A stretch of 64,000 nt of DNA from Brevibacillus laterosporus LMG 15441. GTDB taxonomy: Bacteria; Bacillota; Bacilli; Brevibacillales; Brevibacillaceae. Location: contig NZ_CP007806.1 in NCBI RefSeq assembly GCF_000219535.2, positions 2,080,501-2,144,500 of the forward strand, given 5' to 3'. Shown piece after piece: positions 1 to 64,000 of this stretch. The notes beneath the pieces were generated by a model that was not told where the DNA came from, did no database searches, and worked only from the letters and a program-made list of their open reading frames with translations. Numbering within the stretch: the first letter of the stretch is position 1; each line of letters begins with the position of its first letter. The position numbers and the translations under genes were made by a program.

Positions 1-989
1 TCATCGCCACCATCCATAAGAATTTACCTGAACTACAGCGTTATTTAGATTTACGCAAAAAAGTGTTGGGTGCAGATGAGCTTCACATGTATGATTTATA
101 TGTTCCGATTGTAGCAGAAGCCAACATGGAAATTCCTTATGAAGAGGCTGTTAAAACAGTAGAGGACTCATTGGCTCCACTTGGTGAGGACTATGGAAAG
201 GTGCTGCATGAAGGATTCACTTCCGGATGGGTAGACGTCTATGAAAATCAAGGCAAAACGAGCGGTGCTTATTCGTGGGGGACATATTCTGTTCATCCTT
301 ACGTGCTAATGAATTATCAGGATAACCTCAATAACATGTTCACGTTAGCACACGAAATGGGCCACGTCATGCACAGCTATTATTCGCATAAAAACCAGCC
401 ATACACCTATTCTCAATATCAGATCTTTGTAGCAGAGGTAGCGTCTACATTAAATGAAGCTCTGTTAATGCAGCATTTACTTGCTCAAACGACTGAAAAA
501 GAAAAACGCATGTACCTGCTCAACTACTACTTAGAGCAGTTTAGAGCGACTGTTTTCCGTCAGACCATGTTTGCTGAATTCGAAAAAATGATTCATGCTA
601 CCATTGAAGAAGGGCATGCGCTGACAGTAGACTCGCTTTCCAGCATGTATCGTGAGCTAAATGTGAAATATTTCGGAGACTCTGTGGTAATCGATGAGGA
701 GATTGATCTTGAATGGGCAAGAATTCCTCATTTCTATAACAATTTCTACGTGTACAAATATGCTACAGGTTTCTCAGCTGCTACTTCTCTGTCGAAACAA
801 ATTTTGGAGGAGGGGGAACCAGCAGTCGAACGATACTTGAACTTCCTATCTAGTGGTGGTTCCGATTATCCTATTGAATTATTGAAAAAAGCTGGAGTCG
901 ATATGGCAAAACCAGAGCCGATCGAGGAAGCAATGGAAGTCTTTAAAGGCTTGTTAGATGAATTGGAGCAATTAGCTTTATCTAAATAG
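1..989 (+). CDS. pepF: Oligoendopeptidase F, C-terminal part (M3 family, 5' truncated by window)
   Basis: The frame is open from base 3 and reads through to a stop at 989, so the gene starts upstream of the window; the GTG at 63 is internal, since homologous-looking codons continue before it. About 329 codons remain of a family usually near 600 residues. The zinc-binding HEMGH motif is at 351-365, typical of M3 metallopeptidases, and the downstream region with many Tyr and His residues fits the substrate-binding half. The family hydrolyses short peptides in the cytoplasm, and bacilli use it in peptide turnover. A hairpin terminator follows closely. The family call is firm; the physiological substrate is not visible. 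Confidence 0.92.
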   Translation, partial: IATIHKNLPELQRYLDLRKKVLGADELHMYDLYVPIVAEANMEIPYEEAVKTVEDSLAPLGEDYGKVLHEGFTSGWVDVYENQGKTSGAYSWGTYSVHPYVLMNYQDNLNNMFTLAHEMGHVMHSYYSHKNQPYTYSQYQIFVAEVASTLNEALLMQHLLAQTTEKEKRMYLLNYYLEQFRATVFRQTMFAEFEKMIHATIEEGHALTVDSLSSMYRELNVKYFGDSVVIDEEIDLEWARIPHFYNNFYVYKYATGFSAATSLSKQILEEGEPAVERYLNFLSSGGSDYPIELLKKAGVDMAKPEPIEEAMEVFKGLLDELEQLALSK

Positions 990-1013
990 AAGCGTTGCAG
1001 GAACTCACAAAGG

Positions 1014-1036
1014 GAGGGTGTGTAACCCTCTTTTTT
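1014..1036 (+). terminator. Rho-independent terminator of pepF
   Basis: GAGGGT and ACCCTC form a six-pair stem around a five-base loop, followed by six T residues. It lies 25 bases after the pepF stop. Confidence 0.8.
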
Positions 1037-1148
1037 GTTTGTAAACTACTACAGCTTGTCATATAGAAACACTAGCTAGAAGCAAGCAAGAATGCTGGTA
1101 TGTCAATACTTCAGTTGTGTGTCTGTTTCTTGAAGAGTAAGAAGATTC

Positions 1149-1224
1149 TTGGGTAACAGCCTTGTTTTCTGTTACAATAATAAGTGAGAAATCGCTTACG
1201 TAGACTTTTTTACAAACGCTTTCT
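1149..1224 (+). promoter_or_regulatory. Candidate nagAB promoter with two cre-like (CcpA) sites
   Basis: A TTGGGT / TACAAT pair (1149-1154 and 1173-1178, spacer 18) is the best sigma-A-like promoter before nagA. Two sequences resembling the CcpA operator follow: 1187-1200, centred on AATCG, and 1211-1224 (TACAAACGCTTTCT). Each differs from the cre consensus TGNAANCGNWNNCW at one or two positions. Sites just downstream of a start point usually repress by roadblock, which would put amino-sugar use under glucose repression. No convincing NagR/YvoA operator was found. This is pattern matching only. Confidence 0.5.
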
Positions 1225-1316
1225 CCATAATAATTCTAGGAAATGCGTATAAATTGGACGCCTAACCAAAAATAGACAGAGGCTTCCTGGAGTTTGAAAA
1301 ATAGGAGGAGTACACC

Positions 1317-2486
1317 ATGACTGTTACTCAAACACAAAAAATTATAAATGTGAATATTGTCACAGAAAAAGGTATTCTTGAACAGGCCATTCTCCTTATG
1401 GAAAACGGAAAAATTATCTATGTAGGCCCTGAAAATGGACAAGAAGCAGAATCTGTTTACGATGGAAAAGGTGCAACTCTAGCACCGGGATTCATTGATT
1501 TACATGTACACGGTGGTGCGGGATATGATTTTATGGACAGCACACAGGAAGCAGTTGATGGCATTTGTAGCTTCCATGCTAAGCACGGTACTACTGGTCT
1601 ATTGGCTACTACGATGACAGCTCCCATCGAACGTAATCTTGAAATATTGGAATTTTATTCAAATATAAAGGAGAACAAAGGTGCTAAAGTAGTTGGCGTT
1701 CATATGGAGGGACCGTTTATTAATCCAGTCTTAAAGGGAGCGCAAAATGGAGAGTGGATTGAGCCCCCAACACTTGCTAATATGCAAAAGGTTTTCTCAA
1801 TCGCCCGTCCAGGCCTAGTCAAGCTTATGACATTAGCCCCTGAGCTGGTTACTGAAGATGAGGTATTTGATCTACTGCGCGAACAAAAGGTCATTGCATC
1901 TGTTGGACACTCCTTACAAGATTATGATGGCGCATGCCAATGCTTACGCAAAGGGGTAAACCACGCGACCCATTTAGGAAATGCGATGAAGGGCTTGCAC
2001 CATCGTGATGTGGGCATTATCGGTTTAGCCATGCAGAATCCAGAAATGACATTTGATTTTATCTGTGATGGTATTCATCTATCTCCTAACTTCATCCGTA
2101 TTTTGGCAAAAGCATGCGAATTAAATCAAATGATGCTCATTACCGATGCGATGCGTGCAGCAGGCTTAGATGATGGTGAATATGATTTAGGTGGACAAAA
2201 TGTGATCGTTCGTGGGGATGAAGCGCGTCTTTCTGATGGTACATTAGCGGGAAGTGTTCTTACCCTAGATAAAGCATTGTCTAACTTTATGAAGTTTACA
2301 AACATCCCTTTGGAAAAAGCAATTTACTTGCTTACAATGAACCAAGCAAAAAAATTAGGCATTAGTGAAACAAAAGGTAGCATCCAAGTAGGCAAAGATG
2401 CTGATCTTGTACTGTTATCGAAGGAATATCAGGTTATGGCTACTTGGGTGGAAGGAAAAATCGTATTTGAAAAGGCGGAGGAATAG
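1317..2486 (+). CDS. nagA: N-acetylglucosamine-6-phosphate deacetylase
   Basis: This cytoplasmic metal-dependent amidohydrolase removes acetate from GlcNAc-6-phosphate, giving glucosamine-6-phosphate for NagB. Its 389 residues match the family. The N-terminal half carries the HVHG metal motif (about residue 63) and the HMEGPF motif (about residue 129), with conserved GHS and HLGNAM segments further on and an SDGTLAGS segment near the C-terminus. An AGGAGG-like site ends a few bases before the ATG. The stop codon abuts the nagB start, so the two form an operon for recycling cell-wall or chitin amino sugars. Candidate cre sites upstream suggest catabolite control. No frameshift or missing motif was seen. 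Confidence 0.95.
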   Translation: MTVTQTQKIINVNIVTEKGILEQAILLMENGKIIYVGPENGQEAESVYDGKGATLAPGFIDLHVHGGAGYDFMDSTQEAVDGICSFHAKHGTTGLLATTMTAPIERNLEILEFYSNIKENKGAKVVGVHMEGPFINPVLKGAQNGEWIEPPTLANMQKVFSIARPGLVKLMTLAPELVTEDEVFDLLREQKVIASVGHSLQDYDGACQCLRKGVNHATHLGNAMKGLHHRDVGIIGLAMQNPEMTFDFICDGIHLSPNFIRILAKACELNQMMLITDAMRAAGLDDGEYDLGGQNVIVRGDEARLSDGTLAGSVLTLDKALSNFMKFTNIPLEKAIYLLTMNQAKKLGISETKGSIQVGKDADLVLLSKEYQVMATWVEGKIVFEKAEE

Positions 2487-3224
2487 ATGATGCAGGTACA
2501 GGTTTTTGAGGATTATGACACACTCAGCCGTTATGCAGCAGATATTTTTTTAAAACAGATTAAGAAAAAATCTGATTCCGTTTTGGGATTAGCTACGGGC
2601 GGAACACCAGAAGGATTTTATCGACACCTGATTACTAGTTATAAAGATCAAAAGCTGGACTTTTCAAGATTGCGTACTTTTAACCTAGACGAATATTATC
2701 CGATTAAGCGTGAGCATCCACAAAGCTATTGGACATTCATGCATGATCATTTATTTGCTTATGTCAATATATCAACAAGCAATATCCACCTTCCCAACGG
2801 CGAAACGACCAATGTGGATGCAGAGTGCGACCGATATGAAGAAGAGATCGGAGCAAACGGAGGAGTAGATATTCAAATTCTAGGAATAGGTGAAAATGGT
2901 CATATTGGCTTTAATGAACCAGGCGCTTCTTTCGATTCTCGCACGCGTATGGTCGAGCTGACTAAGAACACGATCCAAGCCAACTCTCGCTATTTCGACA
3001 GTGAGGAGGATGTACCGCGTCATGCGATTACAATGGGGATTGCTAGCATTATGCAAAGTAAAAAAATCGTAATCCTCGCAGCAGGTGTAAAAAAGGCAGA
3101 GGCAGTGGCGAAAGCGATTCAAGGCGAAATAACTGAAGCGATGCCAGCTTCTATTTTACAAAAGCATCCTGATGTAATCTTCCTTCTAGATAAGGAAGCA
3201 GCCTCCCTGCTCACTCATAACTAG
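2487..3224 (+). CDS. nagB: Glucosamine-6-phosphate deaminase
   Basis: NagB converts glucosamine-6-phosphate to fructose-6-phosphate and ammonia, linking amino-sugar catabolism to glycolysis. The 245-residue product has the usual length, an N-terminal phosphate-binding GLATGGTPEGFY motif (about residue 34), the NLDEYYP segment and the GIGENGHIGFNEPG active-site loop (about residue 130). The start immediately follows the nagA stop, and its ribosome site AGGCGGAGGA lies inside the nagA 3' end, implying coupled expression. Two ATG codons are adjacent, so the start is uncertain by one residue. A terminator closes the operon. Confidence 0.95.
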   Translation: MMQVQVFEDYDTLSRYAADIFLKQIKKKSDSVLGLATGGTPEGFYRHLITSYKDQKLDFSRLRTFNLDEYYPIKREHPQSYWTFMHDHLFAYVNISTSNIHLPNGETTNVDAECDRYEEEIGANGGVDIQILGIGENGHIGFNEPGASFDSRTRMVELTKNTIQANSRYFDSEEDVPRHAITMGIASIMQSKKIVILAAGVKKAEAVAKAIQGEITEAMPASILQKHPDVIFLLDKEAASLLTHN

Positions 3225-3235
3225 CATATAGCTCT

Positions 3236-3272
3236 AAAAAGACGGTCTATATAAGTAGACGGTCTTTTTTTT
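3236..3272 (+). terminator. Terminator of nagAB
   Basis: AAAAAGAC-G-GTCTA pairs with TAGAC-G-GTCTTTTT around a short loop, with one G-G mismatch, and runs into eight T residues. Confidence 0.8.
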
Positions 3273-3509
3273 ATTTAGAAGAGAAGAATTGTTAGATAGC
3301 TCCTATTGAAGAGGATATACTTGAGTTACTGTTTTTCTATAAAAAAGGTTATTAATTTAAATTTTGTATAAAATTTCATTTTACTATTTTCAACACAACA
3401 TATTAATCTCCGTCTTAAGTTGGATATAAGCTCCACCTGCTGGCCGTTCTGTTATTTCAGAAAATTAGAGAGAATAGAATAAAAAAGGAAAGAGCTGGGA
3501 GGAACAGAT

Positions 3510-4742
3510 GTGAGACGTGTTGTCGTATCGGTTTTGGGCGCCTCTATTTTGTTAGTTAGTGGCTGTGGGAGTAATGTGGAGCCAGTAGCTAGCGTACAAG
3601 AGGAGAAAAATAACAAATGGGTGGAGACCTATAAGATTGAACAAGCACCAGCTTCAACTTTACTAGGATATTCGGGAGTAGTTGAAGCAAATAAGCAGGT
3701 AATGCTAGGCTTCGGTAGTTCAGGAAAAATTGCACAGGTAAACACCGAAAAAGGGGCACAGGTACAGCAAGGTCAGGTCTTGGCCTCTTTAGACGCGAAA
3801 GTATATCAGGTAGCTGCTCAGGCAGCCGCAGGGCAAGTACAATCCGCAACGGTTGCCGCTCAGGAAGCAAAGAAAGGAGCCTCTCAAGAAGCACTTGCTC
3901 AGCAAAAAATCAAGCTGGAGCGAGAGCAACAAAATGCTGCAGAGGCAAAAAAGGCCGCGAAGCAGGGCGATGTTTTGTTTCAAGGCGGTGCGCTTTCAAA
4001 AAATGATTATGAGGCTCTTCTTCTCAAAGCGAAGCAAGCAGAGATGAGTGTAAAAAATGAACAGATTGCACTTCAGGAGCTTCAAAGAGGGGCAAATCCA
4101 GATCAGCTAGCTAGAGCAAGCGCTGCCATTACGCAGGCAAACAGCGAGGCTGTACGAGCGCAGGAGAGTTTACAACAAACCAAAATCATTGCGCCATTCT
4201 CAGGAACGATCGTAGCAGTGCATGAACAGACAGGGAAGGTCGTAGCTGGTGGACAAAGCGTAATTGAGCTAGTTGATTTGAAAACTGTTAAGGTAGTTTT
4301 GGCTGTTGAAAGCGATGAGGTGGGATTTTTTACGGAAGGGAAGCAGGTAGAAGTACAGGATGCTTCTGGTATAAGCAGTAAGGGGACAATTCAGTTTGTC
4401 TCACCTGTGATCGACCAAGCAAACGGGAAATATCGAGTGGAGATTCATATAAGTAATTCAGATAAAAAATGGCGAGGTGGTATGGTTGCGAATGTTAAGG
4501 TACCTCGCCCATTGCAGGGATTTTTATTGCCTCTAGAATGTGTAGGGCTTACAAATGAGACCCATTTCGTCATGAAGGTGGAGAATGGCATTGTTAGGAA
4601 ACAACCTGTACAAGTCGGACAGATTATTAATGGAAATATTGAAATTGTAAAAGGTGTTTCAGTAGGAGAACAGGTAGTAAAAAGTGGAATCACCTATATC
4701 GTTGACGGTGAGAACGTAGCAGTGAAGGGAGTAAAACAATGA
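3510..4742 (+). CDS. RND efflux adaptor, lipoprotein of the membrane-fusion (HlyD/AcrA-like) family
   Basis: A 410-residue membrane-fusion protein that would couple to the RND pump encoded next. The N-terminus is a lipoprotein signal with lipobox LVSGC (Cys about residue 19), so it is anchored outside the membrane. A biotinyl-lipoyl-like half (about residues 65-100) is followed by a long Ala/Gln/Lys-rich coiled-coil hairpin (about 100-220) and the second lipoyl half with IIAPFSGTI. Beta-barrel segments complete it. The GTG start is preceded by GGGAGG at good spacing. Its end overlaps the pump gene by four bases (ATGA). In a Gram-positive there is no outer-membrane channel, so it probably delivers to the wall side. 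Confidence 0.88.
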   Translation: MRRVVVSVLGASILLVSGCGSNVEPVASVQEEKNNKWVETYKIEQAPASTLLGYSGVVEANKQVMLGFGSSGKIAQVNTEKGAQVQQGQVLASLDAKVYQVAAQAAAGQVQSATVAAQEAKKGASQEALAQQKIKLEREQQNAAEAKKAAKQGDVLFQGGALSKNDYEALLLKAKQAEMSVKNEQIALQELQRGANPDQLARASAAITQANSEAVRAQESLQQTKIIAPFSGTIVAVHEQTGKVVAGGQSVIELVDLKTVKVVLAVESDEVGFFTEGKQVEVQDASGISSKGTIQFVSPVIDQANGKYRVEIHISNSDKKWRGGMVANVKVPRPLQGFLLPLECVGLTNETHFVMKVENGIVRKQPVQVGQIINGNIEIVKGVSVGEQVVKSGITYIVDGENVAVKGVKQ

Positions 4743-7700
4743 GTAAACTCCTATCATTCTTTCTCCAACGCAAGCTTATTGTGTATCTCTTAACTCTCAT
4801 CATTTTATTCGCAGGCTTTGCTTCTCTTGCCTCCTTTAAAGTATTTCTGGTTCCAAAAACGAATTTGCCTTGGATTATTGCTACTATTTCTGGCGGATCA
4901 CTTCCTCCTGAAGAAATGGAGAAAAAAGTAGCGGAGCGAGTAGAAAATGAAGTGAAGGGAATGGAGGAGATAAAGGATTATTTTTCATCCTCTTCTAGTG
5001 GCAAGGTTCAAATCACTTTGGTGGCGAAGGAAGGAAAAGGTGAGGTAGCGAAGCAAAAACTGGAGAGCATTATTAATCGTGAGCGATCCAATTTTCCGAA
5101 AGCGGTAGAACATAGTAATATCTATCAGGCCAATTATGGTGATGAAACTCTGATGGTGTTGGCTTTAACAGGCAATGATCCTCAATCATTATATAATTAT
5201 GCTCAGGATACGCTAAAAGAGCGAATTGAGGCAGTATCTGGAGTGAAAGGCGTAGAGATTAGTAAAGGAAGCTTTGAAAATAAAATCGCCATCACCATAT
5301 TGCCAGAGAGACTCTCGGCTTATCAGGTAACCCCTGCGCAGATCTATCAGGAGCTACAAAAACAAAATTGGAAGCAGGCGCTCGGAACACTTGATAACGC
5401 CGGCTATCAGACGGTTATCGAATTGGATAAGACACTACAGCATGTAGAGGAATTAAAATCTGTAATGATCCCAACACCAAGGGGAATGACATTGCTTGAC
5501 CAATTGGCAACCGTGAAAGATTTACGTGGAAGTGAGAGTGATCAGACGCTTGCCATCTATAAAGGAAAACCCTACATTGGTATCTCGATAAAACGTACAG
5601 AGGGTAGCGAAATTATACCAACCCAAGCAAGGGTAGAACAGCTTATTGCCCAGATCAATCAAGAAGCAAACGGAATTTATCATCTTACATCCATTTTTGA
5701 AGCGGCTTCTTTTATCGAGCATTCCATTAGTAATTTAAGCAGAGATGTTATGATCGGTGGGGCTCTCGCTATTTTGATCTTATTTATCTTTTTACGTAAC
5801 TGGCGGGTTACGATGGTCATTGCTACCACGCTACCGCTTTCGATTTTAATGACATTTATTGCACTGAAGGTATTTGGCTATAATTTCGATATGGTAACGC
5901 TTATTTCTCTTAGTCTGTCCGTTGGTTTAATTGTTGACGCTGCAATCGTGGTACTAGAGAGTATCTATCACTACCGAGAGCAGGGAAAAGCATTGCGTGA
6001 GTCAATTTTACTGGGTACGAAAGAGGTGCTTACGCCTGTATTATCATCACAGATCACCATGGTAGTTGTATTCTTACCTTTGGTATTAGCAGGCTTTGAT
6101 GAAGCGTTGACGCCTATATTTACTACGATTGCTTTTACAGTGACAGCGGCTATTGTATCATCTACGATTGTATCAATTTTCTTTGTACCGATTTTCTCAG
6201 ATAGCTTTCTAAAAAATGATAAGCAAAAGGTGAATGGAGAAAATCAAAAGGAAAATATCCTGGTGCGTGGCTTCGACCGTATCTTGCATCTGTGTTTGCG
6301 TCGACGATTTGTTACACTTGGTCTAGCTTTTCTCATGTTTTGCAGTATCTTTGTGCTGGCCCCCCACGTTAAAACCAATCTGGGGATTGATGTGAATGAG
6401 AACTTTATCTTTGCAGATATTACGTTGCCACATGGAACGTCCTTGGAGGCGGCCAAACAAGTCATTTCTCAAACGGAAGAAAAATTGTCTGCGATAAAAG
6501 AAGTTAAAGATGCATACATTGGTGGAAATTTAGAACGATTGCAGTTACAAATCGCCTTATTACCGAGAGCAGAGCGCTCATTGAGCAAAGAAGAAGTTGC
6601 CAAGCAGATCATGGAAACAACAAAAGAAGTAACAGGTGTAGAACGCTTTTCCTTTAGCACCAATAGCCCAGACGGTGGTGCAGTAACTGTTGAAGTAGAG
6701 ATTACTGGCAAAGATTTAGAGAAGGCGAAAGAATTAAGTGAGCAAGTATCAGCAATGCTTGTTGGTATAGAGGGTATTTCAGGTGTTCGCAACGATTTTA
6801 GTGAGGGCAAAGAAAAGATAACCCTCATTCCCATAAAAGAAGCAATGAATCGATTACAGGTGGACGAACGGGTACTAGCTCAGCATTTATCCAGCATGAT
6901 GGGTGAGCAAAAAGTGGCTGAACTTACAACCGACGGTACAAATGTGGATGTAATGGCTCGACTGCCTGAGCAAGAAATGAAACATCCTGAGCAACTAAAG
7001 AAGCTGTTAATTCCCACACAAAATCAGACAATGATTCCACTAATAGATGTCGTCGAATGGAAATATGGAAAGACGCCACAACAAATTAATCACCGCAACG
7101 GGGAACGTGTCATTAAAGTGTCTGCCGATCTTGTAGGAATCGATCCAGGGAATGCTACCCGTTTGTTACAAACGAAGCTGGATCAATTGGTAGTGCCGGC
7201 TGGCTTGCAAGTGGAGTTAGCAGGCAGTCTTAAAAATCAAGAAAGCAATATGTCCAGTGCATTGTTTGTGTTTTTAGGCGCTATTGCTTGCATCTATCTG
7301 ATTATGGTTGCGCAATTCGGACGTTTGTCGCATCCATTTATCATCATGCTGACATTACCTATGGCAGGAGTAGGCGTTGTTGCTGGTCTCGTGTTGACAC
7401 AACGCATGATGACAGCTATGTCCATCATTGGCATCATTATGTTAATTGGTATTGTCGTCTCCAATGCGATTTTGTTAATCGATCGAATAAATTTACTTAG
7501 AAAACGCGGCGTACCGTTACAAGCCGCAATTATTCAAGGGACCCATGAGCGAGTACGCCCCGTTTTGATGACTAAAATTACTGCCATTTTGGGCATGGTA
7601 CCCATGGCTTTAGCATTTGGAGATGGTGCTAGCTTAGAAGCTCCACTCGCAACTGTAGTAATAGCGGGACTTGTGTTTCATACGTTAGTTACACTAGTGC

Positions 7701-7834
7701 TGGTGCCGGTGCTGTATTCCGTTTTTGAAGGAATTCGGGATTGGTGGAACTATAAAAGAGATAAGCGCATGCAAAAGAGATTACAGAGATCATTAGTGGC
7801 ATCCGCAGAGGGTGCAATAGGGGAAGAAAAATAG
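4739..7834 (+). CDS. RND-family efflux pump (AcrB/SwrC-like)
   Basis: A 1031-residue inner-membrane proton-driven exporter, the usual RND length, with an N-terminal membrane helix, two large extracellular porter domains and two blocks of membrane helices (about residues 335-500 and 840-1000). The helix-4 signature reads VGLIVDAAIVVLES, where many relatives have two adjacent aspartates; here the second is Ala. The nearest recognised Gram-positive type is SwrC/YerP, which exports surfactin-like lipopeptides and confers drug resistance. A role in self-resistance to secreted lipopeptides is inference. It is translationally coupled to the adaptor gene. Confidence 0.9.
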   Translation: MSKLLSFFLQRKLIVYLLTLIILFAGFASLASFKVFLVPKTNLPWIIATISGGSLPPEEMEKKVAERVENEVKGMEEIKDYFSSSSSGKVQITLVAKEGKGEVAKQKLESIINRERSNFPKAVEHSNIYQANYGDETLMVLALTGNDPQSLYNYAQDTLKERIEAVSGVKGVEISKGSFENKIAITILPERLSAYQVTPAQIYQELQKQNWKQALGTLDNAGYQTVIELDKTLQHVEELKSVMIPTPRGMTLLDQLATVKDLRGSESDQTLAIYKGKPYIGISIKRTEGSEIIPTQARVEQLIAQINQEANGIYHLTSIFEAASFIEHSISNLSRDVMIGGALAILILFIFLRNWRVTMVIATTLPLSILMTFIALKVFGYNFDMVTLISLSLSVGLIVDAAIVVLESIYHYREQGKALRESILLGTKEVLTPVLSSQITMVVVFLPLVLAGFDEALTPIFTTIAFTVTAAIVSSTIVSIFFVPIFSDSFLKNDKQKVNGENQKENILVRGFDRILHLCLRRRFVTLGLAFLMFCSIFVLAPHVKTNLGIDVNENFIFADITLPHGTSLEAAKQVISQTEEKLSAIKEVKDAYIGGNLERLQLQIALLPRAERSLSKEEVAKQIMETTKEVTGVERFSFSTNSPDGGAVTVEVEITGKDLEKAKELSEQVSAMLVGIEGISGVRNDFSEGKEKITLIPIKEAMNRLQVDERVLAQHLSSMMGEQKVAELTTDGTNVDVMARLPEQEMKHPEQLKKLLIPTQNQTMIPLIDVVEWKYGKTPQQINHRNGERVIKVSADLVGIDPGNATRLLQTKLDQLVVPAGLQVELAGSLKNQESNMSSALFVFLGAIACIYLIMVAQFGRLSHPFIIMLTLPMAGVGVVAGLVLTQRMMTAMSIIGIIMLIGIVVSNAILLIDRINLLRKRGVPLQAAIIQGTHERVRPVLMTKITAILGMVPMALAFGDGASLEAPLATVVIAGLVFHTLVTLVLVPVLYSVFEGIRDWWNYKRDKRMQKRLQRSLVASAEGAIGEEK

Positions 7835-7868
7835 AAATGTCGCTTAGGGATAGCAGAACGTAACCAAC

Positions 7869-7920
7869 AGAAGGGCTCTCTTTCCTCCATTCGGAGTGTT
7901 GAGAAGCCCTTCTATTTATT
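7869..7920 (+). terminator. Terminator after the RND operon
   Basis: AGAAGGGCT and AGCCCTTCT form a perfect nine-pair stem with a long loop, followed by a T-rich tail. Confidence 0.75.
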
Positions 7921-8005
7921 TCGAGCAGATCTAAAGATTTCAGATGACATGGTAGATTTGTTTGTAGATATCCTCTAAAATATGGAAAAGGGAGAGGGGA
8001 ATTAC

Positions 8006-8701
8006 ATGACAAACGTATTTGCTCTACATATACCAGCAGAACTAGAGAAGGATACATTTACACGTTTATTAGATCATGTATCCCAAGAAAAACGTGAAAA
8101 AATCCTTCGATTTCGCAGACGTGAGGATGCCTATAGGGGATTGCTGGCTGATTTACTCGTTCGCTATATTTTGCTTACATATCACTTTATTTCTAAAGAG
8201 GAGATTCAATTTGAGTACAATGAGTATGGTAAACCTTACCTGCCATATACCAATTGCAATGTGAACTTGTCTCACTCTGGTGAATGGGTAGTGTGCGGTA
8301 CAGGCATTGAACCTGTAGGAATTGATGTAGAACAGCAAAAGCCCATAGAGATGGAAATTGCTAAGCATTACTTTTCAAAGCAAGAGTACACGGATTTAGT
8401 AGTAAAATCGGAAGGAGAAGAACAACTGTCGTATTTTTATGACCTTTGGACATTGAAGGAGAGCTACATCAAGGCAGTTGGCAAGGGGCTATCCATTCCT
8501 CTTTCCTCTTTTTCCATTAGAAAAAATGAGAATGGTACCATTGATTTTAGCGAAGAGATACCGTCACAGACGAATTGGTTTTTTAAACAATATCAGCTAG
8601 CGAAAGGATATCCGTTGTCTGTATGCAGTGCTAGTAATCAGTTTGCAGAAGAGGTAAAAATGATTCGAGTAGACGAATTGATTCAATATTTTGTCTCCTA
8701 A
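8006..8701 (+). CDS. sfp: Sfp-type 4'-phosphopantetheinyl transferase
   Basis: This enzyme moves the phosphopantetheine arm of coenzyme A onto a conserved Ser of peptidyl or acyl carrier proteins, activating NRPS and PKS systems. The signature residues are visible: GIDVEQ (Mg/CoA site, about residue 105) and WTLKESYIKAVGKGL (about residue 148). The 231 residues from the ATG at 8006 match Sfp. I prefer this ATG because GAGAGGGGA precedes it by five bases; an in-frame ATG at 7982 lacks such a site. It sits alone between a terminator and an oxidoreductase gene. The carrier protein at 61.2 kb is a natural client (inference). Confidence 0.92.
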   Translation: MTNVFALHIPAELEKDTFTRLLDHVSQEKREKILRFRRREDAYRGLLADLLVRYILLTYHFISKEEIQFEYNEYGKPYLPYTNCNVNLSHSGEWVVCGTGIEPVGIDVEQQKPIEMEIAKHYFSKQEYTDLVVKSEGEEQLSYFYDLWTLKESYIKAVGKGLSIPLSSFSIRKNENGTIDFSEEIPSQTNWFFKQYQLAKGYPLSVCSASNQFAEEVKMIRVDELIQYFVS

Positions 8702-8744
8702 ATCTAATGAGAATGTCATTTGTAGTGAAAAGGGGGAAGGAACT

Positions 8745-9758
8745 ATGTATCAAGCATTGCTACATCACGGTCAAGCAGGCTTAAAAGGAGTAACAATAGA
8801 AGAACGAGCTAAACGGATATTGGCTGCTGATGAGGTGCTAGTTCGGTTGAAGGCATCTGGTTTAAACCGTCGGGATTTACTCACGATCATGTGGAGAAGC
8901 GAACAAGACGCTCCGCTCGTTCTGGGTGCTGATGGTACTGGAGAAATTGAAGAAATAGGTAGTGAAGTAGAGGGATGGCATGTCGGTGACGCGGTAATTT
9001 TGCATGCAGGCGTAAACTGGTTAACCAAAAGCGATGCTCCTCCTGCCTCGTTCGAGATTTTAGGGACTTCCTTCGATGGGACCCATGCTCAGTATATTGT
9101 GGTTCCTGCTTCCCTACTCGTGAAAAAGCCTACCTATCTAACATGGGAAGAAGCTGGAGTACTCTCTGTAGCAGCTCTTACCGCTTATCGCGCCATATGT
9201 ACAAAAGGACAAGTCAAAAAGGGAAATACGGTGTTGATTCCTGGAATTGGGAGTGGGGTAGCTACCTTTTTACTTCAAATGAGTAAAGCCTTGGAATGTC
9301 GTGTCATTGTTACTTCTCGGAGCAAAGCGAAACAAGAAAGGGCTCTGCAACTAGGTGCTGACGTTGCGATTGATACAGCAACCGATTGGAACGAGGCCTT
9401 ACAGGGCGAGAAGGTTGACGTCGTGTTTGATAGTGTGGGTCCTGCTACATTTCAGCAATCCTTGCATCAACTGCGCCCCGGGGGGACGTGCGTTACATTT
9501 GGTGCTACTACCGGTGATATCATAGAATTTAATCTAAGAAGCTTTTTTTACAGCCAGTGTAATATTCTAGGAACTACACTGGGTAGTAAGGAAGAATTTA
9601 TTGAGATGCTAGGCTTTATGGAACAACATCAAATCCGCCCGATTATCGATCATGTCTATGAGCTGGAGCAAGGTGTAACTGCCCTGCAACGACTACAGGA
9701 TTCGGAACAATTTGGCAAAATCGTATTGCGTAGAAGCGAAACAGGGATGGATATTTAG
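8745..9758 (+). CDS. Zinc-independent medium-chain dehydrogenase/quinone oxidoreductase-like protein
   Basis: A 337-residue MDR-superfamily protein. The N-terminal GroES-like part has SGLNRRDLL where zinc alcohol dehydrogenases carry the catalytic Cys, so it resembles NADPH:quinone oxidoreductases that lack zinc. The Rossmann part has VLIPGIGSGVATF (about residue 163) and FDSVGPATFQ. The ATG at 8745 follows AGGGGGAAGG; the in-frame TTG at 8691 overlaps the upstream gene and is less likely. It lies 43 bases after sfp and may be cotranscribed. The substrate is not predictable from sequence. Confidence 0.85.
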   Translation: MYQALLHHGQAGLKGVTIEERAKRILAADEVLVRLKASGLNRRDLLTIMWRSEQDAPLVLGADGTGEIEEIGSEVEGWHVGDAVILHAGVNWLTKSDAPPASFEILGTSFDGTHAQYIVVPASLLVKKPTYLTWEEAGVLSVAALTAYRAICTKGQVKKGNTVLIPGIGSGVATFLLQMSKALECRVIVTSRSKAKQERALQLGADVAIDTATDWNEALQGEKVDVVFDSVGPATFQQSLHQLRPGGTCVTFGATTGDIIEFNLRSFFYSQCNILGTTLGSKEEFIEMLGFMEQHQIRPIIDHVYELEQGVTALQRLQDSEQFGKIVLRRSETGMDI

Positions 9759-9923
9759 GGATAACGCTTCATAATCGAAGGAAAAAGGAAGGAATTCCTC
9801 AGGTAAGATTTGATGAAATATATAAGCCTCATATGCTTGTAGCAGTTTTCTACAAGATTTACTTCTAACTCTCTTCATTCTCGCGTATGCATGTACAAAT
9901 AGGGCGGAAAGGGAGAGTTACGA

Positions 9924-10403
9924 ATGAAAGTATTTGTAATTAGTTTGCGCAAGTTGCTATATGGCTCTGCTGTAGGGGTTGGCTTAGTACTTGCCATCGT
10001 ACTGGTAATATGGAAAGATCCATTACATGTCGCAACCCTGTTCCAATTTGATCGGGAAAGCATGGAGACAACAGCAAAAGTAGCAGACAACCCGTTTGCC
10101 TCCGAAAGGCCTCAGGTAGCTATGGATGTACAGGTAGAGAATAATGAGATAGCTGTTAATCTCATCACCACAGGCTTTACCTTTACAGAAGAGCAGTCCA
10201 ACGCAGAACAAAAATTGGAGTCCATGCATGGGAAGGGACATGCACATCTCTATGTGGATGGAAGAATGATTCAGAAGATTTATCAACCCCAATTTACTAT
10301 TAAAAATATGCCAAAAGGGGAGCACGAATTGAAAATAGAATTAGCTTACCCGAATCATCTATCTTACAAGGTAGAAACAGTAAAAATACTGCAAATCAAA
10401 TAG
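9924..10403 (+). CDS. Membrane-anchored hypothetical protein with HAHLYVDG motif
   Basis: A 159-residue product with one N-terminal membrane helix (about residues 10-30) and an extracytoplasmic domain of probable beta structure. The segment GKGHAHLYVDG followed by YPNHLSYKVE is reminiscent of small periplasmic-type domains with metal-binding His residues, but I cannot name the family securely. GGAAAGGGAGAG precedes the ATG. It stands as a single gene with its own terminator. An extracellular redox or metal role is only a guess. Confidence 0.75.
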   Translation: MKVFVISLRKLLYGSAVGVGLVLAIVLVIWKDPLHVATLFQFDRESMETTAKVADNPFASERPQVAMDVQVENNEIAVNLITTGFTFTEEQSNAEQKLESMHGKGHAHLYVDGRMIQKIYQPQFTIKNMPKGEHELKIELAYPNHLSYKVETVKILQIK

Positions 10404-10411
10404 ATGGGAAA

Positions 10412-10450
10412 GAAGTGCCTCGATGGTTGATACCTTATCGGGGACTTTTT
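10412..10450 (+). terminator. Terminator, imperfect stem
   Basis: AAGTGCCTCGAT pairs with ATCGGGGACTT with one bulged G and one G-T pair, then a run of five T residues. Confidence 0.65.
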
Positions 10451-10555
10451 GCTATATAAAATGACCATTAACAGATATGATGGTATATAGCAGGAAGCAG
10501 GAAAATATATGGTTTGATGGAATGTTCTGATTAATACGGCTAGGAGGTCGAAAAA

Positions 10556-12217
10556 ATGGCTGATCTACGTTCTATTACGATGGGTGATTTATTAGATGAG
10601 ACAGCAGACATGTTTCCTAACAAGGAAGCCATTATTTATCATGAGCGTGAACTTACGTATACATATCGGGAGTTTCAGTTGGTGTGCAATCAATTAGCTC
10701 GGGGATTTATGGCCCTAGGTATCCAGCCAGGGGAACATATAGCAATTTGGGCTAATAATGTTCCAGAGTGGGTATTAACTCAGTTTGCCACAGCTAAAAT
10801 AGGTGGTGTGCTCGTGACCGTTAATACAAACTACCGTACACATGAGCTCGAATATTTGCTGCATCAATCGGATGCTACTACCTTACTATTAATTGATCAG
10901 TTTAAGGGTGTTTCCTATGTCGACATGTTGCATGAAATTTGCCCAGAACTACAAACTGCGACACCTGGAGAGCTTCAAGCAGAACGCCTCCCTCAATTAC
11001 GCCGAGTAATCTATCTGGGTGAAGAGCGCCAGCCAGGCATGTATTTATTTAAGGACCTCTATGAGCTAGCTGAACAAGTGACGGAAGCGGAGCAGATTGA
11101 TTGTCAAAAGACGATTCATCCCGATTCGGTAGTTAATATGCAATATACTTCAGGTACGACAGGATTTCCAAAAGGCGTCATGCTTAGTCATAACAATATT
11201 ATTAACAATGCAATTCAAGTAGCTAGTTGTCAAAATTTACACCAAGAAGATCGCGTTTGCATTCCAGTACCATTTTTTCATTGCTTTGGCTGTGTCATGG
11301 GAACTTTAGCCTGCGTAGCAACGGGAGCGACGATGGTTCCTATCATTACGTTTCAGCCCAAAGTTGTGTTGGAGGTGGTTTCTAAGACAAGGTGTACTGC
11401 GCTATATGGAGTGCCAACTATGTTTATTGCAGAGCTGAATGACCCCACGTTTGCGCAGTATGATCTAAGCTCATTGCGCACCGGTATCATGGCGGGTTCG
11501 CCTTGCCCAGAAGAAGTAATGAAAAATGTCGTAGATAAAATGGGGATTCGTGATATTACTATTGCATATGGGCAGACGGAATCATCGCCAGTCGTGACTC
11601 AGACTAGAGTAGATGATAGCATCGAGCTTCGTGTGTCAACAGTAGGTCGTAAGCATGATCCGGTTGAAATTAAGCTAATGAATCCGGAAACAGGGGAAGA
11701 GGTGGCTAGAGGCGAGCAGGGTGAACTTTGTACGCGAGGCTATCAGGTTATGAAAGGATACTATAAAATGCCGGAACAGACAGCTCAGGCGATTGATTCT
11801 GAGGGCTGGCTCCATACGGGAGACTTAGCAACCGTTGATGAATCGGGGTACTATCGCATAACAGGGCGCCTGAAAGACATGATCATTCGTGGAGGAGAAA
11901 ATATTTATCCACGTGAGATTGAAGAGTTTTTGTATACCCATCTCAAGGTGTTGGATGTACAGGTTATTGGTGTTCCTGATCCTCACTATGGTGAACAGGT
12001 ATTGGCATGCGTTAAAGTACGGGAGGGCGAAACCCTGACATCAAATGAGCTTAAAGATTTCTGTCAGGGGAAGATTGCTCGCTTCAAAATTCCATATTAT
12101 GTACAAATTGTAAGTGATTACCCAATGACTGCCTCTGGTAAAATTCAAAAATATAAGCTAAGAGAGCAAGCCATTGAAATCCTTGGCTTGAATCAATCTG
12201 CCGCTACTAGGGAGTAG
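10556..12217 (+). CDS. Acyl-CoA synthetase, YngI-like (AMP-binding family)
   Basis: A 553-residue ATP-dependent acyl-CoA ligase that would activate fatty or branched acids as acyl-AMP and transfer them to CoA. Motifs in order: [14 protein letters not shown] (about residue 199), YGQTESSPV (about 340), GWLHTGDLA (about 418), [14 protein letters not shown] (about 445) and the C-terminal catalytic Lys in [12 protein letters not shown]. From memory it matches B. subtilis YngI closely along its whole length; YngI lies in a branched-chain acid degradation cluster there, but no such neighbours are seen here. A textbook AGGAGG site precedes the ATG. Confidence 0.9.
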
Positions 12218-12546
12218 TTCGAAGGTAGAAATACCTTTAATATATAAAAAAGGGATAGTGATATCCCTGTTAGCCTGGGAAGGTTTTTCCTAATAAAATC
12301 ATTGTTTTAATCTGTTCGCCGTTAACTACTATGAACCCTCTGTCACAATAAAGTGGCAGAGGGCTTTACGTTTGTGAGGAAAATTTAATTTCTAGCCATT
12401 GCATAATCTCCACGTCATCTCATGGAATGGGGACGTCTTGATGGCAAGTAAAATTCTTGATCCACTTTGTTAAACAGTATATCTGAACGGAAACAATGAA
12501 ATATATCAAAGCTCCTTTTACAAAATTAACAAATTAAAAATCCCTC
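12218..12546 (+). other. Non-coding spacer with two hairpins
   Basis: Two hairpins lie here. AGGGATA-GTGA-TATCCCT at about 12252-12269 has no T-tract. CCCTCTGTCAC pairs with GTGGCAGAGGG at 12336-12363 and is followed by a T-rich tail, making a plausible terminator for the acyl-CoA synthetase. The rest is AT-rich and I see no gene. Confidence 0.55.
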
Positions 12547-12583
12547 TTGACACTCATGGTTAGTTGTAACTATAATAGTTACA
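12547..12583 (+). promoter_or_regulatory. Strong promoter overlapped by an inverted-repeat operator for the Rrf2 regulator
   Basis: TTGACA (12547-12552) and TATAAT (12571-12576) with an 18-base spacer form a near-consensus sigma-A promoter. A perfect 19-base palindrome, TGTAACTAT-A-ATAGTTACA (12565-12583), covers the -10 element. The same TGTAAC-N7-GTTACA pattern recurs at 13056-13082, so it is very probably the binding site of the adjacent Rrf2 protein and implies autorepression. Confidence 0.8.
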
Positions 12584-12600
12584 TCGAGAGGGTGTCAGTA

Positions 12601-13038
12601 ATGAAAATAAGCAGCAGATTTTCCATAGCGGTTCACATTCTTTCGTTACTTTCTACAGCCAAGGATGCGCACTGCACATCGGAATGGATTGCTGGTAGCG
12701 TCGGAACGAATCCGGTTATCATTCGGAAAATACTCGGGCAACTAAAGAAAGCAGGATTGGCGGGCGTTCGAGCCGGTAAAGGCGGAGCTTTTTTACTTAA
12801 AGGGCTGGAAGAAGTTACGTTGCTGGATGTTTACCGGGCGGCGGAAGTCGTGGAGGAAGGGGAGCTCTTTCATCTCCATGAACAGCCGAATCCCGACTGT
12901 CCGGTCGGTGCGAACATTCAAGCCGTTCTGGAACTGATCGTAAGACGGGCCCAAAACGCCATGGAAGCGATTCTGGCTGACATAACGATGCATGAGCTGC
13001 TTTCCGAACTTGCCGAACATATGAACATGAAAAAGTGA
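12601..13038 (+). CDS. Rrf2-family transcriptional regulator (YwnA-like)
   Basis: A 145-residue DNA-binding protein with an N-terminal winged helix-turn-helix (ISSRFSIAVHILSLL, then PVIIRKILGQLKKAGL and RAGKGGAF wing), as in Rrf2 proteins. The only Cys near the sensory helix region is in NPDCPVG, so an Fe-S cluster of the IscR/NsrR three-Cys type is not evident; a thiol or metabolite sensor is possible. The ATG at 12601 follows GAGAGGG; the longer frame starts inside the operator. Its own promoter carries the probable operator, and a second copy precedes the next gene. Base composition is GC-richer than the flanks. Confidence 0.88.
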   Translation: MKISSRFSIAVHILSLLSTAKDAHCTSEWIAGSVGTNPVIIRKILGQLKKAGLAGVRAGKGGAFLLKGLEEVTLLDVYRAAEVVEEGELFHLHEQPNPDCPVGANIQAVLELIVRRAQNAMEAILADITMHELLSELAEHMNMKK

Positions 13039-13055
13039 ACCCATTTTTTTTGGAG

Positions 13056-13082
13056 TTGTTGTAACTTAAGTGGTTACAACAA
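13056..13082 (+). promoter_or_regulatory. Second inverted-repeat operator, before the DsbA-like gene
   Basis: TTGTTGTAAC and GTTACAACAA are perfect ten-base arms around a seven-base spacer. The core TGTAAC-N7-GTTACA equals that of the rrf2 operator, so both genes are probably controlled by the same Rrf2 protein. Confidence 0.75.
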
Positions 13083-13117
13083 AAAATCTCGAAATAAATG
13101 GAAAGGAGGTTCCCAGA

Positions 13118-13795
13118 ATGAAAGTGGAAGTTTGGTCCGATTTTGCTTGTCCTTTCTGCTACATCGGCAAACAACAGATCGAAGCGGCGCTTGATAAATT
13201 TGCGCACAAAGATGATGTTGAGGTTGTTTTTCGAAGCTTCGAGCTTGATCCGAAAGCACAGAGGGACGTGGATTACGACGTACATGACATGCTGGTCGCC
13301 AAGTACGGCATGAGCCGGGATCAAGCGATTGCGATGAACGAAAATCTTAGCAGTAAAGCGAAGGAAGTCGGGCTTACATTCCAATTTGACACCTTGATTC
13401 TGACGAACACATTCGATGCCCATCGGTTAGCGAAGTACGCATTCAAGCAAGGTAAAATGAACCCGATGACACAGGAACTGTTCCAGGCATACTTTACCGA
13501 CTCCCGGCATTTGGGCGACCACGAAACGCTGGTGGAATTAGCGGTGAAGGTCGGATTGGATCGCGATGAAGCGCTCAAGGTGCTTGCTGGTGATGATTAT
13601 TCCGTCGATGTTCGCTCGGATGAGGAAGAAGCAAGCCGGCTTGGCGTCAGTGGAGTGCCGTTTTTCGTCATCGACCGCAAATATGCCGTATCGGGGGCGC
13701 AGTCAACCGACATGTTTCTCAATGCTTTGCAGACGGCTTGGAAGGAATCGCAGTCGTTGAACGTGTCGGACGATGCCGGAAGTGAATCTGAGTGA
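13118..13795 (+). CDS. DsbA-family/FrnE-like thiol oxidoreductase
   Basis: A 225-residue thioredoxin-fold protein of the cytoplasmic FrnE/2-hydroxychromene-2-carboxylate-isomerase-like branch. The CPFC active site lies at about residues 12-15, right after the first strand, the helical insertion spans the middle, and the cis-Pro loop reads SGVPFF (about residue 183). No signal peptide is present, so it acts in the cytoplasm. GGAAAGGAGG precedes the ATG at 13118. Control by the upstream Rrf2-type operator suggests a response to thiol or disulfide stress (inference). Composition is GC-richer than the surrounding genes. Confidence 0.88.
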   Translation: MKVEVWSDFACPFCYIGKQQIEAALDKFAHKDDVEVVFRSFELDPKAQRDVDYDVHDMLVAKYGMSRDQAIAMNENLSSKAKEVGLTFQFDTLILTNTFDAHRLAKYAFKQGKMNPMTQELFQAYFTDSRHLGDHETLVELAVKVGLDRDEALKVLAGDDYSVDVRSDEEEASRLGVSGVPFFVIDRKYAVSGAQSTDMFLNALQTAWKESQSLNVSDDAGSESE

Positions 13796-13868
13796 GCAGC
13801 TTGTGCTGACGGCATTACGTTACGATTTTGATAACCGTTATTATTATTAGAGAGAGGGAGATTTACCG

Positions 13869-14798
13869 ATGTTTAGCAAGAAATCATCAATAGGAGTTAT
13901 TATGTTGCTTTGTTTCACGCTATTGCTGAGCGCATGCTCCAGTGAGCCGAGTAAGACGAATACCGCGAGCGAGGGAACTCAGAAACCGGCGGCTGAACTC
14001 AAGATCACGCCGTTCAACCCTGGAGAAAACGGGCTCTTCTCCGTCACATCTAGCCTGATCGAAGGGCCAAGCGAGGTGCTGCTCGTCGATGCTCAGTTCG
14101 AAAAGAGCAACGCCGCGCAACTGGTTAAGATGATCCGCGAAACCGGTAAGAAGCTGACTACAGTTTATGTCAGCCACCAGGATCCGGATTTCTATTTCGG
14201 TCTGTCGACGATCCGCGAGGCATTTCCTGATGTAAAGATCGTTGCCACCCCTGCTACAGTGGAAGGGATCAAGGCAACTATCAAGCTTAAGAGTGAATTC
14301 TGGGGTCCGCTCATGAAAGAAAACGCCCCAACTGCGATGATCGTCCCTGATGTCCTTGACGGGGATAAGCTAACGGTTGATGGCCAAACCGTGCAGGTGA
14401 TCGGTCTCGACGGTTCGGATCCGTCTCACACAGTCCTTTGGGTTCCGTCGAAAAAGACCATCTTGGGTGGTGTGCCGGTCTATGAGAACCTGCATGTCTG
14501 GATGGCAGACAACCAGACTCTAGAGAGCCGTGACCACTGGCGGGAGATTCTGGACCGAGTTCTCGCTCTGAAGCCTGAACGAGTTATCCCGGGCCATTTC
14601 ATGAACAAGAGCTCTGAAGATATATCCACCGTCACCTTCACCCGTGACTACATTACAAAATTTGATGCTGCGGCAAAGCAGGCCAAGAACTCCGCTGAGC
14701 TGATTGCAGCGATGAAGAAGGCCTATCCGGACTTAAAGAACATAAGTGATCTGGAAATGGGCGCTCAGGTAATCAAGGGTGAGCGTTCTTGGCCATAA
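13869..14798 (+). CDS. Metallo-beta-lactamase-fold lipoprotein with altered metal motif
   Basis: A 309-residue secreted lipoprotein: signal peptide with lipobox LLSAC (Cys about residue 18), then an MBL-fold domain with LLVDAQF, VYVSHQDPDFYFGL, GSDPSHTVLWV and VIPGHF segments. The canonical HxHxDH metal motif reads HQDPDF, so two of its His positions are Asp and Phe; the later His residues (in DPSHT and PGHF) remain. It may bind a single metal, bind differently, or be non-hydrolytic. It lies 73 bases after the DsbA-like gene in the Rrf2 cassette. Hand count gives 60 percent GC at 14041-14100 against about 40 percent outside. Confidence 0.82.
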   Translation: MFSKKSSIGVIMLLCFTLLLSACSSEPSKTNTASEGTQKPAAELKITPFNPGENGLFSVTSSLIEGPSEVLLVDAQFEKSNAAQLVKMIRETGKKLTTVYVSHQDPDFYFGLSTIREAFPDVKIVATPATVEGIKATIKLKSEFWGPLMKENAPTAMIVPDVLDGDKLTVDGQTVQVIGLDGSDPSHTVLWVPSKKTILGGVPVYENLHVWMADNQTLESRDHWREILDRVLALKPERVIPGHFMNKSSEDISTVTFTRDYITKFDAAAKQAKNSAELIAAMKKAYPDLKNISDLEMGAQVIKGERSWP

Positions 14799-14860
14799 TA
14801 TAACGCCGAAACCGCCCGTTAGATGCGGAGATGGTTAACTACTGTCTGCGGCTTATGAAG

Positions 14861-14887
14861 GCGCCCGGGTTTAGACCCGGGCGTTTT
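14861..14887 (+). terminator. Strong terminator closing the Rrf2 cassette
   Basis: CGCCCGGGT-TTAG-ACCCGGGCG is a perfect nine-pair GC-rich stem followed by TTTT. Confidence 0.88.
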
Positions 14888-14928
14888 CATGATTACGGTT
14901 TGCTCGGCGGGGATACGTCGATAATTTC

Positions 14929-15117
14929 TTATTGTAATCTATCATCAAACATTAATTGTATTTGAATACCGAACGGGTCTTCAATAATACCGTATGCTTT
15001 GCTAAACACATTTTTAGATAAAGGGATACAACGATTTAGAAAGGCGTCTCATATCTTGACATCATCGCTTTTAGCCCATAGAAATATGGTCAGACCAGGT
15101 GCAGGAGATTTATCTCT
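14929..15117 (-). pseudogene. VOC/glyoxalase-family gene remnant
   Basis: Read on the minus strand, one frame gives SPAPGLTIFLWAKSDDV, an in-frame TGA at 15049-15051, then a segment containing FSKAYGIIEDPFGIQIQL, and a stop at 14929. The tail pattern (aromatic, Gly, EDPFG, hydrophobic strand) is that of the last strands of vicinal-oxygen-chelate proteins. Only the C-terminal third remains, with another stop just upstream, so this is a decayed fragment. The similarity is from memory of the family pattern. Confidence 0.55.
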
Positions 15118-15120
15118 TAT

Positions 15121-15462
15121 TTAGCAGAGTCGAAAAGTTTTAATAGAAGAAGTGATATCATTAAAATCTTCGTGAATGTTGAAGAGATGGGAACGATTAC
15201 TTGAATTTTCAAGCAGCTTTTTTCTACCTGTAAAATTTATATGCTCATATAAAACAACAAGCGTTTTAGGTGCGACACGTACAGACGAAATTCTGTCGTT
15301 CCAAGCATCCCCCACGTATGACAATCTTTCTCCCGAGTTCAGAGTGAAAGAAGCACCTTTTCCGTCTATATGTTCAAAAAAACGATTCACACGATGCTGA
15401 ACTTCTACATAATGATACGGGTCATCATAATGCGGATTATAATCATACGGATTATAAAACAT
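15121..15462 (-). CDS. Beta-gamma-crystallin-fold, probable calcium-binding protein
   Basis: A 113-residue product. The first 35 residues are rich in Tyr, Asp, Asn, His and Pro (FYNPYDYNPHYDDPYHY). The rest is one beta-gamma-crystallin domain: Greek-key signature YEHINFTG and two calcium-clamp motifs of the (N/D)(N/D)xx(S/T)S type, NDRISS and NDITSS. Microbial members bind calcium tightly at these clamps. No signal peptide or membrane helix is seen. The ATG at 15462 follows GGAGAGGTG; an in-frame upstream start at 15516 lacks one. A spore-surface or stress role is possible but unproven. Confidence 0.8.
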   Translation of the reverse strand: MFYNPYDYNPHYDDPYHYVEVQHRVNRFFEHIDGKGASFTLNSGERLSYVGDAWNDRISSVRVAPKTLVVLYEHINFTGRKKLLENSSNRSHLFNIHEDFNDITSSIKTFRLC

Positions 15463-15846
15463 GAACACCTCTCCAATACTTTTTTGTAATTCATACACTG
15501 TATGCCTAATTGCCATATCTGTGCATTGACACAGGTATTTTTTTGAAATAGGAGGAAAGATGGGGAATAGGAGCTTTTTAAGAGGCCAGAGTTACCCAGA
15601 TCAGCTATTTTCTCAGTTCTCTTATCTGATATATTCTTTTTCAACAAGACCTTCGCGAATGAATAGATTTTGAGAAATTTACAAGCAGTAGGTTCTCCAG
15701 AGACGAAGAATAAGGAAGGAACTTTAATAGCGGGATTCTATATGAAAAAAGCTAGGAGAGCAAAATGAAAACCAATCATATGCTGTCAAGGAAATCTATT
15801 TATGCTAAAAACGAAGCTGTTTTGCGATGAGAGACTTATCATAATG
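15463..15846. other. AT-rich spacer, no supported gene
   Basis: About 380 bases between the crystallin gene and the leuCD terminator. The only start with a good ribosome site heads a 21-codon frame at 15765-15830, too short and featureless to call. The crystallin promoter presumably lies near its left end. Confidence 0.5.
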
Positions 15847-15878
15847 AAAAAAAGGGCCACCTGCTGGTGAACCCTTTT
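15847..15878 (-). terminator. Terminator of leuCD
   Basis: On the minus strand GGGTTCACC and GGTGGCCC pair around AGCA, and a run of seven T residues follows, 26 bases after the leuD stop. Confidence 0.75.
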
Positions 15879-15903
15879 CCTCTGTGTCTCAATTATTTAA
15901 TAC

Positions 15904-16497
15904 TTACCATGCAGGCATTTTTTGTTCATAAGCCACAATTTTGTCTTCTTGTTGTAAAGTAATTCCAATATCATCCAAACCATGTAACAAGCAATATCGG
16001 CGATAAGGATCTACCTCGAAAGGATAGGAGAGACCCCTGTCATCCTCTACTACTTGATTTTCTAAATCAATAGATAATGTATAGCCTTCAGTAGCTTCCG
16101 TACGTGTAAACAATTCCTCTACCTGTTGTTCTGTTAATTTGATTGGCAAAATTCCATTTTTAAAGCAGTTATTATAAAAGATATCTGCAAAGGACGGTGC
16201 AATGATTACTCTAAATCCAAAATCCAACAACGCCCAAGGTGCATGCTCGCGTGAGGAGCCACAACCAAAGTTATTGCGTGCAAGAAGAATCGTTGCTCCT
16301 TCATAACGCGGCTGATGGAGGACAAATGAATCAATTCGCTCGCCATCAATCGTAAAGCGCCATTCATAAAACAAGAATTGACCAAAGCCTGTACGTTCAA
16401 TGCGCTTTAAAAATTGTTTGGGGATAATAGCATCTGTATCAATATTGGCCCGATCAACGGGAGCAGCCAAACCAGTTACTTTTACAAATGGTTCCAT
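15904..16497 (-). CDS. leuD: 3-isopropylmalate dehydratase, small subunit
   Basis: LeuD pairs with LeuC to isomerise 2- to 3-isopropylmalate in leucine synthesis, in the cytoplasm. The 197 residues match the family; the aconitase swivel-domain signatures [12 protein letters not shown] (about residue 21), [16 protein letters not shown] (about 75) and [13 protein letters not shown] are intact. It begins 132 bases after the leuC stop in the same direction. leuA and leuB are not in the window, so leuCD stands apart from them. Confidence 0.95.
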
Positions 16498-16629
16498 GGA
16501 TAGTGCCTCCTTTTACATGTAGGGATGAGCTTATGCTTTTCTCCAACAAAATTACCTGTTACATCTTGAATGACTCAACGATTGCAAGATAAGCTGTTTA
16601 CTTGCAAATGTCGAAGTCCTAACGTCTAT

Positions 16630-18048
16630 TCACACGACAGAAGCAGTGTTTAGCCATTGGCGGACATCAACGAATCTACCTTCGACCGCGGCGGCAACCG
16701 CCATTTCAGGACTCACAAGATGTGTGCGTCCATCGCGTCCTTGTCGGCCTTCAAAGTTACGGTTAGAGGTGGAAGCGCAACGCTCACCTGGTGACAAAAT
16801 ATCTGGATTCATCGCAAGACACATGGAGCAACCAGATTCCCGCCACTCAAAGCCAGCCTCAATGAAGATTTGATGTAATCCTTCTTGTTCAGCACGTTCC
16901 TTGACTGCTTGTGACCCTGGCACGACCATGGCATTAACCTTGGAGGATACCTTGCGACCTTTAGCTACTGCAGCGGCACGGCGTAAATCTTCAATCCGTC
17001 CGTTTGTACAGGAGCCAATAAACACACGATCAATAGCGATTTCGGTCATGGGAGTACCTGCAACTAATCCCATATAAGAAAGGGCATCTCGTGCCGCCTT
17101 TTGTTCGGTTTGGCTCATAAATTCTTCAGGAAGAGGGACATTCCTAGTGATGCCGGTTCCCATACCGGGACTAGTTCCCCAGGTTACTTGTGGCTCAATC
17201 TCGCTTGCATGAAGCTCAATGTAAGCATCATATTCGGCACCTTCATCCGTCACCAACTCTTTCCATACAGCAACAGCTTGGTCAAATGCTTCTCCTTGAG
17301 GAGCATGCCGGCGACCTTTTAAGTATGCGAAAGTAGTATTATCCGGAGCGATCAGACCTGCACGTGCTCCAGCCTCAATGGACATGTTACAAACTGTCAT
17401 CCGTTCTTCCATTGTCAATTGACGAATAGCTTCCCCTGTATATTCAATAACATAGCCTGTGGCAAAGTCAGTGCCGAATTTTGCGATAATAGCCAAAATT
17501 AAATCTTTCGCAGAGACACCTAGTGGCATTGGACCTTTGACATGGACTTCCATTGTTTTTGGTTTTGCTTGCTGCAAGCATTGAGTTGCCAATACATGTT
17601 CCACCTCACTGGTTCCGATGCCAAAAGCAAGAGCACCAAAAGCGCCATGTGTAGAGGTATGACTATCTCCACAAACAATTGTCTTACCCGGATGAGTTAA
17701 CCCAAGTTCGGGTCCAATGACGTGAACAATTCCTTGATCTGGGCTGTCTAAATCTGCAAGTGGTACTTCGAAATCTCGACAGTTATTAGTTAAGGTCTCC
17801 ATCTGTGTTAGTGAAATGGGGTCTTCTACAAGATAGCGGTTCTTCGTGGGCACATTGTGATCCATCGTTGCAAAAGTAAGATCAGGACGGCGTACCTTCC
17901 GATTAGCTAGACGTAAACCTTCAAAAGCCTGTGGGGAGGTTACTTCATGTACTAAATGTAAATCGATATATAATAAGCTAGGTTTTCCCGGTTCTTCGTG
18001 AATGACGTGCTGATCCCAGATTTTTTCAAAAAGTGTGCGTGCTTTCAT
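16630..18048 (-). CDS. leuC: 3-isopropylmalate dehydratase, large subunit
   Basis: The 472-residue large subunit carries the 4Fe-4S cluster that takes part in dehydration and hydration of isopropylmalate. Visible signatures are [14 protein letters not shown] (about residue 130), FIGSCTNGR and [10 protein letters not shown], which supply the three cluster cysteines. GGAGAGG precedes the ATG. It is the first gene of a minus-strand leuCD unit that starts back to back with a LysR regulator gene. Length and motifs are complete, so it should be active with LeuD. Confidence 0.96.
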
Positions 18049-18146
18049 CGTATTTCCTCTCCTCTACATTGTAATCGCGTTCCTGCTTTTTTTTAGTTGT
18101 ATCATGGATAAGTAAATAGCACAAAGATATAATGATTATAGAATGG

Positions 18147-18161
18147 ATAGGAATTACCTAT
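18147..18161. promoter_or_regulatory. T-N11-A inverted repeat between leuC and the LysR gene
   Basis: ATAGG-AATTA-CCTAT is a 15-base palindrome of the T-N11-A class typical of LysR operators. It lies 41 bases before the LysR start and 99 bases before leuC. A TATAAT at 18128-18133 is a candidate -10 for the LysR gene. Confidence 0.55.
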
Positions 18162-18201
18162 ATGTATGGAAAGAAGCAACGAATAGGTGGTGGAGACAGA
18201 G

Positions 18202-19104
18202 ATGGAATTGCGACAAATAAGATATGTGTTGATGGTAGCTCAAGAAAAAAGCTTTTCTCGTGCAGCGGAGAAGCTTCATTTAGCACAACCATCACTTAGT
18301 CAACAAATTGCAAAATTAGAACGTGAGTGGGGTGTTCTGTTGTTTCAGCGGTTGCCACAACGAGTCGAGCTAACTGATGCGGGCCATCGATTTCTACAAT
18401 TAGCCACTCAGCTCATTGTGAAAGCAGATGCATTAGAACGTGAAATGGTTCAATTTGCAGAAGGGAACGCGGGGAGAATCGTAGTTGGTAGCCTTCCGAT
18501 CACAGGGGCGTTTGTGTTGCCGGAAGCTTTTTCAGCCTTTACGAAACGCTATCCTCGCATCGAGGTTACTTTAATAGAAGACACATCTAGCAACCTGGAG
18601 CAAATGCTGGTGAATGGGAAGCTGGATATGAGCTTGCTAACAATGCCGATACAACATCCAGCAATAGTAACAACGCAGGTATTACAGGAGGAAATATATT
18701 TATCCTTACCACCTCAGCATCCATTTGCGGAGGAGCCGGTTGTTGAATTAAAGGCATTGGCAGATGAACCATTTATTCTGTTAAAAGAGGGGCAAGGATT
18801 TCGTACCATCTCACTCACATTGTGCGAGCAGGCTGGTTTTATGCCTAAAGTAGTGTTTGAAAGCTCCAACATTCAGACGGTGCAAGCTTTAGTAGCATCA
18901 GGCATGGGAGTTTCTTTTGCGCCTCATATGATTACAGGTTCAATGAACGGTAACGTCTGTCCCGCTTATGTGCATCTATTAACGCGCCCTAATCGAACCT
19001 TAGTAGTCGCATCCCATAAAGATAAGCATTTATCTGCTCCAATGCTAGCATTACGCGAAGAGATAGCCTTAGCCGGAAAGCAGTACTCACTAAACCTGGT
19101 GTAG
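18202..19104 (+). CDS. LysR-family transcriptional regulator
   Basis: A 300-residue regulator with an N-terminal winged helix-turn-helix ([34 protein letters not shown]) and a C-terminal periplasmic-binding-like effector domain (about residues 90-290). The ATG at 18202 is preferred over two upstream GTG codons because it matches the usual family N-terminus and follows a G-rich site. Divergent placement next to leuC, with a LysR-type palindrome between, suggests that it controls leuCD; the effector is unknown. Confidence 0.88.
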
Positions 19105-19168
19105 AGACAAAAAAGTAGCAGGTGTGTTACACTATCAACAAAACATCATGGAAAGGAAGGATACATAC

Positions 19169-19507
19169 ATGAAAGAGATTAAAACAGAAGAAGCATTCCA
19201 AGAAGCCATTCGTTCTTCCAAACCGGTTGTAGTTAAATTTTATACGACCTGGTGCCCTGACTGCTTTCGGATCGACCCGTTTATGCCGGAGTTAGAGGAA
19301 GCCTATAAAGAACAATTGGATATGATAGCAGTTAACCGTGATGACCTTCCTGAATTGTCTCAGCAGTTAGAGATCATGGGTATCCCTAGCTTTGTTACGT
19401 TCAAGAATGGCAAGGAAGTTATACGTTTTGTAAGCAAATTAGCTAAAAGTCGTGAAGAGATCGAGCAATTTTTAGATCGTTCCGTGCAAATTAGCGCAGA
19501 ACTTTAA
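19169..19507 (+). CDS. Thioredoxin-family protein (CPDC)
   Basis: A 112-residue single-domain thioredoxin-like protein with active site WCPDC (about residues 28-32) and cis-Pro loop MGIPSF (about residue 72). No signal peptide, so it is cytoplasmic. The CPDC pair differs from the CGPC of TrxA, so a specialised partner is likely. The ATG at 19169 follows GGAAAGGAAGG; the longer frame from 19124 has no ribosome site. It is encoded by an independent gene between LysR and GDPD. Confidence 0.87.
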
Positions 19508-19636
19508 AGCAAAAATTCGCTCTCAAAAATGTAAGGACGTTATAGCTTTTGCAAACAATTTGAGCAGATTTTGCTGAAAATGCTCATAACTATAAGCAAT
19601 GAGGGAAAACTGGAGTTCTTTCAAGGAGGGTTGAGC

Positions 19637-20377
19637 TTGCGAAGCAATGTATGCATCGCGCACCGGGGTTGGTCAGGAGTTGCTCCAGAAAATACTTTGG
19701 CGTCTATCCGAATGGCACTTGAACACCCAAACATAGATGGGATTGAATTTGATGTTCAACTGACAAAGGACCAAATTCCTGTGGTTATTCACGACTATTC
19801 GTTGGGACGTACCACGAATGGAACTGGATGGGTTAAGGATCATACGTTTGCAGAGTTGCGTTCTCTCGATGCAGGCGGTTGGTTCAACAAGCAATTTGTC
19901 GGCGAGACGATTCCTTCCTTGGAAGAAGTGCTCATTGCCAATCGTGAGAAAAAATGGCTCAATATAGAGCTAAAGCAGATGGTGGCAAGCAAGGAGCAGG
20001 TGCTGGAAGAAAAAGTGATCCGTTTAATCGAACAGTATGATATGGAAGAGCATGTGATCATTACATCATTTCAACATCAGAGCGTCTATCACGTAAAAAG
20101 ATTGGCTCCACGATTGCAGGTGGGACCATTGATTTATGGAATGCCACTTTTATTGCACGAACAAGCCCAGCATATCGGGGCCGACGTGTTATCGCTCGCG
20201 TATCCTTATCTGACCCAAGAGATTGCGGACCAAGCGAGGGATTGGGGATTTCATATCATAGCTTGGACGATAGATGATCCAGAACATATGCGACAGGTAG
20301 CTGAATTTGGATCGCATGTGCATATCTGCACCAATCATCCCGATAGATGGTTTTCAAAGAAAGGAAGTACGGTATGA
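19637..20377 (+). CDS. Glycerophosphodiester phosphodiesterase
   Basis: A 246-residue GDPD-family TIM-barrel enzyme that releases glycerol-3-phosphate from deacylated phospholipids. The catalytic HRGWSG (about residue 10), PENT, GIEFDVQLTKD and VVIHD motifs are intact. No signal peptide is seen, so this is a cytoplasmic UgpQ-type form. I place the start at the TTG at 19637, six bases after AAGGAGGG; the ATG at 19571 lies before that site. The stop overlaps the next gene's ATG, indicating coupling. Confidence 0.88.
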   Translation: MRSNVCIAHRGWSGVAPENTLASIRMALEHPNIDGIEFDVQLTKDQIPVVIHDYSLGRTTNGTGWVKDHTFAELRSLDAGGWFNKQFVGETIPSLEEVLIANREKKWLNIELKQMVASKEQVLEEKVIRLIEQYDMEEHVIITSFQHQSVYHVKRLAPRLQVGPLIYGMPLLLHEQAQHIGADVLSLAYPYLTQEIADQARDWGFHIIAWTIDDPEHMRQVAEFGSHVHICTNHPDRWFSKKGSTV

Positions 20378-21285
20378 TTTCAATGAAAAGAGAGGGAGAG
20401 TGGCTTCTTGGCACGCTAGGCGAACAAGAGGCTGCTCTTTCTTTTGGAGACTTGCTTCGAAAAAGATGGGGATTTCCCAAAAAAACAGCGCACCTTTTAT
20501 TTCAAAACAAAGAGATTCTGGTCAATGGCCAACCAGCAACCCAAGTCCAAAAAACAGAAAGCGGACAACATATTGCGATCCGCGTTTGTCAGGAAGAGGA
20601 ACTGGGATTAGAGCCAGTCAAAGGTTATTTACAAATTGTCTATGAAGACGATCATATCTTGATTGTTGATAAACCAGCGGGCTTGCTTTTACATCCTACC
20701 GAGCCTACTCACCATGAGACATTAGATCATTGGGTGGCCGGCTATTTTCAAGAACAGAACATAAAGAACAAGGTTCGACATATTCATCGTTTGGATCAAG
20801 ATACATCTGGACTCGTGATGTATGCGAAACATCCACTCGCAGGAGCTATGCTTGCTGAGAGATTGGAAAGACGAGATATTTCTCGCCAGTACATCGCTTT
20901 TGTGGAAGGAATCATGCAGGAAGAACAAGGTAAAATAGATGCACCTATAGGAAAAGATCGTCATCATGCAACGAGAAGACGTGTTTCGCCTCAAGGTGAC
21001 CGAGCTATTACGCATTTTCATGTGATTGAACGCTATCGTGATACGACACAAGTATCCTGTCGTCTTGAAACAGGACGGACTCATCAGATTCGTGTTCATT
21101 TCGCTTATTTGGGCTATCCATTGCTCGGGGATATTTTGTATGGGGCTAGAAAAAATCAAGCACTGCAAAATAGACAAGCATTACATGCAACGAAACTTCA
21201 TTTTATCCACCCATTTGGGGAGCAGCATGTGGAGGTCACAGCAAAGCTGCCACAGGATTTACAAGAGCTTAAGACCCGATTATAA
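20374..21285 (+). CDS. RluA-family 23S rRNA/tRNA pseudouridine synthase
   Basis: A 303-residue enzyme that isomerises uridine in RNA. An S4-like RNA-binding segment occupies about residues 25-80, followed by the catalytic domain with RHIHRLDQDTSGL (catalytic Asp, about residue 139), the LETGRTHQIRVHFAYLGYPL segment and LHATKLHFIHP. The ATG at 20374 overlaps the GDPD stop (ATGA) and follows AAAGGAAG. Which uridine is modified cannot be read from sequence. It and GDPD form a two-gene unit. Confidence 0.9.
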   Translation: MISMKREGEWLLGTLGEQEAALSFGDLLRKRWGFPKKTAHLLFQNKEILVNGQPATQVQKTESGQHIAIRVCQEEELGLEPVKGYLQIVYEDDHILIVDKPAGLLLHPTEPTHHETLDHWVAGYFQEQNIKNKVRHIHRLDQDTSGLVMYAKHPLAGAMLAERLERRDISRQYIAFVEGIMQEEQGKIDAPIGKDRHHATRRRVSPQGDRAITHFHVIERYRDTTQVSCRLETGRTHQIRVHFAYLGYPLLGDILYGARKNQALQNRQALHATKLHFIHPFGEQHVEVTAKLPQDLQELKTRL

Positions 21286-21395
21286 AGCAATAAAAAGTCC
21301 TTTTAAGACAAACCCTAGAGAAAAAGCTGAAAGCCAGGAAACGAATGTCCGTATAATGAATACAATGCCTAGAGATCACATGAAAGGGCGATGGT

Positions 21396-22466
21396 ATGAA
21401 AAAAACCATCATCGGTGTGCTAACCTGGCGATCAGGACGGACGTTTGCAGAACCTGGCTATTTTAAAAAGCTATTCCAAGCATCAAAGCGATTGGGAGTA
21501 ATTCTGTACCTGTTTTCCCCTCAAGATGTAGATAAAAAAGCGAAGCTAGTGCAAGGATTTTATTGGTCCCGTGACAAAGGGTGGCTTTCTAAACGCTTTC
21601 CTTGGCCGGATGTGGTGATTGATCGCTATCGTTATCGATCTGATCAGGCTTTCAAGAAGTATCTAGATTTTCGTAAGCGAAATCACATGCATTATGCAAA
21701 TAATCGACTCGCTAATAAATGGAAGGTACACCAGGTCTTGTCCGCAGAGCCTTCTATGGTAAAGTGGCTACCAGAAACCTATTTGTATACAGAAGAGAGA
21801 ATAGCGAAATTGCTAGGAAGCTATTCTCTTGTGTATATAAAGCCAGTCAATGGTACGGGTGGCAGAGGAATCGTAAAGGTGGAACGTGTAGGGAATCATT
21901 ATGAGCTATTGGGAAGAAATGATCAGCGAAAGAAAATCAAAGCTACATGTAAAACACTCATGGAAACAACCAAATGGCTGGATACATGGAAAAGGAAGGA
22001 TAAATGGATTGTACAGCAAGGCTTGCACATAGACCTGCTACCTGCAAGATCAGTTGATGTCCGTTTACTCATTCAGAAGGAAGAAACAGGTGTCTGGGAT
22101 GTGACTGGAATGGGTGTTCGGATTGGCCCAATTCATTCAGCTACCTCTAATCTGCATGGTGGGGGACAGGCAAAAGAGTTAGCTTCGTTTTTGGAATCGT
22201 TATTTGGAGCAGAAAGAGCACAGATGATTAAAAAAGAGTGTCATCAATTAGCAAAACGGACCGCTCTCACAGTCGAACGGCATTTTGGCCGGATGCTGGA
22301 GCTTGCCCTTGATATTGGCATCGATGTAAATGGGCTTATTTGGCTGATCGAGGTAAATCCTAAGCCTGGCCGGGAAATTTTCCGGGAATTAGGACAAATG
22401 AAAACCTACCAGCAAGCGATTGAACGTCCCATTCAATATGCAAAGTATTTGGCTTCACAACAATAG
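21396..22466 (+). CDS. YheC/YheD-family ATP-grasp protein (spore coat associated)
   Basis: A 356-residue member of the YheC/YheD family, which has an ATP-grasp fold and is linked to the endospore coat in bacilli. Visible are the N-terminal LTWRSGRTFAEPGYFKKLF segment, IKPVNGTGGRGI (nucleotide-binding loop, about residue 148), DVRLLIQ, and the C-terminal IEVNPKPGREIF motif. The chemical product is unknown even in better studied relatives. It stands alone in the plus direction after rluA. Confidence 0.85.
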   Translation: MKKTIIGVLTWRSGRTFAEPGYFKKLFQASKRLGVILYLFSPQDVDKKAKLVQGFYWSRDKGWLSKRFPWPDVVIDRYRYRSDQAFKKYLDFRKRNHMHYANNRLANKWKVHQVLSAEPSMVKWLPETYLYTEERIAKLLGSYSLVYIKPVNGTGGRGIVKVERVGNHYELLGRNDQRKKIKATCKTLMETTKWLDTWKRKDKWIVQQGLHIDLLPARSVDVRLLIQKEETGVWDVTGMGVRIGPIHSATSNLHGGGQAKELASFLESLFGAERAQMIKKECHQLAKRTALTVERHFGRMLELALDIGIDVNGLIWLIEVNPKPGREIFRELGQMKTYQQAIERPIQYAKYLASQQ

Positions 22467-22634
22467 CACAGCTTTGGTGGCACGAGTTACCTCGAATACA
22501 ACGGAAATACAAATATTCAGGCGCCCGAGTTCTAAGGAATTGACCGGCTACCGCCTGCTTTTTTTCGTTTCGAGGATGGACAAGAAATACTACATGTTAT
22601 AAAAGCTGACAGGAGTAGAAGGAGAAACGAATGT

Positions 22635-23600
22635 ATGAAAGCTGAAAAATTCTTTACACATCCCGCGGGTATTGCTGTTGCTGCCACAGTCACTACCTTT
22701 TTATGGGGAAGTTCTTTCCCGTTTATTAAAAAAAGCTATGAGCATTTACAGATCGCAAAGTCAGATATCTTTGAACAGATGCTTTTTGCTGGCTATCGTT
22801 TTGTGCTGGCCGCCCTTGGAATCTTATTGGTGATGTTTTTGCTTCGTAAACAGTTAGCGTATCAAACAGGCTCCTTGAAGCGATTGGTAAGGGTCGGAGC
22901 TTTTCAAACATTTTTGCAATATATCTTTTTTTATATTGGCCTTAGCTATAGTTCAGGGATTCAAGGCTCCATTATTGCAGGAACTACTTCCTTTTTTCAG
23001 ATTATCCTAGCTCATTTTATGTATAAAAATGATTCATTAAGTATTCGAAAATGTGTGGGATTAGCGATTGGATTTCTAGGTGTTATTATTGTTAATTTAC
23101 CGAGTGGAGGTTCAATGGCAATCACATTTGGAATAGGAGAGATTTGTTTATTGGCTGCTATGTTTTGTGGTGGGTTGGGAAATATTTTGTCAAAGCAGGA
23201 AGCAGCTCATCTCGATATTCTATATTTGACCTCGTATCAAATGCTACTAGGGGGATTAGGTTTACTTGCAGTTGGAGCTAGGCAGGTAGGGATAATGCCT
23301 TTTCAGTTTGATTGGGACACCAGCCTGATGTTGCTCTATTTGGCATTTATTTCAGGTGCTGGTTTTGTATTATGGAACAACATCATGAAGTACAACAAAG
23401 TAGGAAATGTTTCCATGTATTTATTTTTGATTCCCGTATTTGGAGTTCTTCTTTCCTCCGTTATGCTACAAGAAGCCATTCATCTCGTGGTATTAGTTGC
23501 TCTGGTTTGTGTAGCTGGCGGCATTATCATTGTTAATAAACAACGGTCCGCAACATCAGCTACAGATCATGTAGAAAAAGCTGGAAAACCATTGAAATAA
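22635..23600 (+). CDS. EamA/DMT-superfamily transporter
   Basis: A 321-residue membrane protein with about ten hydrophobic helices in two EamA repeats, the first with LWGSSFPFIKKSY and the second ending in a GGIIIVNKQR segment, as in drug/metabolite exporters of the RhaT/YdcZ type. AAGGAG precedes the ATG by 11 bases. Substrate unknown. It is followed by another transporter gene in the same direction and may be cotranscribed with it. Confidence 0.85.
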   Translation: MKAEKFFTHPAGIAVAATVTTFLWGSSFPFIKKSYEHLQIAKSDIFEQMLFAGYRFVLAALGILLVMFLLRKQLAYQTGSLKRLVRVGAFQTFLQYIFFYIGLSYSSGIQGSIIAGTTSFFQIILAHFMYKNDSLSIRKCVGLAIGFLGVIIVNLPSGGSMAITFGIGEICLLAAMFCGGLGNILSKQEAAHLDILYLTSYQMLLGGLGLLAVGARQVGIMPFQFDWDTSLMLLYLAFISGAGFVLWNNIMKYNKVGNVSMYLFLIPVFGVLLSSVMLQEAIHLVVLVALVCVAGGIIIVNKQRSATSATDHVEKAGKPLK

Positions 23601-23667
23601 AGATATGTGCATTCACCCACCCTCTCCTTTAGGCATATGGTACAAAAGGGGAGGGGTGTTGGAACTG

Positions 23668-25092
23668 ATGCAGGTTGAGTTTGGATGGCTTCATTGGATA
23701 TACGTTTTTTTTATCCTGCTTATTATTTTGCTAATGGTGCTGAGGAGAGACACAAGTCTTATCAGTATAGTAGGGATTGCTGTATTGGGTTTTGTGGCAA
23801 GTGGCTCCTTGTATACAGCAGTAGAGGGAATCTTTAATAGCTTCATTTATGCTATCAATGAGTTATTACCTACCATTCTCATTATTTGCGTAATTGTTGC
23901 CATGACCCTAGTATTATCAGCTTCTGGAGTAAATGAAACAATGATTACACCTATGACGTATTTTATCAAGGCACCAGGCCCAGCTTACTGGATCATTGGA
24001 GTTTTTATGATGGTGATCTCATGGTTTTTCTGGCCATCACCAGCAGTGGCTTTAATTGGTGCTGTTGTGCTCCCTGTTGCTGTTCGAATAGGGTTACCAG
24101 CAATAGGCGTTGCCATAGCGATGAATTTATTTGGTCATGGGATAGCATTATCTAGTGATTTTATTATTCAAGGCGCACCCACCCTTACTGCAGGAGCTGC
24201 TGGGATAGCAGTGGAGGATGTCATACGTGCAAGCGTCCCTTTAATCATGGTCATGGGACTTGTTTCAACAAGTGTTGCGTTTTTTTTATTACGTCGAGAT
24301 ATGAAAAAAGGAAAATTGCAAGCCGATTCAGGCTTGTTACCAAATAAAGCTTTTGTGGAGGAAAAAGGGGAAATAAGGGAGGATGCTTCAGCAGATATTC
24401 CCTTGCTTTCAAAGCCAGTGCGTATTGCTTTTTCTATTTTAGTTCCCGCCTTGTTTGCCTTAGATGTTCTAGCTATGTGGCTTTTTGATCTAAAGGGAGG
24501 GGATGCAACAGCTTTAGTTGGTGGCACAGCCATGTCAATTATGTTGCTTGTCACTATGTCTATGCACAAAAAAAGGGGCTTGGAAAAGACTACAGAGTAT
24601 CTCATCCAAGGGTTTCAATTCGGCTTCAAAGTGTTTGGGCCTGTTATTCCAATAGCAGCCTTTTTTTATATGGGAGATAGTGGTTTTATCAAGGTATTTG
24701 GTGAAATTTTACCTGTTCATTCTCAGGGAATAGTGAATGATCTAGGGGTTGCTTTGGCTCAGACCATTCCGTTAACCAAGGAAGTAGCAGCAGCGACTGT
24801 TGCGGGAGTCGGAATTATAACTGGTTTAGATGGCTCAGGATTCTCTGGTATTAGTTTGACTGGGTCGGTGTCCCATCTTTTTGCTTCTTCGATGTATGAT
24901 GGTGTTGCCACTCTTACGGCTTTAGGTCAGGTTGCAGCCATATGGGTTGGTGGAGGTACTCTAGTTCCTTGGGCGTTAATCCCAGCAGCAGCGATTTGTG
25001 GTGTCAGTCCGTTTGAGTTAGCGAGGCGCAACTTGATCCCAGTTTTAATCGGACTAGGTGCGACAACAATCGTTGCTGTTCTTCTACTTTGA
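23668..25092 (+). CDS. Large multi-helix permease, ion-transporter superfamily-like
   Basis: About 474 residues with roughly twelve membrane helices and a soluble loop near the middle (about residues 215-245). Conserved-looking features are PSPAVALIG, FGHGIALSSDF and the Gly-rich GIITGLDGSGFSG, which resemble re-entrant loops of GntP/CitM-type carriers; the exact family is not recognised. The ATG at 23668 follows GGGGAGGGG by about 12 bases; a TTG at 23659 is an alternative with tighter spacing. A perfect terminator follows. Confidence 0.75.
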   Translation: MQVEFGWLHWIYVFFILLIILLMVLRRDTSLISIVGIAVLGFVASGSLYTAVEGIFNSFIYAINELLPTILIICVIVAMTLVLSASGVNETMITPMTYFIKAPGPAYWIIGVFMMVISWFFWPSPAVALIGAVVLPVAVRIGLPAIGVAIAMNLFGHGIALSSDFIIQGAPTLTAGAAGIAVEDVIRASVPLIMVMGLVSTSVAFFLLRRDMKKGKLQADSGLLPNKAFVEEKGEIREDASADIPLLSKPVRIAFSILVPALFALDVLAMWLFDLKGGDATALVGGTAMSIMLLVTMSMHKKRGLEKTTEYLIQGFQFGFKVFGPVIPIAAFFYMGDSGFIKVFGEILPVHSQGIVNDLGVALAQTIPLTKEVAAATVAGVGIITGLDGSGFSGISLTGSVSHLFASSMYDGVATLTALGQVAAIWVGGGTLVPWALIPAAAICGVSPFELARRNLIPVLIGLGATTIVAVLLL

Positions 25093-25095
25093 GAG

Positions 25096-25136
25096 AAAAG
25101 ACCAGAGAGGCGTGAAGAGATACTCTGGTCTTTTTG
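25096..25136 (+). terminator. Terminator of the permease gene
   Basis: AAAAGACCAGAG pairs perfectly with CTCTGGTCTTTT around a 15-base loop, ending in a T run. Confidence 0.88.
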
Positions 25137-25191
25137 AGGTACCGGGTGGTTTTTCGCTAGATGGGCTTCCATATATTTCATTTTCATATGA

Positions 25192-25800
25192 TTAGGAAAA
25201 TGGATCTCCAAATCTGCCTTCAAAAATGGTTTCGTCTAATTTTCGTCTAGAATTAGGCATCTCACGTTCTTGAAAGGCTTCTGATAAGGCTTCTTTTTCT
25301 CCCTGATAGCCAATAGCGATAACGACTTCAATCTCGTATTCATCTGGAATCTTCAGTAGCTCACGGGCTTTGTCAGGATAGAAGCCACCCATTGCGTGAG
25401 TGACCAGACCCTGACGAACACATTCTAGTGCTAAATATCCCCATGATGTGCCCGCATCAAAGGAATGAGAGCGAAGCGGTTCATTACGTGAGGAAAGCTT
25501 GTGAGATAAGAGAAGGGCAAGCACAGGAGCCTTGTCGCACCAAGCGGTATTACCAGACATAATAAATTCCAGAAAAGTAGCCCGATCTTCTGGTGAGCGA
25601 GCCAAAATATATCGCCAAGGCTGTTCATTACTACCTGATGGAGCCCAACGTGCCGCTTCAAATATGCGATATAATTTTTCAGGTTCGACAGGCTTTTCCG
25701 CAAATGAGCGTGGAGACCAGCGATTTAAATAAATAGGATCAATCGCATGCTGACTTTTGCGATGAAGTTGTCCCCATGTAGATTTTTCACTATGTTTCAT
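25192..25800 (-). CDS. Nitroreductase-family FMN oxidoreductase
   Basis: A 202-residue flavoprotein of the nitroreductase family, which reduces quinones, nitro compounds or flavins with NAD(P)H. The N-terminal RWSPRSF and ARWAPSGSNEQPWRY segments contact FMN, and GGFYPDKARELL with the IAIGYQG strand are typical of the C-terminal half. The ATG at 25800 follows AAAGGAGGG at good spacing; upstream in-frame starts lack a site. It is convergent with the permease gene. Confidence 0.88.
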   Translation of the reverse strand: MKHSEKSTWGQLHRKSQHAIDPIYLNRWSPRSFAEKPVEPEKLYRIFEAARWAPSGSNEQPWRYILARSPEDRATFLEFIMSGNTAWCDKAPVLALLLSHKLSSRNEPLRSHSFDAGTSWGYLALECVRQGLVTHAMGGFYPDKARELLKIPDEYEIEVVIAIGYQGEKEALSEAFQEREMPNSRRKLDETIFEGRFGDPFS

Positions 25801-26090
25801 TTGATTTGCCCTCCTTTTTGGTTGAAGCAAAAAATGTTTGGCTGAATTTTCTGTTATTATCGCTTGATGTAAGTATAGCAATGCAAATCCTTTTTGGCAC
25901 TTCTAAAACTGTTTAAGGGGAAAGTTATGCCTTTTAGGGTATCCATTATCGTAACGCATCTATCAAGAGGCTACTGATTTTTGTTTACATAATAAAATTA
26001 TAAGCAACCATTTCCTACATGATTTCCACATTTCCTCCATACTCCTGCTTTATGTACTCGCTAAGATAACGATAGAAAGGCGGGAAGAGT

Positions 26091-26354
26091 ATGCAAGAAT
26101 TAAAATCAGCACGCTTAGAAATCTGTGCTATGTTAAATCAGTGTCAGTCTTGCAATTTGCCTCTGCTTCATCGCCGTCCTGGTCAAAAAAAGCGGAACAA
26201 TCAGTTCTGTGCTACCCATTGTAGTTTTTACAGGGAAATTCAGATGAAGCGACGTAGTATGGAGCGTTTGCAAATACAACGGAGAGCACAGCTTGGAGTG
26301 CCACGCACAGGGACAATGGAACCAGACGAGGAACGTGTTTTCGTTCTTAGTTAA
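26091..26354 (+). CDS. Small Cys-rich basic protein, putative zinc binder
   Basis: An 87-residue product with C18-x2-C21 and C40-x3-C44 (plus His43), the spacing of a small zinc-ribbon, followed by a strongly basic helix with many Arg. GGCGGGAAGAG precedes the ATG. I do not recognise the family; a nucleic-acid-binding role is inferred from charge. It is flanked by non-coding stretches on both sides. Confidence 0.6.
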   Translation: MQELKSARLEICAMLNQCQSCNLPLLHRRPGQKKRNNQFCATHCSFYREIQMKRRSMERLQIQRRAQLGVPRTGTMEPDEERVFVLS

Positions 26355-26535
26355 AATAACATAGACAGTTTTACTTGCTTTCAGTTGAACATAGTGAAAA
26401 AAAGTCGACAAAAGCCCACAAAAAGCACATCAAATGTATCTTAGCTGGATTTATGTATTTGTAGGATGACTAAACAAATAGGAGATACGTTAAGAGAGAG
26501 TAAGCTTTATGTAAATGAGAGAACCGAACACTAGT

Positions 26536-26592
26536 AAGGGTTGTTATTCTTTGCTTCACAATGTTTTGTGAGAGTAAACAATAGCAGCCCTT
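26536..26592 (+). other. Long hairpin in a 375-base gene-free stretch
   Basis: AAGGGTTGTTATT pairs with AATAGCAGCCCTT (two G-T pairs), with an inner TTCAC/GTGAG helix; a TTCTTTC tail follows. It could be a terminator or a small structured RNA. Further right, CGCTTGT (about 26613) and ACAAGCG (about 26658) are complementary. The rest of 26355-26730 shows no gene. Confidence 0.45.
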
Positions 26593-26730
26593 CTTTCATG
26601 CATAAAAATAAACGCTTGTCTATTCTTGTAGAAAATGTGCAAATAAATTAACTTGTACAAGCGACTGTTTCACTCTATCCTATAGATAAGAATTCAAAAT
26701 CGGAACTGGAAGCAAGAGGAGGTAACCTAT

Positions 26731-26973
26731 ATGTCAAAAGATTTACTTGAAATGCTTGAGGAGCTACATGAAGATAAACAAAGGTATGTACATTATTTAG
26801 AACAAAGCGAAAAATCTCTCTCGCAACTTATCATGACAAAGGGAGACGCTCATTGCGCAGACACTCTTAAACTTCTGCAAGCCACCGAATCGGAAGTAGA
26901 AACCTTACAAAAATTAATTTCTTATATTGATTTTAAGATAAAACTTTTACGAGTAAAAGAATACGCTTCCTAG
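26731..26973 (+). CDS. Small coiled-coil protein
   Basis: An 80-residue, almost wholly helical protein of heptad character (LLEMLEELHEDKQRYVHYL, then ESEVETLQKLISYIDFKIKL). An excellent AGGAGGT site precedes the ATG and a terminator follows directly, so it is a complete monocistronic gene. No known family is recognised; similar small proteins occur in sporulating bacilli. Confidence 0.7.
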   Translation: MSKDLLEMLEELHEDKQRYVHYLEQSEKSLSQLIMTKGDAHCADTLKLLQATESEVETLQKLISYIDFKIKLLRVKEYAS

Positions 26974-27006
26974 GAACCTCATCGCCCCAGATGGGGTTCC
27001 TTTTTC
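26972..27006 (+). terminator. Terminator of the coiled-coil gene
   Basis: AGGAACC and GGTTCCT pair across a loop that itself contains CCCC/GGGG potential; five T residues follow. Confidence 0.8.
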
Positions 27007-27116
27007 ATAATAATAGATATGATTTTTTACATAAAAAGTTGTCATCTGTTCGTATCCTACCTGCATCTGCTACAATAGGAGCATCAGCTGTAAAACGATG
27101 ACGGAGGGAAATACAC

Positions 27117-27257
27117 ATGTCACAAAACCAGGATCAACAACCACAAAATCATACAGAGCCTAGAGTAAATAAGGAAGCTAAGGTTGTCATTATTACTTTT
27201 ATTGGGTTAATGGTCATTTGTGTGTTTATTATTGGCTGGTTTATGTTTCTCCGCTAG
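27117..27257 (+). CDS. 46-residue single-pass membrane protein
   Basis: ATG at 27117 after GGAGGGAAATACAC opens a 46-codon frame. The N-terminal half is polar and Gln/Asn-rich (MSQNQDQQPQNH) and the C-terminal half is one membrane helix (VVIITFIGLMVICVFIIGWF) ending FLR. This is the layout of a small tail-anchored protein. It directly precedes kapB (30 bases) and could be cotranscribed with it. Family unknown. Confidence 0.65.
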   Translation: MSQNQDQQPQNHTEPRVNKEAKVVIITFIGLMVICVFIIGWFMFLR

Positions 27258-27287
27258 GATACAAACGAAGAAAGCAGGTGTAGTAAT

Positions 27288-27677
27288 ATGTCAGAACGAT
27301 CTCTACAACTAGGTGATATCGTTACAGTAAGACATCGAACAGGTGAATATATTAGTGAGATTATTGAACTGACGCCAAGTAAAGCGTTAGTCAAAACATT
27401 AGCAGTGCTCACACACCCTACACAAGGTGATTTACATAATTTATACGAAACGAATGTACCTTTGTTTCATCAGCGCAAAGCAATGGCTTTTCTTGAAAAG
27501 GTATATGTTCCTACAGCCGTTTTACAACCCTATTCAGGAGAAGGTGTGCCATCCTATCCCGACTCTTTACAGCAGGCATTGCAAAAGCTAGAAGAGCAAT
27601 TGCGTGAGCGCGGCGATGAGTATGCTAACCTTGCGCTACATCAATTAACTCAGCTTCGTGAGGAATATTTTTCATAA
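27288..27677 (+). CDS. kapB: KapB-like kinase-associated protein of the sporulation phosphorelay
   Basis: A 129-residue product that matches B. subtilis KapB from memory along its length: a GDIVTV...TGEYISEI barrel start, KTLAVLTHPTQGDLHNLYE, the VPLFHQRKAMAF segment, PYSGEGVPSYPDSLQQA and a C-terminal helix ending EEYF. KapB is required for KinB signalling into Spo0F/Spo0A phosphorylation. kinB itself is not in the window. No lipobox or signal peptide is visible. The ribosome site GCAGGTG is modest. Adjacent to a coat-protein gene, which fits a sporulation-linked neighbourhood. Confidence 0.88.
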   Translation: MSERSLQLGDIVTVRHRTGEYISEIIELTPSKALVKTLAVLTHPTQGDLHNLYETNVPLFHQRKAMAFLEKVYVPTAVLQPYSGEGVPSYPDSLQQALQKLEEQLRERGDEYANLALHQLTQLREEYFS

Positions 27678-27772
27678 AAGGCAACCCTCTTTGGTCATAA
27701 AACACGGAAAAACAGGGAATCCTAATTAGGGATATAACTCTGATTTTTATCAAACCAAGGGGGTTTTCGTGT

Positions 27773-28633
27773 ATGGCAGCAGGATTAGGTGCACATGAGG
27801 TGCTAGATTTACATGAAGTCTTAGATGGCATGATTAACACTGGCAACAATATGCAAATGTATCGTTCGTATGTGAAAGATCCGCAATTAATGAGTATATT
27901 GGAAAATCAACTGCAATTTCATTTGCAATCCTACAACATGCTCATTTCTATTTTGCAACAGACAAATTATCAGAAACCCATCCAAGAGCGCCATTTGAAA
28001 ATTTTGGGATATTCACAACCTACATATGGTTTGCGTCAACCTACTCCGTTAGCTCCTTCTACTTCTCCACAGGAAATAGATGATCGCGATATTGCTAGTT
28101 GCATGTTGGGATTACATAAATCTGCGGCGACTATTAAAATGACGGCGACATTGGAGTGTGCAGACCCAACGTTGCGACGGGCACTATCACAAGCTGCTGT
28201 TAATTGTGCAGATATGGCATATGAAGTGTGGCAGTACATGAACCAGAGAGGCTATTATCAGGTGGCTACTTTGAAGGAAGTAACCACGCAGACCATGATC
28301 AATACATATCAGCCCACTATGAACCAATCATTTGGTCTACATTCTCCTCTTATGAATCAACCAGTTAAGCCATCTCCACAACTGGTCTCACAAGTCCAAC
28401 ACATGAATCAACCAAGCGCATCGATTTTACCTCAGCATACATATGCTAATTATTCTGGGACTTCAGGAAGTGTTGATGTGCAGCACAGCAATCAAAATGT
28501 AGCAAGTGGAATAGGAAATCAAGCTATGCATGCTCAAACGCTAGATCATACTATTCCTCATGGGGAGCAACAACCATCCGCTGCTAGTATCTTTAGTAAT
28601 CATGTGGGACATGCTCCGCACACAACGGAATAA
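27773..28633 (+). CDS. CotF-like spore coat protein with Gln/His/Asn-rich tail
   Basis: A 286-residue product. The first half is an all-helical coat-F-type domain (HEVLDLHEVLDGMINTGNNM, later DIASCMLGLHKSAATIKM and YEVWQYMNQRGYYQV), with the ferritin-like helix-pair look of the CotF/YraG family. The second half (about 180-286) is low-complexity, rich in Gln, Asn, Ser, His and Pro, with repeated MNQ/MNQP segments. AAGGGGG lies 14 bases before the ATG. Expression in the mother cell during late sporulation is expected from the family. A strong terminator follows. Confidence 0.82.
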   Translation: MAAGLGAHEVLDLHEVLDGMINTGNNMQMYRSYVKDPQLMSILENQLQFHLQSYNMLISILQQTNYQKPIQERHLKILGYSQPTYGLRQPTPLAPSTSPQEIDDRDIASCMLGLHKSAATIKMTATLECADPTLRRALSQAAVNCADMAYEVWQYMNQRGYYQVATLKEVTTQTMINTYQPTMNQSFGLHSPLMNQPVKPSPQLVSQVQHMNQPSASILPQHTYANYSGTSGSVDVQHSNQNVASGIGNQAMHAQTLDHTIPHGEQQPSAASIFSNHVGHAPHTTE

Positions 28634-28643
28634 CGAAGGACAG

Positions 28644-28701
28644 TACATCCCGATAAAAGCTACCTCCTTTTTTAACAGGGGCTTTTACTCGGGATGTTTT
28701 T
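28644..28701 (+). terminator. Long-stem terminator after the CotF-like gene
   Basis: CATCCCG/CGGGATG and TAAAAGC/GCTTTTA form one long interrupted stem, followed by TTTTT. Confidence 0.82.
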
Positions 28702-28793
28702 GCGAACTCGGGTATCATCGAAAGTTTGGCAATGTTCATGTTACATGTTTTGTACTATAATAGGGGAGTGTTTATATAAAAGGAGAGTTTTTA

Positions 28794-28886
28794 ATGTCTC
28801 GGGCTGTCATAGATGCAATACTTTTTGGAATAGTTGCTCTGGTTCTCTTTGGGGCAATGGTCTACTACATTAAAAAATGGAAATGA
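28794..28886 (+). CDS. 30-residue membrane peptide
   Basis: AAAGGAGAG precedes an ATG that opens a 30-codon frame: MSRAVIDAILFGIVALVLFG then a short tail ending YYIKKWK. It is one membrane helix with a basic C-terminus. A promoter-like TACTATAAT lies at 28753-28761 and a terminator follows at 28889, so it is a self-contained small transcription unit. The family is not recognised; small sporulation or membrane-modulating proteins look like this. Confidence 0.65.
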   Translation: MSRAVIDAILFGIVALVLFGAMVYYIKKWK

Positions 28887-28888
28887 GA

Positions 28889-28927
28889 AAAAACGCTAAT
28901 CTTATCAGAGAAGGGATTAGCGTTTTT
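28889..28927 (+). terminator. Terminator of the 30-residue peptide gene
   Basis: AACGCTAATC and GATTAGCGTT form a ten-pair stem followed by a T run. Confidence 0.82.
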
Positions 28928-28955
28928 GCATTTTATGAAGGTGTATTTGTGCGGC

Positions 28956-29363
28956 TTATTTCATATGTAGCAATGCCGCACGATCTCCATTCATAATGAT
29001 ATCAATGTGATTTGAGATTTTTTCAATGTCCCATTCCCACCATGCCACATCGAGCAGGGCAGTAATGATGTTGTCTGAAAATCGCTTCTTCAGCTCCTTG
29101 GAGGGATTCCCACCTACAATCGTATAAGGTTGAACGTCTTTGGTTACAACTGATTTGGCGGCAATAATTGCACCGTCTCCAATTTTCACTCCTGGCATGA
29201 TACAGGCATCCATACCTATCCAAACATCGTTTCCAACCACGATGTCTCCTTTACATGGAAGTTCTTCGATAGCTGGTGTAAACTTTTCCTATCCATGCCC
29301 GAAAATGTTAAAGGGATAGGTAGAAAAGCCCTCCATCTTATGATTAGCCCCATTCATAATGAT
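28956..29363 (-). pseudogene. Vat-type streptogramin A acetyltransferase, truncated and interrupted
   Basis: The minus strand encodes IIMNGANHKMEG, a stop, then EKFTPAIEELPCKGD and NDVWIGMDACIMPGVKIGDG, matching from memory the C-terminal two thirds of Vat(D)-like hexapeptide-repeat acetyltransferases. The codon at 29289-29291 is TAG where relatives have Trp (GNGWEK), a single-base change, and a TAA sits just before IIMNG. The first 65 or so residues are not found upstream. The left-handed beta-helix repeats and C-terminal WWEWDIEKI helix are otherwise well kept, so decay is recent. The 94-codon frame from 29240 alone would lack the catalytic His region. Confidence 0.75.
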
Positions 29364-29455
29364 TTACTCCTTTTGGATTAGAATGAAAATGTCTAAATTT
29401 TATACAACAAAAAAACTCCTAATCCACTTTCTGGATAGGAGGAGGTTGGCTAATC

Positions 29456-29533
29456 ATGAACAGAATTATTTACCTGATAAAGGCAGAATTATTTCATCTA
29501 AAAATTAAAAAAGCCAGCACTAATCCTGTCTAG
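29456..29533 (+). CDS. Very short frame with strong ribosome site, possible permease N-terminus remnant
   Basis: AGGAGGAGG followed by ATG opens a 25-codon frame, MNRIIYLIKAELFHLKIKKA, that resembles the first residues of ABC-2-type permeases but stops at once. CTCCTAATCC (about 29417) can pair with GGATAGGAG over the ribosome site. It may be a leader peptide or a remnant. Nothing else is supported in 29364-29760. Confidence 0.25.
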   Translation: MNRIIYLIKAELFHLKIKKASTNPV

Positions 29534-29762
29534 AAAGTGTTTCGTATGATACGAAATTTTCATTAAAAATAGGATGAGTTAATCATTGGACTTTTGTTCA
29601 CCCTTTCGAATTACATGTTTTCTACTATATTGAGCAGAATGTTCTTGTAAAGAAATGGATTCTTGAACAAATTGAAAGGAATAGTGCAGAGGGGGGAATC
29701 AAGATGCTTAGGATTTTTGATGCAAGATATAAATACATAGAAATTTTAGTTTTAATAAAAAA

Positions 29763-29786
29763 GAAAGGCGATATTCATCGCCTTTC
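29763..29786 (-). terminator. Terminator of the collagen-like gene
   Basis: GAAAGGCGAT-ATTC-ATCGCCTTTC is a perfect ten-pair stem; read on the minus strand it is followed by TTTTTTA. Confidence 0.85.
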
Positions 29787-29798
29787 CTATTTAGATTT

Positions 29799-31661
<1,863 letters not shown>

Positions 31662-32187
31662 CTAAACCACCACTTTCATGAAAAAGGTTTTGGTGCTAGT
31701 ACATCGTATGTTGCCCATTCTATTAAGGGAACGGTAAGTATCATTAGATCGAACCCCAATTTTGAAAGAATTGCCTAGAGTAATAGATTATATAAAAATC
31801 ACATAAAGAAGATTAAAAAGCTTACTCACATAAAAGCGTACAGATGTAAAAAAGCAGAGATAATAAAAGACCGTATATTAGCAAAATAATTTTATAACTA
31901 GTTCTTACAAAAAACGTTTCTTTCCTAAATATTGAGCTCCATGGAAAAGCAGAGGAGAGATGAATAAAAACAATTCATATAATTAAGGAAGCAAAAAATA
32001 ATAGATGAATGGGAGGGATTAAACTAAATCGGGCTTGATAAAAGTAGCAGGGGGAAGAATTCATTCTTTCAAAGAATACACTTTTGACTCCTAATTTGAA
32101 CGAATCAAAAAGAAGCCTGATAAAAATAATAGAGGATTTTATCGATAATAAAATGATTCTAATTTATAACTTCCATATGAAAATGAG
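31662..32187. other. Gene-free AT-rich region
   Basis: About 525 bases upstream of the collagen-like gene. It should hold that gene's promoter near 31700. Several G-rich potential ribosome sites (for example near 32010 and 32050) are followed only by very short frames. No gene or RNA is recognised. Confidence 0.5.
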
Positions 32188-32223
32188 ATAATACCGGCGT
32201 AGCTGATACTACGCTGGTATTAT
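32188..32223 (-). terminator. Large hairpin after the MarR gene
   Basis: ATAATACCGGCGTAG pairs with CTACGCTGGTATTAT (one G-T pair) around six bases, five bases after the MarR stop. The T-tract on the minus strand is weak. Confidence 0.65.
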
Positions 32224-32228
32224 CTAAA

Positions 32229-32675
32229 TTAATGTACTCCCGTTTTAAGGCTGTTTAGCTGCGTATGTAAGGATTTTAACAATCTAAGTAAGGTATCCAC
32301 ATCTTCAGGGTCCATGCTTTGTAAAGCCGTTTCCATAACATGATGAGCAGAAGAGTGATTATTGATCGTTTGAGATAACTTGTGTCCTTCAGGTGTCAAC
32401 GACAAAATAGTTTCGCGTCTATCTTGAGAAGGTTCTCTGGTAAGATATCCAAGCGTTACTAGTCCATCTATAGAAATACTCAGAGTGCTTTTAGCTGTTA
32501 ACAAGCGATCTGTTACTTGTTTCAATGTTTTTAACTCCGGATGGAAGCGAATGACATGTAAAATAGCTAACTGTTGCAAGGTAAGGCCAGCATCGGCAGC
32601 ATCTAGCTGGGTCAATTTAGATGTGATCCTATTGATAGCCCAAAATGATTGCAGAAACGCAAGGGATTGTTTCAT
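32229..32675 (-). CDS. MarR-family transcriptional regulator
   Basis: A 148-residue winged-helix regulator: LTLQQLAILHVIRFHPELKTL (dimer and first helices), VTDRLLTAKSTLSISIDGL recognition helix, GYLTREPSQDRRETILSLT wing. MarR proteins sense phenolics, drugs or oxidants and usually repress adjacent genes. The ATG at 32675 follows AGGAGGGTAGA; the longer frame has none. The neighbours on both sides are terminated separately, so the target is not evident. Confidence 0.88.
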   Translation of the reverse strand: MKQSLAFLQSFWAINRITSKLTQLDAADAGLTLQQLAILHVIRFHPELKTLKQVTDRLLTAKSTLSISIDGLVTLGYLTREPSQDRRETILSLTPEGHKLSQTINNHSSAHHVMETALQSMDPEDVDTLLRLLKSLHTQLNSLKTGVH

Positions 32676-32954
32676 TTCTACCCTCCTATTATTCAATTTT
32701 AACACCTTTGATTTCTGATAAATAGTTTAAGTTTGAATTATTGGATATCGAACGATTGCATGCATAAGTTTAGCTGATGCTTTATAAATTGTAAAGGATG
32801 CTTTCAACACACTTAGTGAGCTTGCATATAGTATAGGAAGCGGATATGACCAGGAAAGTGTCCGAGAGGTTGACTGGGTGTATTCATCTGACATCTAACC
32901 GTGTGTTACGCAGGGGTGTTGTTCGTCTATGACAATGAAGAGGGGGGATTTCAT

Positions 32955-34037
32955 ATGCCAAACCATGTACGCCATATTTTCGCAGCAGTCTATACCTCCA
33001 AAGGGTATTACAGCTTTTATGATTCCATTTTACAAGATATAAATTACCTGTACCTGATAGATGGTCCGATCGGTACCGGGAAGTCGACTGTTCTTGCATC
33101 GATCCAACAAAGGTTGGCTGAACAAGGGGATACCATACAAGTGGTTCATTCTCCTTGGGAGCAAAAAGATATAGATGCTCTGCTATTACCAACCCAACGA
33201 ATTGCCATTTTAGATGGGAACATTTATGAGAAGGCAGTTGCCGACAAATCAAGATTTAAACGAACTGTTATTGATATAAAAGAAGCTTGTGATGTAACAA
33301 GGCTTACCCAATCAGAGTATCAAAATAGGGAATACGAAGAACAAATGGAGGCCGAATTAGAAGAAGCGTATGCTTCTTATCGTGATGCGTTGTTTGTTCA
33401 TGATGATTGGGAGAGAATTTATATAAGTAATCTAGATTTTGAGAAAGCCAACAAGGCAGCAGAGGAAGTCTGCCAAACAATCTTTGGGGATGTTTTTTTA
33501 CAGAAGGAATCACGTGTGCAAGAATGTTATTTTGGGGCAGCTACGCCAAATGGTAATGTGGATTATATTATGAGCCTAACGGAAGAGATCGTGCGGTATT
33601 TTATTAAGGGACGTCCTGGTTCAGGGAAGTCTACATTGCTAAAAAAGGTAGTTCAGGAAGCCAAACAGCGTGGTTTTGACATGGAAATTTATCATTGTGC
33701 CTTAGATCCAAATAGCTTAGACATGGTTATTGTACCGGAAGCTAATGTAGCGATTTTTGATAGTACAGCCCCGCATGAATATCTTCCCAACCGGAGCTCT
33801 GATCGCGTTATTGATATGTATGAACGAGCAATTACTCCATTTACGGACCAGAAGTATGCCTTTCAATTGCGTACCATATTGAAAAAATATAATCAGACAA
33901 TCAAAAGGGCGAAGGAGCATTTGATTCAAGCTAAATGGTTCCGAGATCAGATCGTTAATCAAAATGAGCAAGCAGTATATTTTGAAAAGTTAGATGTGAT
34001 TACAGATCGGTTACTAAATCAGTTGAAGGAAGCATAA
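32955..34037 (+). CDS. Tandem P-loop ATPase-like protein (PRK06851 type)
   Basis: A 360-residue protein with two Walker A motifs, GPIGTGKST (about residue 38) and GRPGSGKST (about residue 219), each followed by a strand-loop unit ending in a VxIxDS/ILDGN-like segment. This is an internal duplication of one NTPase domain joined by an acidic helical linker (YEEQMEAELEEAYASY). The family is widespread in bacilli but its function is unknown to me. The ATG at 32955 follows AGAGGGGGG; the longer frame from 32901 does not. Terminated by a shared hairpin. Confidence 0.78.
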   Translation: MPNHVRHIFAAVYTSKGYYSFYDSILQDINYLYLIDGPIGTGKSTVLASIQQRLAEQGDTIQVVHSPWEQKDIDALLLPTQRIAILDGNIYEKAVADKSRFKRTVIDIKEACDVTRLTQSEYQNREYEEQMEAELEEAYASYRDALFVHDDWERIYISNLDFEKANKAAEEVCQTIFGDVFLQKESRVQECYFGAATPNGNVDYIMSLTEEIVRYFIKGRPGSGKSTLLKKVVQEAKQRGFDMEIYHCALDPNSLDMVIVPEANVAIFDSTAPHEYLPNRSSDRVIDMYERAITPFTDQKYAFQLRTILKKYNQTIKRAKEHLIQAKWFRDQIVNQNEQAVYFEKLDVITDRLLNQLKEA

Positions 34038-34058
34038 TTTGATAGTCTATAAGGAAAA

Positions 34059-34103
34059 ACAAAACGCGTCCCTGTTTAAGTCGACCTCAGGAACGCGTTT
34101 TGT
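34059..34103. terminator. Shared terminator between convergent genes
   Basis: ACAAAACGCGTCCCTG pairs with CAGGAACGCGTTTTGT with one mismatch. The T-run is best on the minus strand, so it mainly ends the phosphodiester glycosidase gene. Confidence 0.75.
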
Positions 34104-34126
34104 AATGAATCGTGCAGTACGAAAAG

Positions 34127-35179
34127 TTAAGGAAGAACTACTAAATGAGTAGTCAAAGATAATTCACGCCCGCTAGAAGGATGGTTTAAAACTTTACCAT
34201 TATAATAAAAGACACTGGAACTTCCACCATCTAGGTTGTATGCGTCACGTACTTTAAACTCAAGCAATTTACGTTGGGCTTCCTCTAGGGTAACCCCTTT
34301 ACTGCCACCTTTGTTGCGTCCGTCAATTACGATAAATAACAGATCACCATTTTCAAAATTTCCAATCAGTGTACGTGGTTCACGCCGGTTTGCCCATGCT
34401 TTTGGAATTGCTTTTTTCTGACCATTTTCCAAAAGGATTGGCAAGAAGCTCGCTCCCTGCATGATGCCGTTCTTTTTCACTTGCTCTTGTGAGGTAAGAC
34501 GTCCACTGTGCAAGCGACCATTTTTATTAAAACCGACAAAGCTTAGATTCGGATTATTGGAAAATGTCTTGACCTGTCCATCTACCACTGTAATGCCGAG
34601 TGGAGCGAGTTTACCATTGCGCTTATCAAAACCACCTGCATTCACTGCTAAGACGGCACCTTTTCGTTTTGCTGCATGACTTGTTGTTTCCCCTCTACTA
34701 TAAACGCTATCGTTGGCCAAGACCATTTTCAGCGCATTGGGGTTAAACAGATGGACTTTTGCCATGTAGCCGCTATATCCAGCTTCTTTAAGCGAGTACA
34801 CTTTAATTCGCGAATTTTTACCGAAGTTTTGTCCAATTGGATCTCCTAGCAGGTTTGCTAGGATTTCATCTAGTAATCCAGTAGATTGCTTCGTCTGGTT
34901 TTTGCTAGCTGCGACCAGATTATCAAGCTGCTTCTGATAATGCTCTGCTTCTTTTTTATCCTGATCAGCCGTTTTACGTAGACTTGCCAAAATGTCTTTC
35001 GTTTCATTAGAGGTTTTTTCCAGCTCCGACATTTGGGCAGCGAGTTGAGCACTTTTTAACGATAGCTTGTCCATATTGGCTTCCAAGGGTGAGGGCTTGG
35101 CAAAAGCAAGCAGAATCCCACAAAGGGGAGCCAGCAATAAAACAAAAAACAGATTCAGCCTAGAAAGCACGAGCAGCAT
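34127..35179 (-). CDS. Membrane-anchored phosphodiester glycosidase (NAGPA-like domain)
   Basis: A 350-residue protein: one N-terminal membrane helix (about residues 8-27), a coiled coil (about 35-95), then an exopolysaccharide/phosphodiester-glycosidase domain with NAGGFD (about residue 180), IDGRNKGGSKGVTLEEAQ and YNLDGGSSSVFYYNG. Relatives remove sugar caps linked through phosphodiesters, so cell-wall polymer or polysaccharide turnover outside the membrane is likely. Its start overlaps the upstream gene by 20 bases, so the pair is coexpressed. Confidence 0.85.
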   Translation of the reverse strand: MLLVLSRLNLFFVLLLAPLCGILLAFAKPSPLEANMDKLSLKSAQLAAQMSELEKTSNETKDILASLRKTADQDKKEAEHYQKQLDNLVAASKNQTKQSTGLLDEILANLLGDPIGQNFGKNSRIKVYSLKEAGYSGYMAKVHLFNPNALKMVLANDSVYSRGETTSHAAKRKGAVLAVNAGGFDKRNGKLAPLGITVVDGQVKTFSNNPNLSFVGFNKNGRLHSGRLTSQEQVKKNGIMQGASFLPILLENGQKKAIPKAWANRREPRTLIGNFENGDLLFIVIDGRNKGGSKGVTLEEAQRKLLEFKVRDAYNLDGGSSSVFYYNGKVLNHPSSGRELSLTTHLVVLP

Positions 35180-35594
35180 CCTCCAGTTTTTTCAGAGAGC
35201 CCTTCAGTTCCGCCAATTGTTTATCTAATGTTGTAATTCGTTGTGACAGAGCTTGCTTCGTCTTGTCTGTTCCAGAGATGGTCTCACCAGTTAATGCTAA
35301 TTCCTCTTTAATTCCATTCATCTCGGACTGTACATCTCCCATTTGTGTTTCAATCATCTTCATCAACTCATCATTTTTGGCTTCCACCATGCTTATGCGC
35401 TGATCCAGATAACTCTGTGAAGCAGAGATATAACTTTGGGCAAGCAAAAAACCGCCAAAGCACAATCCACCCCAGAGTAGCACAATACCAGCGACTAATA
35501 TTCCCTTGCGTTTGGGAGTGCTTAGTCGTTTTTGTTTTGATGGTCGCACGGCTGCTGAAGCTGATTTTGTTTGCTCCATATAGCTTTGATTCAT
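35160..35594 (-). CDS. Single-pass membrane protein with coiled-coil domain
   Basis: A 144-residue protein with a basic cytoplasmic N-terminus (SKQKRLSTPKRK), one membrane helix (ILVAGIVLLWGGLCFGGFLL) and an extracytoplasmic coiled coil (about residues 65-140, DQRISMVEAKNDELMKMIE and later heptads). The ATG at 35594 follows GGGGGGAATGG; an upstream in-frame start at 35681 lacks a site. The following gene also has a helix and coiled coil, so the two may form a heteromeric membrane complex (inference). Confidence 0.72.
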   Translation of the reverse strand: MNQSYMEQTKSASAAVRPSKQKRLSTPKRKGILVAGIVLLWGGLCFGGFLLAQSYISASQSYLDQRISMVEAKNDELMKMIETQMGDVQSEMNGIKEELALTGETISGTDKTKQALSQRITTLDKQLAELKGSLKKLEDAARAF

Positions 35595-35980
35595 TCCATT
35601 CCCCCCATTCAAGAAGTCAGGACAGTCCCTTGTAGTTAGGGAGCTTTTTACTTGTTCTCTTTTTCGAAAAAGCTTGTCCAAACAAAGGCATCAAACAAGA
35701 CACCATTCGTGTAATGTAGCGTTAGTACGACATTTTTTACACGACACTCTATTATAGCATGGAATGAATTACGTGTATTTTACCAACAAAATGGAAGAAC
35801 GAAGAAAAGAGCTTATTTTCAGCAGTTATCTGCTAAATACGTGGAATTTCTCTGTTTTTCGACCTGTATAGCAAGGGTAGACTACTTGCTTGCAGTACTA
35901 AAGCTGGATTTAGCTATTTATGTAAAAAATGGAAACGGGCAGTTTCGTAATCGAAAACTGTCCGTTCGTTACATTCCTAT
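35595..35980. other. Spacer with the sulP terminator
   Basis: AACGGGCAGTTTCG (35934) pairs with CGAAAACTGTCCGTT (ending 35966); on the minus strand T-rich sequence follows, so it ends the SulP gene. The part from 35700 to 35930 is AT-rich with no supported gene and should contain the promoter of the coiled-coil gene. Confidence 0.6.
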
Positions 35981-37741
35981 TTATTGTTCTGATAATTGTT
36001 TGATTGGCAGAACGGATTGCTGTTTCGCTGCATTTGGATCGGATAAGACCGTGCATTCACGGAAGCTAAAATGCTTACATCCTAAGCATTTTTGATAATC
36101 TAATTGAGTTAAAGCGTACTCAATAGCTTCACCTGTATGCGCAAAAAAGTGCTCCTCCCCAATTTTATCTGCCAGACCTGTTTTTGTTATCACTTCTTTA
36201 GGCTGAGTCTGAATGCCTGATATGAGAACTTTTCCACCGTTTCTTGTAAAATCGTTCACTACATTTGCAAGGTTAGACTCACCAGTGGTGTCCATAAAAG
36301 GAACCTTCGCCATCTTCAGGAGTAGTATTTTAGGGCGATAATGAATGGTTTGCATAATTGATGATTCAAACATAGCAGCCGCACCAAAGAATAGCGCTCC
36401 TTCAATGGTAAAAATAGCTATTTGAGGACAATCGTGTCCTTCCTTTACCATATGAGGAGACATTTTTTCGTGTTTTACTGTCGGATCAGGCAGTACCTTT
36501 GCAACGGTTAAAATGTCCCTCATTCGCTTCACAAACAGGATAATTGCCAAGATTAAACCTGCTTCGACCGCCGTTACTAAATCGGTTAATACAGTTAGGA
36601 AGAAAGTGATTACTAAGACAAGCGAATCACTTGTTTTGGTTTTTACGATATGAGTAAATGCCTTGCGTTCACTCATATTCCAGGCCACAACCATTAAGAT
36701 AGGGGCCATACTGGCTAAAGGAATGGAAGAGGCCCACGGAGCAAACAGCATTAATACGATTAACACAACCAGACTATGAATTATTCCTGAAATCGGACTC
36801 TTGGCACCACTTTTTATGTTGGTAGCTGTACGAGCAATGGCTCCAGTCGCAGGGATTCCACCAAACAAGGGGGTAATCATATTTGCAATTCCTTGCCCAA
36901 TTAGCTCACGATTGCTTTTATGACGGGTTCCGGTCATACCATCAGCCACTACCGCAGATAACAGAGATTCAATTCCTCCGAGTAAGGCAATCACAAAGGC
37001 AGGCTTAAGCAACTGAACAATTCGATCCAAGGTGATATCAGGTATATGAAAGTGGGGAAGAGTGCTGGGAATTTCCCCATATGTCGAACCTATGGTTGCT
37101 ACTTTTCCTTCAAAAAACCATGCTGCCAGCAAACTGGATAAGATAAGTCCGATGAGAGACCCAGGTATTTTGGGAAACAGCTTGGGTGTAATCAAAAGAA
37201 TAGCGAAACAAATAAGTGCGGTTACAATGCTGTATGGATTGATTGTGGACAGATGGATTCCAAGCTCCCGCATATTCGAAAGAAAGTCTTGATGCCTTTG
37301 GACTCCTGTTAACCCCAAAAAGTTTGCAATTTGGCCAGTAAAAATAATGACAGCTATGCCAGACGTAAATCCAATGGTAACTGGACGCGGAATGAATGCA
37401 ATAAGTGCACCTAGCCTCAAGATTCCCATCAGAACGAGCATTACTCCAGCTAATAAGCCTGCAATTAGTAGATTCTCATACCCGTACTGCATGACAATCG
37501 CAAATAAGATGGGAATAAAAGCCCCAGTAGGTCCCCCAATTTGAAATTTGGACCCACCAAAGAAAGAAATAAGAAAACCAGCAATAATCGTTGTGTAAAT
37601 TCCATATTGAGGGCTAACGCCAGCAGCAATAGCAAAAGCCATTCCTAAAGGAATGGCAATGACACCTACAATTAACCCTGATATGAGATCATGTCGAAAA
37701 TAAGTACTGTTGTAGTGCTCGAATCTTCCCGACAATTTCAT
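35981..37741 (-). CDS. SulP-family anion transporter with STAS domain
   Basis: A 586-residue membrane carrier (about 10-14 helices, residues 15-420) with GPTGAFIPILFAI and GMTGTRHKSNRELIGQGIAN signatures, followed by a cytoplasmic STAS domain (about 445-550). SulP proteins move sulfate, bicarbonate or dicarboxylates. A C-terminal tail carries C-x2-C and a further Cys (KCLGCKHFSFREC), not usual for the family. The ATG at 37741 follows AGAAGGG. An ArsR-type regulator gene lies upstream in the same direction, separated by a terminator. Confidence 0.88.
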   Translation of the reverse strand: MKLSGRFEHYNSTYFRHDLISGLIVGVIAIPLGMAFAIAAGVSPQYGIYTTIIAGFLISFFGGSKFQIGGPTGAFIPILFAIVMQYGYENLLIAGLLAGVMLVLMGILRLGALIAFIPRPVTIGFTSGIAVIIFTGQIANFLGLTGVQRHQDFLSNMRELGIHLSTINPYSIVTALICFAILLITPKLFPKIPGSLIGLILSSLLAAWFFEGKVATIGSTYGEIPSTLPHFHIPDITLDRIVQLLKPAFVIALLGGIESLLSAVVADGMTGTRHKSNRELIGQGIANMITPLFGGIPATGAIARTATNIKSGAKSPISGIIHSLVVLIVLMLFAPWASSIPLASMAPILMVVAWNMSERKAFTHIVKTKTSDSLVLVITFFLTVLTDLVTAVEAGLILAIILFVKRMRDILTVAKVLPDPTVKHEKMSPHMVKEGHDCPQIAIFTIEGALFFGAAAMFESSIMQTIHYRPKILLLKMAKVPFMDTTGESNLANVVNDFTRNGGKVLISGIQTQPKEVITKTGLADKIGEEHFFAHTGEAIEYALTQLDYQKCLGCKHFSFRECTVLSDPNAAKQQSVLPIKQLSEQ

Positions 37742-37863
37742 TTTTAACCCTTCTTTTTTTATATATTTGATTATTTGAATATAAGGGGAATATACACCCG
37801 CTGATCCGTTTTTGTCAATGTAGGAAAAGAGCTGATACATCTGGTAAAAATTTGGATTACAAA

Positions 37864-37904
37864 CAAAAAAACAAGAAAATCCTGTTTCAGTGAGATTCTC
37901 TTGC
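37864..37904. terminator. Terminator after the ArsR gene
   Basis: CAAGAAAATC and GATTCTCTTG pair with G-T pairs allowed. The minus strand continues into TTTTTTT; the plus strand also has a T run, so it could work both ways. Confidence 0.65.
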
Positions 37905-37915
37905 TTTTTTTATGT

Positions 37916-38242
37916 TTATTCATCCCGCATGTTTTGAAGTAAAGAAATGGCATCTACTAAATGATTGTCAAAAATCTGCTTGGAAACCTTAAGTAAATCT
38001 TTAATAAGGGGATCTCTCAGTGAGTAGATCACAGAGGTGCCTTCTTTTGTTCCACTTACCACATTTTTATTTCTAAGGACAGCTAATTGTTGGGACACAG
38101 CAGAACCTTCCGTTCCTAAAATAGCCTGTAGTTCATTAACGTTTTTATCACCTTCACATAAAACCTCAAGGATTCGAATACGCAAGGGATGGGCCAGGGC
38201 TTTAAAAAATTCTGCTTTAAATTGTTGAATTTCTCGGTTCAT
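37916..38242 (-). CDS. ArsR-family winged-helix regulator
   Basis: A 108-residue regulator with FFKALAHPLRIRILEVL, the helix-turn-helix NVNELQAILGTEGSAVSQQLAVL, and a beta-wing (KEGTSVIYSL). The metal-binding ELCVC motif of ArsR/SmtB is absent (one Cys only), so it may be a non-metal or redox sensor. The ATG at 38242 follows AAGGAG. Being just upstream of sulP in the same direction, it may regulate that transporter. Confidence 0.85.
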   Translation of the reverse strand: MNREIQQFKAEFFKALAHPLRIRILEVLCEGDKNVNELQAILGTEGSAVSQQLAVLRNKNVVSGTKEGTSVIYSLRDPLIKDLLKVSKQIFDNHLVDAISLLQNMRDE

Positions 38243-38507
38243 ATATCTAAACTCCTTACAAACAATTTTAATGATAGGAATATAAGAATAAGATAACACA
38301 GATAGTCAGGAAGTTGTAAAAGAGTACATGGCTACTAGTAATATTTTTTGATTCATTCTAATCATCTATGCTGTAGATACCGATTTTAATAGTAACAGGA
38401 GGGTGATTTTCTTACCATTTTATTTTATTCATATTATGATCATATATATAAAATTTTGCAAACTGTTCAATTTGTGTACACATTTTTTCCATATAGGCAA
38501 ATTTTGC

Positions 38508-38560
38508 TAGATTTTTTTCAAAATATGGGTTATGATCTTAATAGAAAGTGACTTTCTATT
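38508..38560 (+). promoter_or_regulatory. Promoter-like pair and perfect 21-base palindrome before the 26-residue peptide gene
   Basis: TAGATT (38508-38513) and TATGAT (38531-38536) with a 17-base spacer make a weak sigma-A-like promoter. AATAGAAAGT-G-ACTTTCTATT (38540-38560) is a perfect inverted repeat lying at the expected start point. It could be an operator or a 5' hairpin that shields the transcript. Confidence 0.5.
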
Positions 38561-38581
38561 TTTACCCAAGGGGGAGATATT

Positions 38582-38662
38582 ATGAGCATCGCAATCGCTG
38601 TATTACAATTCCTTGGCGCAGTTATCCCTTTAGTAATTGATCTTCTAAAGGCGATCGCTTAG
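38582..38662 (+). CDS. 26-residue hydrophobic amphipathic peptide
   Basis: AAGGGGGAGATATT then ATG opens a 26-codon frame, MSIAIAVLQFLGAVIPLVID followed by LLKAIA. It has one Asp and one Lys, a central Pro and otherwise hydrophobic residues that could form an amphipathic or membrane helix. It has its own promoter-like region, palindrome, ribosome site and a very strong terminator, so it is a complete transcription unit. Composition resembles TisB-type toxins, phenol-soluble modulins and leaderless bacteriocins; I cannot choose among them. No antisense RNA gene or immunity gene is obvious nearby. Confidence 0.7.
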   Translation: MSIAIAVLQFLGAVIPLVIDLLKAIA

Positions 38663-38710
38663 GACTAATCATTTTCAAATTGTTTTAATGTCCTTATTTT
38701 TAACATTATT

Positions 38711-38753
38711 GCCAAAAGGCCAGCTTCCTATGAGCTGGCCTTTTGGCATTTTT
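38711..38753 (+). terminator. Very strong terminator of the 26-residue peptide gene
   Basis: GCCAAAAGGCCAGCT and AGCTGGCCTTTTGGC form a perfect 15-pair stem around seven bases, followed by ATTTTT. Confidence 0.9.
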
Positions 38754-38866
38754 GAACTAGTAAACTATTTTGGTAGTGGCTCTATTATCAACTCAATTGT
38801 TTTTTAAACAGTGTCAGGAAATGTCACTATTAGGGTCTAGAATGGAGGGAGAAAAGGGGGAGAATT

Positions 38867-39226
38867 ATGTTTAAGCAATTACATTGCCTTGCCATTTATA
38901 CGAAAGACTTGGAATCAGCTATTCTTTTCTATGAGAAAATGGGGTTAGTAAAAAAGTGGGAGGCTGAACAAATTCCGGGTAAACCATGGAAACTAGTAGG
39001 TATGGGGTTTGAAGGAGGCCATGCAGAGTTAGTTTTGAAAAATAACCCTGAATTACATTTCATAGAGCCAGAGATTTTTGTAGAAGATGTCACTGCATTC
39101 TATGAACAGTGGAAAGACGATCCTTCCATTCAGTGGATTCGTCCGCCATTTTCCAATTCATTAGGTGGTCATGTAGCTATTATGGAGGCCCCGGATGGTA
39201 ATGTATTTGTATTAATCGGGAAGTAG
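38867..39226 (+). CDS. VOC (glyoxalase/bleomycin-resistance fold) protein
   Basis: A 119-residue protein of one complete vicinal-oxygen-chelate unit: two beta-alpha-beta-beta-beta modules, starting LHCLAIYTKDLESAILFYEKMGL and ending GGHVAIMEAPDGNVFVLIG. Metal ligands would be His6, Glu/His in GGHAELVL and Glu in IMEAPDG. Substrate unknown: members include glyoxalases, dioxygenases and antibiotic-binding proteins. A strong AAAGGGGGAGA site precedes the ATG. Confidence 0.85.
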   Translation: MFKQLHCLAIYTKDLESAILFYEKMGLVKKWEAEQIPGKPWKLVGMGFEGGHAELVLKNNPELHFIEPEIFVEDVTAFYEQWKDDPSIQWIRPPFSNSLGGHVAIMEAPDGNVFVLIGK

Positions 39227-39295
39227 GCTGATAAATATGATACAATGGGAGGAATGTAACTTTTATTGATCATAAAAACATGGGGGAGAGAGTGA

Positions 39296-39475
39296 TTGAA
39301 CTTTATTGGAAAACACTCGCTAAATCTATTGCTGCTGATTGTCGGGCCTACATTTTTCCTGAATCTATTTATTAAGGAAGGCACTGCAAAAAATATCATT
39401 AGTGTCGTTAGTTTCCTTCTAGTGTTGCTTGTCGTTATTTGTGGAAGAAGATATCAAAATAAGAATTCAGAATAA
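39296..39475 (+). CDS. 59-residue two-helix membrane protein (TTG start)
   Basis: GGGGGAGAGAG lies before a TTG that opens a 59-codon frame with two hydrophobic helices (LNLLLLIVGPTFFLNLFI and IISVVSFLLVLLVVI) joined by a short KEGTAKN turn and a basic tail CGRRYQNKN. The family is not recognised. The non-ATG start and short length lower certainty. Confidence 0.5.
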   Translation: MNFIGKHSLNLLLLIVGPTFFLNLFIKEGTAKNIISVVSFLLVLLVVICGRRYQNKNSE

Positions 39476-39564
39476 CGGAAAAGATGTGATAAATCCCTTC
39501 TTTCTCGGTTCTTATGTGTGACCTTTCTACATACATTGTTGTCAGAACGAAAGGAGAGGGGCAC

Positions 39565-39906
39565 ATGGAAGCTACAATTGCTCGGTATTTTGCGATCAAA
39601 CAACAGCAAAAAGAGTTAGAAGAGGAGCTGGCAGAGCTACGCCGGATTCTGTTGGCTGTTTATCCAGAACCGTGTGAGATTGAGATAGGAGACTACCGTC
39701 TGAAAATTAGTCAACAAGAGAAGAAAGAGTTTAATGAGGAACACCTGCTTAAAGCCGTAGAAGATCCACAAATATGGAGGCTGATGTCCAAGGTGGATGT
39801 GGCAAAAATAAACAGCCTACTTAAGCTAGGTGTCATAAAAGAAGAAACACTCGCAGATACGTACACGGTGAAGCAGACCTCATATGTTCAGGTATCCAAA
39901 AAGTAA
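39565..39906 (+). CDS. Hypothetical cytoplasmic protein with N-terminal coiled coil
   Basis: A 113-residue protein: a charged helix (FAIKQQQKELEEELAELRRI), a beta-like GDYRLKISQQEK segment and a helical C-terminal half. It resembles small phage- or recombination-associated proteins that carry a siphovirus Gp157-like coil, but no partner genes are present. The ATG at 39565 follows AAAGGAGAGG. Not in an obvious operon; a terminator follows. Confidence 0.65.
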   Translation: MEATIARYFAIKQQQKELEEELAELRRILLAVYPEPCEIEIGDYRLKISQQEKKEFNEEHLLKAVEDPQIWRLMSKVDVAKINSLLKLGVIKEETLADTYTVKQTSYVQVSKK

Positions 39907-39944
39907 GCGATGAGCCAAAAGTCAAATTTACATCTTACATATAG

Positions 39945-39985
39945 AAAAAGGCGTGCGAACTGGCAACAGTGGAGCACGCCTTTTT
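39945..39985. terminator. Bidirectional terminator
   Basis: AAAAAGGCGTGC and GCACGCCTTTTT form a perfect stem; T runs are present on both strands, so it can end both the upstream gene and metY. Confidence 0.88.
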
Positions 39986-40006
39986 ACATCCTACACGATT
40001 ATCAGC

Positions 40007-41305
40007 TTACACTTGTACAGCTTCCACAGCTTTTTGAATAGCCTGCTCTACATCCTGCAAAATATCATCAATTGCCTCTGTACCTACGGAAAGACGAATC
40101 ATCCCAGGGGTCACCCCGGCCTTAGCTTGTTCTTCTGGGGTAAGTTGGAGATGAGTAGTACTAGCTGGATGAATGATCAATGATTTGGAGTCTCCTACAT
40201 TAGCCAAATGCGAGAACAATTGAACAGATTCAATTACTTTTTTGCCAGCTTCTACTCCACCTTTGATTCCAAAAGTCAACAAAGCCCCCTGACCATCTGG
40301 TAAATAGCGTTGACTAAGTTCGTAGGTAGGTGAGCTAGCAAGCCCTGGGTAGCTCACCCACTCTACATCGTTGTGTTGTTCTAAATATTGAGCAACAGCA
40401 AGTGCATTTTGACTATGCCGTTCCATCCGCAGGTGGAGAGTCTCTAGACCTTGTAAGAATAAAAAGGAGTTAAAAGGAGATAAGGTAGCTCCTACATCTC
40501 GCTGTAGCTGCACACGAGCTTTTACGATATAAGCAGCATTGCCAACCGCCTCTGTATATACAATTCCATTGTAGGTAGGGTCTGGAGTGGAGAGCCCAGG
40601 AAACTTGCCGTTACTCCAATCGAAATGACCGGAGTCTACGATAATTCCCCCGATAGATGTGCCGTGACCGCCAATAAATTTAGTAGCAGAATGGATAACG
40701 ATATCTGCCCCGTGTTCAATCGGTCGGCACAAAATAGGGGAGGCAAAGGTATTATCCACAAGGAGCGGTAATTTATATTCATGAGCTATGGTAGCAAGAG
40801 CGTTTAGATCGGCAACCTGCATTTGAGGATTTCCGATCGTTTCGCAGAAAATCGCCTTGGTTTTGTCTGTAATCTTTGAACGGAAATTGTCTGGGTTGGA
40901 TTGGTCAACAAAATGAACGGTAATTCCAAGCTTTGCAAAGGTATGAGCAAATAAATTGTAGGTTCCCCCATATAAACTGCTAGAGGAGATGATTTCATCA
41001 CCGGCTTGTGCAATATTTAATAAGGCAAATGTAATGGCGGCTTGACCAGATGCAGTTGCAAGTGCCCCAATACCGCCTTCTAATAGGGCGATACGTTTCT
41101 CAAATACATCCTGGGTTGGATTCATGATGCGGGTATAAATGTTCCCAGGCTCCTGTAACGCGAATAGATTTGCTGCATGGCTGGTGTCACGAAACTCATA
41201 GGAGGATGTTTGATAGATGGGGACGGCAAGAGCGCCGGTAGTTGGGTCTGCCTCCTGACCTCCGTGAAGAGCTAGTGTTTCTCTTTTCCAATTGAGGTTT
41301 GACAT
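40007..41305 (-). CDS. metY: O-acetylhomoserine sulfhydrylase (homocysteine synthase)
   Basis: A 432-residue PLP enzyme of the Cys/Met-metabolism family that makes homocysteine from O-acetylhomoserine and sulfide. Signatures: [40 protein letters not shown] and [15 protein letters not shown] with the PLP Lys (about residue 215). The length and the long C-terminal half fit MetY rather than shorter cystathionine lyases. The ATG at 41305 follows AAAAGGAG. It is controlled by the SAM-I riboswitch upstream, which confirms a methionine-pathway role. Confidence 0.92.
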
Positions 41306-41393
41306 AAAAAAACCACTCCTTTTCCATGTAAAGTAAGGTGATTCTCTTGGTTTCAATGGTGGCGCAGTAGAGAGGGAAGACAGGCTTCTCATA

Positions 41394-41550
41394 GCAAAAA
41401 GCCCTCCTCTGAGTAGAGGAAGGCTGCGTTACTAATTTCGCATACATTCATCTCTCAGAACCTTGCGGATTCTGCAGGATTTAGCACCAAGAACACTATG
41501 TTCCGGTTGCCGGGCTTCGTCGGGCCAGTCCCTCCACCACTCTTGATGAA
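41394..41550 (-). ncRNA. SAM-I (S-box) riboswitch with terminator, upstream of metY
   Basis: On the minus strand the S-box hallmarks are in order: ATCAAGAGTGGTGGAGGGA (41550 to about 41530), CTGGCCCGACGAAGCCCGGC, AACC, GGTGCTAAATCCTGCAG and the closing GAGAGATGA (near 41450). A terminator stem, GCCTTCCTCT/AGAGGAGGGC with a T run, lies at 41394-41425. The class binds S-adenosylmethionine and then ends transcription, switching off metY when methionine is plentiful. Confidence 0.96.
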
Positions 41551-41913
41551 AATAAAAGTTTGTTTTATTGTAAGGAGCTTGGAATGATAAGTCAATAATA
41601 TTTTGTGCATTCTGAAAAAATAGCGGAATCAAATTCAGTTTCCGTTTATGATAACGATTGAAATCATCTTGTTTTAACTTGATTAAACTTCTAAAAATTT
41701 AGCTACATATCGACAGCAAAACAGATTTATTTACAGGATACATGAAGTGAATAATCGTGAATAAAAATACAAATAAGTATAATTATACATAATAAGATGT
41801 ATAACTTGTATAGAAGCTTGCTTTTTGGAAGGTAAAATAGAAGTAGCTGGAAACATGAAAACCTACATACAAGCATCACTGCCTTTTTTATGTGCCATTT
41901 TTACATTTTCCTA
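41551..41913. other. AT-rich intergenic region between metY and the purine permease
   Basis: It should hold the metY promoter on the minus strand near 41560-41610. CGTGAATAAAAATACAAAT at 41756-41774 resembles an AhrC/ArgR box, and an ATAATTATAC palindrome lies beside it; no arginine gene is adjacent, so this may be chance. No coding frame is supported. Confidence 0.4.
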
Positions 41914-42028
41914 TTTACTCTTTTTCGTTCTTTTTGCTACTATAGGGAAAGGTGTCTTGCCCCAATTTTTGGGGTGAATTGGCACGGGTGGGCCGAGGGG
42001 TTGTTTTGCTTAAAGAAGGGAACCGATA
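41914..42028 (+). promoter_or_regulatory. Promoter and structured leader of the NCS2 permease gene
   Basis: TTTACT (41914) and TACTAT (41938) are 18 bases apart. The 5' leader folds: GTGTC (41952-41956) pairs with GGCAC (41981-41985), enclosing CCCCAA-TTT-TTGGGG (41960-41974), followed by the G-rich CGGGTGGGCCGAGGGG. It does not match the purine riboswitch consensus. Possibly an uncharacterised regulatory leader. Confidence 0.5.
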
Positions 42029-43318
42029 TTGTACTCATTTTTTCGTAAAAGATTTGATGTAAAAGGTCATCAAACAACGGTTCGCAACGAAATTTTGGCT
42101 GGTTTAACCACGTTTTTCACCGCTGTCTACATCATTGCCGTGAATTCAATGATCTTATCGGATGCAGGTATACCATTGGAAGCAGGTATTGTTGCCACGA
42201 TTGTTATCTCCTTCATAGGATGCTTGATCATGGGTTTTTGGGCGAATGCTCCTGTAGCACTTGTTCCCGGTATGGGCATTAATGCGTTTTTCTCCTATAC
42301 GATTGTTAAATCTATGGGATTGTCATGGGAGAGCGCTTTGGCAGTTGTATTCATGTCAGGTGTTTTATTTATCGTGATTGCTTTTACACCGGTTGCCAAA
42401 ATCTTAGCGAAAAGCATTCCACTGTCTCTAAAAGAAGGAATGACGGTTGGAATTGGGTTGTTTCTTACCTTTATTGGTTTGCAAAAAGGCGGCTTAATCG
42501 TACCTAATCCATCTACCTTTATTGCTTTAGGCGATCTGGGCGATACGAAGGTAGTATTGGGATTGGTCAGCTTGGTAATTGCCGTCGTGCTATTTTTACG
42601 CAATGTAAAAGGTAGCTTTTTAATCAGTATTATTGTAAATACGCTGATTGCTATTGCCCTTGGTACGGTAGGTGGTACAAGTCAGGGAAGTGATTTCTCG
42701 TTCTCGACATACCTCACTGTCTTTGGAGCATTTTCGTTTGACGGCATAGTTACTACTGGATTTTGGCTGGCTGTGTTTCCGCTAACCATGGTGATTGTTT
42801 TTGAAAATATGGGGCTTTTGCACAGCATGGTTCCAGAAAGTAAATTTGCTCGTACTTTTCAAGCAAACTCCATTTCAGCTATGCTTTCTGGATTGTTTGG
42901 TACGAGTCCAACTGTGTCTTCAGCGGAAAGTTCTGCAGGAATTGCCGCTGGCGGGAAAACAGGGATTACAGCAATTACGGTAGGAATTCTGTTCTTGATC
43001 TCAATCTTTTGCATTCCTGTCATTCGTTACGTGCCGGATACAGCGATTGCTCCTATCTTAATTCTAGTTGGTAGCCTAATGATGCAAAGTGTCAATCAGA
43101 TCAAATTCTCTGACATGTCAGAAGGCTTGCCAGCGTTCTTGATCATTGTGCTAATTCCCTTTACAGCGAGTATTGCAGATGGAATTGCTTTCGGATTTAT
43201 GGCGTATCCAATTGTTAAACTGGCGATGGGCAGACGTAAAGAAATTCCCTTGCCGCTTTTAATCATTTCGTTTATGTTTTTCTTATATTTTGTGTTGCTA
43301 GCATTGCAGCTTCATTAA
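42029..43318 (+). CDS. NCS2-family purine permease (AzgA/PbuG-like)
   Basis: A 429-residue permease with about 12-14 helices. It begins RFDVKGHQTTVRNEILAGLTT and contains the TTFFTAVYIIAVN, GMGINAFFSY and FGTSPTVSSAESSAGIAAGGKTG segments typical of AzgA-type guanine/hypoxanthine/adenine transporters. Start is a TTG with AAGAAGGGA upstream. Which purine it prefers cannot be decided. It is monocistronic with a structured leader and a terminator. Confidence 0.9.
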   Translation: MYSFFRKRFDVKGHQTTVRNEILAGLTTFFTAVYIIAVNSMILSDAGIPLEAGIVATIVISFIGCLIMGFWANAPVALVPGMGINAFFSYTIVKSMGLSWESALAVVFMSGVLFIVIAFTPVAKILAKSIPLSLKEGMTVGIGLFLTFIGLQKGGLIVPNPSTFIALGDLGDTKVVLGLVSLVIAVVLFLRNVKGSFLISIIVNTLIAIALGTVGGTSQGSDFSFSTYLTVFGAFSFDGIVTTGFWLAVFPLTMVIVFENMGLLHSMVPESKFARTFQANSISAMLSGLFGTSPTVSSAESSAGIAAGGKTGITAITVGILFLISIFCIPVIRYVPDTAIAPILILVGSLMMQSVNQIKFSDMSEGLPAFLIIVLIPFTASIADGIAFGFMAYPIVKLAMGRRKEIPLPLLIISFMFFLYFVLLALQLH

Positions 43319-43324
43319 AGGTAA

Positions 43325-43365
43325 AAGGCAGCCATTTTCTCTTTTGAGAGGATGGCTGCTTTTTT
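43325..43365 (+). terminator. Terminator of the NCS2 permease gene
   Basis: GCAGCCAT and ATGGCTGC form the stem, with a CTCTTTTGAGAG inner hairpin, followed by six T residues. Confidence 0.85.
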
Positions 43366-43428
43366 GCATACGGGCATGAAAAGTATGAATGAAGGAATGC
43401 AGAATGGATATGGAACGGCTAGTCACTG

Positions 43429-44742
43429 TTGCTAGATGGAGCAAGCATTTTTCTTTTTTTACTAGTTTTAGACGCTTGCGTGACTGAATATATTGAAGAG
43501 AAATACATTCCAATCTATGAAACAGTAAAGAAGGTGAGATTTCTGTACGAGACGACGAGTAGATATCGCTATTACAGAGAAGCTTTCGCGAACCTATCTA
43601 TGCCGTTTGCCTATATTGACCTTGATTTGTTGGATCAGAATATGGCTGAAATTGTAGCTAGGAGCAATGGTAAACGTATACGAATTGCCAGTAAGTCAAT
43701 TCGTTCTATTCCTATGCTCCGATATATTTTAGATTATGATCCTTTGATCCAGGGCATCATGTGTTTTACAGCATCAGAAGCATTGTTTTTGTGGGAGAAC
43801 GGATTTCATAATCTGCTACTTGGTTACCCTGTGGTGGACAGATCTTCGCTACTTGCGATAGCACGAGCTGTACAGCAGGGCGCACAAATTACATTAATGG
43901 TCGATTCATTGGAGCATATTAACTTGGCGGAGGAGGTGGCCAAACAAGTAAGTACGCCCTTGTTGCTTTGTGTGGAGATGGATGCCTCTGACTCATTTTG
44001 GGGCTTGCATATTGGTGTATACCGCTCATCCTTACGTACATTCGAGCAAGTGATGCAGATGGTTGAAAGAATTGGATCGAGTCCTTGGCTTGTGTTGGAT
44101 GGAATCATGAGCTATGAGGCGCAAATTGCTGGTGTCGGTGATAATATGCCAGGGCACGGTTTCAAAAATGGTGTTATCTCTTATCTAAAAAAACGTTCTA
44201 TACGCGTAGTGAGGGAAAAACGGAAACGTGTAGATGACGAATTACAACGACAGCATATTTCGCTCCGCTTTTTTAATGGTGGCGGTACCGGAAGTATGAG
44301 CTCTACTTGCTACGAGAATGCAGTGACAGAAGTAACGGTAGGCTCTGGTTTTTACGCTCCTGCCTTATTTGATTACTACAAAGAATTTCATTTCCAGCCA
44401 GCCGCGGGGTTTGCTGTTGAGATAGTGCGACAGCCTAGATTCAATATCTATACTTGTATGGGGGGCGGGTATGTGGCCTCTGGAGCGATAGGGAAAGAAA
44501 AACTGCCCCTCCCATATTTGCCACCACAGGCTGCGTTATTGCGCTTGGAAGGAGCAGGAGAGGTCCAAACGCCTGTACGTTATGAAGGTGATCAAAAGCT
44601 TGCAATTGGAGATCCCATCTTTTTTCGGCATAGTAAGGCAGGAGAATTATGTGAACGCTTTCCAACACTACATTTGCTACGGAAAGGGAAAAGGATAGGG
44701 GAGGCCATAACGTATCGGGGAGAGGGCAGGTGTTTTCTATGA
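43429..44742 (+). CDS. PLP-dependent amino acid deaminase/aldolase-like protein (alanine-racemase fold)
   Basis: Up to 437 residues with an alanine-racemase-like barrel: FAYIDLDLLDQNM, the PLP-Lys segment RIRIASKSIRS (about residue 87), VLDGIMSYEAQIAG and the phosphate-binding FFNGGGTGS, then a D-threonine-aldolase-type C-terminal domain with GGGYVASGA. Members cleave or deaminate D-hydroxy-amino acids. The start is unclear: the TTG at 43429 has no ribosome site, and the first 35 residues look non-conserved, so the true start may lie nearer 43530. Its end overlaps the next gene (ATGA). Confidence 0.78.
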   Translation: MLDGASIFLFLLVLDACVTEYIEEKYIPIYETVKKVRFLYETTSRYRYYREAFANLSMPFAYIDLDLLDQNMAEIVARSNGKRIRIASKSIRSIPMLRYILDYDPLIQGIMCFTASEALFLWENGFHNLLLGYPVVDRSSLLAIARAVQQGAQITLMVDSLEHINLAEEVAKQVSTPLLLCVEMDASDSFWGLHIGVYRSSLRTFEQVMQMVERIGSSPWLVLDGIMSYEAQIAGVGDNMPGHGFKNGVISYLKKRSIRVVREKRKRVDDELQRQHISLRFFNGGGTGSMSSTCYENAVTEVTVGSGFYAPALFDYYKEFHFQPAAGFAVEIVRQPRFNIYTCMGGGYVASGAIGKEKLPLPYLPPQAALLRLEGAGEVQTPVRYEGDQKLAIGDPIFFRHSKAGELCERFPTLHLLRKGKRIGEAITYRGEGRCFL

Positions 44743-46046
44743 GAATAGTAGCAATGAAACCATGGAAGAATTGGGCAGGATTAGTTACTAGCACACCACA
44801 GCAAGCGATTTATCCATCCTGCTTGGAGGAAGTGGTAGAAGTTGTAAAAAAAGCTAGTCAACAGGGAAAAACGATTCGTGTAGTCGGCTCAGGGCATTCC
44901 TTTCCTGCGCTTGTAGAAACAGATCAAATTCTTCTATCATTAGATGATTTACAAGGTGTACTGTCAATTGATGAAAAGGAACAAACAGCAACTGTGTGGG
45001 CAGGGACAAAGCTCAGGCTTTTGGGAGAATTGCTATATGAGCGAGGCTATTCGCAAGAGAATTTAGGAGATATTAATGCCCAGTCCATTGGCGGAGCGAT
45101 TAGTACAGGAACACATGGTACGGGGATTCGGTTCGGAAGTGTTTCCACGCAAGTAGTTGGTTTAACTGTAGTAACCGCTCAGGGTGATTTGTTGGAATGC
45201 TCCGAAAGCTCTCATCCTGAACTTTTTCGTGCATTACAAATCTCTCTTGGCGCACTCGGGATCATTGTCAAAGTGAAGATACGTGTGCTTCCTGCGTATA
45301 ACATTTATTATAAGAGCAGACGGATGAATTTAAACGACTGTTTAAAAAGTTTGACCAGCTTTACTGATCGTCATCGTCATTTCGAATTTTACTGGTTTGT
45401 GTATACAGATATGGTACAAGCAAAATTCATGCAAATTACTCAAGAGCCGGCTACTAAAAATAGTGCTTGGAATCAGTTTAAAAAAATAGGCATTGAAAAT
45501 GGTCTATTCTGGCTTTTATCAGAGGGATGTCGTTTATTTCCTCAGTTGTGTGCACCCGTAAGTAAACTTTCCGCAAGAGCTGTTCCTGATATGGAGGAGG
45601 TGGGGGCTAGTCATAAATTGTTTGCTACTCCACGCTGGGTTCGATTTAGTGAGATGGAGTATAGTGTGCCTGCTGATAAAATGCAAGAGGTAGTTCAAGA
45701 GATCAGAGAATGCATACAAAAGCATCGTTTTGCTGTCCACTTTCCGATTGAATGTAGGTATGTGAAAGGAGATGAAATCTGGCTTAGCCCGGCTTACAAG
45801 CGAGATTCTGCGTATATTGCGGTGCATATGTATAAAGGAATGCCCTATAAGGCGTATTTTCAGGAAATGGAGCGTGTTTTTCTCAAATATGATGGGAGGC
45901 CGCATTGGGGGAAGTTGCATGAATTAACAGCTACTGATTTACAAGAGAGATTACCCATGTGGAGTCAGTTTATCGCAATTCGCAAAGAGCTGGACCCAAA
46001 TGGATTATTTTTAAATCCCTACTTGTCACGGCTGTTTGGAGTATAA
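44739..46046 (+). CDS. FAD-linked D-arabinono-1,4-lactone oxidase-like protein
   Basis: A 435-residue flavoprotein. The FAD-binding PCMH domain has IRVVGSGHSFPALVETDQ (about residue 50), GGAISTGTHGTG and LGALGIIVKVKIRV, and the C-terminal ALO domain ends with the RPHWGKLHELTATDL motif seen in sugar-lactone oxidases such as gulonolactone and alditol oxidases. The ATG at 44739 overlaps the aldolase stop; a GTG at 44730 is an alternative. The coupled pair probably forms a short pathway on a polyol or sugar acid, but the substrate is unknown. Confidence 0.87.
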   Translation: MRIVAMKPWKNWAGLVTSTPQQAIYPSCLEEVVEVVKKASQQGKTIRVVGSGHSFPALVETDQILLSLDDLQGVLSIDEKEQTATVWAGTKLRLLGELLYERGYSQENLGDINAQSIGGAISTGTHGTGIRFGSVSTQVVGLTVVTAQGDLLECSESSHPELFRALQISLGALGIIVKVKIRVLPAYNIYYKSRRMNLNDCLKSLTSFTDRHRHFEFYWFVYTDMVQAKFMQITQEPATKNSAWNQFKKIGIENGLFWLLSEGCRLFPQLCAPVSKLSARAVPDMEEVGASHKLFATPRWVRFSEMEYSVPADKMQEVVQEIRECIQKHRFAVHFPIECRYVKGDEIWLSPAYKRDSAYIAVHMYKGMPYKAYFQEMERVFLKYDGRPHWGKLHELTATDLQERLPMWSQFIAIRKELDPNGLFLNPYLSRLFGV

Positions 46047-46057
46047 TAGTTATCCAT

Positions 46058-46105
46058 CGAAAAAAGCGTTCGTGATCCTGTAGAGGAGGAGAGAACGCTT
46101 TTTCG
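46058..46105 (+). terminator. Terminator of the aldolase/oxidase operon
   Basis: CGAAAAAAGCGTTC pairs with GAACGCTTTTTCG, allowing one bulged A, around a long loop. Confidence 0.75.
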
Positions 46106-46147
46106 ATAGAAGAGATAGGTTGTACTTTTGGGCTTTTAACAATTGAA

Positions 46148-47398
46148 TTACGAGGCGATAGTAGAATCTGAATGAGAAGCCATCGTAGGATGGAATTCTT
46201 TCTCCGATTTGGAAACCACTACAGTAGCAACACCGTTACCAATTAAATTAGTGACAGCCCGCGCTTCAGACATGAACCGGTCTACACCTATTAATAATGC
46301 GATTCCTTCAACTGGAATCATAGGAAAAGCAGCTAGAGTGGCAGCAAGTGTAATTAAACCAGAGCCTGTAACACCGGCAGCACCTTTTGAAGTGAGCATC
46401 AGCACAGCCAATAGAGTAATTTCCTGCCAGATTGTAAGGTCGATTCCATAAGCTTGCGCAATGAAGATGGCTCCCATTGACAGGTATATGGAGGTTCCGT
46501 CAAGGTTAAAGGAATACCCGGTTGGGACCACTAGACCTACTACGGATTTGGAGCAACCATACGCTTCAAGCTTGCGCATCATGCCGGGTAGGGCAGATTC
46601 TGAAGAAGAGGTACCAACAACCAATAAAATTTCTTCTTTAATATAACGGATAAAGGAGAAGATATTAAATTTGTAGGCTTTTGCGATAAGACCTAATACT
46701 ACGATGATAAAACAGCACATGGTTAGGTAAACAGAGCTCATCAGAAGGCCTAGGTTAATCAAAGATTTGATACCAAAATTACCGATTGTGTAGGCCATTG
46801 CTCCAAATGCTGCGATTGGAGAGAGGCGCATGATCATGTTAACAACGCCGAAGAATCCTTGTGCCAGCTTCTCGAATAACTGTAGAACGGGCTTCGCCTG
46901 CGACCCCATTGCCGTTAATGAAATGCCGAACAGAACCGCAAAGAATAAAATAGGAAGTAATTCGCCTTTTGCCATAGCACCTACTACATTGTCTGGAACG
47001 ATATTAATAAGGAAGTCTAAAAAGCTACCACTTTCCGTTGCAGATGAGGTGTATTTTGAAATATCTGTGCTAGCAGCTTTTGATGTATCAATGCCCACGC
47101 CTGGCTTTATGATGTTAACGACAAAAATTCCGATCGTAAGTGCTAGTGTTGTTACAATTTCAAAGTAGAGCAAGGCCTTTCCGCCTATTCTGCCTACCTT
47201 TTTCATGTCTCCCATACCAGCAATACCATGAACGATTGTGAAAAATACAATGGGTGGAATAACCATCTTGATCATTTTAATAAAGACGTCTGCTAGGACT
47301 TTTAGTTTCGCTCCAAATTCGGGGAAGATAAAACCAACTATAATACCTAAAATTACACCCGTAATAACCTGGAACGTTAAATTTTTCAATATTTTCAT
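46148..47398 (-). CDS. dctP: C4-dicarboxylate:cation symporter (DctA/DctP type)
   Basis: A 416-residue member of the dicarboxylate/amino acid:cation symporter family with eight helices and two re-entrant loops. The serine-rich motif [11 protein letters not shown] (about residue 265), [20 protein letters not shown] and the [20 protein letters not shown] signature point to C4-dicarboxylate (succinate, fumarate, malate) rather than glutamate carriers. AAAGGAAG precedes the ATG. A cre-like site lies just upstream. The DctB/DctS/DctR genes that regulate such a carrier in B. subtilis are 3.3 kb away, so this is very probably their target. Confidence 0.9.
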
Positions 47399-47419
47399 GG
47401 ATAGTTCACTTCCTTTGCT

Positions 47420-47433
47420 TGTAAGCGCTTTTA
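47420..47433 (-). promoter_or_regulatory. cre-like site before dctP
   Basis: TGTAAGCGCTTTTA fits the CcpA operator consensus TGNAANCGNWNNCW with one mismatch and is nearly palindromic. Catabolite repression of a C4-dicarboxylate carrier is expected physiology. Confidence 0.6.
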
Positions 47434-47593
47434 TTTATCTGAATTTATTGTAAAAGCTTTTGGGAAGTTATAAAAGAATATGGTCTTATTGTTCTTTTTG
47501 GTTTTTTTGGTCATGAACAAATCAAGTTGTTTCGACGATAAGTAAACCATAATGGGTTAGTAAGCTGACCTTGAGGCTCATCGCTCTGGATTA

Positions 47594-47863
47594 TTGAATT
47601 TTACCGATATTAAAATGTTAGACCAAAAAGTGATTCTCTTAGAAAATGCTGCTGTTACCGTAACACGAGCCGCTTTAAAAGGAACAATCGGCACAGAGCC
47701 AATGGAAGGGGAAATGTGTTATTCAGGAAAGTTAGATTTTAAACATTATAAATTTATATATAATATGGAAATTTATAGCTGTACAGACAGCAACTCCTCC
47801 CATTATAATCAACTGTTGTATAGAGGCGATGTTCAGGTAAGCAATAAAGTAAGCAGCATGTAA
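47594..47863 (+). CDS. Hypothetical frame, weak
   Basis: An 89-codon frame from a TTG without a ribosome site; the product has a mixed, soluble composition with Tyr and Cys in the second half. It could be a remnant or chance. It is the only candidate in the 650-base gap between dctP and the lipoprotein gene. Confidence 0.25.
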   Translation: MNFTDIKMLDQKVILLENAAVTVTRAALKGTIGTEPMEGEMCYSGKLDFKHYKFIYNMEIYSCTDSNSSHYNQLLYRGDVQVSNKVSSM

Positions 47864-47887
47864 CCATCAAATGATCATATGTATAGA

Positions 47888-47916
47888 AAAGGTTCGAGCT
47901 GTCGAACCATTCTTCT
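47888..47916 (+). terminator. Hairpin with weak T-tract
   Basis: GGTTCGA-GCTG-TCGAACC is a perfect seven-base stem (extending to the A and T sides) followed by TTCTTCTT. Confidence 0.45.
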
Positions 47917-48054
47917 TCCATCGCAGAAAGTAACGGATTTGGAAACAAAAGCTCAGCTAGTAGTACCAAAAGAGGTTTGGAGGAAGTTTTTATCGAAAAG
48001 GGCGATAGATAGGACACCAATAAAGCTGGAAAAGGAAGGATTAGGAGGATCACC

Positions 48055-48384
48055 ATGAATCAAACAAAAAAAGTGGTTTCTAAGGTAGCAGCCATCGCGC
48101 TCGTGTCGATGGGCATAGCAGGATGTTCCTCCTCAGAGTCTGGGCCATCGTTACCAGAGGATCGTAATTGTGGCTCGTGGGATTATGACGGGGATGACGA
48201 TGTATACAAGTGTTCAGATAGGAGCTCGTCTTATCATGGTAGCTACTATCATGCAGGCTCCTATTACAGTAATAAAAACCAGCTCTATGAGAGCAGCTCA
48301 TATAAAAGCTACAGGAATAGCTCCAGCTTTAAAAGCTCATCTCGAAGCGGATTTGGTAGCGGGTCTCATTCTTCGGGTGGCTGA
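48055..48384 (+). CDS. Small Ser/Tyr-rich lipoprotein (YjfM/YgiB-like position)
   Basis: A 109-residue secreted lipoprotein with lipobox GIAGC (Cys about residue 24). The mature part has NCGSWDYDGDDDVYKC and then a long Ser/Tyr/Gly-rich low-complexity tail ending GSGSHSSGG. AGGAGGATC precedes the ATG. It starts a module with a DUF350 membrane protein and, beyond one opposite gene, a glutathionylspermidine-synthase-like enzyme; E. coli yjfL-yjfM-yjfC shows the same three types, the middle one being a YgiB-like lipoprotein. Function unknown. Confidence 0.78.
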   Translation: MNQTKKVVSKVAAIALVSMGIAGCSSSESGPSLPEDRNCGSWDYDGDDDVYKCSDRSSSYHGSYYHAGSYYSNKNQLYESSSYKSYRNSSSFKSSSRSGFGSGSHSSGG

Positions 48385-48450
48385 AGCTAGTCCAAAAGAG
48401 TGTTCCTTAGAGCAAGCAATAAGGATATAACATACAGGAGTGATGCATTC

Positions 48451-48849
48451 ATGTCTTTAGTCATAAATTTTTTAAGCTATGCTGGCACAGCTTTTGCCAT
48501 GATGCTAATTGGATTCATTTTATTTGTTGTCAGTACTACAAGAGTAAAAGAGTTTCAATTAATTGCAAATAATAATCAGGCAGCCGCATTGACCCTTGGT
48601 GGAAAAATGCTTGGTCTTGCGTATGTACTCGGTTCCGCTGTGGCCAATTCCGTCTCCTTGATGGATATGGTGATTTGGAGCGGAGTTGGAATCGTAGCTC
48701 AAATCATTTTCTCTTATCTAGCTGAAATCATTACGATTCGATTTAGCATTCGGGAAGCAATAGAAAAGAATAATACGGCTGTCGGAATCCTTTTAATGAT
48801 GCTATCGTTATCAATTGGCTGGATAGTAGGGCAATGCTTGACCTATTAG
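48451..48849 (+). CDS. DUF350 membrane protein (YjfL-like)
   Basis: A 132-residue protein with four predicted membrane helices in two similar halves (SYAGTAFAMMLIGFILFVV ... GIVAQIIFSYLAEIITI), matching the DUF350/YjfL family. Function is unknown in the family; it is often encoded beside lipoproteins and GspS-like ligases. The ATG at 48451 follows CAGGAG by ten bases; the longer frame from 48400 has no site. Confidence 0.82.
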   Translation: MSLVINFLSYAGTAFAMMLIGFILFVVSTTRVKEFQLIANNNQAAALTLGGKMLGLAYVLGSAVANSVSLMDMVIWSGVGIVAQIIFSYLAEIITIRFSIREAIEKNNTAVGILLMMLSLSIGWIVGQCLTY

Positions 48850-48883
48850 GCTGATACGAAAAAAGTTGTCGAAGCGAATCAGC

Positions 48884-48945
48884 TTTTGCGCTTTCCCGGG
48901 TGATGAATTTCCCAGAATAAAAAATTCATACGGGAAAGCGTAAAA
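48884..48945. terminator. 62-base two-part hairpin between convergent genes
   Basis: TTTTGCGCTTTCCCG pairs with CGGGAAAGCGTAAAA, and inside it ATGAATTT pairs with AAATTCAT. It sits between the DUF350 gene and the opposite-strand gene ending at 48957, so it may end both. Confidence 0.65.
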
Positions 48946-48956
48946 TGCTCGAAATG

Positions 48957-49406
48957 CTACACCACATAAATGACGTAGACACCGCGATCTTCATCAAGTT
49001 CGGTAGAATCCACCTCGAAATGTCCTAGCTCTGGGATATGGATATAATCCTTCAACAAATAACGGACCACATCCATATGATGACGGACGGTTATGTGGCT
49101 TAGAAGCTCTGTATCGCCAGCGGCTAGCAGTCTCCGAAACTCAATGAGAACCCCTTTATTCTTGTTAAATAGCTCGTCGTGAAAGTATTCTGCACTTCCT
49201 TGGTATTCATAAATGAGGATTTCTCTATTTTCCTCCATCTCATTCGAAAGAAGCTGATATTGCTTCCCATCTTTAACGAGATAATGGCATAAGTGACGAG
49301 CTAAAATACCATCCTCTCCGATTTCTGTAGAATGGTATTCGGCAAAGGCCGTGAATTCATCTTCCTTTTGTCTGATATAACACGTACACGTATGGATATA
49401 AATCAC
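48957..49406 (-). CDS. Hypothetical soluble protein, unrecognised
   Basis: A 149-residue acidic protein of mixed alpha/beta pattern, beginning IYIHTCTCYIRQKEDEF and ending VDSTELDEDRGVYVIYVV, with His-rich HHMDVVRYLL in the middle. The start is a GTG with AAAGG immediately before it, so the true start is uncertain. It runs divergently from the GspS-like gene, sharing the intergenic space, and splits the lipoprotein/DUF350/GspS-like module. No family assigned. Confidence 0.6.
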   Translation of the reverse strand: MIYIHTCTCYIRQKEDEFTAFAEYHSTEIGEDGILARHLCHYLVKDGKQYQLLSNEMEENREILIYEYQGSAEYFHDELFNKNKGVLIEFRRLLAAGDTELLSHITVRHHMDVVRYLLKDYIHIPELGHFEVDSTELDEDRGVYVIYVV

Positions 49407-49471
49407 CCTTTCATCTGATAGATTGATTATGACATACGCTCTTACGATAGAAAAGGATGCGACTCTCCTTC

Positions 49472-50707
49472 ATGAATCATAAAGAGAAAAGAAAGCAATT
49501 TTATCAGCAGATCCCACAATATTGGGCAGATTTATATGGTCAGGAGTATAGCTTATACGACATGCATCTGGTGACAGAGCAAGAAGCCTCTACCATTCGA
49601 AAAACGACTAATCGGGTAGGGCATTTATTCTTTAAAACAGCAGAGTTAATGCGTCAGCTAGATGATGATCTACTGCTTTCGTTAGGCTTTCCTGCTAGCT
49701 CCTTGCGTTTTTTGCGTATTCACCACATCAATGTAGAGAGTGTTATTGCAAGGTTAGACCTCGTTCAGGTCGATAAACGATATGTAGTCCTCGAAATCAA
49801 TAGTGACACGCCCACATTTTTGAAGGAATTATTCTTTGTAAATGAGCGGATTTGTAAGGAATTTGGTTATAAAAACCCGAATGAAGGGGAGGAAAAAAGG
49901 CTCAAGGAGGCTGTTCAAGCTGCGATTTTTATGAGCCTTGCGGGCATGGTGCCAAGCCATGTAGAGACGCCGCATATCGTATTTACCTCGCATGCTGATA
50001 ACCCGGAAGATCGATATACAGCAGAGTATTTACGTGAAATGACACCGTTACCTAGCCGCTATATACCTCTTCATGAACTACAAATCGTCGAGGGAAAGGG
50101 GTTATATGATGCTGACGGCCAACGCATTGATCTTTTATACCGTCAAACATACCCCATTGAGCAAATGCTAGCTGATTTTGATCCGATTACCAAAGAACCC
50201 GTGGGTGAGATGCTCCTTGAATTAGTAGCTCTTCGTAAGCTGGCTATACTTAACCCAATCTCAGCATTTTTGTTGCAAAGCAAAGCCATCCAGGCTGTTA
50301 TTTGGGGCCTGCATGAGGAGCAGCATCCTTTTTATTCAACTGAGGAACACGCTTGGATTGCTGAACACTTTTTACCCACTTATTTAGAGCCTGATCTTTT
50401 CCGAGAACAAGGAGTAGCTTATGTACAAAAGCCTGCCTTTGGAAGAGAGGGGGATACCGTGCAGATTATGAAGGATGATGCCATTCTCCATGAAGATAGT
50501 AACAAATCATATGCTGACTTTTTATCTGTTTATCAGAAATATGTACCGCTTCCAACTACTTATGTCCAGACCGTTGAAAAAATTGTCAAGGGACACCTCA
50601 TGGTTGGAAGCTTTCTTATCAATGGTCAGGCCTCTGCCTTTGGCTATCGGTTAGGCGGGCCTATCACAGATAATATGGCGTATTTTCTCCCTTGCGGCTA
50701 TAAGTAA
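49472..50707 (+). CDS. Glutathionylspermidine-synthase-like ATP-grasp ligase
   Basis: About 411 residues with the C-terminal ATP-grasp fold of the GspS/YgiC/YjfC family: VVLEINSDTPTFLKE (about residue 107), RKLAILNPISAFLLQSKA, and the nucleotide-binding VQKPAFGREGDTV (about residue 322), then GSFLINGQASAFGYRLG. The family forms amide bonds between a peptide carboxylate and an amine; bacilli lack glutathionylspermidine, so the real substrate is unknown. No amidase domain is present. An ATG at 49457 is an alternative start. See DUF350 and lipoprotein genes for context. Confidence 0.83.
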   Translation: MNHKEKRKQFYQQIPQYWADLYGQEYSLYDMHLVTEQEASTIRKTTNRVGHLFFKTAELMRQLDDDLLLSLGFPASSLRFLRIHHINVESVIARLDLVQVDKRYVVLEINSDTPTFLKELFFVNERICKEFGYKNPNEGEEKRLKEAVQAAIFMSLAGMVPSHVETPHIVFTSHADNPEDRYTAEYLREMTPLPSRYIPLHELQIVEGKGLYDADGQRIDLLYRQTYPIEQMLADFDPITKEPVGEMLLELVALRKLAILNPISAFLLQSKAIQAVIWGLHEEQHPFYSTEEHAWIAEHFLPTYLEPDLFREQGVAYVQKPAFGREGDTVQIMKDDAILHEDSNKSYADFLSVYQKYVPLPTTYVQTVEKIVKGHLMVGSFLINGQASAFGYRLGGPITDNMAYFLPCGYK

Positions 50708-50714
50708 TAAGCTC

Positions 50715-51776
50715 TTATTTTTTTGCCTTCAAGTCAGCTATCTTTTGCATGAGCTCCTTACCGATGAATGGTTCAAATTGCTTGTATATGGGCTGGAGTG
50801 TAGCAATCCAAGCTTCTTTTTGTGCAGGTGTCAGCGTTTGAATATAAACGTCCTTTTTTCGGCGTAATAAAGCTAATTGCTGTCTGTTCATCTCAATTGC
50901 TCGCTGCCGGTTCCACGCTGTTGTTTCTGCTAAAGCTTCTGTTAACAGATCTCGGGTTTGTGGTTCAAGCTCTTCCCAAAAGTCTTTATTTACAATGACC
51001 GCATAACCCAAATATCCATGGTTACTGATAGTGATATAAGGCTGTACTTGGTCCAGATGCTTCGTGAAAATGTTCGAAATCGTATTTTCTTGTCCATTGA
51101 CGTAACCCGATTCAATATTACGATAGACCTCTGTGAAGGGCATGACTACGGTAGTAGCCCCTAACAGCTTAAATTGGCTTTCAAGGACTTTACTGGGTAA
51201 AATGCGAAAGGTATGTCTAGTAAAATCAGCAGGGCGAAGCAAGGGATGCTGATTGCTGCTTACCTGTTTAAAGCCATTACTCCAAAAGGCCAAGCCATGC
51301 ATGTTTTTTTGCTCTAGTGTTTGAAACAGAAGACGACCAATCTCACCATCAAAGACTTGATGAATGGAATCCTGATCGGGATAAGCAAACGGCAAATCCA
51401 GTGCAAGCCACTGCGGTATCACATTAGACAGATTAGAAAAGGCCGGGGCGATCATCTGAATCTCACCCTTGGCTAAAGCTTCAAATTCATCCTTGTCTGA
51501 GTAGAGAATACCATTTGGGAATACTTGAACCTCAACCTGATCGTTTGTTTTCTCTTTGACTAATTGAGCAAATTTCTCAGCGGCTAAGCCCTTCGGAGTA
51601 TTTTCTGCTACTACATGACTAAATTTTATGATAACTCGATGCTTTAGTCCGCTTTGTTCCTCGTCAAGAGGTTTTATTCCAGGAATTAATTCTGTACGAA
51701 AACCAATGAACAAAGCCGTTAAAAGCCCGATCAGGATAAAGGAAAAAATACCGACAACTGATTTCAAACAATTCAC
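50715..51776 (-). CDS. dctB: C4-dicarboxylate-binding protein, TRAP (DctP-family) fold, DctB type
   Basis: A 353-residue extracytoplasmic binding protein with an N-terminal membrane anchor (about residues 5-27). The TRAP solute-binding signatures FSHVVAENTPKGLAAEKF, QVFPNGILYSDKDE, DLPFAYPDQ and GQENTISNIFTKHLDQVQPY match B. subtilis DctB from memory. No TRAP membrane subunits are present, so it likely serves as the dicarboxylate sensor subunit for DctS rather than for transport. It is divergent from dctS with a 71-base shared promoter region. Confidence 0.9.
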   Translation of the reverse strand: MNCLKSVVGIFSFILIGLLTALFIGFRTELIPGIKPLDEEQSGLKHRVIIKFSHVVAENTPKGLAAEKFAQLVKEKTNDQVEVQVFPNGILYSDKDEFEALAKGEIQMIAPAFSNLSNVIPQWLALDLPFAYPDQDSIHQVFDGEIGRLLFQTLEQKNMHGLAFWSNGFKQVSSNQHPLLRPADFTRHTFRILPSKVLESQFKLLGATTVVMPFTEVYRNIESGYVNGQENTISNIFTKHLDQVQPYITISNHGYLGYAVIVNKDFWEELEPQTRDLLTEALAETTAWNRQRAIEMNRQQLALLRRKKDVYIQTLTPAQKEAWIATLQPIYKQFEPFIGKELMQKIADLKAKK

Positions 51777-51804
51777 CTGCTTTCTTAGTTGAAGAATCCG
51801 TCAA

Positions 51805-51820
51805 TCTATTTCAAAATAGA
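51805..51820. promoter_or_regulatory. Inverted repeat in the dctB-dctS intergenic region
   Basis: TCTATTT-CA-AAATAGA is a perfect palindrome centred between the divergent dctB and dctS genes. It may be a DctR operator; no copy was found in front of dctP. Confidence 0.4.
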
Positions 51821-51847
51821 AACAATAAAGATGATAGCGGAAGGATT

Positions 51848-53446
51848 GTGAAGATTCTGCTCAAAAACCTACAACTTCATTGGAAAATTACGATTCTCTC
51901 CTTTGGTATTGTACTATTTTCTCTCTTGATTGGGGGAATTATTATTATCGGAAAAATGTCAATGGAGATAGAGTCAGAGTTAGGGCAGCGGTTGTTGGTT
52001 ACTGCGCGTACCGTTGCTGAAATACCTGCGATAGCAGAAAATATCGTAAAACCAGATGGCTGGAAGTCGATTCAATCAACAACGAAACGCATCCAGATTG
52101 TAAATGATGTGAGCTATATCGTTGTATTGTCGATGAATCGAATTCGTTTATCGGATGTAATGGAAGAGCGAATTGGCACAGCCTTTACCGGGAAAGAAGC
52201 CGGGCCAGCCTTTGCGGAACACACCTTTGTGCATAAGGTAAAAGGGGAACTTGGGGTGGCTTTACGGGCTTACGTACCTGTTATGAATGCGGAGCACCGT
52301 CAGATTGGGGTAGTGATGACAGGACATATGCTGCCTACTTTATATGAAATGCTGGCCAATCAAAAAGAGAGCATCACCATCACGTTGTTTCTATCTCTCT
52401 TGTTTGGCGTAATAGGCTCATGGCAGTTAGCTCGGCATATGAAAAAGCAACTGTTAAATCTAGAGCCCCAGGAAATTGCCCGGTTACTAATTGAACGCAC
52501 TGCAACCTTTCAAGCTATGCATGAAGGTGTGATTGCGATTGATAACGCTTTAACGATTACGATTTTTAATGAGCACGCCAAGCGAATCTTTCGTGTTTCA
52601 GGGGATGTGATCGGTAAAAAAATTAATGATGTAATCCCCGATTCCAGACTGCCGGAAATTTTACGTTTAGATCAACCTATCTATAATCAGGAATTGCAAA
52701 TGCAGCATGCCGTCATTTGGTCCAATCGTGTCCCGATTAAGGTAAATAATAAAACAGTAGGGGCACTTGCAATCTTTCAGGATCGCACAGAATTTGCCAA
52801 AATTGCTGAGGAATTAACGGGAGTGAAAGCGTTTGTAGAAGCACTGCGGGTACAAAACCATGAGCATCGCAATAAAATGCATACCATCGCAGGCTTACTC
52901 CAATTAAATCAAGCAGAGAAAGCCTTGCAGTACGTGTTTGATGTTTCCGAAAAACATGAGGAGCTAAGCAGCTTCCTGACTGAAAATATTTATGACGATA
53001 ATCTTTCAGGTTTATTACTCAGTAAAGTGGGTCGAGGCAAAGAACTGGGCATACAGGTGGAAATCGACCGGAAAAGTAGATTCTATGCATTTCCAAACAG
53101 GATGGATCACCATGATTTTGTGCTGATCATTGGTAATCTAGTTGAAAATGCTTTTGACGCTTTAACGATGTCAAAGAGGGAAGACAAGCACTTATTTATC
53201 AGCATACACCAAGACGAGGAAAGCTTATCATTAATGATAGAAGACAATGGAACTGGAATGGATGCCAGTACCGAAGCACGCGTGTTTGAGCGAGGTTTTA
53301 CAACCAAATACGAGCATAATCAGGGATTAGGACTATATTTGGTAAAAACGCTTGTGACAAAAGGACGTGGGGAAATTTCGGTTGACTCTGAACCGGGATA
53401 TGGAACTACCTTTTTCATTCAGCTTCCCATGAAAGGAGAGAAATGA
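51848..53446 (+). CDS. dctS: Sensor histidine kinase, DctS (CitA/DcuS) type
   Basis: A 532-residue membrane kinase: helix at about residues 13-33, an extracytoplasmic sensor domain (about 35-165), a second helix (about 175-195), a PAS domain (about 215-320), the phospho-acceptor segment RVQNHEHRNKMHTIAGLLQL (about residue 337), and an ATPase domain with GNLVENAFDAL, DNGTGM and GLGLYLVKTL boxes. The NHEHxN acceptor motif is the CitA/DcuS signature. GTG start with GGAAGG upstream. It overlaps dctR by four bases. Confidence 0.9.
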   Translation: MKILLKNLQLHWKITILSFGIVLFSLLIGGIIIIGKMSMEIESELGQRLLVTARTVAEIPAIAENIVKPDGWKSIQSTTKRIQIVNDVSYIVVLSMNRIRLSDVMEERIGTAFTGKEAGPAFAEHTFVHKVKGELGVALRAYVPVMNAEHRQIGVVMTGHMLPTLYEMLANQKESITITLFLSLLFGVIGSWQLARHMKKQLLNLEPQEIARLLIERTATFQAMHEGVIAIDNALTITIFNEHAKRIFRVSGDVIGKKINDVIPDSRLPEILRLDQPIYNQELQMQHAVIWSNRVPIKVNNKTVGALAIFQDRTEFAKIAEELTGVKAFVEALRVQNHEHRNKMHTIAGLLQLNQAEKALQYVFDVSEKHEELSSFLTENIYDDNLSGLLLSKVGRGKELGIQVEIDRKSRFYAFPNRMDHHDFVLIIGNLVENAFDALTMSKREDKHLFISIHQDEESLSLMIEDNGTGMDASTEARVFERGFTTKYEHNQGLGLYLVKTLVTKGRGEISVDSEPGYGTTFFIQLPMKGEK

Positions 53447-54129
53447 GTATGTTTCGTGTCGTTATTATCGAGGACGATCCGATGGTTCAAGAATTGCATC
53501 GCTTGTTTATCCAACAGGTGGAAGGATTTACAGTAATAGGAGTGGCTTCTAATGGATTGGAAGGACTTTCTATGATTCAAGAGCTACAGCCGGATTTGGC
53601 CATCATGGATATTTTCATGCCCTCCCAAAATGGTATTGAGACACTAAAACAATTGCGTAGTGGCGATAATCCAGTAGAGATAATCGTAATTACTGCCGCT
53701 AAAGACATGGAGACTATCCAAACCATGATGCGTCACGGAGCTTTTGATTATATTATGAAACCGTTTAAATTTGAACGAATAAAGCAAGCACTTGATAATT
53801 TCAGTAAATATGCGAAGCAGACAGGCGAACACGCCACAATGTCACAATCCGAACTAGATTCTCTCTTATTTGGGCAACCCGCTAAACAAGAGCGTCAGCA
53901 GCAGGAATTACCAAAAGGCTTACATTCGATCACCATGCATCAAATCAAACAATTCATGGTTGAACAAAAGCAGTCCATGTCGGCTGAGGAGGTAGCTGAA
54001 CATGTGGGGCTTGCCCGAGTTACAGCTAGGCGTTATCTCGAATACTTGGAACGTACACAGATGGTGGAGCGTGATGTTCAATATGGTGGAGTTGGCAGGC
54101 CTGTTAATCGCTATTTAATCAAAAAATAG
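53443..54129 (+). CDS. dctR: Response regulator, DctR (CitB) type
   Basis: A 228-residue regulator with a receiver domain (VVIIEDDPMV, phospho-acceptor Asp in LAIMDIFMP at about residue 56, TAAKD, KPFKFERI) and a C-terminal helix-turn-helix typical of the CitB group (MSAEEVAEHVGLARVTARRYLEYL). It should activate the dicarboxylate carrier gene dctP when DctS detects succinate, fumarate or malate. Its ATG overlaps the dctS stop. Confidence 0.92.
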   Translation: MSMFRVVIIEDDPMVQELHRLFIQQVEGFTVIGVASNGLEGLSMIQELQPDLAIMDIFMPSQNGIETLKQLRSGDNPVEIIVITAAKDMETIQTMMRHGAFDYIMKPFKFERIKQALDNFSKYAKQTGEHATMSQSELDSLLFGQPAKQERQQQELPKGLHSITMHQIKQFMVEQKQSMSAEEVAEHVGLARVTARRYLEYLERTQMVERDVQYGGVGRPVNRYLIKK

Positions 54130-54188
54130 GTAAAAGCTTGTATCTTGCATGAGCTATAATGAAACATATTTATTTTCGTCTTTATCGC

Positions 54189-54218
54189 TTGTAAATATTT
54201 TTTTTGGTACAATATAAA
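54189..54218 (+). promoter_or_regulatory. Candidate tyrS promoter
   Basis: TTGTAA (54189) and TATAAA (54213) are 18 bases apart, about 70 bases before the tyrS start. The leader is too short for a T-box and shows no specifier or GGUGG element, unlike many bacilli tyrS genes. Confidence 0.5.
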
Positions 54219-54285
54219 ATTATGTGCGAACTTATGCTATGATATACAAATTACACAAATTATTGCAAAGGAGAATTAGGTAGCA

Positions 54286-55569
54286 ATGGATATTATTCAA
54301 GAGCTAGAAAGCAGAGGGCTGATCTACCAAACAACAGATAAAGAAGAACTAACAAAGCGTCTTCAACAAGGTAAGCTCACACTGTATACGGGCTTTGACC
54401 CAACTGCTGATAGCTTACATATTGGGCACCTTCTTCCCATTCTAACCTTACGCCGCTTTCAGCAGGCAGGTCATCAGCCAATCGCCCTAGTAGGTGGGGG
54501 GACAGGTATGATTGGCGATCCAAGCGGTCGTTCTACAGAGCGTTCATTAAACACAGCAGATGTTGTAAAAGGCTATTCCGACAAGCTAAAAAACCAATTG
54601 GAGCGTTTTTTAGATTTTGATCGTGAGGGTAATCCAGCGATCATGGCTAATAACTATGATTGGCTAGGGCAGCTAACCCTAATTGAATTCCTTCGTGATA
54701 TTGGAAAACATTTTTCGATTAACTATATGCTCGCTAAGGATTCTGTAAGTGCTCGTTTGGAAAACGGAATCTCTTTCACTGAGTTTAGCTATATGATTAT
54801 GCAGGCATACGATTTCTGGAAATTAAACCAAACCCATAACTGTGAATTGCAAATGGGTGGTAGTGACCAGTGGGGAAATATCACTGCTGGTACAGAATTC
54901 ATTCGACGTGCGAACCAAGATAATGAAAATCAGACGGAAGCGAAAAAAGTATTTGGCTTGACGCTACCATTGGTTCTTAAAAGTGATGGTACAAAGTTTG
55001 GTAAAACAGCAGGTGGAGCAGTATGGTTAGATGCTAGCAAAACCTCTCCATATAAATTCTATCAGTTCTGGTTAAACACGGATGATCGTGATGTTGTGAA
55101 GTTCTTAAAATACTTTACGTTCTTAAGCATGGAAGAGTTGAATGCATTAGAAAATGCAGTAGCAACTGAACCGGAAAAACGGGAAGCGCAACGTACTCTA
55201 GCTCGTGAAGTAACAAGTCTGGTTCATGGGGAAGCAGCAATGAAACGTGCCGAAGAAATTTCTGTTGCTTTGTTTAATGGGGGACTAAAAGAACTAACGC
55301 CATCTGAAATTGCTGATAGCTTCAGCGATGTGCCATCTACTACTCTAGAGGATGGAGAGCTAACAATGGTAGATGTACTAGTTCAAGTAGGTGCAGCTAA
55401 ATCAAAACGTGAATCCCGCGAATATCTGAACAACAATGCTATCACAGTAAATGATGTTCGTTTCACTGATTTAGAAACCAAGCTGGCCGATATTGAGCTT
55501 CTAGGCGGTCAGTACCTGGTAATTCGCCGCGGGAAGAAAAACTACTACCTTGTTGAGTACAAAGGATAA
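54286..55569 (+). CDS. tyrS: Tyrosyl-tRNA synthetase
   Basis: The 427-residue class-I synthetase charges tRNA-Tyr. The GFDPTADSLHIGHLLP HIGH-box segment (about residue 36), GDPSGR, the tyrosine pocket QAYDFWKL and QMGGSDQWGNI, and KFGKTAGG (KMSKS-type loop, about residue 229) are all present, followed by a C-terminal S4 domain (about 360-427, ESREYLNNNAITVND). AAAGGAGAATTAG precedes the ATG. Standard length; no anomaly seen. Confidence 0.97.
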   Translation: MDIIQELESRGLIYQTTDKEELTKRLQQGKLTLYTGFDPTADSLHIGHLLPILTLRRFQQAGHQPIALVGGGTGMIGDPSGRSTERSLNTADVVKGYSDKLKNQLERFLDFDREGNPAIMANNYDWLGQLTLIEFLRDIGKHFSINYMLAKDSVSARLENGISFTEFSYMIMQAYDFWKLNQTHNCELQMGGSDQWGNITAGTEFIRRANQDNENQTEAKKVFGLTLPLVLKSDGTKFGKTAGGAVWLDASKTSPYKFYQFWLNTDDRDVVKFLKYFTFLSMEELNALENAVATEPEKREAQRTLAREVTSLVHGEAAMKRAEEISVALFNGGLKELTPSEIADSFSDVPSTTLEDGELTMVDVLVQVGAAKSKRESREYLNNNAITVNDVRFTDLETKLADIELLGGQYLVIRRGKKNYYLVEYKG

Positions 55570-55602
55570 GTATCTTTTTAAAAATATCCTTACTGGGAAT
55601 AG

Positions 55603-55638
55603 AAAAGGGTTGTTGTTATCATGACGACAGCCCTTTTT
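55603..55638 (+). terminator. Terminator of tyrS
   Basis: AAAAGGGTTGTTGT pairs imperfectly with ACGACAGCCCTTTTT and runs into five T residues. Confidence 0.75.
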
Positions 55639-55737
55639 CTTACATAAAGGAAGAGTTTGGCTTAGATTAATCTTCGTATGTCAAATAGCGTTTACCTAGT
55701 AAAATGCAAGTAAAGCTCGTGCTAGTTTTTACACAAT

Positions 55738-55774
55738 AAAAAAAGCTTGGTAAGAGGAGTTGCTCTCACCAAGC
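55738..55774 (-). terminator. Terminator of the nitroreductase gene
   Basis: On the minus strand GCTTGGTGAGAG and CTCTTACCAAGC pair around six bases, followed by seven T residues. Confidence 0.8.
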
Positions 55775-55794
55775 CTTTGTTTTATTTCTATAGC

Positions 55795-56427
55795 TTAAAA
55801 GCTCTCATTGATGACGAGATCACTAAGAGGTAAGCGACCAGTAGCATGTGCAGGAGTACTTGCTTTTCCCAATGTTAGCATCATGACCGGGTAATAACGA
55901 TCCGGAATATTGCATTCCTTCACAATACCATCACGGTCAATTCCACCCATTGGGCACGTATCATAGCCTTTTGCTTTTGCTGCAAGCATTAATTGCATGG
56001 AAGCAAGAGAGGCATTCAAAATAGCTTCCTTCATGCCAATTTCAGAATTGCTTGCATAAGCACCTTCTACTTGATTTACCATGATATCAAACACTTGCTG
56101 GTTAATTAGACCTTCTTCTAAAGCTTTTCCGTAGATATCGCGTACAGCTAGATTTGCTTTAACATCACCTAGAACGATAATTACCGCAGATGCATCTACG
56201 ACTTGCTGCTGATTGTAAGCAAGTGGGAGCAGCCTCTCTTTTTTCTCTTGATTTGTAACTACTAGGAAACGCCAATGTTGCAGGTTCCAAGAGGAAGGAG
56301 CAGATGCAGCTAGTTCCAAAATTTCATCAAGCTCGGAACGAGGAATTTCTACTCCAGTCTCGTATTTGCGTACACTATGACGTGCTTTCATAACCTCAAC
56401 AAGTGTTTCGAATGTAGCAGTATTCAT
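55795..56427 (-). CDS. Nitroreductase-family protein (YodC/MhqN-like)
   Basis: A 210-residue FMN-dependent reductase: RHSVRKYETGVEIPRSELDE and SAPSSWNLQHWRFLVV bind FMN, and GYDTCPMGGIDRDGIVKE is the C-terminal signature seen in the YodC/MhqN group that detoxifies quinones. The ATG at 56427 follows GGAGAG; the upstream part of the frame is not conserved-looking. An inverted repeat GTAAC-N10-GTTAC (56467-56486) lies in its promoter region. It is distinct from the nitroreductase at 25.2 kb. Confidence 0.88.
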   Translation of the reverse strand: MNTATFETLVEVMKARHSVRKYETGVEIPRSELDEILELAASAPSSWNLQHWRFLVVTNQEKKERLLPLAYNQQQVVDASAVIIVLGDVKANLAVRDIYGKALEEGLINQQVFDIMVNQVEGAYASNSEIGMKEAILNASLASMQLMLAAKAKGYDTCPMGGIDRDGIVKECNIPDRYYPVMMLTLGKASTPAHATGRLPLSDLVINESF

Positions 56428-56859
56428 AGGGAAATCTCTCCAATCATTAAATGAAGTAGCATAACTGTAACATAAATCGAAGTTACTTACAATAATATAG
56501 TGTGCTATGCATGATTTATTCATGTTTATTGAAGCTGCTGGTTATATTCTAACCAAAATGTGTATAAAGTAAATGGTGCGATTAGAACTGAGTCACTCAG
56601 GGATATTTTGTTTTCACGAGAATATTTAGGAAAAAAGTCTCGTTTATCATATAGGTATATATAAAATCAGTAAGAATAAAGTTATATTTTTGAAAAGTAG
56701 AATAACAAAGTCTAATTTGTAGCGTCTAGTATATAGGAGAACCGAACATATCACTAATAAATGAGGGATTGCTTGGATCAAGTAGGATGGATAACGCTTA
56801 CTTTTACTCAAAAGAAACAGACACATGGTTCTAATTCAAGGGGAGATTGAGGTGAACGT
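56428..56859. other. Divergent intergenic region
   Basis: About 430 bases holding the promoters of the nitroreductase (minus) and of the secreted protein (plus). GTAAC-ATAAATCGAA-GTTAC at 56467-56486 is a possible operator for the nitroreductase. The 56600-56760 part is very AT-rich. No gene is supported. Confidence 0.5.
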
Positions 56860-58287
56860 TTGTTGACAAAGAAAAAATGGATACAGGCGCTTTCGGGTAT
56901 GCTACTACTTACATGTCTTACTCCTTACCCTAATGTACAAGGGGGAGACACACACCAAGGCTTACAAGAAACTTACTCAGAACAGCGTACAACTCAATAT
57001 AATTTACAGAAAAAACAAATAATGTTCTCCAATCAGGATCGTTATTGGATCGAACGGATACAATCTAGACCAGGCGTAAAGCAAATCAAGCAAAAAATTT
57101 CCCTGTTTATTCCCGGAACGCAAGGGGAATTCCGCTATCTTACAAGCAATGGGGCCAAAACGAAATGGACGAAAGCATCTTTACAGGGAAACTTACCTGT
57201 ACATACCGGGTATATCAAGACAGATCAGTATTCGATCATTTTAAGTAAACCACATATTTATATACCACGGACACATAATTCAATTGAGATTGTACCTAAA
57301 AATATGAATCAAATTAAAATGATTGCGAAAAAGACATATGGTGGTTTTAACGTGAGTATTGAAATGCCAGTGGAATCTCATATGTTTGGAGAAGTGTGGG
57401 CATTAGAATCGTTTCAACCATTAATTGACTGGGATGCACTAAATATGGAGCTTATCTGGAAAAGTATTGATTTTGAAGATCGGTTACGCTGGAGCTGGGA
57501 TGGTTTTTACGATCGAACACCCACTACATATGTTCCTACAGGTCCCAATTATTTCTGGCGCAATCCCGATAACTATTTTGCTACTTCTTTTGTGATTACG
57601 CGAGGAAGTAGGGCAGCGCATGATCTTGGCTGGATGATGCTTCACACTATTTTGCCAAATCAAAATGCACAAGGATTTTGGCCATCAGCTCCTAAATCAA
57701 CATGGTTATGGAATGATTACCAAGTAGATGCTGGGTTTTATGATACACGATTTAATACGGATATTGCCTATTTGTTATTGAAAGCGTATCAATCTTATCA
57801 TGATGAACGATTATTACAAGCAAGTATGCGGTATGCGGAGTTTCTCTTACAGCATAGCCAGCAAAATCATTTTCTAATTGAAAGAAATGGTCAAGTAGGG
57901 ATATTAGTAAGTGATTATTCCCATGAAAAGCCACATAAATTAACTCATAGCTCCTTGAACCATCAATTACAGGAGATGAATTATCTGTATGAGTTATATA
58001 TGCAAACAAAAGACGAGCGATTCAAAGAGCTTGCAGATAAAATGCTGTGGGGAATTAAATTAACGCGGGATGCTTGGGTGATGCCAAATTCTAACTTACA
58101 TTATGCATATATGCCTGATGGTACGATGGGACTTAAAGATTATCCATTCCTGACGTATAATGATCTGCATGCCGTTCAAAGTGTTCTATTGCTTATACAA
58201 GGCTGGGAAGATCCCGACTTAGCTTATTTAATGCAAATGAAAAAGCAATGGATGGATGCAAATAACGTGACAGGTTATAGAAAATAG
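56860..58287 (+). CDS. Secreted D-glucuronyl C5-epimerase-like protein
   Basis: A 475-residue exported protein with a signal peptide (MLTKKKWIQALSGMLLLTC then a Pro/Gly region). The N-terminal half is beta-rich; the C-terminal part (about residues 260-470) is an alpha/alpha toroid with WPSAPKSTWLWNDYQVDAGF, NTDIAYLLLKAYQ, SSLNHQLQEMNYLYELY and MLWGIKLT segments recalling the C-terminal domain of glucuronyl C5-epimerases. Such enzymes act on uronic-acid polymers. The start is a TTG after GAGGTGA. It is a single gene; polysaccharide partners are not seen. The family call is tentative. Confidence 0.58.
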   Translation: MLTKKKWIQALSGMLLLTCLTPYPNVQGGDTHQGLQETYSEQRTTQYNLQKKQIMFSNQDRYWIERIQSRPGVKQIKQKISLFIPGTQGEFRYLTSNGAKTKWTKASLQGNLPVHTGYIKTDQYSIILSKPHIYIPRTHNSIEIVPKNMNQIKMIAKKTYGGFNVSIEMPVESHMFGEVWALESFQPLIDWDALNMELIWKSIDFEDRLRWSWDGFYDRTPTTYVPTGPNYFWRNPDNYFATSFVITRGSRAAHDLGWMMLHTILPNQNAQGFWPSAPKSTWLWNDYQVDAGFYDTRFNTDIAYLLLKAYQSYHDERLLQASMRYAEFLLQHSQQNHFLIERNGQVGILVSDYSHEKPHKLTHSSLNHQLQEMNYLYELYMQTKDERFKELADKMLWGIKLTRDAWVMPNSNLHYAYMPDGTMGLKDYPFLTYNDLHAVQSVLLLIQGWEDPDLAYLMQMKKQWMDANNVTGYRK

Positions 58288-58360
58288 GTAAGCGTCTGCA
58301 AGTTGCATAAGCATGAAGAAGCGCTGTGAGAACGAGAACTAAAACTAAATAAGGTACGAG

Positions 58361-58390
58361 GCAAGGGCGTAGGCTCTTGCTTTTTTTTTT
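58361..58390 (+). terminator. Terminator of the epimerase-like gene
   Basis: GCAAGGGC-GTAG-GCTCTTGC (one G-T pair) is followed by ten T residues. Confidence 0.88.
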
Positions 58391-58416
58391 GCATTTTTTT
58401 GATCCAACAAATAAAA

Positions 58417-58464
58417 GACGAAATGCTTATTTGGAGATAAACGCCAAATGGGGAGCACTTCGTC
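58417..58464 (-). terminator. Long hairpin, terminator of the Spo0E-like gene
   Basis: GACGAAATGCT pairs with AGCACTTCGTC (one mismatch), enclosing ATTTGG/CCAAAT. On the minus strand it continues as TTTTATTTG, 84 bases after the Spo0E-like stop. Confidence 0.65.
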
Positions 58465-58547
58465 AGGGTTTTGTCTGTTTGTTCATGTTTTTCCTCCATT
58501 TATCATGGGCAGCGAGATTGAGTTTCTAATGAATTGAGTTTTGTCTG

Positions 58548-58796
58548 TTAGGCGTATTGCCAAAGAAGGCTGGGTGAGAAAAATGAGGTTGAGTGAATTT
58601 TTCTTTTTTGCATCTGCAAGATGTAGGTATCCAAAGTTTGACTCAGGTGAATAACCGAGTGATCTAAAAAGCTACCCTTTTCTGATACTAATTGAACCAA
58701 CTCATTTTTTAATTGATTAATTACGTTTTGTAGCTCGATTTCATCCTCTAAGGGCTCAGGGACATTTGTCCGTATTTTTAGCTGTTTTGGTTCCAT
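58548..58796 (-). CDS. Spo0E-like aspartyl-phosphate phosphatase
   Basis: An 82-residue protein whose core is the Spo0E-family helical hairpin: IELQNVINQLKNELVQLVSE, then SVIHLSQTLDTYILQMQ with the SQxLD signature. Members dephosphorylate Spo0A-phosphate and delay sporulation. AGAGGAGAAA precedes the ATG. A perfect 0A box (TGTCGAA on the minus strand) lies about 95 bases upstream of the start, so feedback by Spo0A is plausible. It ends with a hairpin terminator. Confidence 0.83.
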   Translation of the reverse strand: MEPKQLKIRTNVPEPLEDEIELQNVINQLKNELVQLVSEKGSFLDHSVIHLSQTLDTYILQMQKRKIHSTSFFSPSLLWQYA

Positions 58797-58890
58797 CGAA
58801 TTTTTCTCCTCTCATCTTTTTCTTACCCTTACTATATCTAGCGTATCAAAGGAAAAGGACTTATTCGTTAATTAGAAACGTTTTACAGCC

Positions 58891-58897
58891 TTCGACA
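58891..58897 (-). promoter_or_regulatory. Spo0A-box-like sequence upstream of the Spo0E-like gene
   Basis: TTCGACA on the plus strand is TGTCGAA on the minus strand, the exact Spo0A box core. A seven-base match is expected by chance several times in 64 kb; its position before a Spo0E gene gives it weight. Confidence 0.45.
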
Positions 58898-59670
58898 GTC
58901 GTCGTCCGGTTTCTTTCAGACATAATTCTACAGATGCTCACTAGTAATATTGTTATTTTGTATAACATTCATATAAGATAAAAAAGTTAAAAAATAAAAA
59001 CATGATACGATGTCGTCTGCATCCTGAAAACACTCGATTTCATCTGATAATTACACCGTTACATAAGCATATTGCTGATGGAGATTCGCGGTTTCTAATG
59101 TGGTTTGCGTTAATTTTTATTATGATTCTAAAAAAGTAAATAAACAAACAGAGCCTTCTTTTTACAATGTCATCAGCAGACAAAACCGCCAAAATAAGAA
59201 AATGTCGAGTGAATTGGTAATTCTGCTTTTTTCTACTTTGTTTTCCACATATAAAGTGGGATGTCGGAATAATACTCTGTTATCCTGTCAAAGTTTTTCG
59301 AATTACTTCGAATGGATGGATTTTAGGAGAGGTTCAGCAGTGGCTAGCAGTGGGGAAGTCACATGAGAGACGGTTTTCGAATGAGGGTTCATATTCGATG
59401 GTATAGTGATATACATTCATCAGAAATCAGATGGATTTGTTACTGACATATAGTGAAATATTAAGCTTTCGTGACATGATTTTATTTATATTTACTAACA
59501 TGACATTTTGTGGTAACTTTAGTTTGCAACTAGCAAATGAAGTAAAAATTAACATTTTATCAACGGAATAAAACAGATATGAACAAGGCTGAAAAACATT
59601 AAGGCTGAGGGCTGTTAACACTCAGTTGCATTAGATGAATAGGTATTTAGAAGCGAAAGCTGGTGATTTC
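58898..59670. other. Long gene-free region before the natural-product genes
   Basis: About 770 AT-rich bases between the Spo0E-like gene and the ligase gene. Frames at 58766-58981 and 59100-59366 lack ribosome sites and look like chance. TGTCGAG (about 59213) and TGTCGGA (about 59263) resemble degenerate 0A boxes. The promoter of the biosynthetic genes must lie here; no clear sigma-A pair was chosen. Confidence 0.5.
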
Positions 59671-61137
59671 ATGATTTATCAACATTTGAAGCAACGAAAC
59701 GACAATAACCCTCATGCAATAGCCATTATCAAAGAGACAGAAGAGATACCTAATCAGGCTGTGGTAAGGGAAGTAGATCATCTGATTCGAAATTTTCAAA
59801 AATTTGGCTTGAATAAAGAGACGCCTCTAGCCATTGTTCTCCAAAAAAGTGAAGTTATCTGGGCAGCGATCATAGCCGCTAGTCATCTGGAAATTTCGGT
59901 CATGTTAGTTGATCCTCATTTAAAAGAAGAGGAAATGCAGAAGATCATGACAATGTATCAAACAGATTATGTACTGCGTGAAATAAATAGTAAGTCAATA
60001 GATTCACTTGGAGACAATGAATGGTACGAGCTTTCCTGTTTTGAGCATGTTTTTTTAATTGGGAATATAGGCGAGCATGCAGCGTGTTGGAACGAATACT
60101 TAAAGCCAGAGGTAAATCAGAGCCATCTGGTGTTTCTAACGTCCGGATCAACCAAGATACCGTCAGCAGTGGTTAAAAAAATGGAAAGCTTTATGCTTGA
60201 TGGAAAACGAATAGGTGAGGCTCTTGGAATTGTCCCTGAAGATCGTATCTTATGTGCAGCACCCACCTATCATATTTATGGCACAATTTGTGGATGCTTT
60301 GTTCCTTTCTTATGTGGAGCATCGGTATCGTTTACTGGTGCGTATGTTTTACCATCTAGCTTGGAAAAGAAAATAGACAAGCAGGCATGTAATATACTAA
60401 TGGCTGTACCTGCCCATTATAAAATGCTGGTGGAGCATGTTCAGAAGCCGCTGGATCGGATTAGGATTGCTTTATCAGCAACTTCTCCATTGCAAGATGA
60501 CCTGATGTTGACCTGTAAGGAAAAATTGAACCTATCAATCCAAAACATATATGGGTCTTCAGAAGCAGGGGTTGTTTCCATTCAACGCAATCCTCAATCT
60601 ATCGGCGAAGCTACTAACGTAGGCGTTCCTGTTGATGGCGTAGATGTAATGCTTGATGAGACGAGTCCATTTGAATTTGATGGAAAGACGGTTTATGAAG
60701 TACTTATCAAAAGCGATTCGCTTGCTAAGGGATACTTGCGTAAGGATGAGGTGGATGATAGTGGTTATGTAGTAGAGGATGGATGGTGGAGAACTGGGGA
60801 TTTGGCCTATTTAAGTAAAGAGAATGAGCTTCATCTGGTTGGACGTCTGAATATTACAATAAATGTGAATGGTAAAAAAGTGAATCCGTATGAAATTGAG
60901 GAGGTACTAAGTCAGCATCCAGCAATAGAAGATTCAGTAGTGGTTGGCGAACATGACCCTATCCGTGGGGAAATGGCGGTAGCCTATGTAGTAGTTAAAA
61001 ATCACATTGCGGAAGCAGAGTTACTAGAATATTGTCGTGCAAAACTATCTGATTTCAAAGTACCAAGACGAATTGAATTTCGAGATGATTTACCTAAAAC
61101 GGCGGCAGGCAAGGTACGTCGAAAAGAAGTGAGATAG
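59671..61137 (+). CDS. AMP-dependent acyl ligase (adenylation enzyme) of a natural-product locus
   Basis: A stand-alone adenylating enzyme of about 488 residues that would activate a carboxylic acid as acyl-AMP and load it onto CoA or the carrier protein encoded next. Motifs: LVFLTSGSTKIPSAV (about residue 152, divergent from TSGTTGxPKG), IYGSSEAG (about 292), GWWRTGDLA, NGKKVNPYEIEEVL and PKTAAGKVRRKEV with the catalytic Lys. The ATG at 59671 follows GGTGA; an ATG at 59635 has no ribosome site. The carrier gene starts 25 bases downstream, so they form an operon. Confidence 0.85.
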   Translation: MIYQHLKQRNDNNPHAIAIIKETEEIPNQAVVREVDHLIRNFQKFGLNKETPLAIVLQKSEVIWAAIIAASHLEISVMLVDPHLKEEEMQKIMTMYQTDYVLREINSKSIDSLGDNEWYELSCFEHVFLIGNIGEHAACWNEYLKPEVNQSHLVFLTSGSTKIPSAVVKKMESFMLDGKRIGEALGIVPEDRILCAAPTYHIYGTICGCFVPFLCGASVSFTGAYVLPSSLEKKIDKQACNILMAVPAHYKMLVEHVQKPLDRIRIALSATSPLQDDLMLTCKEKLNLSIQNIYGSSEAGVVSIQRNPQSIGEATNVGVPVDGVDVMLDETSPFEFDGKTVYEVLIKSDSLAKGYLRKDEVDDSGYVVEDGWWRTGDLAYLSKENELHLVGRLNITINVNGKKVNPYEIEEVLSQHPAIEDSVVVGEHDPIRGEMAVAYVVVKNHIAEAELLEYCRAKLSDFKVPRRIEFRDDLPKTAAGKVRRKEVR

Positions 61138-61162
61138 CTTAAGACAAAAGGGGCGAACCAAC

Positions 61163-61438
61163 GTGGGAACTACAAATTCAACAGACTACGGTCTAGTCAT
61201 TAAAAATGATCTGGCGGAGATTATAAAATCACATTATGGTCAGGAAGTTGATCCCGCTAGTATTTCAAACGACCTAGATATTATCAAACAATATAATTTA
61301 GATTCCATTGTTATTATGGAATTGCTAGTAACGATCGAAAAGCGATTTGATATTCAAATAGAAGATGATGAGCTTAGTTCAGAATTAGTACGGACAATTC
61401 ATACGGTAGTGACTTATATTCAGTCGAAAAAAAGATAA
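61163..61438 (+). CDS. Free-standing acyl carrier protein
   Basis: A 91-residue carrier protein with the phosphopantetheine attachment Ser48 in YNLDSIVIMELL and acidic helices typical of ACPs. It starts at a GTG with AGGGGCG upstream. It is not the housekeeping AcpP: the sequence around the site (LDSI) and the neighbours indicate a role in specialised biosynthesis. It must be converted to its active form by a phosphopantetheinyl transferase such as the Sfp-type enzyme at 8.0 kb (inference). Confidence 0.92.
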   Translation: MGTTNSTDYGLVIKNDLAEIIKSHYGQEVDPASISNDLDIIKQYNLDSIVIMELLVTIEKRFDIQIEDDELSSELVRTIHTVVTYIQSKKR

Positions 61439-61454
61439 AGAGGGAGTCCTTGAT

Positions 61455-63329
61455 ATGTGCGGGATAACAGGCTGGATCGATTGGGAACATAACTTGTTGC
61501 ATCAAAAGCATATTTTACAGCAGATGTCTGATTCTATTCGTCATCGGGGACCAGATGCTGAAGGATGTTGGATCACGGAACACGCAGCATTAGCACATCG
61601 GCGTTTAATAGTGATTGACCCTGAGGGCGGGGTTCAACCCTTTATCTATCACGAGTCTGAGCCTTTATATGCTATGACTTATAATGGGGAGATTTATAAT
61701 TATCTAGAACTACGTCGTGAATTAATTGAACGAGGACATCGATTTAAAACCAATTCTGACACGGAAGTATTACTACATGCTTACATGGAATGGTCAGAAG
61801 ATTGTGTCAAACATTTGAATGGTATTTTTGCCTTTGCGATTTGGGATCAGGTGAAGCAGAGTCTGTTTTTAGCACGAGATCATTTAGGCGTTAAGCCCTT
61901 ATTTTATTATCAACAAGGAAGCTCCATTTTATTTGGATCTGAAATAAAGGCAATTCTGGCTCACCCAGAAGTGAAACGCGAAGTTGATGTTCAAGGATTA
62001 GCTGAATTAATTGCTCTTGGTGGCATACGTACGCCTGGCAATGGGATTTTTTCAAATATTTTCGAAGTAAAGCCTGCTCATTCCATAACTTTTACAAAGG
62101 AAAGAACAAGAGAGACCCGATATTGGCAGCTCCAGAGTAAGTTGCATACTGAAACGGCAACAGAAACTGCTGATCATATCAGATATTTGCTAGAAGATAC
62201 AGTTAAGCGCCAATTAATTGCTGATGTTCCGGTTGTATCCATGCTTTCAGGTGGATTGGATTCAAGCGGCTTAGTTTCGATTGCGGGACGTCAATTTTTT
62301 GATAAAGGTCAGCAGTTATCTACATACTCAGTTGACTTTGTAGGAAGTGATCAGGATTTTGTAGCGGATAAAGCTCGTCCTAGTTTAGATGCACCGTATG
62401 CAAAAATGCTGTCTGAGTACGTGGGAACGAAGCACCATTTTATAACGCTTACCTCTGAAGAATTGCTCGAAAATTTACTTATCCCCATGCGTATGCGTGA
62501 TTTACCCGGCTATGGCGATATGGAAACATCCTTACACTTATTATGTAAGGAGATGAAGAAGGATGCTACGGTAGCTATTTCAGGTGAGTCGGCAGACGAA
62601 ATATTTAGCGGGTATCCATGGTTCCACCAAGAAGAATATTTGGACTCTCGTATGTATCCATGGCTGTTAAACACATGGGATAAATTTGCCTCTTTATTAC
62701 AGCAGGATGTGATAGAGGGCATTCAACCAAATCATTATGCAACGATGAGATACGCTGAAGCGACGAAGGAAGTACCACTGCTTGAAAATGAAACAATAAC
62801 ACAGATGCATCAACGCAGAATGTCATACTTATTCATCACTCGATTTTTAGTCGGTTTATTGGAGCGCAAGGATCGGGCAAGTATGTATGCGGGCTTTGAG
62901 GTACGTGTTCCTTTTTGTGATTACCGTTTAGTGGAGTATGCATTTAATATTCCATTTGAGCTGAAGACCGTGGGGAACATCGAGAAAGGTATACTTCGTC
63001 AAGCCTTCCTAGGTTCGATACCAGAAGAAGTACGACTTCGTAGAAAGAGCGCTTATCCATCTACCCAAGACCCAGTCTATTTCACAGGTGTTCAGTCTAT
63101 CTTTCAAGAGATCATGTCAAATCCGAATGCACCTCTTCATGATTTATTGGATAAAAAGAAAGTGATGCATGTAGTAGGTGGGAACTCCTCGCTCTTGCAG
63201 GGAAAAATGCACTCTAGTCAAGGATTGTTACTCAAGCTAATGGAGTACTTTATTCAAGTAAATATGTGGCTAAGCGAATATAAAATTGTGCTACAATCCG
63301 CTAACCGTAATCTACACGGCTCAATGTAA
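61455..63329 (+). CDS. Asparagine-synthase-type glutamine amidotransferase in a natural-product locus
   Basis: A 624-residue AsnB-family enzyme. The class-II glutaminase domain begins with the catalytic Cys (MCGITGWID) and has HRRLIVID and TYNGEIYNYLELR. The synthetase domain has the ATP pyrophosphate loop SMLSGGLDSSGL (about residue 265) and ISGESADEIFSGYPWF. It would convert a carboxylate to a primary amide using glutamine. AGGGAG precedes the ATG, 16 bases after the carrier gene. Given the neighbours, the target may be an acid bound to the carrier protein rather than free aspartate. Confidence 0.9.
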   Translation: MCGITGWIDWEHNLLHQKHILQQMSDSIRHRGPDAEGCWITEHAALAHRRLIVIDPEGGVQPFIYHESEPLYAMTYNGEIYNYLELRRELIERGHRFKTNSDTEVLLHAYMEWSEDCVKHLNGIFAFAIWDQVKQSLFLARDHLGVKPLFYYQQGSSILFGSEIKAILAHPEVKREVDVQGLAELIALGGIRTPGNGIFSNIFEVKPAHSITFTKERTRETRYWQLQSKLHTETATETADHIRYLLEDTVKRQLIADVPVVSMLSGGLDSSGLVSIAGRQFFDKGQQLSTYSVDFVGSDQDFVADKARPSLDAPYAKMLSEYVGTKHHFITLTSEELLENLLIPMRMRDLPGYGDMETSLHLLCKEMKKDATVAISGESADEIFSGYPWFHQEEYLDSRMYPWLLNTWDKFASLLQQDVIEGIQPNHYATMRYAEATKEVPLLENETITQMHQRRMSYLFITRFLVGLLERKDRASMYAGFEVRVPFCDYRLVEYAFNIPFELKTVGNIEKGILRQAFLGSIPEEVRLRRKSAYPSTQDPVYFTGVQSIFQEIMSNPNAPLHDLLDKKKVMHVVGGNSSLLQGKMHSSQGLLLKLMEYFIQVNMWLSEYKIVLQSANRNLHGSM

Positions 63330-63402
63330 ACATTGAGATACCAGCACAATATTGAGTAGGTAAGACTAATCTTTATTCAATTCTACCTTGAGGTGTTTCC
63401 AG

Positions 63403-64000
63403 ATGAGTCCATCGCTTGTATTTATGTATTCGGGTCAAGGCTCGCAGTATTATCAAATGGGAAAAGCCTTATTTGAACACAATCGAATTTTTAGATCGTG
63501 CATGAATGAATTAGATGCGAAAGCGCGCGAGCTGATTGGCATATCGGTACAGAGTGAGTTGTATAGGACCAATAGGAACATGACCGAGCCTTTTACTCGT
63601 ACGCTGCATACGCATGTGTGTATTTTTATGGTGGAATATGCCACTACGATGGTTCTATTAGAAAATGGAATGGTCCCAGATGCTGTTATTGGTGTGAGTA
63701 TGGGGGAATTTGCAGCATCGGTAGCAGCAGGTGTATGTAGTGTGGATACGGCACTCAAATCCGTTGTGAAGCAGGCACAATTACTAGAAAAACATTGTGA
63801 TGTAGGGGCTATGTTAGCTATTTTGGATCGTCCGTCCCTTTTCTTGTCTGATCCGGTGTTATATGAGAATAGCGAATTGGTTTCTATTCATAACGAGAAT
63901 CATTTTATTGTATCAGGTAGAAAAGAACATATGGCGATGATTGAACAGCATGCGAAGAAAAATGGAATCATGTGTAGCAAATTACCGGTTACTCATGGAT
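63403..64000 (+). CDS. Free-standing acyltransferase (malonyl-CoA:ACP transacylase fold), 3' truncated by window
   Basis: The frame from the ATG at 63403 (GAGGTG upstream) stays open to the window end, giving 199 codons of a family near 290-320. It begins with SLVFMYSGQGSQYYQMGKAL, the acyltransferase N-terminus, and has the nucleophile elbow GVSMGEFAAS (Ser about residue 91), where Val replaces the usual His of GHSxGE. The end reads KLPVTHG, approaching the catalytic His region. Free-standing ATs of this kind serve trans-AT polyketide synthases as loader or as proofreading hydrolase. It follows the amidotransferase gene by 73 bases. Confidence 0.85.
   Translation, partial: MSPSLVFMYSGQGSQYYQMGKALFEHNRIFRSCMNELDAKARELIGISVQSELYRTNRNMTEPFTRTLHTHVCIFMVEYATTMVLLENGMVPDAVIGVSMGEFAASVAAGVCSVDTALKSVVKQAQLLEKHCDVGAMLAILDRPSLFLSDPVLYENSELVSIHNENHFIVSGRKEHMAMIEQHAKKNGIMCSKLPVTHG

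What the first reader, a model, noticed from the sequence alone, without database searches (positions are those of the whole stretch)
59671..64000. Start of a natural-product locus: ligase, carrier, AsnB amidotransferase, free acyltransferase
Four consecutive genes encode an AMP-ligase, a lone ACP, an AsnB-type amidotransferase and a free-standing AT. Families: trans-AT polyketide systems use lone ATs, and AsnB-type enzymes with a lone ACP make malonamyl-type amide starters in glutarimide polyketides. Inference: this locus builds an amide-bearing starter unit on the ACP, before a PKS or NRPS assembly line beyond 64 kb.
Basis: partly seen in the sequence, partly recalled or inferred. Interest (0 to 1): 0.75.

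Follow-up and report, generated by a model that had tools for sequence, protein, structure and literature searches.

The report
Known basiliskamide antifungal gene cluster
The four genes are the left end of an already published gene cluster with which Brevibacillus laterosporus is thought to make the antifungal basiliskamides, so the finding is real but largely explained: the amide most likely caps the end of the molecule and does not start it.

Summary
The four genes are real; the fourth is one 1102-aa AT-AT-ER protein that runs past 64 kb. The own genome shows what follows: four PKS proteins without AT domains (5 KS), a free condensation enzyme and a phenylalanine ammonia-lyase (PAL), ending at 96795 in extended coordinates. 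Contig sizes match B. laterosporus LMG 15441 and its two plasmids. This is the published putative basiliskamide cluster (PMC3940840); LMG is listed with 95% of its genes (PMC6978878). The trans-AT PKS prediction is right. The amide-starter (glutarimide) reading is not supported: the assembly line has its own AprA-MT1/GNAT loading unit, and the assigned product is a cinnamate-esterified polyketide amide. Best reading: PAL makes cinnamate, ligase and lone ACP activate and carry it, the condensation enzyme esterifies the chain, and the AsnB-like enzyme makes the terminal carboxamide; these substrates are inferred. Small additions here: the ligase-ACP pairing, the AprA-type loading methyltransferase that could explain the extra methylene of a known analogue, and a sister AsnB clade, seen at another PKS/NRPS locus in the 2 of 7 genomes examined. 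Interest low.

The parts
59635..61137 (+). AMP-forming acyl ligase, 500 aa; proposed cinnamate:ACP ligase
   Evidence: PF00501 and PF13193; A10 lysine motif PKTAAGK present, A3 loop reads TSGSTKIPS
61163..61438 (+). Lone acyl carrier protein, 91 aa; proposed cinnamoyl carrier
   Evidence: PF00550 E 7.4e-08; Ser in YNLDSIV
61455..63329 (+). AsnB-like glutamine-dependent amidotransferase, 624 aa; proposed terminal carboxamide synthase
   Evidence: PF00733, PF13537; best PDB match 7ylz, 475 bits; tree
63388..64000 (+). 5' part of the AT-AT-ER gene (1102 aa, ends at 66696 in extended coordinates). The cluster goes on outside the window, extended coordinates: PKS1 66736-73455, PKS2 73499-79498, PKS3 79545-89903, PKS4 89909-93721, condensation enzyme 93725-95104, PAL 95137-96795, terminator-like hairpin 96829-96857
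   Evidence: PF00698 in two stretches, TIGR02814 PfaD above its cut-off; GVSMGE and GHSLGE; downstream genes, hairpin

Best explanation
This is the 5' end of the basiliskamide A/B cluster of Brevibacillus laterosporus, most likely strain LMG 15441. Mechanism: the AT-AT-ER protein charges the ACPs with malonyl. The MT1/GNAT/ACP loading unit of PKS1 decarboxylates malonyl to acetyl (or, after methylation, to propionyl). Five KS domains extend it: module 1 is fully reducing and methylating, module 2 leaves a hydroxyl and adds a methyl, module 3 leaves a hydroxyl, modules 4 and 5 form the diene through a split dehydrating bimodule. The result is a C12 chain with two methyl branches. The TE-like domain releases the acid, and the AsnB-like enzyme activates its carboxyl and adds ammonia from glutamine. 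The lyase deaminates phenylalanine to cinnamate, the ligase loads it on the lone ACP, and the free condensation enzyme esterifies the C9 or C7 hydroxyl. Shown here: gene content, domains, motifs. Published: assignment of such a cluster to basiliskamides by genomics, and PAL activity of a B. laterosporus lyase (BlPAL). Inferred: substrates of ligase, ACP, AsnB-like and condensation enzyme, the order of steps, the chain structure.
For: Contigs of 5,114,147, 32,617 and 7,095 bases match LMG 15441, 5.11 Mb with plasmids of 32,617 and 7,095 bp (PMC6978878 passages), where LMG is listed with 95% of the basiliskamide genes. The features named for the PE36 cluster in PMC3940840 (tandem AT, GNAT loading, MT, ER, KS pair apart from DH and KR, amide gene, condensation, adenylation) are all found. 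The lyase has the PAL pair Phe-Leu; BlPAL was assayed as PAL and linked to basiliskamide cinnamate (PMC5651878). At the thresholds used, ligase, condensation enzyme and lyase each occur in 3 of 39 genomes of the order, the same three, at this locus. Five KS plus acetyl gives C12, and C12 plus C9 cinnamoyl fits the '21 membered carbon skeleton' with ester at C9 or C7 (PMC5100339; the sum is mine).
Against: No knock-out or product detection is known to me for LMG 15441, and PE36 DNA was not compared. PMC8739492 counts the condensation domain of basiliskamide as a product-release domain, not as an ester-forming side enzyme. The 7ylz match of AsnB is not specific: the own conserved copy is as close to 7ylz (40.8% against 40.3%). 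The ligase A3 loop is unusual, no specificity code was read, and its best PDB matches are oxalyl-CoA and other ligases. The lone ACP was not checked in the relatives.
Confidence: 0.8

Rival explanations
1. One reading: AT, lone ACP and AsnB-like enzyme build a malonamyl-type amide starter, as proposed for glutarimide PKSs, and hand it to the assembly line.
For: AT, ACP and an asparagine synthetase homologue are the conserved glutarimide trio, and gladiostatin GdsB is also an AH-AT-ER fusion (PMC7756379 passages). All three genes are adjacent here.
Against: PKS1 begins with its own MT1/GNAT/ACP loading unit; PMC8302727 lists GNAT decarboxylation and transamidation as separate initiation strategies of trans-AT PKSs. 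Module 1 has six domains, not seven. The trio would leave ligase, PAL and condensation enzyme unexplained.
Confidence: 0.03
2. Same cluster, other division of labour: the condensation enzyme releases the chain or works on another bond, the AsnB-like enzyme acts on an ACP-bound chain, or the ligase-ACP pair handles another acid.
For: PMC8739492 (passage) cites basiliskamide as having a condensation domain for product release. PMC3940840 gives the cinnamate to an adenylation domain without naming a carrier in the passages seen.
Against: PKS4 ends in a TE-like alpha/beta hydrolase with GTSWGG, so release needs no condensation domain. PAL in the same row supplies cinnamate.
Confidence: 0.15
3. The AsnB-like enzyme is an ordinary asparagine synthetase that merely lies in the cluster.
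For: NCBIfam asn_synth_AEB passes its cut-off (505.8 against 267.1 bits); the subfamily includes the conserved copies.
Against: The genome has a separate copy (42.9% identical) of the kind found in 39 of 39 genomes and a third, distant one. The window's copy groups 100/100 with seven copies of another genus; the two of these seven examined lie next to PKS/NRPS genes.
Confidence: 0.02

Closest known systems
Putative basiliskamide cluster of B. laterosporus PE36 (cluster 12 in PMC3940840)
   Same: Tandem AT, GNAT loading, MT, ER, KS pair apart from DH and KR, amide gene, condensation and adenylation genes, trans-AT PKS
   Different: PE36 DNA was not compared. The lone ACP, the AprA type of the loading methyltransferase and a PAL gene are not mentioned in the passages seen of that paper; the PAL link was made in PMC5651878
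Glutarimide PKSs (iso-migrastatin, lactimidomycin, cycloheximide, gladiostatin)
   Same: Adjacent AT, lone ACP and AsnB homologue; trans-AT PKS; AT fused to ER as in GdsB
   Different: Loading unit of AprA-MT1/GNAT type and another module 1; ligase, condensation enzyme and PAL present here
TsnB9-type hydroxyamidotransferase of trichostatin biosynthesis (PDB 7ylz; that 7ylz is a hydroxyamidotransferase is its PDB name, that it is TsnB9 is recalled)
   Same: Match over residues 1-574 of 624, 475 bits; TsnB9 is reported to modify trichostatic acid (PMC5719088, PMC13418202)
   Different: Only 40.3% identical, no closer than the own conserved AsnB copy; no N-oxygenase family was found among the 11 proteins of the row scanned with Pfam, so an amide and not a hydroxamate is expected
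AprA / CurA / GphF loading units
   Same: PKS1 residues 1-708 match PDB 7uci (638 bits); AprA MT1 6b39 (428), CurA GNAT 2ree (191) and GphF 6mfc (109) match parts of it
   Different: In a Brevibacillus trans-AT PKS; the stretch SFFNHDRP has Asn where AprA has Asp; activity unknown

Membership tests
trans-AT polyketide synthase | No AT domain in the modules; separate AT protein | tested here: met
   PF00698 found in the 1102-aa protein and in none of PKS1-4 at E 0.001
Basiliskamide cluster | Gene and domain set described for PE36 | tested here: met
   Each feature named in the passages of PMC3940840 was found
Basiliskamide cluster | Sequence identity to the PE36 cluster | not tested
   PE36 was not fetched; PMC6978878 lists LMG with 95% of genes
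Basiliskamide cluster | Cinnamate-forming PAL in the cluster | tested here: met
   PF00221 E 2.7e-169; ASG and Phe-Leu; activity known for BlPAL only from PMC5651878
Basiliskamide cluster | Product made by this strain | not testable with these tools
   needs culture and LC-MS
Glutarimide PKS | AT, lone ACP and AsnB homologue together | tested here: met
Glutarimide PKS | Seven-domain first module fed by the malonamyl-ACP | tested here: not met
   MT1/GNAT/ACP loading unit and module 1 KS-DH-KR + MT-ACP-ER, six domains; the exact list of the seven domains was not in the passages seen
Glutarimide PKS | AsnB groups with LtmD/MgsD/GdsD | not testable with these tools
   no such named sequence was reached
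Housekeeping asparagine synthetase | Groups with the AsnB copy conserved across the order | tested here: not met
   Separate branch with the seven copies of another genus, 100/100, in a 33-row tree; the program warns of long branches
TsnB9-type amidotransferase of a released polyketide acid | Closer to 7ylz than housekeeping copies are | tested here: not met
   40.3% against 40.8% for the own conserved copy
AprA/GphF-type loading unit | MT1 and GNAT-like domain before an ACP | tested here: met

The most novel reading that the evidence does not exclude
The AprA-type methyltransferase in the loading unit decides between two known antifungals: unmethylated malonyl is decarboxylated to an acetyl starter (basiliskamides), methylated malonyl to a propionyl starter (YM-47522, reported to have one more methylene in its chain). 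The same gene row carries a portable capping cassette, PAL, ligase, ACP and free condensation enzyme, that makes cinnamoyl-ACP and esterifies a polyketide hydroxyl.
Probability: 0.3. Interest if true: 0.35.

Novelty: already known. Interest (0 to 1): 0.15.

Why it matters
It suggests that an AsnB/ACP/AT trio alone is not a safe mark of glutarimide PKSs in genome mining. It offers simple tests (ligase and ACP with cinnamate, AsnB-like enzyme with the dienoic acid) for a pathway that, in the papers seen here, is assigned by genomics alone apart from the PAL.

Tried and rejected
Glutarimide/malonamyl starter: rejected on loading unit and module 1 (against 50, 80). Housekeeping AsnB: rejected by tree and by the presence of a conserved copy. 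TsnB9-like membership: the 7ylz match looked like support, but the conserved copies are as close to 7ylz.

Comparison with LtmD/MgsD led nowhere. The one genome-contig scan gave a single locus, B. laterosporus. The plasmid search gave 42 records; 15 were listed and 6 of these were opened. Four of the six had no annotation and were read only by ORFs and BLASTP against the cluster's own proteins, which missed the AsnB homologue itself in three of them. No glutarimide locus was recognised. One (Burkholderia stagnalis, L068) has a PKS-like gene beside the match; its product is unknown.

No Rfam family in 58000-60000. Promoter-like sites upstream were near the shuffle level, 7 against 5.4. Paper searches without a useful hit: GNAT/AprA/GphF, 0 papers; YM-47522, 1 unrelated paper. 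Whether the AprA type of this loading unit or the ligase-ACP pairing is in print was looked for only in the open library (listings) and in passages of the papers cited; subscription papers and supplements were not seen.

Full report
What is there. The window is bases 2,080,501-2,144,500 of contig C1 of its genome. The four genes of the finding are real: ligase 59635-61137, ACP 61163-61438, AsnB-like 61455-63329, and an AT that begins at 63388 (TTG) or 63403 (ATG) and leaves the window. The own genome supplied the sequence beyond 64 kb. In extended window coordinates the AT gene is a 1102-aa protein (to 66696) with two acyltransferase domains and a PfaD-type enoyl reductase. It is followed by PKS1 (66736-73455), PKS2 (73499-79498), PKS3 (79545-89903), PKS4 (89909-93721), a free condensation enzyme (93725-95104) and an aromatic amino acid lyase (95137-96795), with gaps of 3 to 46 bp. 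A terminator-like hairpin follows the lyase gene (96829-96857); the next gene, a glyoxalase-family protein, is 154 bp away from the lyase gene.

Domains. PKS1: AprA_N, AprA winged helix, AprA-type methyltransferase, GNAT, ACP, KS, DH, KR. PKS2: MT, ACP, ER, KS, KR. PKS3: MT, ACP, KS, KR, ACP, KS, KR, ACP, KS. PKS4: DH, ACP, ACP, KR, alpha/beta hydrolase (the GNAT rests, Pfam did not report it). A motif scan found Cys and both His motifs in all five KS, the Ser motif in the seven ACPs of PKS1-4, the condensation HHxxxDG, the TE-like GTSWGG and the lyase ASG. No AT domain was reported in PKS1-4.

Which organism. G000 has contigs of 5,114,147, 32,617 and 7,095 bases, 5,153,859 in all. PMC6978878 (passages) gives B. 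laterosporus LMG 15441 5.11 Mb and plasmids of 32,617 and 7,095 bp. The match is exact for both plasmids, so the window is most likely from LMG 15441. G030 shares the locus with the window at 93.0% nucleotide identity over 39.8 kb, G029 at 84.2%.

What is known. PMC3940840 (abstract and passages; part 2 of 3 of section 4) isolated basiliskamides A and B from B. laterosporus PE36 and assigned them, by genomics only, to a trans-AT PKS cluster with fused tandem ATs, GNAT loading, MT and ER domains, a dehydrating bimodule split so that two KS lie apart from DH and KR, and genes for an 'aminotransferase' (amide), condensation and adenylation (cinnamate). Each of these is found here. PMC5651878 (passages) assayed BlPAL of B. 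laterosporus as a PAL without activity on Tyr or His and linked it to the cinnamate of basiliskamides. PMC6978878 (passages) lists the cluster at 95% of genes in LMG, the first strain of a flattened table. PMC7930024 (one passage) lists basiliskamide among trans-AT PKSs. So the locus is already known.

How it works, as best inferred. An acetyl starter plus five extensions gives 12 carbons. Module 1 (KS-DH-KR + MT-ACP-ER) gives a methyl branch next to a CH2, module 2 (KS-KR + MT-ACP) a hydroxyl (C9) and a methyl, module 3 a hydroxyl (C7), modules 4 and 5 the 2,4-diene. PMC5100339 (passages) speaks of a 21-membered carbon skeleton with the cinnamate at C9 (A) or C7 (B); 12 + 9 = 21 is my reading of that number. 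PMC9329291 (passage) names basiliskamide A among molecules with a Z-acrylamide, which fits a carboxamide at the diene end. The full structure was not seen in any call. The AsnB-like enzyme is then the source of the terminal amide, as PMC3940840 supposed. The ligase and the lone ACP have no part in that amide in this scheme; with a PAL and a free condensation enzyme in the same row they are most simply a cinnamoyl activation and carrier pair. Against this, PMC8739492 (passage) counts the condensation domain as a release domain. At thresholds of E 1e-60, 1e-120 and 1e-130, ligase, condensation enzyme and lyase each occur in 3 of 39 genomes of the order, G000, G029 and G030, at this locus; in the larger genomes only 39 to 42 of up to 118 first-look candidates were scored for the ligase and the condensation enzyme. 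The same three genomes have the cluster's AsnB.

AsnB. Best PDB match is 7ylz, 'hydroxyamidotransferase', 475 bits over residues 1-574, against 170 bits for E. coli AsnB. TsnB9 is reported to act on trichostatic acid (PMC5719088, PMC13418202, passages); that 7ylz is TsnB9, and that trichostatic acid is a released polyketide dienoic acid, are recalled. This must not be over-read: the window's copy is 40.3% identical to 7ylz, the own conserved copy 40.8%. One short stretch, YPSTQD, is shared by the window's copy and 7ylz, whereas the conserved copies printed read YPKTHN and two of the sister copies YPMTYH. The tree used 31 of the 49 matches, plus a distant own paralogue and 7ylz, 33 rows. It puts the three cluster copies with seven copies of another genus, 100/100, apart from the kind of copy found in 39 of 39 genomes. 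The program warns that long branches meet there. Two of those seven loci, G005 and G024, were read: in both the AsnB lies directly downstream of a gene with condensation-domain similarity, with a PKS-like gene before it. In G005 that gene is an NRPS by Pfam, and a 3786-aa PKS upstream has KS, DH, KR and ACP domains and no AT at E 1e-10.

Why not an amide starter. But glutarimide PKSs are described with a seven-domain first module fed by that trio, whereas PKS1 here starts with an AprA-MT1/GNAT/ACP unit: residues 1-708 match 7uci (638 bits), and parts match AprA MT1 (428), CurA GNAT (191) and GphF (109). [quoted passage not shown] PMC10127204 (passages) describes GNAT domains of CurA and GphF as decarboxylases that give the starter. 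LtmD/MgsD sequences could not be reached.

What is added here. First, the pairing of ligase and ACP as a cinnamoyl cassette. Second, the AprA type of the loading methyltransferase: PMC10669366 (passages) says that 'YM-45722', which I take to be YM-47522, has one more methylene in its chain than basiliskamide A, and a propionyl starter would give that. Third, the sister AsnB clade. None of these was tested experimentally. Counter-signs: an unusual A3 loop in the ligase and DGSCL as the second DH motif in PKS4 (the usual motifs are recalled), and an Asn in place of Asp before the HDRP stretch of the loading methyltransferase compared with AprA.

Verdict. Observation confirmed; trans-AT part of the interpretation right; amide-starter part not supported; already known cluster; interest 0.15.

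Noticed in passing
Extended window coordinates about 72100-73455 and 78100-79498 (C-terminal parts of PKS1 and PKS2): The KR-containing C-terminal parts of PKS1 and PKS2 are 93.1% identical over 451 aa, which suggests recent duplication or gene conversion.
   Followed up: partly
G005:C1:1998330-2049102 (loci L055, L054, L045); similar in G024: Another large PKS/NRPS locus in a related genus ends with an AsnB of the sister clade, followed in G005 by a weakly condensation-like protein and a P450. It may make another amide-capped product; not identified.
   Followed up: partly
G029:C1, stretch L050, 12238-18964: PKS1 appears as two ORFs in G029 (1763 and 475 aa), either a real split or a sequencing error.
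   Followed up: no
L068 (Burkholderia stagnalis plas1), 9001-19842: An AsnB homologue (43% identical) lies beside a large PKS-like gene; product unknown.
   Followed up: no
Extended window coordinates 119019-123134: Three neighbouring ORFs share nearly the same N-terminal stretch and look like tandem flagellin copies by eye; no search was made.
   Followed up: no
window 58500-59634: A stretch of about 1.1 kb without a convincing gene precedes the ligase; no Rfam family and no promoter signal clearly above shuffles.
   Followed up: partly
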